Shown: piece by piece, positions 1 through 32,394 of the stretch
How the letters are laid out: every line of letters starts with the position of its first letter
Position numbering within the stretch: the first letter of the stretch is position 1
Source of the DNA: Candidatus Kapaibacterium sp.
Lineage (GTDB): Bacteria > Bacteroidota > Ignavibacteria > Kapaibacteriales > UBA4661
Direction: 5' to 3'
DNA length: 32,394 nucleotides
Assembly (NCBI GenBank): GCA_004292595.1
Contig: RDXM01000123.1
Span: 1-32,394, forward strand
Position numbers and translations under genes: made by a program
The notes under the pieces: model-generated
Databases searched by the model: none
Told to the model about the DNA's origin: nothing
The model's input: the letters and a program-made list of their open reading frames with translations, nothing else

Positions 1-32
1 TTTTGACTGTATTTTGAATACTTTGATTTGAG

Positions 33-52
33 CAAGGCAGCATGCTGCCTTG
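33..52. repeat. 20-bp perfect palindrome
   Basis: CAAGGCAGCATGCTGCCTTG reads identically on both strands. It lies about 20 bp beyond the stop of the minus-strand nucleotidyltransferase gene. No T-run follows it in the minus direction, so it is not a classical intrinsic terminator. It could be a transcript-end hairpin or a dimer-binding site. Confidence 0.5.
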
Positions 53-72
53 TTTCGGAGAATTGAAACTAT

Positions 73-911
73 TCATTTTACAATCGAAACGGTATGAGAC
101 CACAAAGACCGCGCAAGTGTGATGTTCTTCTCGACGGTGCTTTTGTCCGCAGAAAGAATCGCGTCAATTTGTTGCTGAAGTTCTAAAGGTTTTATACTTG
201 CTTTTTCAAGGATGTCAAGTGCTCGTTTGTCGCCCATTGGGTATATCTCGTTCATTGCAAAGAGCGTTGTTACTATATGCTTGATGGCTCTGGTCAAGCA
301 CCCCATGATATTGTACATATCGTGTTTTGCGGCAGATTGTTCGGCGTACCAAAGCGTAAATTCGGTAGCCCACAATGATTGTTGAATCACGGATTGCTTT
401 AATGCCGGTGGGTAGGTTGCAACTTCTTGTTTGAGTTTTTGAATGATTCCGTGCGGGTCGTACAGAGAGATACAGTGATGTGTTTCTGCTAAAAAAATGA
501 TGGAAGACAAGCCGTAGGGCGGCTGTTGGTCAAAGTTGTTTTCCCAAATCCCTTTTTTTGCATTTTCTATGGTGGCGGTAATTTGTTCGATATTTTTGTA
601 GAGAAAATCTACGTCCGAGTGAGCAGTTTTTATCCATGCACCGCCATTGACCCAAGGACCCCATTCGTAAAAATTTGTAACGGTTGGAGCGGAATCAGAT
701 GGGTATTTTTCCGCAACCCCCTCACGTCTTCAATTGCAAATGGTTCTGCATTGTGATAATAAATTCCCACATCCAAATCCGAAGTAGCCGTAGCATAACC
801 TGTTGCAAATGAACCGCCTAAAACAACCGCCTTTACGTGTGGTAGCACTCGCAGCTCACTGACAATGTGTTCCAACAATGTCTGTTTTTCTCGTGGTAAG
901 TTTGTGTTCAT
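73..911 (-). pseudogene. Nucleotidyltransferase-domain protein, split by a frameshift
   Basis: This is a MNT/DUF4037-like nucleotidyltransferase of about 280 residues read in two frames. The N-terminal half (911 down to about 670) carries the nucleotide-binding motif GGSFATGY, then TSDLDVGIYY with the metal-binding Asp pair. That frame stops at 630-632. The family continuation starting YEWGPWVNGGAW is found one frame over from about 669 and runs to the stop at 73-75. The switch lies at a homopolymer, AAAAA at 669-673 on the plus strand. One extra base there would restore a continuous protein reading LQIFYEWGPW. It may be a real one-base loss or a sequencing/assembly error. The start at 911 was chosen because the family begins shortly before the GGS motif and an AAAAAGG-like ribosome site lies about 8 bp upstream. 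An in-frame TTG at 1055 would add 48 residues with no family match that I recognise. The substrate is unknown. Relatives modify nucleic acids or proteins, or act in toxin-antitoxin pairs, but no HEPN partner is visible here. Confidence 0.8.
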
Positions 912-1237
912 TCGACTTGCCTTTTTGCTATTTGGAGATTGCTTTGATAAGTTTTTCAAAATATACTGCAGGCATTCTGTTTGTGAGTTGCCTCCCATTT
1001 TTCGTAATTCACGAACAGAGACAAGGATTGAATTCAAATTACAACTTGAGTTCAAGGTTTTGATCCCAAATTATTTGTCGTTCATTGTTCATTTCTCGCA
1101 AATACGGCAAAAATTTACCACTGAGTACCGATTTATGATAGGTAATTCTCAATAAATAGTCCTTGAATTCAAGTTAAAAAAAGCCCCGTACACAAGATTT
1201 TATCAAGCATACAGGGCTTTTTCATCTTTCAAATATC
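912..1237. other. Intergenic stretch between nucleotidyltransferase gene and katG
   Basis: I see no gene in these 326 bases. They hold the katG terminator (1176-1222) and repeated short palindromic words: TTGAATTCAA near 1028, CTTGAGTTCAAG near 1045 and CTTGAATTCAAG near 1162. These may be binding sites for a dimeric regulator of the nucleotidyltransferase gene, but this is weak. Confidence 0.4.
1176..1222 (-). terminator. Intrinsic terminator of katG
   Basis: Read on the minus strand, AAAAAGCCCTGTA pairs imperfectly with TACGGGGCTTTTT and is followed by a T-run. It starts about 15 bp past the katG stop. The A-rich flank means it could also work in the plus direction. Confidence 0.75.
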
Positions 1238-3625
<2,388 letters not shown>

Positions 3626-3764
3626 CTATCTTGCCTTTAAGGTTATTTTATAAAAACTGCCCTTCAAAATTCTAAATTCTGTACGTTAGATTCTATCTAG
3701 CTTTCAAGAATTTTTTGTCAAAAGGTGCGTTGTTTCAATAATAACTTTCATTTTTAGCAAATAC

Positions 3765-3802
3765 TGTCCGAAAATGAACACTTTCTGTGCCGTTTGCGAA
3801 CA
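3765..3802 (+). promoter_or_regulatory. Two-box putative enhancer site for the sigma-54 regulator
   Basis: Box 1, TGTCCGAAAATGAACA (3765-3780), fits the inverted repeat TGTYCR-N4-YGRACA. Box 2, GTGCCGTTTGCGAACA (3787-3802), keeps the right half. The same pair occurs at 17723-17760 and 19827-19863. In all three places the start of box 1 is 92 bp upstream of the GG of a TTGGCAC element. It is probably bound by the response regulator encoded at 14912-16321. Confidence 0.7.
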
Positions 3803-3854
3803 TTTTCAAGAAAGAGAATTTCCACAAGAGCGCGTAAACACTCGCTTTGAGGTT

Positions 3855-3872
3855 TTGGCACGAAATTTCTAG
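3855..3872 (+). promoter_or_regulatory. Sigma-54-like promoter of the ABC ATPase gene
   Basis: TTGGCACG matches the -24 consensus well. Ten bases after the GG, the -12 position reads CT instead of GC, so the -12 element is poor. The start codon is about 64 bp downstream. Support comes mainly from the matching modules before the genes at 17901 and 20015. Confidence 0.55.
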
Positions 3873-3933
3873 CTTGCTTCTATCATAAGAAACATTGACA
3901 AACCAATTCCATCATTTTTATCCAATACTTGCT

Positions 3934-4593
3934 ATGATTCAACTTCAAAACATCAATAAGTATTATCAATCTGGCTCCCTGAAAACCTTTGTTCTGCGCA
4001 ATATCAATCTGCACATCAAGCAGGGCGAGTTTGTGTCCATCATGGGACCATCAGGATCAGGTAAATCCACGCTTCTGCACATTTTGGGAATGCTCGACGA
4101 AGCAAGCGAGGGAGAGTACACCTTCGCGGACAAAAACGTGATGAAACTGAGCGAAAAACAACGAACAGAATTGCACAAAGAGCATATCGGTTTTGTGTTC
4201 CAAAGCTACCATCTCATTGACGAACTCACGGTGTATGAAAACATCGAAACGCCGCTTTTGTACCAGAATGTCAAGAAAGATGAGCGCAAAAGTATGGTTG
4301 CAGATATTTTGGATAAATTCAACATTGTTGCGAAAAAAGATTTGTTCCCGCACCAGCTTTCAGGCGGTCAGCAGCAACTTGTTGGCATTGCACGTGCCGT
4401 TATTGCACAATCAAAAATTATTTTTGCCGATGAACCAACAGGAAATTTAAACTCGCAACAAGGCGAAGAAATCATGCAGCTCTTCACAAAATTGAATAGC
4501 GAAGGAACGACAATCGTGCAGGTAACGCACTCGGAACGCAATGCTGAGTATGGAAGCCGCACCATTACTATGCTGGATGGGTGGGTGAAGTAA
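3934..4593 (+). CDS. ABC transporter ATP-binding protein (MacB/LolD type)
   Basis: This cytoplasmic ATPase of an FtsX-permease ABC system hydrolyses ATP to drive export or mechanotransmission. It is 219 residues long with all motifs visible: Walker A GPSGSGKST (38-46), Q-loop Q90 in FVFQSYHLIDELTV, signature LSGGQQQ (142-148), Walker B IIFADE (162-167) and switch His199. There are two deviations. The D-loop reads GNLNS where the family has GNLDS (Asn173 for Asp), and the residue after LSGGQQQ is Leu149 instead of Arg. It is clearly paralogous to the ATPase at 23038, which has the canonical residues. The ATG at 3934 was chosen because the family starts MIxLxNIxKxY; a TTG at 3895 is less likely. 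It has no adjacent permease, but its promoter module matches those of the adaptor (17901) and permease (20015), so it probably serves that efflux system. Confidence 0.92.
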   Translation: MIQLQNINKYYQSGSLKTFVLRNINLHIKQGEFVSIMGPSGSGKSTLLHILGMLDEASEGEYTFADKNVMKLSEKQRTELHKEHIGFVFQSYHLIDELTVYENIETPLLYQNVKKDERKSMVADILDKFNIVAKKDLFPHQLSGGQQQLVGIARAVIAQSKIIFADEPTGNLNSQQGEEIMQLFTKLNSEGTTIVQVTHSERNAEYGSRTITMLDGWVK

Positions 4594-4612
4594 AAGAAAA
4601 AGATAGAAAGTG

Positions 4613-4658
4613 AAAAGTCTGCAAGCCTTATCAGTTAAGGTTTCCAGACTTTTTTATT
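4613..4658 (+). terminator. Intrinsic terminator after the ABC ATPase gene
   Basis: AAGTCTGCAAGCCTTA pairs with TTAAGGTTTCCAGACTT around a short loop, followed by TTTTTATTTTT. A second AT-rich hairpin (ATTTTTAGC / GCTAAAAAA, 4669-4690) follows directly. Confidence 0.8.
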
Positions 4659-4755
4659 TTTAGCCTTTATTTTTAGCCTCAGCTAAAAAATATTTTAGTT
4701 TTTGAAATAGATTCTGTATCTTGTCCATACTTCAATCACAATCAATGACAAAAAC

Positions 4756-6663
4756 ATGAGCATTTCAAACACAAATCCACGTGAAAACAATTCACTTTCC
4801 GACGTTCACCGCAGTGTAGAAATACCGCATGAAACCAAGCGTTGGAAGCGAATCTTTGCATTTTTCGGACCCGCATATTTGGTGAGTGTTGGCTACATGG
4901 ACCCAGGAAATTGGGCAACCGACATCGAAGGTGGCGCGCGCTTTGGCTATGCGCTTGTGTGGGTGCTGCTTATGTCGAATCTTATGGCGGTTCTACTTCA
5001 AACCTTGTCCGCTAGGCTTGGCATCGTGAGCGGGCGCGATTTGGCGCAAGCCTGCCGCGATAACTATCCCGCACCGATTGCCTACGCGCTCTGGTTTCTT
5101 GCCGAAGTGGCGATTGCCGCGTGCGATTTGGCGGAAGTTTTGGGTACAGCAATCGGAATAAATCTGCTGTTTCATATTCCCGTTATTTGGGGCGTAGTCA
5201 TCGCGGGCTTTGATACGATGCTGCTTCTGGCGATTCAAAATCTTGGCGTCCGCAAATTTGAGGCGTTTATCATCGCGCTTGTGGCACTTATTGGCGGGTG
5301 TTTTTTGGTGGAAATGTTCCTTGCAAAGCCAGATGCTGTCGGTATTGCGAAAGGTTTTGTGCCAAGTTTGCCAGAAGGCGCATTGTTTGTGGCGATTGGC
5401 ATTATTGGCGCGACTGTGATGCCGCATAATCTCTACCTCCATTCCGCACTCGTGCAAACACGCGCCTTCGATCGCAGCCCAGAAGGGAAGCGGTCTGCAG
5501 CCAAGCTCAACTTCTTCGATTCTGTTATTGCGCTGAACGCCGCTTTTTTTGTCAATGCTGCAATTCTCATCCTTGCGGCATCCATTTTTTTCAAGAATGG
5601 TGTTGTCGTCAATGAGCTGCAACAGGCTCACCAACTGCTTTCGCCGCTTGTTGGGACAACGCTTGCGGGAACGCTTTTTGCTGTCGCGCTCTTGGCGGCG
5701 GGGCAATCATCCACGCTTACAGGAACGCTTGCGGGGCAGATTATCATGGAAGGTTTTCTGCATTTCAAAATTCGCCCCTTTGTGCGGCGGCTTGTAACCC
5801 GCATGGTTGCTATTGTTCCGGCGGTGTGGGTTTTGTTGACGACGGGCGAGAGCGGCACGTACAGTTTGCTGATTTTAAGCCAAGTTGTCCTCAGCCTTCA
5901 ACTTCCCTTTGCGATTGTCCCGCTCATTCACTTCACCAGCGACAAGCGCATCATGGGCGAGTTTGCGAATAAGGCGTGGGTGCAAGGTTTGGCGTGGTGT
6001 GCAGCTGGAATTATCATTGTGCTGAACGCAAAATTGGTTGCAGAAAAAGCACTCGAGTTGATTGCAACAACCCCGAATGCAGGAATCAAGCTGCTTGTGG
6101 GACTTGGTGCGGTTCTGTGGGCAGTGCTGCTCGGCTATGTGTTGGTAAAACCATTTTTGGATAAACGCTCAAATACGATTGCCCGCGAGCGCAGACGTGA
6201 TGCGGTTTTCACGATGTTACCTGAAGGCGGACGTTTGACCTTGCAAGAACCACATTTTGCAAAAATTGGCGTTACGATTGCCTTCTCGGATAGCGACCGC
6301 AATGTTCTTTGCCACGCCATTCATCTTGCCAAGCAACACGGCGCGGAGCTGTGCCTCTTTCACGTGGTCGAGGGCGTAGGCGGCGTGGTCTATGGCACGG
6401 AGGCGTTTGATTCCGAAGCCCGCGAAGATGCCTTGTATTTAGAACGCCTTGCCGAAGCTCTCCGCAAAGATGGCTTGAAAGCCGCTCCACATCTAGGTTA
6501 TGGCGATGTTCCGAAAGCCATTATCAAACTTGCAAAAGAAACCCAGATTGACGCGCTGGTGATGGGCGGGCATGGACATCGCGGCATTGCTGACTTTATT
6601 TTTGGTGCAACAATCTCTCCTGTGCGGCATGAACTCTCGATTCCGATGCTGATTGTGCGATAA
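4756..6663 (+). CDS. Nramp divalent metal transporter fused to a universal stress protein domain
   Basis: This inner-membrane proton-coupled importer is probably for Mn2+ and/or Fe2+. Residues 30 to about 480 form the Nramp core with its two metal-site motifs: DPGN (49-52, helix 1) and MPHN (222-225, helix 6). The helix-6 Met marks true transition-metal transporters. Residues from about 503 to 635 form a cytoplasmic UspA-like domain ending in GGHGHRG-(x)9-S, which resembles the ATP-binding G-x2-G-x9-G(S/T) loop. Bacterial MntH alone is about 410-450 residues, so the extra length is the Usp domain. The fusion suggests that nucleotide binding regulates metal uptake, which is inference. Manganese import next to katG fits an oxidative-stress theme. 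The start at 4756 is the first ATG in frame. A strong terminator follows. The gene symbol mntH is not given because of the fusion. Confidence 0.93.
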   Translation: MSISNTNPRENNSLSDVHRSVEIPHETKRWKRIFAFFGPAYLVSVGYMDPGNWATDIEGGARFGYALVWVLLMSNLMAVLLQTLSARLGIVSGRDLAQACRDNYPAPIAYALWFLAEVAIAACDLAEVLGTAIGINLLFHIPVIWGVVIAGFDTMLLLAIQNLGVRKFEAFIIALVALIGGCFLVEMFLAKPDAVGIAKGFVPSLPEGALFVAIGIIGATVMPHNLYLHSALVQTRAFDRSPEGKRSAAKLNFFDSVIALNAAFFVNAAILILAASIFFKNGVVVNELQQAHQLLSPLVGTTLAGTLFAVALLAAGQSSTLTGTLAGQIIMEGFLHFKIRPFVRRLVTRMVAIVPAVWVLLTTGESGTYSLLILSQVVLSLQLPFAIVPLIHFTSDKRIMGEFANKAWVQGLAWCAAGIIIVLNAKLVAEKALELIATTPNAGIKLLVGLGAVLWAVLLGYVLVKPFLDKRSNTIARERRRDAVFTMLPEGGRLTLQEPHFAKIGVTIAFSDSDRNVLCHAIHLAKQHGAELCLFHVVEGVGGVVYGTEAFDSEAREDALYLERLAEALRKDGLKAAPHLGYGDVPKAIIKLAKETQIDALVMGGHGHRGIADFIFGATISPVRHELSIPMLIVR

Positions 6664-6681
6664 AAATTTATTGCTCACAAC

Positions 6682-6723
6682 AAGAATGAGGGTCTGACTT
6701 CTTCGTCAGGCTCTCATTCTTTT
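6682..6723 (+). terminator. Intrinsic terminator after the Nramp-Usp gene
   Basis: AAGAATGAG-GGTCTGAC pairs almost perfectly with GTCAGGC-TCTCATTCTT around the loop TTCTTC, followed by TTTT. It begins 19 bp past the stop codon. Confidence 0.9.
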
Positions 6724-7014
6724 AGACAAAGGTTTGTTAAAATTCTGTTAATTCTGCACTCGCCTCATTTTTCCTGCAACTTTTTCCACAAAGCCAAGTA
6801 TATCATAGAAAATCAACGCGCTCATCTTTGGTAAATGCTATTTTATGCGCAAGCATTTGTCAATAGTCTGGGGTTCTGGCAATGTTTTTCGTTGATAGTT
6901 CTACTGTTGATTCTTCAATAATTGCTATCTCAATAGTTTGAAAATGTGATGGTTCATTTTCCCTATCATTTGTTTATCAAATAGTTTTACTTCATTCCAA
7001 TTCGGAGAATTTTT
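6724..7014. other. Upstream region of the outer-membrane receptor gene
   Basis: About 290 AT-rich bases without a gene. They contain a small inverted repeat (AAATGCT ... AGCATTT, 6834-6859) and a ribosome site CGGAG seven bases before the ATG at 7015. No Fur box or sigma-54 site could be called with confidence. Confidence 0.4.
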
Positions 7015-9573
7015 ATGTACCAAGCGACTGCTTCCGCAGTGCGCAGCGTTATTGCTGTGCCGTTTTGTTTCTGCTTGCACTCACTTTGCTTGCTCTCAGC
7101 ACTTGTGTTGATGCCGAGTGCAGCCATATTTGCTCAACAACCTTCATCTCAATCTGCTCAAATTCCACAAGCAAAAGGACCGCAAATCAAAGTAACGGGG
7201 CGGGTTGTAGAAGATGGTTCGCAGAAAGGCTTGAAATCGGCAAGTGTGTATATGAAACATCTTGGCGATGGCTCCATTACTGGTGATTTGGCGGATGCAG
7301 ACGGAAAATTCACCGTCAATAACGCGAAACCCGGACGTTATCACGTTGCAGTGTCGCTTTTGGGCTATGCAAAATTCAAAGATACTATCGAACTTGATGC
7401 CGCAAAGCCGCTCTACGACTTCGGTTCCGTGAGTTTGCCGCTTTCTTCGGCAAAAATGAACGAGGTTTCGGTATCGGGCGAGCGTGAAGTGATGGAGATT
7501 TCTGCGGAAAAGAAAGTCTTCAATGTGTCCAAAGATGCGACCGTTACTGGCGGCACGGCTGTTGATGCGCTGCGCCAAGTCCCAACTGTCGATGTAGATG
7601 TGAACGGCAACGTAAGTGTGCGCGGGAGCAGCAATCTTGTTATTCAAATCAATGGCAAACAAACTGGCTTCGCGGGCAGTGACCGTGCGGCGTTGCTGCA
7701 ACAAATTCCCGCAAATATGATTGAAAAAATCGAAGTCATTTCCAATCCTTCCGCTCGCTACGATGCTGAAGGAATGGGCGGAATCATCAACATTGTTACC
7801 AAAACCGAGATTACATCAAGCTGGAACTTGAATTTTAACGGCGGCGCGGGAACAAATCACAAGTACAATCTTGGGACGGATTTTGGCTACAAAAACGGTC
7901 CACTGGCAGTAACGGCGGGCTATGGCGCACGGTATCATCAGCAATATTTTGGTGGAAACATAGAAAATACGGCAACTTCAGGCATTCGTGATGTGCTGCA
8001 ACAGCGCATTAATGGTCAGTGGGCTGGCTTGGGACACTTTGGGAATTTGAATGCAGATTATTCGCTGACAACCGCAGCAACACTGAACGTAAATGGACAA
8101 GTGCGTTTCAACGACGGCGCAAACACAGAAAATTGGGATTTTATCTACAAAAATGGCGCAAGCAATGAGATTTTCCGCCGTGCCGAGCGTGATAACATCG
8201 TCAAACGCGGTTGGAAAAGCTACGAATTTGGCGCAGGCTACAAACAGCTTTTCACGGGAAAGCAGCACTATCTCGACGTTTCTACGCGCTATTCCAACAA
8301 CGATGCAAGCAGCTACGGCACATTCACGCAGCAAGAATTGGACGTGACTGGAAACCCGCTTCCCTCAAGGGCGAGCGTCGAACATAACAACTTCATCAAC
8401 AATTTCCGCATTTGGACTGTGCAAGCCGATTACGTGCAACCGACAGCAATCGGAAAGCTCGAAACTGGCTTGAAATCTACCTTGCGCATGATTGACAACG
8501 ACACGTATTTGGATTCGCTCAATCGCATTTCTGGTGAAACTGTGCCGAATCGCGGTGCAATCAATCGCTTCAACTTTAGTGACCACGTGCTTGCGGGCTA
8601 CGGAATGCTTTCCACGCGCCTACTCGACCTCAACGTTCAAGCGGGTTTGCGCCTTGAGCATACCTTTGTGAATACCTTGCAGGTGACAAGCGGCGAGCGC
8701 GGCGGTCAGAGCTACACGCATTTGTTCCCGACGGTGCATTTGTCGCGCAAACTGGATTCCTCAAATACCTTGCAAGCCAGCTACAGTCGGCGTATTAACC
8801 GTCCGAACTTTTGGCAACTGAATCCGTTTATTGATTACGCCAACCCCGCAACATTGCGCAAAGGAAATCCGAACTTGCGCCCCGAAACCATTGATGCAGC
8901 CGAGCTTTCCTTTGTTTCTCAAATTGAGAAGCACACCGTTACGGCAACGGGCTATTATCGCCGCACGAGCGATGCCATGCAATTCTTTGCCGACGTAGAT
9001 CCCACCAAACCTGTCGGTGCAAATACCATTCTCACCTTCCGCAATTTTGATGCGATCGTGAATACTGGTTTTGAGTTCGTCTATCGCGGTCAAATCCTGC
9101 CCTTCTGGACAGCGATGGCAAACGTAAACGTTTTCTACAATAGCGTCTCAGGTGGCAGCGAGGTAGATAACATCAGTGCTGGAGCGATTGCGTACAATGT
9201 TCGCGCAAATTCCACCCTCAAAATGCCGTGGGAAGGCGGCAACTTGCAAGTGAACTATATGTACAACGGACCAATCCAATTCGGACAAGGCACAATGCAG
9301 GCGTGGCACGCATTAACGCTCGGTTTCCGCCAAGATTTGAGCAAAGAATGGTCGGTTACACTGAACGTTTCGGACGTGTTCGATACGCAGCGATTTAATA
9401 TGCTCTTGCAAGGTTCGTCGTTCACGGCGAATGTGCAACAAAAGCCTGAAACCCGCATTGCGACGCTGAATGTTAGCTGCCGCTTGGGTGGCATTCAGGG
9501 CGAGCAACCACGCCGCCGCCGCGATAGTGGCGATGCGCCGCAAGATGGCGGTGGTGGTGGATTTGGATTTTAA
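7015..9573 (+). CDS. TonB-dependent receptor, OMP_b-brl_3 type
   Basis: This is an outer-membrane beta-barrel receptor that probably imports an unknown ligand using TonB energy. The 852 residues show in order: a signal peptide (about 1-40, cleavage near FAQ/QP); a carboxypeptidase-regulatory-like beta-sandwich (about 58-142, with DADGKFTVNNAKPGRYHV); a plug domain (about 150-265, with ALRQVPTVDVDVNGNVSVRG and GMGGIINIVTK); and a barrel of the outer membrane beta-barrel family 3 type to the end. It closes with a Phe, as outer-membrane proteins usually do, after a basic stretch and a run of glycines. No SusD-like partner, siderophore gene or extracytoplasmic sigma factor is adjacent, so the substrate is open; the metal-transporter neighbour makes a metal complex one possibility. 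The start has a ribosome site (CGGAG) seven bases upstream. It stands as a single transcription unit between two terminators. Confidence 0.9.
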   Translation: MYQATASAVRSVIAVPFCFCLHSLCLLSALVLMPSAAIFAQQPSSQSAQIPQAKGPQIKVTGRVVEDGSQKGLKSASVYMKHLGDGSITGDLADADGKFTVNNAKPGRYHVAVSLLGYAKFKDTIELDAAKPLYDFGSVSLPLSSAKMNEVSVSGEREVMEISAEKKVFNVSKDATVTGGTAVDALRQVPTVDVDVNGNVSVRGSSNLVIQINGKQTGFAGSDRAALLQQIPANMIEKIEVISNPSARYDAEGMGGIINIVTKTEITSSWNLNFNGGAGTNHKYNLGTDFGYKNGPLAVTAGYGARYHQQYFGGNIENTATSGIRDVLQQRINGQWAGLGHFGNLNADYSLTTAATLNVNGQVRFNDGANTENWDFIYKNGASNEIFRRAERDNIVKRGWKSYEFGAGYKQLFTGKQHYLDVSTRYSNNDASSYGTFTQQELDVTGNPLPSRASVEHNNFINNFRIWTVQADYVQPTAIGKLETGLKSTLRMIDNDTYLDSLNRISGETVPNRGAINRFNFSDHVLAGYGMLSTRLLDLNVQAGLRLEHTFVNTLQVTSGERGGQSYTHLFPTVHLSRKLDSSNTLQASYSRRINRPNFWQLNPFIDYANPATLRKGNPNLRPETIDAAELSFVSQIEKHTVTATGYYRRTSDAMQFFADVDPTKPVGANTILTFRNFDAIVNTGFEFVYRGQILPFWTAMANVNVFYNSVSGGSEVDNISAGAIAYNVRANSTLKMPWEGGNLQVNYMYNGPIQFGQGTMQAWHALTLGFRQDLSKEWSVTLNVSDVFDTQRFNMLLQGSSFTANVQQKPETRIATLNVSCRLGGIQGEQPRRRRDSGDAPQDGGGGGFGF

Positions 9574-9621
9574 CATTTGATGACGATTGATTTTAGGGGA
9601 AACTCATTACAACAACTCTCG

Positions 9622-9656
9622 AAGCCTCACTACATCTTGTGGTGAGGCTTTTTTTG
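9622..9656 (+). terminator. Intrinsic terminator after the receptor gene
   Basis: AAGCCTCAC pairs with GTGAGGCTT and is followed by TTTTTT. Confidence 0.9.
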
Positions 9657-9760
9657 TATTTCATTGTCGGAAAATGTTCCAAATACGGAATAATTCCAGC
9701 TCTTTCCATATATTGTGGTTTGTTTTACGGTGAAAATCTTTGTGCTATGAATGTTGAACT

Positions 9761-11890
9761 ATGAAATTCTCAACAAAACTCACACTTGCTCTCGTCGCAG
9801 CCGCAGTCATTCCTGTGGGCATTGTTGGCTATGGAATGGCGCAAATACAGGCATCTAGTATACGTGAGCTTGCTCAAGAGAAATACTTTCTTGCCGCAGA
9901 ACGTGTTCAAGAGCGCGTAAATACTCATGTTCAAGAAAAAGTACAGTTGTTGCGCAATGTTGCGAACACTTTGGTAAGTGATAATGCCGAAAGCCAAGCA
10001 TTGATGCAAGTTCGTAGCCTTCTTGCGGAAGCGGAAAATGTTGATGCGCTCGGCATTTACGATGTACGTGGTGAAATTGTCGATGCTGTTGTCAAGCAGC
10101 AGGGTAGCACCGTTCCTGCAAAACTTCGCCTGAATGCGAGTATTTCTCATAGTTCTGGCACAATATCGTTCCTGAATCCCGTCTTTGAAGAAAAAATGCT
10201 CATGCCCGCAATACCAGTTCTCACGCCGCTTGTGAGCAATGAGCGTTGCATCGGCTATCTGATGGCATTCGTAAAAACGGAGGATTTATGTGCCTTGGTC
10301 GAACAGGATTCACGACGGTTGTTTCAAGGTGCACCTGAGCGGATTTCCTTGTTGTCAGATTCTCTCATCTTGCTCGCTTCTTCAAATCGAAATGCTGTGC
10401 AAGCAGCACAAAAACAGGGCGGAGCAACATCAGCATTGCTGGGGGGAGACGCAAACTCTCAATCAGCATTTGTCGGAACATTGCGAGAATACTCGAACAG
10501 CCAAGGAACGCGAATGCTTGGTGCAGCCTTGTCTGTACCGCTTTTACGAAGCGTGATTCTTGTGGAAGAACCCACCGACATTGCCTACAAACGAGTGCGC
10601 GAGATTCAGCAAAACACAGTTCTTTGGATGCTGCTCTGCGGCTTCATTGCTGGTGTTGCGGGTGTTTTCTTTTCGCGTGAACTTGCTAAACCATTGCAAG
10701 AACTCTTGGAAAGCTCATCAAAGCTGGCGCGGCGGGATTTTTCTGTAAAAATGAACCCAGAGCGCAAAGACGAATTTGCCACACTTTTTTCTGAGCAAAA
10801 CGCTCTCGCAGAAGAGCTTGCAAAATACGAGCGATTGAACGTAAACCGCATCATTGCTGAGAGAAACAAGCTAGAAACGATGGTGCGTCAAGCGCAAGAC
10901 GGAATTATTTTGCTTAATGCGGAAAAGCGAATCGAACTTTTGAATGGTATTTGCGCAGAGTGGTTTGCTCTGGAAATGGCTTCCGAAGGGCTGCTGCTGG
11001 ATGACGTGCTTGGGGAGCATGATTTCACCACGATTGCAAGCGATATGCTTGAAACACAAGAAGTGGTGCGCTCTGTGGAGTTTCGCCTTCGTAAAAGCGG
11101 AGAGGTGCGGGAACTTGTTCTGCGCGGGACGCTCGTGAAAGTACAGCAAAACGGCGCAGTGCTTGCCCTAATGGGCTTGCTACGAGACGTTACACACGAA
11201 GTAGAAATTGACCGCATGAAAACGGATTTGGTTTCGATTGTCGCTCACGAACTTCGCTCGCCGCTCAATAGCATCAATGGACTTGCCGAGCTGATTGGAG
11301 AAGGCGAATTGGCAAAAGAAGAGTCGGAAGAATTTGGGCGCACCATCGCGGCGCAAAGCAAAAAATTAGCGGGAATTATCTCGAAGTTTTTGGATTTGAG
11401 TCGCATGGAATCAGGCAAAGCCGAAGTTCGGAGAATCCCTGTCCGCCTTGATGAAATCGTGCGTTCGGTCGTTGCAATCAACTCTTCACTTGCACAGAAA
11501 AAGAACATCTCTATTGATGCCGTTTTTCCTGCCACCACGCCACCCGTGCTTGGCGACCCAGATTTGCTCGGGCAAGCAGTTTTGAATCTATTCACGAATG
11601 CAGTGAAATATTCGGAAGAAAGCAAAAAAATGTGTATCGAAATCCGCTTGAAAGCCAGTGAAATTGAGCTTTCCGTAAAGGACGAAGGTTTTGGTATTTC
11701 AGAACGTGCACAATCGAAACTCTTTACAAAATTTTACCGTGCCGATGACGATGAACGTGTCGGCAAAAACGCCGGAACAGGTCTCGGCTTGGCGTTTGTG
11801 AAGGAAATTGCGTTACAGCACGGCGGTACCGTTGGCGTAGAAAGTAAGCGCGATGCTGGCTCGCGTTTTTGGTTTACTCTTCCTCTTTAA
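9761..11890 (+). CDS. Membrane sensor histidine kinase (HAMP-PAS-HisKA-HATPase)
   Basis: This inner-membrane sensor kinase has 709 residues. TM1 is about 7-25. A periplasmic sensing region of dCache/sCache-like size spans about 30-280. TM2 is about 287-304. A HAMP segment follows (about 305-358), then a short coiled coil and a PAS-like domain (about 368-480). The HisKA domain carries the phospho-acceptor His496 in VSIVAHELRSPLNSI. The ATPase domain has the N-box (NLFTNAVKYS, Asn613), G1 (DEGFGIS), F-box (FTKFYRAD) and G2 (GTGLGLAFVKE). All catalytic motifs look intact. No response regulator is adjacent in the same direction, so it is an orphan kinase by position. The OmpA-FecR gene starts 69 bp downstream on the same strand and is probably co-transcribed, which hints at envelope sensing. 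The ATG at 9761 is the only good start; nearby upstream ATGs are out of frame. Confidence 0.92.
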   Translation: MKFSTKLTLALVAAAVIPVGIVGYGMAQIQASSIRELAQEKYFLAAERVQERVNTHVQEKVQLLRNVANTLVSDNAESQALMQVRSLLAEAENVDALGIYDVRGEIVDAVVKQQGSTVPAKLRLNASISHSSGTISFLNPVFEEKMLMPAIPVLTPLVSNERCIGYLMAFVKTEDLCALVEQDSRRLFQGAPERISLLSDSLILLASSNRNAVQAAQKQGGATSALLGGDANSQSAFVGTLREYSNSQGTRMLGAALSVPLLRSVILVEEPTDIAYKRVREIQQNTVLWMLLCGFIAGVAGVFFSRELAKPLQELLESSSKLARRDFSVKMNPERKDEFATLFSEQNALAEELAKYERLNVNRIIAERNKLETMVRQAQDGIILLNAEKRIELLNGICAEWFALEMASEGLLLDDVLGEHDFTTIASDMLETQEVVRSVEFRLRKSGEVRELVLRGTLVKVQQNGAVLALMGLLRDVTHEVEIDRMKTDLVSIVAHELRSPLNSINGLAELIGEGELAKEESEEFGRTIAAQSKKLAGIISKFLDLSRMESGKAEVRRIPVRLDEIVRSVVAINSSLAQKKNISIDAVFPATTPPVLGDPDLLGQAVLNLFTNAVKYSEESKKMCIEIRLKASEIELSVKDEGFGISERAQSKLFTKFYRADDDERVGKNAGTGLGLAFVKEIALQHGGTVGVESKRDAGSRFWFTLPL

Positions 11891-11959
11891 TTTTTGAATA
11901 TTATCTCAACAATTATGCGTATCAAGCAATACAATTATTTTTCTCACAAGCAAGATTAT

Positions 11960-13468
11960 ATGCGCCATCTAGTACCATTATTTGCTTGCATATTGTTAGG
12001 ATTGATATTCATTTTTTCGGAACAACATGTAATTGCACAAGAGCCATTCAATCTCAGTCCAGGAAAAAAAATTACGCTCACCGATGCGGCTTTTTCGCTC
12101 GGTAGTGCAAAGCTAGAAGCAAGTCAGAAGCAAGTATTTACGCTCCTTGTGGACTATTTAACAAAACGCAGTTTGTTGAATATCGAAATCGGCGGACACG
12201 CTGACAACCAAGGAAATGAAGTGCAGAATACAGCCTTGTCGTTACAGCGAGCCGAGTCCGTGCGGGCATTCTTAGTGGAAAATGGAATTGCTGCAAGCCG
12301 CATCAGAACTCGCGGCTATGGAGCACAGTTTCCGATTGCTGATAACGCTACGCAAGATGGGCGCACGAAAAATCGCCGTGTAGAGATTATCGGACTGAGT
12401 GCGCTCACGGGAAAATTACTTGTCAGCCCAGATGGAAAGCCGCTTCCGCCTGAAGCCCGCATCAGTGCTGTGAAGCCGAGTGTGCAGGTGAAATCAGCGT
12501 GGGAAGAGGATTGGCGCGAAGCTCGTATGAATGAAGAATTGTACGAGGCATTTCGCCTGAACACGAGTGAGAATGCGTGGTTGGACATCACCTTTCGCAA
12601 CAACAGCGTTTTGCACCTCAGTGAAAATGCAACGATGTTTGTTTATGGCTTTGAAGCTGCATCACGCCTTGCTTCTTTGAATGGTGCTGATGGAAAACCG
12701 AAAGCGGAAACATTAAAAAATATCGAATTGGCAAAAGGAAATTTAATGCTAAAACTTCGTGAAATGAAAGCGCAAGATACATTTTCGGTTCGTACAAAAA
12801 ATTCTCATATCGGCTTCAATAGCGCATCAGCACAAGCATCAGCAAAAGTAAAAGTAGATGGTAAAGAGCGTTCGATTATTTCTGTTTTGCAAGGTCGGGC
12901 AAATGTGCAGGTGTTGAATGATGACCCAAGAGCGGGACAAAATCTGGATGTTGGGGAAGATTTTGGTGTTGTTGTTGGAGGTGCTGGCACGGGAGACAAT
13001 CTCACCGCGCAAGGAATTGTGCCACTTCCGCGAAAGCCAGAACTACTTGAACCTGAAGAACGAATTGCACCGAACGCTAATCCTACTCCATTTCGATGGA
13101 ATAATGGCGGCTATACAACAAGGCTGGAGGTTGCTTCCAATGCGGAGTTCAGCGAATTTGTTCACAATGCAATTCATCAAAACGGTGAAGCAAACGTGCT
13201 GCTTCCCGAAGGAACGTACTTTGTGCGCCTCACAAACATAGATTCTATTGGCTTCGAGAGCCAAGCCAGTCTCCGTGCGCTTGTGGTGAGTTCTGGCGTT
13301 CCGAAAAAAGCACCAGAGCATCCGTTTCATTTTCGCATTTTGGAGTTTTTGTTGCTCGTTGCAGGTGGGGCAAGTATTTGGGGGAGTTTTCTTTTTCAAA
13401 ATCCGCGTTTGCGCTGGATTGGTGCGGTGTGCGTGGTGATTGGTTTGGGAATGTTGCTTTTGTTGTAA
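11960..13468 (+). CDS. Envelope protein with OmpA-like and FecR-like domains
   Basis: The 502 residues begin with a signal peptide (1-27, ending HVIAQ). An OmpA-family peptidoglycan-binding domain follows (about 45-146), with GGHADNQGNEVQ, LSLQRAESVRAFL and KNRRVEI. Next is a FecR-like beta region (about 188-320, with WLDITFRNNSVLHLSENATM) and an Ig-like segment (about 370-440). Two C-terminal hydrophobic helices (about 461-478 and 484-502) place the end in the inner membrane. The protein could therefore span from the inner membrane to peptidoglycan. FecR domains in other proteins relay signals to sigma factors or bind ligands, but no sigma factor is encoded here. The start at 11960 gives a clean signal peptide; an ATG at 11915 and a TTG at 11894 would add 15 or 22 residues. 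It lies 69 bp after the kinase gene and converges on the next gene with a 26-bp gap. A role in envelope stress sensing is inference. Confidence 0.8.
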   Translation: MRHLVPLFACILLGLIFIFSEQHVIAQEPFNLSPGKKITLTDAAFSLGSAKLEASQKQVFTLLVDYLTKRSLLNIEIGGHADNQGNEVQNTALSLQRAESVRAFLVENGIAASRIRTRGYGAQFPIADNATQDGRTKNRRVEIIGLSALTGKLLVSPDGKPLPPEARISAVKPSVQVKSAWEEDWREARMNEELYEAFRLNTSENAWLDITFRNNSVLHLSENATMFVYGFEAASRLASLNGADGKPKAETLKNIELAKGNLMLKLREMKAQDTFSVRTKNSHIGFNSASAQASAKVKVDGKERSIISVLQGRANVQVLNDDPRAGQNLDVGEDFGVVVGGAGTGDNLTAQGIVPLPRKPELLEPEERIAPNANPTPFRWNNGGYTTRLEVASNAEFSEFVHNAIHQNGEANVLLPEGTYFVRLTNIDSIGFESQASLRALVVSSGVPKKAPEHPFHFRILEFLLLVAGGASIWGSFLFQNPRLRWIGAVCVVIGLGMLLLL

Positions 13469-13494
13469 TGCAGGAAAATTCGCCAACAACCACA

Positions 13495-14868
13495 TCAAAA
13501 CTTGATGGTAAAGGTTGTACCTTTGCTAAACTCAGAAACCACGCCGATTGTGGCGTTATGCTTGCGCAGAACCTGACGCGCAAAGGAAAGTCCAATCCCA
13601 GAACCTTCGGGCTTTGTCGTAAAAAAGGGAATAAAAATTTTATCAATCGCTTCTGGCGCGATTCCTGTTCCATTGTCTGAAACCTCAATGATGGTGCGCC
13701 CTGTGGGACTTTGAAATGCTTTCACTTTTACGATTCCATCCTTCGCGCTTGCCTGCAACGCATTTTTCACAAGATTTATTACGACTTGTTCCAACAACGT
13801 GCGGTCGGCAGGAATTTCCATTGAGCGAGGCTCAGTGCTGCATTCGAGCGAAACCGAGCGTTCACGCGCTTCTTGCTCGAAGAGGCGCACGGAATCTTTG
13901 AGTAACGATTCGATTTTACACAAACTAAAGTTTGGTTCGGGAATGCGCGAAAGTGTGCGATAATTCTCCACAAACCCCAGTAATCCTGCGCTTCTGCGGG
14001 CAATCGTTCCTATGGCATCGCGCACGTCGCTTAAAAGCTCGCGGCGGTCTTGCTCGTCGTCGGGCAAATCCTCTGCAAGTAGCGTGGATGCTGTTTCGGC
14101 GAGAGAAGTAATTGGCGCAACGGAGTTCATAATTTCGTGCGTGAGAACGCGGATGAGCTTTTGCCACGCGATAATTTCTTGTTCTTCCAATTCGCTCACG
14201 ATATTTTGCAAGGAAATAAGCGTGATGTCGCGCCCACGCTGGCGAAAGGTCGTGGAAGCAAGCGCGAGTTGGAGGATTTCTTCTCCGACTACGAGTTTCA
14301 CCAGCAGTTTTCCATTTTGCGGAATGCTCCGAAGCGCGTCGGCAAGCGGCTTGTGCTGGACGTTCAGTGTTGCAAGCGTGCGTATTTGCGTCAGCCCAAG
14401 CAGCTTGCGGGCTGCGGGGTTAATGAAATCTACCATCTCGTTGTCATCAAAAGACAGAAGCCCGATAGAGACGTGATGCAGAATTGTTTGCAAGGCGAGA
14501 TATTGCTCCTCTTTTTCGCCGCGAATGCGCTCAAAATCTTGCACCACCGCCGTAAATGCTTTGGTTAATTCTTCAAACGAGCCGCCCAAGCGAGCCACAG
14601 ACTGCATCTGCACGGTGTCGCCGTATTTCACCGACTCCAGAAATCGTATCAAATGACGGTTTGTCTGCTCTGCAAAGCGGATGAGCGACCACACTTGCGC
14701 TAGGCAAGCAAGCACGAGAATGGTCATTGTTGCATACAGGGAAGTTTGCGTACAAACCCATAACACCGCACCAATGCTTGCAGTGAGGAAAATTATTCTG
14801 ATAATTATTTTTACCTGAAAACTTCCCAAGTAGCGAATGGGCTTGGAAGGCGTGTAGTTTCTGGGCAT
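13495..14868 (-). CDS. Sensor histidine kinase, NtrY/AtoS-like partner of the sigma-54 regulator
   Basis: This kinase has 457 residues with two N-terminal TM helices close together (about 20-40 and 44-62) and almost no periplasmic loop. It therefore probably senses within the membrane or cytoplasm. A PAS-like region follows (about 120-225), then the dimerisation domain with His244 in VLTHEIMNSVAPI. The ATPase domain has N-box NLVKNALQAS, G1 SDNGTGIAP, FFTTKPEGSGIGLSF and a C-terminal GTTFTIKF. The HEIMN H-box is typical of the kinase class that pairs with NtrC-family regulators. The response-regulator gene lies immediately upstream on the same strand. The ATG at 14868 leaves a 43-bp gap; an in-frame ATG at 14922 would overlap the regulator stop by 11 bp and add 18 residues (translational coupling). 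I prefer 14868 because relatives start close to TM1. No terminator is seen in the short convergent gap. Confidence 0.9.
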   Translation of the reverse strand: MPRNYTPSKPIRYLGSFQVKIIIRIIFLTASIGAVLWVCTQTSLYATMTILVLACLAQVWSLIRFAEQTNRHLIRFLESVKYGDTVQMQSVARLGGSFEELTKAFTAVVQDFERIRGEKEEQYLALQTILHHVSIGLLSFDDNEMVDFINPAARKLLGLTQIRTLATLNVQHKPLADALRSIPQNGKLLVKLVVGEEILQLALASTTFRQRGRDITLISLQNIVSELEEQEIIAWQKLIRVLTHEIMNSVAPITSLAETASTLLAEDLPDDEQDRRELLSDVRDAIGTIARRSAGLLGFVENYRTLSRIPEPNFSLCKIESLLKDSVRLFEQEARERSVSLECSTEPRSMEIPADRTLLEQVVINLVKNALQASAKDGIVKVKAFQSPTGRTIIEVSDNGTGIAPEAIDKIFIPFFTTKPEGSGIGLSFARQVLRKHNATIGVVSEFSKGTTFTIKF

Positions 14869-14911
14869 GATGTGGGGGAAAGGAAGTAAAGAACAAAAAA
14901 GTAGTCCAAAA

Positions 14912-16321
14912 CTACAACCCATATTTTTCCATACGACGATACAGCGCAGCCCGCGTCAAACCTAGTTCTTCGGCAGCATGACTGACATTGCCGTTGTGCT
15001 TTTGAAGCGATTTGCGAATGGCGAGTTTTTCCAGTTCGTCCAAATTCAAATTATCAACGTGGAGATTCCCTTCAGAGCCTTGTTGCGATGCGCTGTTTGG
15101 GGTAGAAAGGGCAATGTCGCTTGCATCAATGAGCGTGGCATCGTTCATAATCACAACGCGCTCCAGTGTGTGCTGCAATTCACGGACATTGCCGCGCCAT
15201 GGATATTGTTCTAGTTTTTTGAGTGCTGGCGGAGCAAGGCGCATTGCGGGTTTGCGGTATTTTGTGCAATAGCTTTTGAGAAAATGTTCTGCCAAAAGTG
15301 GAATATCTTCTTTGCGCTCTCGAAGTGGCGGAAGGTGAATTTCCACAGTGTTGATGCGGTACAGAAGGTCTTGGCGGAATTGCTTTTCCTCGACCATCGT
15401 GTACAGGGGCATATTCGTTGCGCAGACGAGGCGTATATTGAGCGGAATCTGCTTGCTCGACCCCAAGCGAGTAATCATGCGGTTTTGCAGCGCGGCGAGC
15501 AGTTTGGATTGCGCGGGAAAGGAGAGATTTCCAATTTCATCCAAAAATAACGTACCGCCATTTGCCAACTCAAAACGCCCAGCGCGGTCTTCCTTCGCAT
15601 CAGTAAACGCGCCCTTCACGTAGCCAAACAACTCGCTTTCAAAGAGCGTTTCGGGCAATGCGCCCATGTCCACGCCGATAAACACTTCTTGCGCCCGAAG
15701 CGAGCGGCGATGTAGTTCGCGGGCGACAACTTCTTTTCCCGTACCGTTTTCACCAAGTATAATTACATTGGCATCGGTGACGGCAACTTTGTCAATCAGC
15801 GCATTGATGCTTTGCATGGCGGGGGAAGACCAAATGAAATCGTGTGTTGGTGCGCTTTGTGCGTTGATGGCGTTTTTGAGTGAGCGTTCACTCGTTTTCA
15901 AGGTTTCTACTTCTCTGCGTGAGGAAGCGAGATTTAATGCGGAGTTGATGGTTGCTAAGAGTTTCTCATTTTGCCAAGGCTTTAGCACGAAATCTGTTGC
16001 ACCGCGCTTGATTGCTTGTATGGCAGTATCCACATCGCCATACGCAGTGAGCATGATGACGGGAATATTGGGGTCAATTTGGTGAATTTGTTCCAACCAA
16101 TGAAAACCCTCCGCACCGCTTGAAACGTCCTTTGTGAAGTTCATATCGAGCAAAATCACGTCGTAGCGCGTGTTCTTGAGCAGCGTGGGTAGCGCGTCGG
16201 GATGTGCTTCGGTGTGAACGGTTTGAAAATGCTGCTTCAGAAGCAAACGCAGCGAGGTAAGAATATCGGTATTGTCGTCAATCGCAAGGATTGTTCCTTG
16301 TTTGGAGGTAGCTTTGCTCAT
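14912..16321 (-). CDS. Sigma-54-dependent response regulator (NtrC/AtoC family)
   Basis: This bacterial enhancer-binding protein of 469 residues activates sigma-54 RNA polymerase when phosphorylated. The receiver domain (about 9-130) has the acidic pair D15/D16, phospho-acceptor D59 (VILLDMNF), T92 and K114. The AAA+ domain (about 160-400) has Walker A GENGTGKE (190-197), Walker B LFLDE (258-262) and the sigma-54-contacting loop GAFTDA (237-242), a known variant of GAFTGA. The C-terminal Fis-type helix-turn-helix (about 428-469) includes HNGNVSHAAEELGLTRAALY. The start at 16321 was chosen because the receiver begins 10 residues later; upstream in-frame sequence to 16654 is not domain-like and overlaps the acyltransferase gene. 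The kinase gene follows. The most likely targets are the three matching enhancer/promoter modules at 3.8, 17.7 and 19.8 kb. Confidence 0.95.
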   Translation of the reverse strand: MSKATSKQGTILAIDDNTDILTSLRLLLKQHFQTVHTEAHPDALPTLLKNTRYDVILLDMNFTKDVSSGAEGFHWLEQIHQIDPNIPVIMLTAYGDVDTAIQAIKRGATDFVLKPWQNEKLLATINSALNLASSRREVETLKTSERSLKNAINAQSAPTHDFIWSSPAMQSINALIDKVAVTDANVIILGENGTGKEVVARELHRRSLRAQEVFIGVDMGALPETLFESELFGYVKGAFTDAKEDRAGRFELANGGTLFLDEIGNLSFPAQSKLLAALQNRMITRLGSSKQIPLNIRLVCATNMPLYTMVEEKQFRQDLLYRINTVEIHLPPLRERKEDIPLLAEHFLKSYCTKYRKPAMRLAPPALKKLEQYPWRGNVRELQHTLERVVIMNDATLIDASDIALSTPNSASQQGSEGNLHVDNLNLDELEKLAIRKSLQKHNGNVSHAAEELGLTRAALYRRMEKYGL

Positions 16322-16406
16322 AGAATTTTTGTTGGTGTGGGGAGTGCTTGTTGAAAGAAGACGAGAGCTTGGGTGAAATTGTTTCATTCCAGAGAGCGCG
16401 TAAAGC

Positions 16407-17597
16407 CTAATGTGGAACGTAATCGAACAAAACTTTATACCGCACAAGCAGCCACAACGTGAGTAACGATGCGGTGTGTCCGAGCGAGTTGATGATGAAA
16501 TTTTTTTGCCAAAAAATCGGGATATTGCTAACAATGTACAAAACGAAAATGTGCATGATGAAAACGTAGAGCGAGGCTTGTCCAATCGGCAAGAAAAACC
16601 AGCCAAACGCCTTGTGGAGCGGTTTCCAGCAGATGGTGAGAATGTATGAGCCATAGACCAACACCGCGACGTAATTTACCAGACGCAAGACACCAAGCGT
16701 GTTTTTGAGGAAATATTTGTTGTACAATTCGCCAAAAACTTTGGGAGAAATGACTGAAAATCGCGCAAATGCTGGCATTTCAGGGTTTGGATTGTTGAGC
16801 GTAAAAAACATAAATCCCCAAAAAAGAATGCCGCTCAGAATAAGAATTGGAATGCGAAAGCCAGAATCCATCAGCTTTGCCAACGATTTGTTGTAATAGC
16901 CCGCCGCCAAACCGTGCAGATACAGCACTTGCCACGTGAGAATGGGAAAACCGTACTCGAATTGCGCACCCGTCGGCATACTAGGCGAGTAAATGTTGTA
17001 CACGTACATTCCCCACGAAGCCGCCAAAACCACGATAACAAGGCGTTTGTGGAGCATCCACAGCAGGGCGGGCGTGGCAAAAAGGAGGATTACGTACAAA
17101 CCCATAATTTGAAATTGATGCGGACCAAATTGCAACCGTAAAAGCTGTATGAGTGCTTGCGGGAAGGGAAGTCCGGGTTGCGGATATAATTGATAGACCG
17201 TGCTTGTAGCAAAATCTGTGAACGTCATCAGCTTCCATGCCGACCAGAAGGGGAGAGTACTGAGAAGTGCGACGGCAAGAATCACACCAAGATTCGCTCT
17301 GTACAGCTTGATTGCTCGCTTCCAGAGCTTTTGCGCAATGCTGCGCCAGCCATCTTCTTCAATTTTGCCGCCATAGAGCATTCCAACCACAAAGCCTGAT
17401 AAAATCACGAATCCTTCCGCGCCAGCGATAACGCCAATGCGCTCCCACGCGATGAAATTGAACACCGAGAAAAAATCGAAGTGAACAACAACGAGAATGA
17501 GCATGACAAAACCGCGCAGGTAATCAATGCGTAAATCCCGCTTCCCATCTTGTGTGTAGTGCCATTGAGGAGGAATAATGTTCGGAATAATGTTCAT
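16407..17597 (-). CDS. OpgC-like multi-pass membrane acyltransferase
   Basis: This integral membrane protein of 396 residues has about ten hydrophobic helices. It starts with the typical acyltransferase-3/OpgC signature: RDLRIDYLRGFVMLILVVVH followed by AEGFVILSGFVVG. OpgC-type enzymes transfer succinyl or similar groups to periplasmic glucans; the acceptor here is unknown. The C-terminus (SLYVFIMHIFVLYI) also fits the family. The ATG at 17597 was chosen over one at 17684 because the extra 29 residues are not family-like. The gene is read toward the response-regulator gene with 85 bp between them and could be co-transcribed with it. Its upstream region is shared with the divergent adaptor gene, whose enhancer boxes lie at 17723-17760. 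Confidence 0.85.
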   Translation of the reverse strand: MNIIPNIIPPQWHYTQDGKRDLRIDYLRGFVMLILVVVHFDFFSVFNFIAWERIGVIAGAEGFVILSGFVVGMLYGGKIEEDGWRSIAQKLWKRAIKLYRANLGVILAVALLSTLPFWSAWKLMTFTDFATSTVYQLYPQPGLPFPQALIQLLRLQFGPHQFQIMGLYVILLFATPALLWMLHKRLVIVVLAASWGMYVYNIYSPSMPTGAQFEYGFPILTWQVLYLHGLAAGYYNKSLAKLMDSGFRIPILILSGILFWGFMFFTLNNPNPEMPAFARFSVISPKVFGELYNKYFLKNTLGVLRLVNYVAVLVYGSYILTICWKPLHKAFGWFFLPIGQASLYVFIMHIFVLYIVSNIPIFWQKNFIINSLGHTASLLTLWLLVRYKVLFDYVPH

Positions 17598-17722
17598 AGT
17601 GTTGAGTGTAAAAGTGAGAAAAATCTGAAAAATCTGCAGTTTTGCGGGGAGAAAATTTACCAAAAAATTTAAACAAAGATACATTGGAAATATCTATTGA
17701 GGCAAGATGTTTCGTGAAAAAG

Positions 17723-17760
17723 TGTCCGTTTTTGAACAGTTTGTGTGCTGTTTGCGGACA
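17723..17760 (+). promoter_or_regulatory. Two-box putative enhancer site before the adaptor gene
   Basis: Box 1, TGTCCGTTTTTGAACA (17723-17738), and box 2, GTGCTGTTTGCGGACA (17745-17760), have the same order and 22-bp offset as at 3765. Box 1 starts 92 bp before the GG at 17815. The site could also influence the divergent acyltransferase gene. Confidence 0.75.
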
Positions 17761-17812
17761 GTATTTGTGAAGAAATATTCCTGAAGAGCGCGTACAATGG
17801 TACTTCTGTACT

Positions 17813-17830
17813 TTGGCACACTAATTGAAC
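17813..17830 (+). promoter_or_regulatory. Sigma-54-like promoter of the adaptor gene
   Basis: TTGGCACACTAATTGAAC has a perfect TTGGCAC -24 element. The -12 position, ten bases after the GG, reads GA within TTGA instead of GC. The start codon is 73 bp downstream of the -12 element. Confidence 0.65.
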
Positions 17831-17900
17831 AAATCAAGAAATCTCAACATACACATCATCAAGCAACGTAATATTTTCACGTTTCAAACGCATAAACGTC

Positions 17901-19151
17901 ATGGATAAGAAAATTGAAAAAAAACGCTGGACAGCGCGTAAAATCACGGTACTTGCGGCAAGTGCTGTATTTGCGGGCTTTGTGATTTATACCGTCGTTT
18001 TAGGCGATACGCGCAGCACACTGAACGTGGAGCGTGATAAAATCACGGTTTCGAGCGTCGAGCGCGGCGTGTTCCAAGAATTTATCCCCGTTACAGGCAC
18101 GGTGCAGCCGCAACGCACGATTTTCCTTGATGCCGTTGATGGCGGGCGCGTAGAAAAAATGTTTGTTGAAGCGGGTGCGATGGTGAAAGAAGGCGATGCG
18201 ATTGTCTTGCTCAAGAACTCAACAATGGTGCTGGATGCCGTCAATCGTGAAGCGCAAATGCTCGACCAAATGAACAATTTGCAAAACAGCCGTGTGGCGA
18301 TGGAGCAGACGCGGCTCACCTTGAAAAATCAGCTTCTTGACCTCGAAAATCAGATTGCCAATGCGAAGCGTGTGTTTGAGCAAAATCAACTTCTCGTGCA
18401 AAAGCAACTCGTCTCGAAAGAAGAGTTTGAGCGGGCGCGAGACAATTACGATTTTTTGGTGAAGCGCAAAGCCCTCACGCTCGAAACCGTGCGCACTGAT
18501 TCCATCATGCGTTTGGCGCAGGTGAATCAACTCGAAAACTCCACCAGTCGCTTAAAGTCGAACTTCGGCGTTGTAAAGCAAAACCTTGATAATATGCTGA
18601 TTCGCGCCCCTATTTCTGGACAATTAACCTCGCTCAACTGCGAAATTGGCGAAGCAAAAACGAGTGGTCAGCGTTTGGGGCAAATTGATGTGATTGATGC
18701 GTACAAAATCCGCGTTCCTGTGGACGAATTCTACTTGGCGCGTATCAATGTTGGTCAAATCGGGCAATGTGAAATCGCTGGAAAGCCGCATAGATTGGTC
18801 ATTCGCAAGGTGTTTTCGGAAGTAAAAAATGGTCGTTTTGAAGTGGATATGTACTTTGAAGGCGCGGCTGCAGAAGGCATTCGGCGCGGTCAATCCTTGC
18901 AAATCCGCTTAGAGCTTGGCAGCGAGGAACAAGCGAATTTGCTGGCTCGCGGAGGATTTTACCAAAAAACGGGCGGTCAGTGGGTTTTTGTGCTATCGCA
19001 AGACGGAAAGCAAGCAATCAAGCGCAATGTACGGCTTGGACGGCAGAATCCGAACACGTTTGAAATTATCGAAGGTTTGCAGGTTGGCGAGAAGGTTATT
19101 ACTTCAAGCTATGATACGTTTGGCGATGCGGAAAAGCTCGTGGTAAAGTAA
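17901..19151 (+). CDS. HlyD/MacA-type periplasmic adaptor of an ABC efflux system
   Basis: This membrane-fusion protein of 416 residues links an inner-membrane FtsX-type ABC exporter to an outer-membrane TolC-like channel. A basic N-terminus (KKIEKKRW) precedes one TM helix (about 14-34). The first half of the biotinyl-lipoyl-like domain (about 60-105, VTGTVQPQRTIFLDAVDGGR, AGAMVKEGDAIVLL) leads into a coiled-coil hairpin (about 110-225). The second lipoyl half follows (MLIRAPISGQLTSL, about 235-260), then beta-barrel and membrane-proximal domains to the end. The ATG at 17901 has no Shine-Dalgarno. A terminator lies 25 bp downstream, so the gene is its own unit, with a sigma-54-like promoter upstream. 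The permease at 20015 and ATPases at 3934 and 23038 are likely partners. No TolC gene is in the window. Confidence 0.9.
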   Translation: MDKKIEKKRWTARKITVLAASAVFAGFVIYTVVLGDTRSTLNVERDKITVSSVERGVFQEFIPVTGTVQPQRTIFLDAVDGGRVEKMFVEAGAMVKEGDAIVLLKNSTMVLDAVNREAQMLDQMNNLQNSRVAMEQTRLTLKNQLLDLENQIANAKRVFEQNQLLVQKQLVSKEEFERARDNYDFLVKRKALTLETVRTDSIMRLAQVNQLENSTSRLKSNFGVVKQNLDNMLIRAPISGQLTSLNCEIGEAKTSGQRLGQIDVIDAYKIRVPVDEFYLARINVGQIGQCEIAGKPHRLVIRKVFSEVKNGRFEVDMYFEGAAAEGIRRGQSLQIRLELGSEEQANLLARGGFYQKTGGQWVFVLSQDGKQAIKRNVRLGRQNPNTFEIIEGLQVGEKVITSSYDTFGDAEKLVVK

Positions 19152-19175
19152 ATTTTGACGAAGCAAATCTTCCAG

Positions 19176-19200
19176 AAAGCCCGTATTTATGCGGGCTTTT
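19176..19200 (+). terminator. Intrinsic terminator after the adaptor gene
   Basis: AAAGCCCG pairs with CGGGCTTT around an 8-base loop, followed by a short T-run. In the opposite direction it lies just beyond the end of the Uma2 remnant. Confidence 0.8.
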
Positions 19201-19209
19201 GTTATTTAT

Positions 19210-19652
19210 TCAGGATTTTTTTAGCATTTGTTTGAGCGCGGCGGTATTTTCTTTTCGATGAAAAATAGCGCGAATTGGTATCGTGAAATCCTTCAGCGCG
19301 AGACTCGTAATCATCCCGTCTTTAGCTTTCAGCAAAAGTTCGTACTTGCCTTTGTGCAGGTTGTACTGCTCGACTGTGCCTGTGTCGGGGTCAATAATCC
19401 AGTATTCAAGCACTCCGTGAGCAGCGTAATCTTTGAACTTCACTGTTTTATCATTCTTGGCATATGCCGCTTCATTACTAGTGAATGGAACACAATTTCA
19501 CCATTGATGAATTCCATTTTTTTGTTTTCATCAATGATTTCGTAGAAATGAAGCCGCTTTGTGCGTTCTTCGTCCAAAGATTTTTGTATCTCGGAAATGA
19601 ATAAGAGCGCATTCGGCAGTGCAAGCACTTGTTTTGTGAGACGAGTATTCAT
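19210..19652 (-). pseudogene. Uma2-family endonuclease remnant with internal deletion
   Basis: Two pieces of one Uma2 (DUF820) protein remain. The N-terminal piece (19652 to about 19465) ends FYEIIDENKKMEFINGEI and VFHSLVMKRH, then runs out of family similarity and stops at 19440. The C-terminal piece is one frame over and begins about AKNDKTVKFKDYAAHGV, then LEYWIIDPDTGTVEQY, ending at 19210. The roughly 80-90 residue middle, which normally carries the PD-(D/E)xK catalytic residues (PDI...EI), is absent. The combined length is about 145 residues against about 190 for the family. The event was therefore an out-of-frame internal deletion, not just a point frameshift. A GTG at 19443 could allow translation of the tail alone, but with no catalytic site. 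The start at 19652 is chosen by family length. Confidence 0.75.
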
Positions 19653-19826
19653 CCGGTTTCTAAGGAATGAAATTGTTATACTTAAAAATGGGTAAAAATT
19701 GCATATCAAAAAGTGAAAGCGTTGAGATGTAGTCCACCTCAAAGGTGGACTACATCTGAAGCAACAAACCTTTTTTAGTATAGCTGAGTGAATGCAATAT
19801 TACAACTTTTTCATCATCCCTCAAAG

Positions 19827-19863
19827 TGTCCGCTTTTGAACAGTTTGTGTGCGCTGGTGAACA
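19827..19863 (+). promoter_or_regulatory. Two-box putative enhancer site before the permease gene
   Basis: Box 1, TGTCCGCTTTTGAACA (19827-19842), fits the inverted repeat. Box 2, TGTGCGCTGGTGAACA (19848-19863), has both half sites here, with one change. Box 1 starts 92 bp before the GG at 19919, exactly as in the other two modules. Confidence 0.75.
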
Positions 19864-19916
19864 ATGTACGATACATAAAAAACCTTGAATGCCGCACAAA
19901 TACTCGCTGTCATGTT

Positions 19917-19934
19917 TTGGCACGGTGTTTGAAC
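19917..19934 (+). promoter_or_regulatory. Sigma-54-like promoter of the permease gene
   Basis: TTGGCACGGTGTTTGAAC has a consensus TTGGCACG -24 element. The -12 position reads GA within TTTGA instead of GC. The start codon of the permease is 82 bp downstream. Confidence 0.65.
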
Positions 19935-20014
19935 AAAACCTCATATCGGTGAAAATATCACCGCCAATTTCAAAAACGTGAATTGTACTTCTCACTTGCA
20001 AGTAAGGAACGAAT

Positions 20015-22492
20015 ATGTTTGCAAATTACCTCAAACTCGCTTTTCGTGCGCTCTGGCGACGTAAATTTACCACCGGACTCAACGTACTCGGTCTCGCGCT
20101 TGGCATGACGGCATTTTTATTCTTGATGGAATTTGCCAGCTTTCATGCGGGGTTTGATGCTTTTCACCCAAACGCAAACCGCCTTTTCCGCTTCGTTGGC
20201 ACATCGCGCATGGGAGGGATTGGCAATGTGTCGCCCGCTATGCTTGCTCTGCGCGACCGTTTCCCCAGCATTGAAGCTATTCCGACGTTTATGACCAGCG
20301 CGGGTGGTGTGGTGCAATACAAACCACAAAGTGCTGTCGAAGGCGCACAAACACTCGCTTTCCAAGAAGGCGATGTGGCGTACGGCAATAACGATATTTT
20401 CCGCGCATTTTCATTCCCTTTTCTTGCGGGCAGTCCCGACCTTGATAAGCCAAATACGATGGTAATAACAGCCTCCGCAGCGCAGAAATACTTCGCTTGC
20501 AACGGAAATTACCAAAGCGCGATTGGAAAACGCTTGCTTGTGGCGAATCAATTTACCCCCAACGAGTTCACCGTTACAGGCGTGATGCAGGATATTCCTG
20601 AAAATTCTCACTTGAAGGGAAATATGCTCTTTTCGCTCCAAACCCTTGCCAATCCTGCAAACTTGAATAATAACAGTTGGGCAAGTTTAGACCCGCAGAA
20701 TACATCAGGCTTTTTGACGGCATATATTTTGCTGAAGGAAGGCGCGAAAGCCGCAGAAATGGAAGCGCAGATGGCAGAACTGAGCAAAAAAATGGGTGAT
20801 TTGGATGTTACTTGGCACTTGCAGCCAATTCGCTCCATTCACACAGGCGATGGCTTCAACGACCCACTTCCAAATGCCGCAGCACTCAAACACGTGGTTA
20901 TTGCTAGTTCCATCGCTTTTTTTGTTCTTGCTTTGGCGTGGATAAATTACATCAATCTTTCGACAGCATTTGGACTCTCCAGAGCGCGTGAAATTGGGGT
21001 TCGTAAGGCGATTGGCGCGTCACGTCAGCACCTTGTTTTGCCGTATTTGTTGGAATGCGCTCTGCTGACTTTCGCCGCACTTCTCATCGCGCTCACAGCT
21101 GTTGAACTGCTCCAAAAGCCGCTTAATACCTTGCTTGGCGCGAAATTGAATCTTGGTTATGCACTTTCGTTTGGCATTGGTTCGTGGGGAATTGTAGCAT
21201 TGGTGCTGGGTGCAATGCTGTCGGGCGGCTACGTCGCGCTTGTTTTGACGGGTGTGGACCCGATTGTAGTTCTGCGCGGCAATTTTGCACGCTCGGCGCG
21301 TGGCGGTCGGATTCGCTCAACGCTTGTCGTGGTGCAGTTTGCGGTCTCGATTGTGTTTATTGCAGGAACAGTGATTGTTTGGCAACAGTTAAACTTTATG
21401 CGCGGACGTGATTTGGGCATGAACTTGGAACAGCTTCTCGTGATTGACGGACCGCAAATTGTGGAAAAAACATCCGATGGTAAAAAGGATATGCGACCAG
21501 CACTGGTCTTCAAGCAAGAATTGGCGCGGTTGCCGTTTGTACAAAAAGTTGCTGGCAGCCAGAATATTCCGGGCGAAGGCTATAACTTCTCCACCGAAGG
21601 AATCACCAGCACTGCGGGGCAAAAAGGCGACGAGAAAAAACGCTACAATATGCTGATTGCCGATGAAAACTACTTCGCAACCTACGAAATGAAGTTTGTG
21701 AGCGGCAAAGGCTATCAAAACACCGATAATAATGGAGATTTTAAGCTGCGAAATGTTGTTGTGAATGAGTCGGCGATGCAGCAACTTGGCTTCAGAACAG
21801 CGTCGGAGGCGGTTGGGCAATGTATCCAATGGGGCGATGATACAAAAGGGCAGCGTATTCAAATTTGTGGTGTGGTCAAAAATTACCATCACAAGTCGCT
21901 TCATGGCGCGATTGAGCCAATTATTTTTTGTCCAAGCGACGCAACGAGTTGCTTCACACTTCGTATGACGACCAACAACGTGCAAGCAAACATGGCAACG
22001 CTGGAGCAGCTTTACAAGCGCATTCTGCCTGGAAACCCCTTCATTGCTCGCTTTGCAGACGAGATTTTCCAAAAGCAATACGAAGATGATAGTCGCGGCG
22101 GGAATTTATTCGCAATTTTTAGCTCCATCGCCATCGTGATTGCTTGCTTGGGACTCTTTGGTTTGGCAGCGTTTGCGGCGGAATCTCGCACGAAAGAAAT
22201 TGGTGTGCGCAAGGTTTTGGGCGCGTCGGAAGCAAGTATTGTTGCGCTTCTGAGCAAAGACTTCTTGAAACTCGTTGCTATCGCGTTTGTGATTGGTGCG
22301 CCGCTTGCTTTTTGGCTTATGAGCGTGTGGCTGCAAGATTTCGCCTACCACGTCGAACTCCGCTCTGGCTTTGGTGTTGCGGTGTTAGCGATTGCGGGAA
22401 TTGTGTCGGCGGGCGTAGCATTTATGACGGTTGCAGGGCAGGCATGGAAGGCGGCGCGGGCAAATGCGGTGAAATCGCTCAGGCATGAGTAG
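20015..22492 (+). CDS. ABC transporter permease, MacB/FtsX type
   Basis: This inner-membrane permease of 825 residues belongs to the large FtsX-domain class common in Bacteroidota. It has a duplicated layout. TM1 (about 18-42, FTTGLNVLGLALGMTAFLFL) is followed by a periplasmic MacB core-like domain (about 45-285) and an FtsX bundle (about 290-410, with SRAREIGVRKAIGASRQHLV). A fresh TM (about 428-448) is followed by a second periplasmic domain (about 450-690) and a second FtsX bundle (about 705-815, with SRTKEIGVRKVLGASEASIV). The paired EIGVRKxxGAS loops are where such permeases contact their ATPase. The start has an AAGGA ribosome site. A sigma-54-like promoter upstream links it with the adaptor (17901) and ATPase (3934). 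It ends 17 bp from the convergent Uma2 gene. The exported substrate is unknown. Confidence 0.92.
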   Translation: MFANYLKLAFRALWRRKFTTGLNVLGLALGMTAFLFLMEFASFHAGFDAFHPNANRLFRFVGTSRMGGIGNVSPAMLALRDRFPSIEAIPTFMTSAGGVVQYKPQSAVEGAQTLAFQEGDVAYGNNDIFRAFSFPFLAGSPDLDKPNTMVITASAAQKYFACNGNYQSAIGKRLLVANQFTPNEFTVTGVMQDIPENSHLKGNMLFSLQTLANPANLNNNSWASLDPQNTSGFLTAYILLKEGAKAAEMEAQMAELSKKMGDLDVTWHLQPIRSIHTGDGFNDPLPNAAALKHVVIASSIAFFVLALAWINYINLSTAFGLSRAREIGVRKAIGASRQHLVLPYLLECALLTFAALLIALTAVELLQKPLNTLLGAKLNLGYALSFGIGSWGIVALVLGAMLSGGYVALVLTGVDPIVVLRGNFARSARGGRIRSTLVVVQFAVSIVFIAGTVIVWQQLNFMRGRDLGMNLEQLLVIDGPQIVEKTSDGKKDMRPALVFKQELARLPFVQKVAGSQNIPGEGYNFSTEGITSTAGQKGDEKKRYNMLIADENYFATYEMKFVSGKGYQNTDNNGDFKLRNVVVNESAMQQLGFRTASEAVGQCIQWGDDTKGQRIQICGVVKNYHHKSLHGAIEPIIFCPSDATSCFTLRMTTNNVQANMATLEQLYKRILPGNPFIARFADEIFQKQYEDDSRGGNLFAIFSSIAIVIACLGLFGLAAFAAESRTKEIGVRKVLGASEASIVALLSKDFLKLVAIAFVIGAPLAFWLMSVWLQDFAYHVELRSGFGVAVLAIAGIVSAGVAFMTVAGQAWKAARANAVKSLRHE

Positions 22493-22509
22493 TGGTGCGG
22501 CTTGCGATT

Positions 22510-22932
22510 TCACAACAACTCTTGCAAATCCAGTTGTAATGCGCTGCTAAAGGAAGGCTGCTTCAATACATCGCCACGATATTTGTCGAATTGAAACCAT
22601 CGAAGGTGCTTGTAATCATAGACAAATCCTTCTTGAATGCCGTAATTCGTGGTGGAAATGAGTTTGCGTACTTTGTCAAGGTCGTTCCGAACACCCGCGC
22701 CATGAGCAATTTCAATAATGACGGGAACGGTATCTTGCACTTCATCAACAAGGATAATATCAGGAACGGGGCTGCTTTGGCTTTCATCCAGCATTGTTTC
22801 TGGTAGTGGTTCAAAAGGAATTTCACCAGCGTAAAATTTTGCCAGAAGTTGAGCCGTTATTTTGGCAATCAAGCGTTGGTGCGCTCTTGGAGCATTGATG
22901 CCCATTATCGTTACCTCTTCGAGACTGACCAT
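22510..22932 (-). CDS. Uma2-like (DUF820) PD-(D/E)xK endonuclease family protein
   Basis: This small protein of 140 residues resembles the short Uma2 variants seen in Bacteroidota. The likely nuclease-fold core includes ETMLDE, then SPVPDIILVDE (Asp of the PD motif), VIIEIAHGAGVRNDLDKVRK (Glu and downstream Lys), and the C-terminal NYGIQEGFVYDY. Biochemical function of Uma2 proteins is mostly uncharacterised; nuclease activity is inferred from fold. It appears intact, unlike the relative at 19210-19652. It is antisense between the permease and the second ATPase, so it interrupts what is otherwise a same-direction efflux cluster. An internal ATG at 22905 is an alternative start. Confidence 0.75.
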   Translation of the reverse strand: MVSLEEVTIMGINAPRAHQRLIAKITAQLLAKFYAGEIPFEPLPETMLDESQSSPVPDIILVDEVQDTVPVIIEIAHGAGVRNDLDKVRKLISTTNYGIQEGFVYDYKHLRWFQFDKYRGDVLKQPSFSSALQLDLQELL

Positions 22933-23037
22933 ACAGTACGGTACAAAAGTGAGTGTTGTGGAAAATTATAGTGCAAATTGAGTAATTTCAACATTGAAAA
23001 CAAATCAAATTTCCCTTCAAATTTTTAGGATAAAGCA

Positions 23038-23721
23038 ATGATTAAGTTGAAGAATATCAAAAAGTTCTACCGTACCGAAGAGGTAGAAACTACCGCGCTG
23101 AACGGCGTTTCGTTTGAAATCCACAATGGCGAATTTGTTGCCATCATGGGACCCTCAGGCTGCGGTAAATCCACGCTTCTCAACATTTTGGGAATGCTCG
23201 ACAATCCCGACGGTGGCGAATACCATTTTTACGAACACGAAATTGCGGGCTACAATGAACGCCAACGCGCTGAACTCCGCAAGAAATCTATCGGCTTCGT
23301 GTTTCAAAGTTTCAACTTAATTGATGAACTCACCGTTTTTGAAAACGTCGAATTGCCGCTTCTCTACTTGGGTTTCGATGCCGATTATCGCAAAAAGCGC
23401 GTGGAAGAAGTTTTGGAGCAGATGCAAATGATGCACCGCCGCAACCACTTTCCGCAGCAGCTCTCCGGCGGACAGCAACAGCGCGTGGCAGTAGCGCGGG
23501 CAATCGTCGGTAAGCCGCTTGTTATCTTTGCCGATGAGCCAACGGGGAACTTGGATTCCAAAAATGGCTCGGAAGTAATGACGCTCCTCACCGAGTTGAA
23601 TAAAGCAGGTTCGACAGTGATAATGGTAACGCACACGCCAGAATTTGCCGAGTACGCAGGGCGCACGATTCATCTTTTCGATGGTCAAGTTGTAACCGAA
23701 AATATTCGGTCAATGAATTAA
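23038..23721 (+). CDS. ABC transporter ATP-binding protein (MacB/LolD type)
   Basis: This 227-residue ATPase has canonical motifs: Walker A GPSGCGKST, Q-loop FVFQSFNLIDELTV, signature LSGGQQQRVAVARA, Walker B VIFADE, D-loop GNLDS and switch His in VTHTPEFAEY. It would power one of the FtsX-type permeases nearby (20015 on the same strand or 23802, convergent). It is the close paralogue of the ATPase at 3934 and, unlike it, has the normal D-loop Asp. Upstream there is an AGGA ribosome site 8 bp before the ATG but no TTGGCAC element or TGTCCG box, so its control appears different from that of the three sigma-54-type genes. A TACGGTAC-like palindrome near 22937 is the only notable upstream feature. 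Confidence 0.93.
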   Translation: MIKLKNIKKFYRTEEVETTALNGVSFEIHNGEFVAIMGPSGCGKSTLLNILGMLDNPDGGEYHFYEHEIAGYNERQRAELRKKSIGFVFQSFNLIDELTVFENVELPLLYLGFDADYRKKRVEEVLEQMQMMHRRNHFPQQLSGGQQQRVAVARAIVGKPLVIFADEPTGNLDSKNGSEVMTLLTELNKAGSTVIMVTHTPEFAEYAGRTIHLFDGQVVTENIRSMN

Positions 23722-23744
23722 CCATGAATTAACATTGTGTATTT

Positions 23745-23785
23745 CGCCCGACGGCTGTTATCGCAAGGACAAGAGCCGTTGGGCG
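23745..23785. terminator. Hairpin between convergent ATPase and permease genes
   Basis: CGCCCGACGGCT pairs with AGCCGTTGGGCG around a 17-base loop. There is no T-run on either side, so it may be a transcript-stabilising stem or a weak bidirectional terminator. Confidence 0.5.
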
Positions 23786-23801
23786 GATGCTCTGCCAGTG
23801 G

Positions 23802-26453
23802 CTATTCCTCCCGCAACGCCAGTGCTGGCGCGATGCGCGAGCTTTTCCATGCTGGGTATAATCCCGCCAAAAATGCTGCAACAATAGATAACATCACGGC
23901 TTGAAGCAATATCTCAGGCGAGACAAAAAACTGCAAACTCCACCCAAACGAGCGTTGGTTGATGACGTAAATCAGCGTGAGCGCGAGAATGATGCCCATT
24001 GGAAGGGCGAGAATCCCTGCAAGTAAGCCGATAAGCGTGGTTTGGATAGTAGTCAAAAGCCAGACCTGGCGCGGCGTTACGCCGTTTGCCCTCAAAACCC
24101 CGATTTCACGCGCCTTCTCGAACTGCAATGCCATCAGTGCCGATAGTACGCCCACAAACGAAACGAAAATCGTGAGCAATCGCAGCACGTCGGTTATAGC
24201 AAACGTGCGGTCGAAAATTTCCAACGATGTTGCCAGCAACGCACGATTTGACCGTATGTTCAGCTCTTGACGGTCGCGTGTGAGAAGCTGCAAATCATGA
24301 ATCAAACTGTCGGGCGAAATCCCATTTTTCACGAAAATACTGATGCCAGAATTCGTGCGGTCATTCCAGAAAGTATTGTAAACACTGCGTTCCAGCACGA
24401 TGATACCAATATCCGACGCATATTCGTAGTAAATCCCGCACACCCGCACTCGCTTCAAACCCGCATCGGTACTCAGTTCTACGCTATCGCCGCACGCAAT
24501 CTTATTTTTGAAGGAAAATGCTTCTGAAATAATCGCTTCGCCGCGCCGAAACTGTTCCCACACGAGGCGTTTATCACCCACTTCTTTGAAATGAAATCGC
24601 TGTGCGGTGCTAGGGCTGAGATTGGTTGTTAAGACTTGTACAAGGCGTGTTTCCTTGTTTTGAGCGGTATTTTGTGAAAGAAATTGCCCTTGTTCGGGGA
24701 AGTGCGCTTCTGCAAGAATTGTCCGAAAACTTGTCCATTCCTTGACGTGCGGATGAGTGGTGATGCGGCTGAGAGCAATGGAATCAATAACAGCATCGCC
24801 GCGCCGCGCAATGAGACTTGGTGGAGAAATATAGATGTCGGCTGTAAGCGTGTAGGTAAGCCATTCTACAACCGTTTGCCGAAAAGAATTGACCATCACA
24901 CCCACGCCAATCGTTGCCGAAACAGCGACCATGAGCGAAGCAATCGCAATGCCCGTCCGCGAGAGCGACGTTGCAATGCCACGCACCGCCATACTGCCGA
25001 TAAAACCTGATGTTTGGCGAAGTATTGGTTGGAAAAGCCGCACAAACGCAAGCGTTACAATGGGAACAAGCAAAGCAAAGCCGCAAATCACGGGAAGCAA
25101 TCCCGCATACCCCGCATAAATACTTGCGCTTGGGTACATGAGCCACGCCACACCTACGCCGATTGACAGCGCACCCAGTCCCGCATACAGCCAGACACGA
25201 GCAACGATGCGCTGCTCTGCTTGTGAGCGATTCAACACAAGGCGTGGCGGCGTTTGTGTGGCTTCGCGGGCGGGGAGCAGTGCTGCGCCAATTACCCCAA
25301 ACGTGCCAAGCAGTGCGCCTTTCAGCAAAACGAGCGGCGAAATCTCCAAACCGCTCACCTGCACCGTGAAGTACAAATCGTTGATAGTCTGCGCAATGAG
25401 CCGCACGAAGCCGTTTCCAAGAATGATACCAAGCGCGAGACCGAGAATGGTGCCAATCAGCCCAATCACCAACGCCTCGCCCAGAATCAGCACAAATACT
25501 TGCTTCTGCGTTGTTCCGATAAGCCGCAGCATTCCGATATATTGCCGACGTTGCACAACGGAAAAGGTCATTGCATTGAAAATAATGAACAGCCCCACGA
25601 TGAGCGCGAGAAGACTGAGCGCGGTGAGGTTCAGGTCGAAAGCTCTCGCCATATCTGCGATGCGCTTGGGACGAGCCTGTGAGCGCGTAACTTCACAGCC
25701 ATTTGGCAGAAATGCTTGCAAACCAGCAATCGTGCGCTCTTCAACTTCTGGAGTGTTTTGCAAAATAAGGTCAATCCGCGAAAGTTTTCCCTGCATTTCC
25801 AAGAGTTCTTGTGCGGTGGAAATGTCGCACACAAGAAGGCTGGAAAGCGCACGTTTGCTTGCTTCGTCGCTTGGCGTGATTGTGCCTACGAGGAGCGCGA
25901 AATAGGTTTTTCCGCCGCGCTGTATTTGCAGCGTATCGCCAATGCGCAAGCCTAGTTCTGATGCGGTTTGTGAGGAAAGTACGCACGCATTTTTCTGGGT
26001 GAAAAACGGTGCGAGGTCGAAATTGCGGGCATTGCTGTTGGTGTTGAGAAATGTGCGGAAATCGCGCTCGGCAAAAATATCAATGCCAAAAACCTTAAAA
26101 ACCTGTTCTTGTGCGGTGTTTGGGGAATTTAATTGCACATTTTTCTTCACAAGAACGACGTTTCCCTCAACAACTGGCGCAGCGCGAAACGAAGGAATAG
26201 ATGTGGGAGGCGGGGAAGTCTTCAAAGCCGCATAAATGCTATCGGCAAAGCCAGTCGTGCTTCCCACGATGTGATGCGTCGCTTTTCCGCTCACGCCGTT
26301 GGACGATTGCTCGAAAGCCGCACGTGCGCTGGTGTTTGCGAGGTCGATAGCGATGACGATTGCCACGCCAAGTGCCACGCCAAGCACGGACAATGCTAAC
26401 TGCCACGGATGCCGAAGAAAATACCGAAACGAAGAGCGAAAGAGAGTATTCAT
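23802..26453 (-). CDS. ABC transporter permease with two FtsX domains
   Basis: This inner-membrane permease of 883 residues is larger than, and different from, the one at 20015. TM1 (about 18-38, LALSVLGVALGVAIVIAIDL) is followed by a periplasmic domain (about 40-265). A first FtsX bundle follows (about 270-400, with RRQYIGMLRLIGTTQKQVFV), then several further TMs (about 415-510) and a second periplasmic segment (about 540-745). A final FtsX bundle closes it (about 750-880, with KAREIGVLRANGVTPRQVWL). The layout resembles LolE/YbbP-like or DevC-like permeases that extract or export lipids or lipoproteins; the substrate is unknown. The ATG at 26453 was chosen because relatives begin just before TM1; an in-frame start at 26561 adds 36 unrelated residues. 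The convergent ATPase at 23038 is a possible partner. Its upstream flank contains a REPIN-like repeat. Confidence 0.88.
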   Translation of the reverse strand: MNTLFRSSFRYFLRHPWQLALSVLGVALGVAIVIAIDLANTSARAAFEQSSNGVSGKATHHIVGSTTGFADSIYAALKTSPPPTSIPSFRAAPVVEGNVVLVKKNVQLNSPNTAQEQVFKVFGIDIFAERDFRTFLNTNSNARNFDLAPFFTQKNACVLSSQTASELGLRIGDTLQIQRGGKTYFALLVGTITPSDEASKRALSSLLVCDISTAQELLEMQGKLSRIDLILQNTPEVEERTIAGLQAFLPNGCEVTRSQARPKRIADMARAFDLNLTALSLLALIVGLFIIFNAMTFSVVQRRQYIGMLRLIGTTQKQVFVLILGEALVIGLIGTILGLALGIILGNGFVRLIAQTINDLYFTVQVSGLEISPLVLLKGALLGTFGVIGAALLPAREATQTPPRLVLNRSQAEQRIVARVWLYAGLGALSIGVGVAWLMYPSASIYAGYAGLLPVICGFALLVPIVTLAFVRLFQPILRQTSGFIGSMAVRGIATSLSRTGIAIASLMVAVSATIGVGVMVNSFRQTVVEWLTYTLTADIYISPPSLIARRGDAVIDSIALSRITTHPHVKEWTSFRTILAEAHFPEQGQFLSQNTAQNKETRLVQVLTTNLSPSTAQRFHFKEVGDKRLVWEQFRRGEAIISEAFSFKNKIACGDSVELSTDAGLKRVRVCGIYYEYASDIGIIVLERSVYNTFWNDRTNSGISIFVKNGISPDSLIHDLQLLTRDRQELNIRSNRALLATSLEIFDRTFAITDVLRLLTIFVSFVGVLSALMALQFEKAREIGVLRANGVTPRQVWLLTTIQTTLIGLLAGILALPMGIILALTLIYVINQRSFGWSLQFFVSPEILLQAVMLSIVAAFLAGLYPAWKSSRIAPALALREE

Positions 26454-26561
26454 GCGGTGTGTAGGGAAGAAAAATACGTTTTTATTTGTCAAATCGCTGG
26501 CGAATGCGCATTTTAGAGCCTGATTGTTTTTCGTCTCTGTCCACGACAACACTTCTTTCAT

Positions 26562-26638
26562 AGTGGCACAGACATTCCTGTCTGTGAGTGGTAGCGAGGA
26601 AGTCAGGTAAGAACACAGACAGGAATATCTGTGCCACT
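26562..26638. repeat. REPIN-like inverted repeat, copy 1
   Basis: Two 25-base arms, 26562-26586 (starting AGTGGCACAGACATTCC) and 26614-26638, are inverted with one mismatch around a 27-base spacer. The arms match those of copy 2 (29435-29512) apart from a few positions. This is the layout of paired REP sequences mobilised in trans by RAYT transposases; no such gene is in the window. Confidence 0.85.
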
Positions 26639-26737
26639 GAAGCCTGATGCTGTCAATCTGGATTGATGTTCGCTAACCTCACACACAAGAACGAATGACA
26701 CACGATTCTATGATATTTTCTACGAAATTATTTGAAT

Positions 26738-27274
26738 ATGATTACACTTGTTGAAGGTATTATTGCGCTGAGTGTTATTCTCGGCATTGCAGGATATGTT
26801 GGTACAAAGTTCAGCTTTCCTGCGCTTTCTGAGCCACAGGGTTTGCTGGGCGATATGGAAGAGCATTACCTCACCTATCTCGACAAGCAAAAAGCTCTCT
26901 TTCTCTTGGAGCAGGAAAAACTTGAAAAATTGCAGCAAAACGAAAGCACACAAATGCAGGAACAAAGCGCACTTCCACAAAGCTCTGCGCAAATCAATGC
27001 AATCATTGATGATATTTTAGTCATCTTGAAGCCAGAAATAGACGGGCTTGCAGGGAAAATCAATGCAGGAACGTTCACTGCGGGCAAAGCGGTAGAAAAA
27101 CTCCGTGTTTTTCGCCATCTAGCGCCCATTGCTGAAGCCTTTGTGGAACGTCGCAAAGCTACTGGCGCACACCTTTCCGAGCGCGATGAAGAAAAACTCA
27201 TCACTGCCGTAAAAGACGCACTTCGTGCTGATGTACAAGAACGCATCATCAACTGGAAGCTCGGTGAAATGTAG
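26738..27274 (+). CDS. Unknown small membrane-anchored coiled-coil protein
   Basis: I do not recognise this 178-residue protein. One N-terminal TM helix (about 4-24, VEGIIALSVILGIAGYVGTK) is followed by a charged, Gln/Glu/Lys-rich helical stretch (about 42-80, likely coiled coil). The helical C-terminal domain (about 90-178) includes DGLAGKINAGTFTAGKAVEKL. There is no signal cleavage site, so it is probably anchored with the bulk in the cytoplasm. The ATG at 26738 is preferred to the TTG two codons earlier. It precedes the four-TM gene at 27840 on the same strand, separated by 565 bp. Composition and codon use look like those of its neighbours. Confidence 0.65.
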   Translation: MITLVEGIIALSVILGIAGYVGTKFSFPALSEPQGLLGDMEEHYLTYLDKQKALFLLEQEKLEKLQQNESTQMQEQSALPQSSAQINAIIDDILVILKPEIDGLAGKINAGTFTAGKAVEKLRVFRHLAPIAEAFVERRKATGAHLSERDEEKLITAVKDALRADVQERIINWKLGEM

Positions 27275-27839
27275 TGCGTATATTTTTGTCATTCCTCTAA
27301 TTTTTTATCGTCGCTTGTTGAGTTTGTCAAGTTTACCTGACACTTATGCTTGACACTTCCGTACAAAACGTGCTGTTTTTTTGTGCAGTTTACATCACAG
27401 AATGAAAAGTAATGCTTGAAAGCCGCATGGAATCTTGCTTTGGAGAGTGAAAAAATTCTTGGCATGACTTTTGGTCATATTGTTGGCATAACTAACTTGG
27501 TTCACACTTTTGAACTATCCAAATGCCACAGTTTCGACCCGTTGTTCTGTCCACACGAATTATCATCGTTTTGCTTGGTTTGCTGGCTATTGGTGCGATT
27601 GAAGCAGTTTTGTGAAAATGAAACTGAACATTGAAAATGCCTCGCCCAAATAGCATTCATGCGCGATTTGACCGTCCACCATCCGTTTGATGCCGATATT
27701 TGCTGTATTTGAGAGATGCACTGCAGAACATCCTCCCAATTATCCTTCCCTGAACACCGCTTCACGCCTAGCATGAGCCTCGTGTGGATGAGAACAACGC
27801 CAACACACGATTTTTCAGACCTTTTCTAAAGGTGGCTTC
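27275..27839. other. 565-bp intergenic region with degraded or small coding traces
   Basis: There is no convincing full gene. The left part has the related words CCTGACACTTATG and CTTGACACTTCC (27336-27360). A 30-residue frame with a hydrophobic helix lies at 27523-27615. The right part contains scattered short open stretches. An AAAGGTGG ribosome site (27828-27835) belongs to the gene at 27840. Confidence 0.4.
27523..27615 (+). CDS. Possible 30-residue single-TM peptide
   Basis: The ATG at 27523 opens a frame that begins MPQFRPVVLSTR and continues into a hydrophobic helix, IIIVLLGLLAIGAIEAVL, before a TGA. The positive-inside layout (Arg residues before the helix) is plausible for a small membrane peptide. 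No clear ribosome site precedes it. It could equally be the surviving N-terminus of a lost gene. Confidence 0.25.
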   Translation: MPQFRPVVLSTRIIIVLLGLLAIGAIEAVL

Positions 27840-29252
27840 ATGTCTTCCGTTCAATCAATACTCAACTCCTCTGAAGAGCGCACACCACCTCGTTTCCAAG
27901 CAAACGACGAGGAAGTAATTGCCAATGGCAATACCAATTCTTTCGCTCATCAAACCGCCTTTCCTTGCTCTGCACACGAGACGCAGAGCCGCATCCACGC
28001 CGCTTTGGTTCAGCAAGAACCAGAAAAGCAACCGTCGCTTTTTCTTCCTTTTTTTGTGCTTGTTTTGTCTGTAAACCTGATGTTTACTGGCTTGTACAAA
28101 TTTGTTGCGCCAGAATTGGTTGAAAAATTTGCCCGCAATAATTTGAAACCTGCCGAACTTCAGCTCGTGAATTTTCAAGGCGTTTTTGCCAATCCAAATG
28201 CTGCTGGATTGCAGCAGATAGGCGCGTCGCCAGAGATTTCCCGCGCCCTCACAAGCGGCGAGCTTGTGTTCGATTTCACTGAGGAATCCCGCACATTCGA
28301 GAAACACGGCTATACCAAATCCGCGCAGGAGTGGTACATCAAAACCCCGACGCTTGGCGAAGAAGCAATTTTGCTCACGCCCGCAATCGCGCTTGGTTTG
28401 GGGCTTGGAGCGTTTTCTTTTGCGTGTATGTTTTTGCTCAGTGCCGCCTTGCCAAGTAAAATTGGCTTGTTATCTGCGCTTACAGACCGCGCCATCCATC
28501 AAACCCGCTTCACGCTTGCCATGCAGACTGGTTTATCCGAAGAAGACCTTGATGTAATGCGCCTCAGCGATGCAGAACTTTTACTGCTTGCAAAAAGCGA
28601 ATCAAACCGCATAGAATCCAGCTTTGAACGGCTTTGGAACGTTGTTGCGGGTGGAAAAATGTCGGAAAGCGATGTGAGAAAATTTCACCCAAAAATGCTC
28701 CAGCCCAGTTCTTACGCGCTCTTTCGGGCATATTGCCTTCAGCGCATGGCAGAAGTGCTTTCGCCCGCAATCGCGCTCCGAATGCAGCATTTACGCGAGG
28801 TTGCGGCATGGTCGCGTCAGAAAGTACGCTTGTATGCGGCGTGGCGGTTTTTTATGCAAGAATATTTTGTGCCACGCTTTGCAAATGTGGTCAGCGGCAT
28901 GGCGTACTGCGGCGCAGCGTTCTTGATTGTCTCGGTCGGCTTGCGTGGACTCCGCTTTATTCCTGCCTCGCGCCCAAGTATTCTTCTTGCAACCATTTCG
29001 CTTGAGTGCGCATTTCTCCTACTTTTGGGAATGACGCTCGCCTTCCAGCACGAGGAAACAAGCGGTATTGAGTCCTTGAAGCGCATCGAACACGGCATGA
29101 ACGATGTTGCTCGTCTCGTGCAAGGCGTGAATCCAAGCGTGATTGAGCGGACGATAGAACTTGCCGTGCAAGAACACGCGAAATCACCAGAGATGCAAGA
29201 GCGAATGAGTAAAGATTTTACGAATAAACTTGTTGCCGCACTGCAAGGGTAA
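27840..29252 (+). CDS. Unknown four-TM membrane protein with MotA/TolQ-like topology
   Basis: I do not recognise the family of this 470-residue protein. Four TM helices are visible: about 68-90, 174-203, 347-368 and 380-402. The N-terminal 67 residues are polar. About 83 residues lie between TM1 and TM2, about 143 charged helical residues between TM2 and TM3, then a tight turn between TM3 and TM4 and a 68-residue charged tail. With the N-terminus inside, this puts the big loop and tail in the cytoplasm, as in MotA, TolQ and ExbB stator proteins, although the large TM1-TM2 loop is unlike them. TM4 carries a buried Glu (E389 in ISLECAFLLLLG). A strong ribosome site (AAAGGTGG) precedes the ATG. 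The next gene on the same strand encodes a single-TM periplasmic protein, which is the usual partner type. A motor or energy-transducing role is inference only. Confidence 0.7.
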   Translation: MSSVQSILNSSEERTPPRFQANDEEVIANGNTNSFAHQTAFPCSAHETQSRIHAALVQQEPEKQPSLFLPFFVLVLSVNLMFTGLYKFVAPELVEKFARNNLKPAELQLVNFQGVFANPNAAGLQQIGASPEISRALTSGELVFDFTEESRTFEKHGYTKSAQEWYIKTPTLGEEAILLTPAIALGLGLGAFSFACMFLLSAALPSKIGLLSALTDRAIHQTRFTLAMQTGLSEEDLDVMRLSDAELLLLAKSESNRIESSFERLWNVVAGGKMSESDVRKFHPKMLQPSSYALFRAYCLQRMAEVLSPAIALRMQHLREVAAWSRQKVRLYAAWRFFMQEYFVPRFANVVSGMAYCGAAFLIVSVGLRGLRFIPASRPSILLATISLECAFLLLLGMTLAFQHEETSGIESLKRIEHGMNDVARLVQGVNPSVIERTIELAVQEHAKSPEMQERMSKDFTNKLVAALQG

Positions 29253-29353
29253 AGCAGCGCAAAAGCTCGTCAATACACGGGTTTGGGGAGTGCCTTTGTC
29301 GAATCATCCTTCCTCGTAGTTTCTCATTTGATTGCACAATTATTCTAGCAGAA

Positions 29354-29382
29354 TCGCTCGAAAAGCGCGTCTTTTCGAGCGA
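29354..29382. terminator. Strong hairpin after the four-TM gene
   Basis: TCGCTCGAAAAG pairs perfectly with CTTTTCGAGCGA around the loop CGCGT. There is no T-run, so factor-independent termination is uncertain. It lies 100 bp past the stop codon. Confidence 0.5.
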
Positions 29383-29434
29383 ATGGGAATACTTTGCTTA
29401 AGGATTGAACAAAAAACTAGTGGAAAAAGTCAAT

Positions 29435-29512
29435 AGTGGCATAGACATTCTTGTCTGTGTTTGTCGCCTGAAACTCGCACTAACACTCACAGACAAGAAT
29501 GTCTGTGCCACT
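29435..29512. repeat. REPIN-like inverted repeat, copy 2
   Basis: Arms at 29435-29459 and 29488-29512 are 25 bases each and inverted with one mismatch around a 28-base spacer. The arm core AGACATTCTTGTCTGTG is itself nearly palindromic. It matches copy 1 at 26562-26638; the spacers differ. Confidence 0.85.
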
Positions 29513-29603
29513 GTGAAAAAAGTTTTGTCCTTTACAAAGTAATTGACGACAAAATCAGCCATTACAAAACAACACAAATTACTCACTTCAAATTTTTACC
29601 GTT

Positions 29604-31832
29604 ATGTCTAAAGGCTCGGCAGGAAAGGTCTATTTCGTCTTGTATCTCGCAGTAATACTGGAGTTGCTCATCATCATTGTTGAGCGCGACGAGGCGGAAG
29701 ACCACTTACGCAAGCGGGAGCGTGAAGCCCGCGAAATAATTCAAGACATTTTAGGACAAATGCAGGTCGGACCAGGAAATGAAAACCTCACCTCGCGCAT
29801 CAACGATGAAATCTCGCTTGTGAGCGATGAAGCGGTGAAGATTTCAGGCATTCCGTACAAAAAATATCGCTTTTACAACATTGAAGTTGGCGTGAATGAT
29901 GGCTCATCGGCACTTATGGCGGCAAATGGCGCAGATACCGCACAAACTCTCGCATTGCTGAAGCATCTCACGAATGCCGAACATTTGCGCTACGAGATTT
30001 TATTTTTGCAAAACGACGCAACCGACGTGCCAGCGCAAGATGCCGCTTGGCGCAGCGTTGGAGCAATGGAACTTGTGCTGGATACCGCATCAACGCTTGC
30101 GTGGAAAGCACCCGCGTATAAAGCGGAGAATGAAGCTGCTTGCAAAACATATTCCGCAAATACGGCTGGCGCGGTCTTTTCGTATAATGCGGTAGAAACC
30201 GATAAATTGGCGGAAGAGAAGGGCGGACGCTATCTGAAGCGCATTTTTACCACCAATTTTCAGCCAACGCAAGCAGGCTGGTACAAACTGCGCTACACCT
30301 CGCGCACGAACCGCATCATGGGCGTAGGAGGCGACGCAGCCAGTTTTGATGAGGTTTCTGACGAATCGAAAGTAAACATTGGTGCAATGCAACTGACGGT
30401 GAAAAAATTGCGCAAAGTGCAGAAAATGCTGGAACGCGAGCTGGAAAGTTACAACGTACCACAGATGAACACGCTGATTGCTGCAAAAAACGAAGAAGAA
30501 GCGGCGAAGTTTTTCGCGCTCTTGGATAGCGCGAAGTCAGCATTAAAGCGGGAGAGAAGCGGAGAGAGCGATGGAGCGTTGGTGCAAGATATTGTGCGAA
30601 AAATTGATGTTTATGGTGATATGGCAAAGCTGCTCGCGCCGAATAAATCACGGTATTTTGCGCAAAATTCTGGTGCGATGGAAATCAACATCCGTGTAAC
30701 GAAGCCGCCCGTAGCCATTGTGAAAGCAAATGTAGCGTTGCCACAAAACGTATATTTGTTCGACAAACTCACGCCGAAATTCACCTTTACGGCTGGACCA
30801 TTTTACGGCAATAATTTTCCCAAAGGCGAAATCGTTGATGCAAATGGAGCAAGTACGCCGCTTGTGATTGAACGCGCCACAGAAACTCGACCAATGCTTG
30901 CGAGTGCGGAAAAAACAAACGCTGACGTGAAAATGGTCAAAGCCTTGAACGCAAGCAGTGACGCGGGCAATACTCTTGATAAAGGCAAAGCGGTAGAATT
31001 TACAGCAAAAGCGGTGCAGGTTTTGAAGGCGGGAAGCTACACCGTGCGCATAAAACATAGCTCGCAGGGCGATGAAACGGTGCAAGAAACGAAGTTGAGT
31101 ATTTTCCCAAGCCAGCTAACAGCGCAAAATCGGAGAAGTCTTGAAGGGCGCATGAAATCTATGTTTTACGGTGGAACGCTTTCGGTGAATTTAGAGCCAG
31201 ATTGCGCGGGAGCCGTTCCGCCAAGCGAGTTTCGGACATTTATTGGCTTGAGTACAGGTCTGCCGACGCTAACGCCGTCGGTTGGTTTGCAAGCAAAGCA
31301 GCCCTTGGAAGCAAAGGCAAAGCTCGTAGCGGTACGGTGTACGTGGACTTCTCCTTTCACGGGCGAGGAAGTAGAAATTTTGCCCAAGCTCGAACAGCCC
31401 ATCAAACAACGTGAACCAGACATTGACCTGACAAAAGCCGCCGTTACTGGCGTTGAGGGCGAATGGCGGGAATTGAAAATTGCGGTTGGTGGATTGCAAC
31501 TGAGCGCAGGTGTGATTGATGTTGGCTCAAAATACGGAACGCCCGAAAACCTTGATAACATCAGCCTTGTGAACGCTCGTTTGGAAAATGCGCAAGATGT
31601 TGAGTTGATAGATTCGCAACTGAAAGAGCAGGGAAATGGCTTGTACTCTGCGGTCTTCACCGTGCGAAGTTTATTGCTGAAACAGCCCAAAGAAATGACG
31701 GGCGCGATAACCTTTGGCATAAACGCAGCCATGCGCAATCCCGTGAACGGAACAAGGTCTGGTGCGGTTTCCATGGAAACGAGCGTACCGTTTATGTACG
31801 CACCGCCGCCGATAAAAGGCAAGAAAAAATAG
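29604..31832 (+). CDS. Unknown large single-TM periplasmic protein, GldM-like layout
   Basis: This 742-residue protein has one N-terminal TM (about 8-27, GKVYFVLYLAVILELLIIIV) with a buried Glu20 and no cleavage site. A charged helical segment (about 28-75) follows. Then come several beta-rich modules: about 85-250, a helical break of about 265-350, and Ig-like repeats of about 365-500 and 510-735 (for example KPPVAIVKANVALPQNVYLF and GSYTVRIKHSS). It ends PPPIKGKKK. The plan of one TM plus stacked periplasmic beta domains resembles GldM/PorM of the type IX secretion motor, but I see no decisive family motif and no GldK, GldL or GldN beside it. With the four-TM protein upstream it could form a two-part inner-membrane complex. 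No Shine-Dalgarno is visible. A hairpin terminator follows. Confidence 0.7.
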   Translation: MSKGSAGKVYFVLYLAVILELLIIIVERDEAEDHLRKREREAREIIQDILGQMQVGPGNENLTSRINDEISLVSDEAVKISGIPYKKYRFYNIEVGVNDGSSALMAANGADTAQTLALLKHLTNAEHLRYEILFLQNDATDVPAQDAAWRSVGAMELVLDTASTLAWKAPAYKAENEAACKTYSANTAGAVFSYNAVETDKLAEEKGGRYLKRIFTTNFQPTQAGWYKLRYTSRTNRIMGVGGDAASFDEVSDESKVNIGAMQLTVKKLRKVQKMLERELESYNVPQMNTLIAAKNEEEAAKFFALLDSAKSALKRERSGESDGALVQDIVRKIDVYGDMAKLLAPNKSRYFAQNSGAMEINIRVTKPPVAIVKANVALPQNVYLFDKLTPKFTFTAGPFYGNNFPKGEIVDANGASTPLVIERATETRPMLASAEKTNADVKMVKALNASSDAGNTLDKGKAVEFTAKAVQVLKAGSYTVRIKHSSQGDETVQETKLSIFPSQLTAQNRRSLEGRMKSMFYGGTLSVNLEPDCAGAVPPSEFRTFIGLSTGLPTLTPSVGLQAKQPLEAKAKLVAVRCTWTSPFTGEEVEILPKLEQPIKQREPDIDLTKAAVTGVEGEWRELKIAVGGLQLSAGVIDVGSKYGTPENLDNISLVNARLENAQDVELIDSQLKEQGNGLYSAVFTVRSLLLKQPKEMTGAITFGINAAMRNPVNGTRSGAVSMETSVPFMYAPPPIKGKKK

Positions 31833-31857
31833 CATTTTCAAAAAATGCGAATAAACG

Positions 31858-31898
31858 AAAAAATGCCAGCGAAATATGCTTTTCGCTGGCATTTTTTT
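31858..31898. terminator. Bidirectional intrinsic terminator
   Basis: AAATGCCAGCGAAA pairs with TTTCGCTGGCATTT, with an A-run on the left and a T-run on the right. It serves both the plus-strand gene ending at 31832 and the minus-strand gene ending at 31897. A smaller hairpin (GCATTTT / AAAATGC) precedes it. Confidence 0.9.
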
Positions 31899-32193
31899 AT
31901 TTGCTGACCAAGCCATTTATCTTTACAGCTAGCGCGAAATCTAGCTCCGTGAGACCACCTTTGTCGTGGGTTGCAATGCTAATTTTCACTTTATTCCATG
32001 AGAAAATAAGCATATCGGGATGATGGTCTGCCACTTCGGCGCAGATAGCAACGGCGTTCAGAAAGCCCATTGCGGCAAGAAAATTGGGAAATTCAAAGAT
32101 GCGTGTAATCATATTGCCGCTTCGTTGCCAATCGGGGATGGTGGCAAGAAAACTCGGCAGATTTTCTTCGCTAATACGTTCACGCTTTGCCAT
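31897..32193 (-). CDS. Pterin-4a-carbinolamine dehydratase
   Basis: This 98-residue cytoplasmic enzyme dehydrates 4a-hydroxytetrahydropterin, recycling the pterin cofactor of aromatic amino-acid hydroxylases. In bacteria it may also serve molybdopterin-related or regulatory roles. The active-site signature is complete: EVADHHPDMLIFSWNKV followed by ISIATHDKGGLTELDFALA, with the His-His pair, the second His and the Asp in expected places. Its length matches the family (about 95-110). The ATG at 32193 has an AAAGGA ribosome site eight bases upstream. No phenylalanine hydroxylase is in the window. It shares a bidirectional terminator with the convergent gene. Confidence 0.95.
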   Translation of the reverse strand: MAKRERISEENLPSFLATIPDWQRSGNMITRIFEFPNFLAAMGFLNAVAICAEVADHHPDMLIFSWNKVKISIATHDKGGLTELDFALAVKINGLVSK

Positions 32194-32274
32194 AGACGCA
32201 TTCCTTTACAAAAAGTGGTCAAAATTGATGAGTTGAAATTCGCTTGCAATTTGCAATATACACTATCAACACAT

Positions 32275-32394
32275 TTAATGAGCAGAATCAATCTTATGTA
32301 AAGTATTCTGAACCTGCTCTTTCCCCTGTTGTATCAAATACTTTGCTATACCCTTAGAAGAAACAAAATTAGCAAGTGCTACCCCAACAACATT
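32275..32394 (-). CDS. C-terminal end of an unidentified gene, cut by the window edge
   Basis: A minus-strand frame is open from the window end to a TAA at 32275-32277, giving 39 residues that include NVVGVALANFVSSKG and GKEQVQNTLHKID. The composition looks like a real helical C-terminus. I cannot assign a family. It is read toward the dehydratase gene with about 80 bp between them. Confidence 0.4.
   Translation of the reverse strand, partial: NVVGVALANFVSSKGIAKYLIQQGKEQVQNTLHKIDSAH

Follow-up and report, generated by a model that had tools for sequence, protein, structure and literature searches.

What do the membrane proteins encoded in a row on this stretch of Candidatus Kapaibacterium DNA (the window, 32,394 nucleotides in all) build, and what work would they do? 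A preliminary description had read them as a three-gene set with stator-like architecture, recognised none of their families, and proposed an undescribed energy-transducing complex of the envelope. The three ORFs are present as described (Table 1), here called the small first gene, L, and M, and hydropathy recovered the transmembrane (TM) counts given for them: one region in the first product, four in L, and one in M. It also placed a glutamate (Glu) within a TM segment at residue 389 of L and at residue 20 of M. Purifying selection acts on all three, with dN/dS values of 0.086, 0.110, and 0.047 in gene order measured against L116, the nearest named relative, and the intergenic gaps are 565 bases (first gene to L) and 351 bases (L to M). 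An Rfam search of the window returned no match at the gathering threshold.

Table 1. Positions of the genes and of the features of L and M in the window
Feature	Position	Strand	Basis
Small TM/coiled-coil protein, 178 aa	26738..27274	+	Judged outside the system; 8/61 genomes
L, putative ring-type (GldL-like) subunit, 470 aa, four TMs	27840..29252	+	ORF, hydropathy, matches in 61/61 genomes
TM3-TM4 hairpin of L, residues 350-399	28887..29036	+	Common to short sister-family L proteins
R369 codon, end of TM3, invariant basic residue	28944..28946	+	12/12 in alignment A5
E389 codon, TM4, candidate protonatable residue	29004..29006	+	Invariant in alignments A3 and A5
M, putative axle-type (GldM-like) subunit, 742 aa, single TM, periplasmic	29604..31832	+	ORF, matches in 60/61 genomes
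TM helix of M with E20, then E27-R28-D29	29628..29690	+	Alignment A2
Ig-like beta domains of M, three in number, at about residues 356-732 of the model	30669..31799	+	Predicted secondary structure

We compared the locus with 61 genomes of its order, in which the named relatives are Candidatus Kapaibacterium or Ignavibacteria MAGs (one listing of relatives comprises the best 80 of 120). The small first gene adjoins the L–M pair only in the window's own genome and the near-identical G005; it lies about 30 kb (G007) and about 43 kb (G009) from the pair on the same contig, and on a different contig in G001, G002, and G006. The three-gene set thus holds for L and M but not for the small first gene, which occurs in few genomes, rarely adjoins the pair, and is probably a mere neighbour of it. 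Because this gene is present in all seven genomes with a window-type pair (though G003 has it too, without the pair), it may still have a functional tie to L and M.

L and M themselves occur together, as the proposal required of all three genes. The weakest L match within the order, in G057, has an E-value of 5.8e-4 and falls within a 269-aa frame. In one sample of 148 genomes of the phylum, L (counted at E<=1e-3) and M were found in the same 20 genomes, and eight more genomes with L matches at best E-values of 0.019-0.063 were treated as chance. The two vary jointly within families, with four genomes carrying both and nine neither in f12, and one of each in f17. They are adjacent in L–M order in seven of the ten genomes of the window's family (the window and six others), and two more neighbouring pairs lie on short contigs in G008; in most of the order, L is located apart from M. 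Sister families have a compact L–M operon, arranged as L-M-(about 365 aa)-N1-N2 in four of six loci, and G112 has an L-M-N1-N2 arrangement twice. Among 79 M loci, N1 comes after M in 70, N2 in 65, and a VWA-OmpA protein in 62. None of these loci showed SprA in its flanks; the one linked case is G053, where M starts 985 bases beyond the end of a SprA gene of the same strand and an opposite-strand ORF intervenes. The window's genome also has an operon-type L–M copy elsewhere, and the window copy is the second; none of the six window-type loci, of which one is on a 3.3-kb and one on a 16-kb contig, is flanked by N1 or N2.

Hydropathy puts the TM segments of L at about residues 67-85, 182-200, 350-368, and 381-399, with a TM1-TM2 loop of 91 residues, a TM2-TM3 loop of 146 residues, and a helical C-terminal tail. 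Over the hairpin region, the L family and sister L proteins align with an hhalign probability of 99 (E 5e-18). E389 is invariant in 7 of 7 rows of A3 and 12 of 12 rows of A5, and a Glu is present in all 38 distinct L hairpins as read by eye from a printed list; these were chosen by a TM3 pattern in which G and R are obligatory, which makes the count a test of the Glu and not of the Arg. Together with adjacency and joint presence, this Glu upholds the stator-like reading for L and M. The AlphaFold2 model of L, made from seven sequences, was too poor for a fold search (mean pLDDT 58.9), and a sequence search of solved structures with L gave no match. The L tree, which includes one wrongly framed row (L029), is weakly resolved and was read for two points only: the three B2 proteins group, and the C76 copy from the window's genome falls with the B1 proteins.

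The TM region of M spans residues 9-27 by hydropathy. Alignment A2 joins the window M with M from 59 of the 79 loci and leaves out 20 that were truncated, interrupted, near-duplicate, or without a match to the start pattern; in its 60 rows, E20 and E27-R28-D29 are invariant. In eight sister M proteins the ERD motif is again invariant, and the E20 position is E in five and Q, S, and N once each. The glutamate conservation that had been anticipated is borne out for E389; for E20 it holds within A2 but not in all sister proteins, and an indispensable role of E20 is not supported. AlphaFold2 modelled M (mean pLDDT 83.7, pTM 0.51) as a TM helix plus Ig-like domains, and the matches listed in a fold search (Foldseek, VIA) were generic Ig chains; a GldM/PorM chain was not found among those listed, an absence that proves nothing. 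The solved-structure sequence search with M gave chance matches only, to NADH peroxidase. In the M tree, window-type proteins form a clade of their own (SH-aLRT 100), so that the window M and the operon-type M of its genome fall in separate clades. Two genes of that genome join C-terminal parts of M to N1, and one of them also to N2.

That no family could be recognised is confirmed for L and M in Pfam and NCBIfam. L had no Pfam family at E<=1 and no NCBIfam family; for M, NCBIfam likewise had none, and Pfam gave two chance matches, neither of them OmpA. MotA has four TMs with a long TM2-TM3 loop, a plan similar to that of L, and M resembles MotB, TolR, and ExbD in being a one-TM partner with an acid in its TM. 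However, L lacks a MotA/TolQ/ExbB domain (Pfam, E<=1), M lacks the OmpA-like peptidoglycan-binding domain of MotB (Pfam), and the TM acid of M, unlike that of MotB/TolR/ExbD, is not universal among sister proteins.

Several features are shared with GldL and GldM: the L hairpin has a GAA motif followed by a basic residue, with a conserved Glu in the second TM, M is a single-TM partner with predicted Ig-like periplasmic domains, the ring gene precedes the axle gene in window-type and sister operons, and L–M genomes also carry SprA and sorting-domain cargo. In GldL, E49 is described as strictly conserved and needed for secretion (PMC8986121). The differences are that L of the window's order is larger by two TMs and two large loops; that M at full length has about 716-820 aa across the order but 186-222 aa at six sister loci and 428-446 aa for G112, against 509-525 aa in 20 GldM proteins; that the genes after M are N1 and N2, which have no match to GldN; and that L and M have neither an NCBIfam match nor a significant profile match. 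A GldN identity for N1/N2 was rejected since the profile match is confined to the signal-peptide region. HMM-HMM comparison, one of the checks that had been suggested, gave no significant GldL or GldM match (a probability of at most 1.4 in the main comparison). For L against GldL, hhalign returned E-values of 0.02-0.3 at a probability of about 2 or less, with Glu aligned on Glu, and the hairpin/GldL score was matched by 11 of 150 shuffles with blocks of 8, by 5 with blocks of 12, and by 1 with blocks of 72; for M against GldM, the probability was 1.3. Homology of L–M to GldL/GldM is at most suggestive.

We give about even odds to L and M being true GldL and GldM orthologues, so extremely diverged that the profiles are too narrow for them, which would be compatible with our preferred explanation. 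The L-M-N gene order of the sister operons argues for this, as do the GldL-like motif, basic residue, and Glu of the hairpin. A diverged pair in f28 (G164 and G082) shows that GldLM can diverge that far, since it is linked to GldL at probability 96 and to GldM at 75 and yet falls below the curated cut-offs. This f28 operon shares the L-M-N order and the presence of SprA with L–M, but its links are to canonical GldL/GldM and not to the window family; tried as a bridge to L–M, it reached probabilities of 0.9 on the L side and 0.1 on the M side, and we rejected it as such because it joins GldLM. This failure and the low probability of M against GldM argue against orthology, and the order of the GldM stalk domains also appears unlike the order predicted for M. 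The best reading is that L–M is GldLM-like in function and yet is not classed as a member of GldLM.

GldL, GldM, and GldN are among the profiles used to detect type IX systems (PMC4793230). SprA is present in 60 of 61 relatives and in none of 14 controls, and lies on C51 in the window's genome (E 5e-38, frame of 2738 aa). The type A sorting domain TIGR04183 was matched in 31 of 31 relatives, with 85 matches in the window's genome, and also in two of the 14 controls, one of them over the cut-off. All 20 L–M genomes of the 148-genome sample have SprA, and none has GldL, GldM, or GldN over the cut-off; TIGR03513 (GldL), TIGR03517 (GldM), and TIGR03523 (GldN) reach it in 0 of the 12 genomes of the order in the sample. 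Because these genomes have SprA and sorting domains without canonical GldL/M/N, the likeliest role of L–M is to drive type IX secretion, and the energy-transducing complex need not be one of unknown purpose. We propose, at a probability of roughly 0.6, that in these bacteria L–M acts as the equivalent of GldLM, the proton motor behind type IX secretion, and that the window encodes a second such motor. The joint presence of L and M, their occurrence with SprA and cargo signals, the neighbouring N1/N2 genes, the M–N1 fusions, and the conserved L Glu speak for this proposal. Counting against it are the insignificant profile matches to GldL and GldM, the generic Ig fold matches, the failure of N1/N2 to match GldN, the distance of SprA from nearly all M loci, and the separation of L from M in most of the order.

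It is unlikely that L–M is instead a proton-driven envelope motor for other work, such as gliding, adhesin movement, or a Tol/Ton-like task at the outer membrane, with the window copy, more than the others, perhaps belonging to a process of its own. That possibility gains from the six window-type loci without N1/N2 in their flanks and from the occurrence of their pair in seven of ten genomes of one family, with a separate M clade. Nor does SprA require L–M: of 24 class members sampled outside the order, 16 carry SprA with neither L nor M (E<=1e-3). Against it, M and SprA both extend across the order, SprA accompanies the pair in all 20 L–M genomes of the sample, which lack canonical GldL/M/N over the cut-off, and an unrelated machine would be less simple than a second motor on one translocon.

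As a GldLM-equivalent motor, L–M would work as follows. The TM3-TM4 hairpins would assemble the L subunits into a ring in the membrane, and a dimer of M would have its TM helix inside this ring. Where ring and axle meet, protons would pass through E389 (with R369) and make the M dimer turn or bend. The periplasmic part of M, predicted to comprise a mixed alpha/beta stretch, a helical stretch, and the three Ig-like domains, would pass force to the outer-membrane partners N1/N2 and hence to the SprA translocon. Complex formation, a 5:2 ring, proton conduction, and coupling to SprA are steps that we infer. Were there no motor at all, L could be a membrane scaffold, M an envelope-spanning Ig protein, and the conserved acids structural, a reading open to the extent that channel or motor activity is deduced and Ig-like domains are generic. 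We consider it very improbable given the invariant Glu inside a TM of L, the coupling of L in presence to the one-TM partner M, and the GldL-like basic residue in the hairpin.

Since the window M belongs to its own clade and has no N1/N2 beside it, the window copy probably either makes use of a shared N1/N2/SprA set or acts on part of the cargo; lacking these neighbours, its type IX link therefore rests on kinship. More speculatively, and with rather low odds, L–M may be an independent family of proton-driven ring-and-axle motors, without descent from GldLM, at work for type IX secretion in one large branch of the phylum. L would then take two forms, a bare two-TM hairpin in sister families and a MotA-like protein with four TMs in the order, and would show how the two plans interconvert, and genomes with the window-type pair would run a dual-stator secretion system on one SprA translocon.

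SprA is found in 117 of the 148 sampled genomes, and canonical GldM exceeds the cut-off in 35 of these by hand count, leaving 82 SprA genomes without it; for 20 of them, L–M is a candidate motor, and 62 have neither motor. If the proposal is true, one ring/axle family would hold both GldL-like and MotA-like topologies, and a single translocon would be served by two motors.

Three genes in the window, contig C97 of a 4.6 Mb genome in 199 contigs, encode a small TM/coiled-coil protein (the first gene), a ring-type, GldL-like four-TM protein (L), and an axle-type, GldM-like single-TM periplasmic protein (M). Hydropathy located E389 and E20 within TM4 of L and the TM of M, where the preliminary description had placed them. 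It had recognized none of the families, in agreement with our searches: L had zero Pfam matches at E ≤ 1, the first gene and M had Pfam matches at chance level only, and NCBIfam returned nothing for the three. Against the nearest named relative (locus L116, labeled 'Ignavibacteria bacterium isolate bin62...'), dN/dS was 0.086 for the first gene, 0.110 for L, and 0.047 for M, values that suggest all three are functional.

Coordinates of features in the window and in related loci
Feature	Location	Positions	Strand	Remarks
Flanking gene	Window	20015-22492		Ordinary neighbor (Pfam)
Flanking gene	Window	23038-23721		Ordinary neighbor (Pfam)
Flanking gene	Window	23802-26561		Ordinary neighbor (Pfam)
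Paired repeat	Window	26568-26632		Before first gene
First gene ORF	Window	26738-27274	+	178 aa
L ORF	Window	27840-29252	+	470 aa; four hydropathy regions, E389 inside fourth
Paired repeat	Window	29441-29506		Between L and M
M ORF	Window	29604-31832	+	742 aa; one hydropathy region containing E20
Flanking gene	Window	31897-32193		Ordinary neighbor (Pfam)
Fusion protein	L055 (own genome, C144)	6679-9030		M C-terminal half joined to N1 parts (one of the two fusions also to N2)
Fusion protein	L055 (own genome, C144)	9162-10892		M C-terminal half joined to N1 parts (one of the two fusions also to N2)
612-aa protein	L248 (G112)	11480-13318		Two ORFs upstream of one L-M-N1-N2 operon

Searches of 61 genomes (our own, G000, and 60 relatives) matched L in all 61 (G057 at E 5.8e-4 only) and M in 60, while the first gene was matched in 8 and adjoined the pair in the window and G005 only. 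L lies directly before M in 7 of the 10 family genomes (G000, G001, G002, G005, G006, G007, and G009); in G008, which is 70% complete, another two L-M neighbor pairs lie on short contigs (C305 and C324), and G003 and G004 had zero matches of window-type strength for the pair. The proposed three-gene set therefore stands for L and M but not for the first gene: L-M is a real, conserved pair, and the conserved unit is two genes. The first gene is present in all seven genomes with adjacent L-M, and also in G003, so it may have a looser tie to the pair. It is preceded by MacB/FtsX-type permeases and an ABC ATPase, and M is followed by pterin-4a-carbinolamine dehydratase. A paired palindromic repeat, ACAGACAAGAATGTCTGT with an inverted partner ~48 bases away, occurs twice in the window (4 matches versus 0.03 expected); exact copies occurred in 11 of 250 loci, all from our genome and its near relative, and it looks like a dispersed REP/MITE-type element.

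We searched one 148-genome sample of the phylum for the type IX translocon SprA (117 genomes), the canonical motor components GldM, GldL, and GldN (36, 36, and 35 over cut-off), and both new families. M was found in 20 genomes with each of two alignments and L in 20 at E ≤ 1e-3, with eight further L matches (E 0.019-0.063) judged to be chance. These were the identical 20 genomes, co-occurrence being a check that the preliminary description had suggested; all 20 carry SprA, and GldL, GldM, and GldN over cut-off were absent from every one. Being related, these genomes do not represent 20 independent events. Within families, L and M vary together: in f12 four genomes have both and nine neither, and in f17 one and one. 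Outside Kapaibacteriales, 16 of 24 members of the class carry SprA without either. Separately, SprA without L-M or GldM over cut-off occurred in 62 genomes (hand count; weak GldM matches in three), and one genome, G062, matched GldM but not SprA.

We infer that type IX secretion here is most likely powered by a proton motor with L as its ring and M as its axle. Cargo with the type IX sorting domain was found in 31 of 31 relatives searched, with 2 of 14 controls also matching, one over cut-off. In G053, a SprA gene (PF14349, E 8e-47) and M share a strand, with 985 bases from the end of the former to M and a 207-aa ORF on the opposite strand between them; no SprA was found in the flanks of 79 named loci (best 80 of 120 relatives). 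In our own genome, two fusion proteins on C144, with N-termini that suggest export, combine C-terminal parts of M (49% and 40% identity) with parts of N1 (56% and 39%) and in one case also of N2 (32%). N1 and N2 are the candidate outer-membrane partners encoded after M in operon-type loci, and their fusion to M parts suggests a joint function. Further relatives of the M C-terminus occur on C56 and C8. The current model, as outlined in PMC12635249 and PMC11205867, has force transferred via GldK/GldN, and the former describes GldK as holding outer-membrane partners through a cysteine. By eye, three cysteines recur in the N-terminal half of N2 proteins of the order (L049, L053, and L064).

The preliminary description had pointed to a glutamate in a TM of each protein; conservation held for L but not universally for M. 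The TM4 glutamate was present in 38 of 38 distinct L hairpins (picked by the TM3 motif); in M, E20 and E27-R28-D29 were invariant across 60 rows, but of eight sister-family proteins, all retaining ERD, five had E at the E20 position and the remaining three had Q, S, or N (one of each). This points to L E389 as the likely proton carrier and counterpart of GldL E49, reported as needed for secretion where GldM E31 is dispensable (PMC8986121).

Six sister-family loci of the same class encode a short pair (L 160-355 aa, M 186-222 aa), followed in four by a ~365-aa protein, N1, and N2; G112 carries two L-M-N1-N2 operons, whose M proteins are 446 and 428 aa long. Profile comparisons, a check proposed earlier, linked sister and window-family L hairpins (prob 99, E 5e-18) and M N-termini (prob 97, E 3.5e-11), but scores to GldL/GldM were weak. 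The short sister L matches the hairpin region, so the core of L is the TM3-TM4 hairpin, to which the order has, on this alignment, added TM1-TM2 and a large cytoplasmic region. Read by eye, the C-terminus of the 612-aa L248 protein resembles a type IX sorting domain.

L-M probably works as GldLM does, but the pair falls outside the curated GldL/GldM profiles. Against GldL, the L hairpin aligned glutamate to glutamate at E 0.023; of 150 shuffles per block size, 11 attained that score level with 8-column blocks, 5 with 12-column blocks, and 1 with 72-column blocks. M against GldM gave prob 1.3. A diverged f28 pair joins GldLM (GldL prob 96, GldM prob 75) but does not join L-M, and was rejected as a bridge; its loci L245 and L246 hold a diverged gldL-gldM-gldN-like operon below curated cut-offs. 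In an AlphaFold2 model of M (60 rows; mean pLDDT 83.7, pTM 0.51), residues 5-54 form a long helix, followed by a mixed alpha/beta region, a helical stretch at 266-344, and three Ig-like domains; Foldseek and VIA listed Ig chains among the matches and no informative relative. The L prediction was of poor quality.

Type IX systems have been defined with profiles including GldL/M/N (PMC4793230), so the kind of system is known. The L-M family is undescribed in the databases and open-licence literature searched, where the indexed text on type IX secretion, gliding, SprA, or GldL/GldM in Kapabacteria, Kapaibacteria, Ignavibacteria, Chlorobi, and Rhodothermota does not mention the pair; PMC8857248, the sole paper there naming both Kapabacteria and type IX secretion, does not treat the motor in its indexed text.

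The M alignment, run against a collection of named genomes, gave 79 loci (best 80 of 120 relatives), labeled mostly Candidatus Kapaibacterium, Kapabacteria, Ignavibacteria, and Bacteroidetes/Bacteroidota; the few Chloroherpeton and Desulfobulbaceae labels may be misnamed bins. Downstream of M, N1 was present in 70 of these 79 loci, N2 in 65, and a VWA-OmpA protein in 62. The six loci of window type differ in having L upstream, and neither N1 nor N2 was found in their flanks. Order genomes in the 148-genome sample mostly have three L-type proteins (about 450, 330, and 270 aa) and usually one M, several L-type proteins per genome being seen at L051, L052, L066, and L068. Both kinds of locus occur in our own genome: besides the window pair, C173 carries an operon-type M together with N1 and N2. 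C76 encodes a further L, and C136 a short L-type protein. A tree built from 62 M proteins (quick method, without bootstrap, long branches flagged) placed the seven window-type rows in one group and, apart from it, the family's six operon-type rows in a second (SH-aLRT 100 each); the window M therefore does not appear to derive from recent duplication of the C173 M. The window L-M is most likely a second copy of the motor in this genome.
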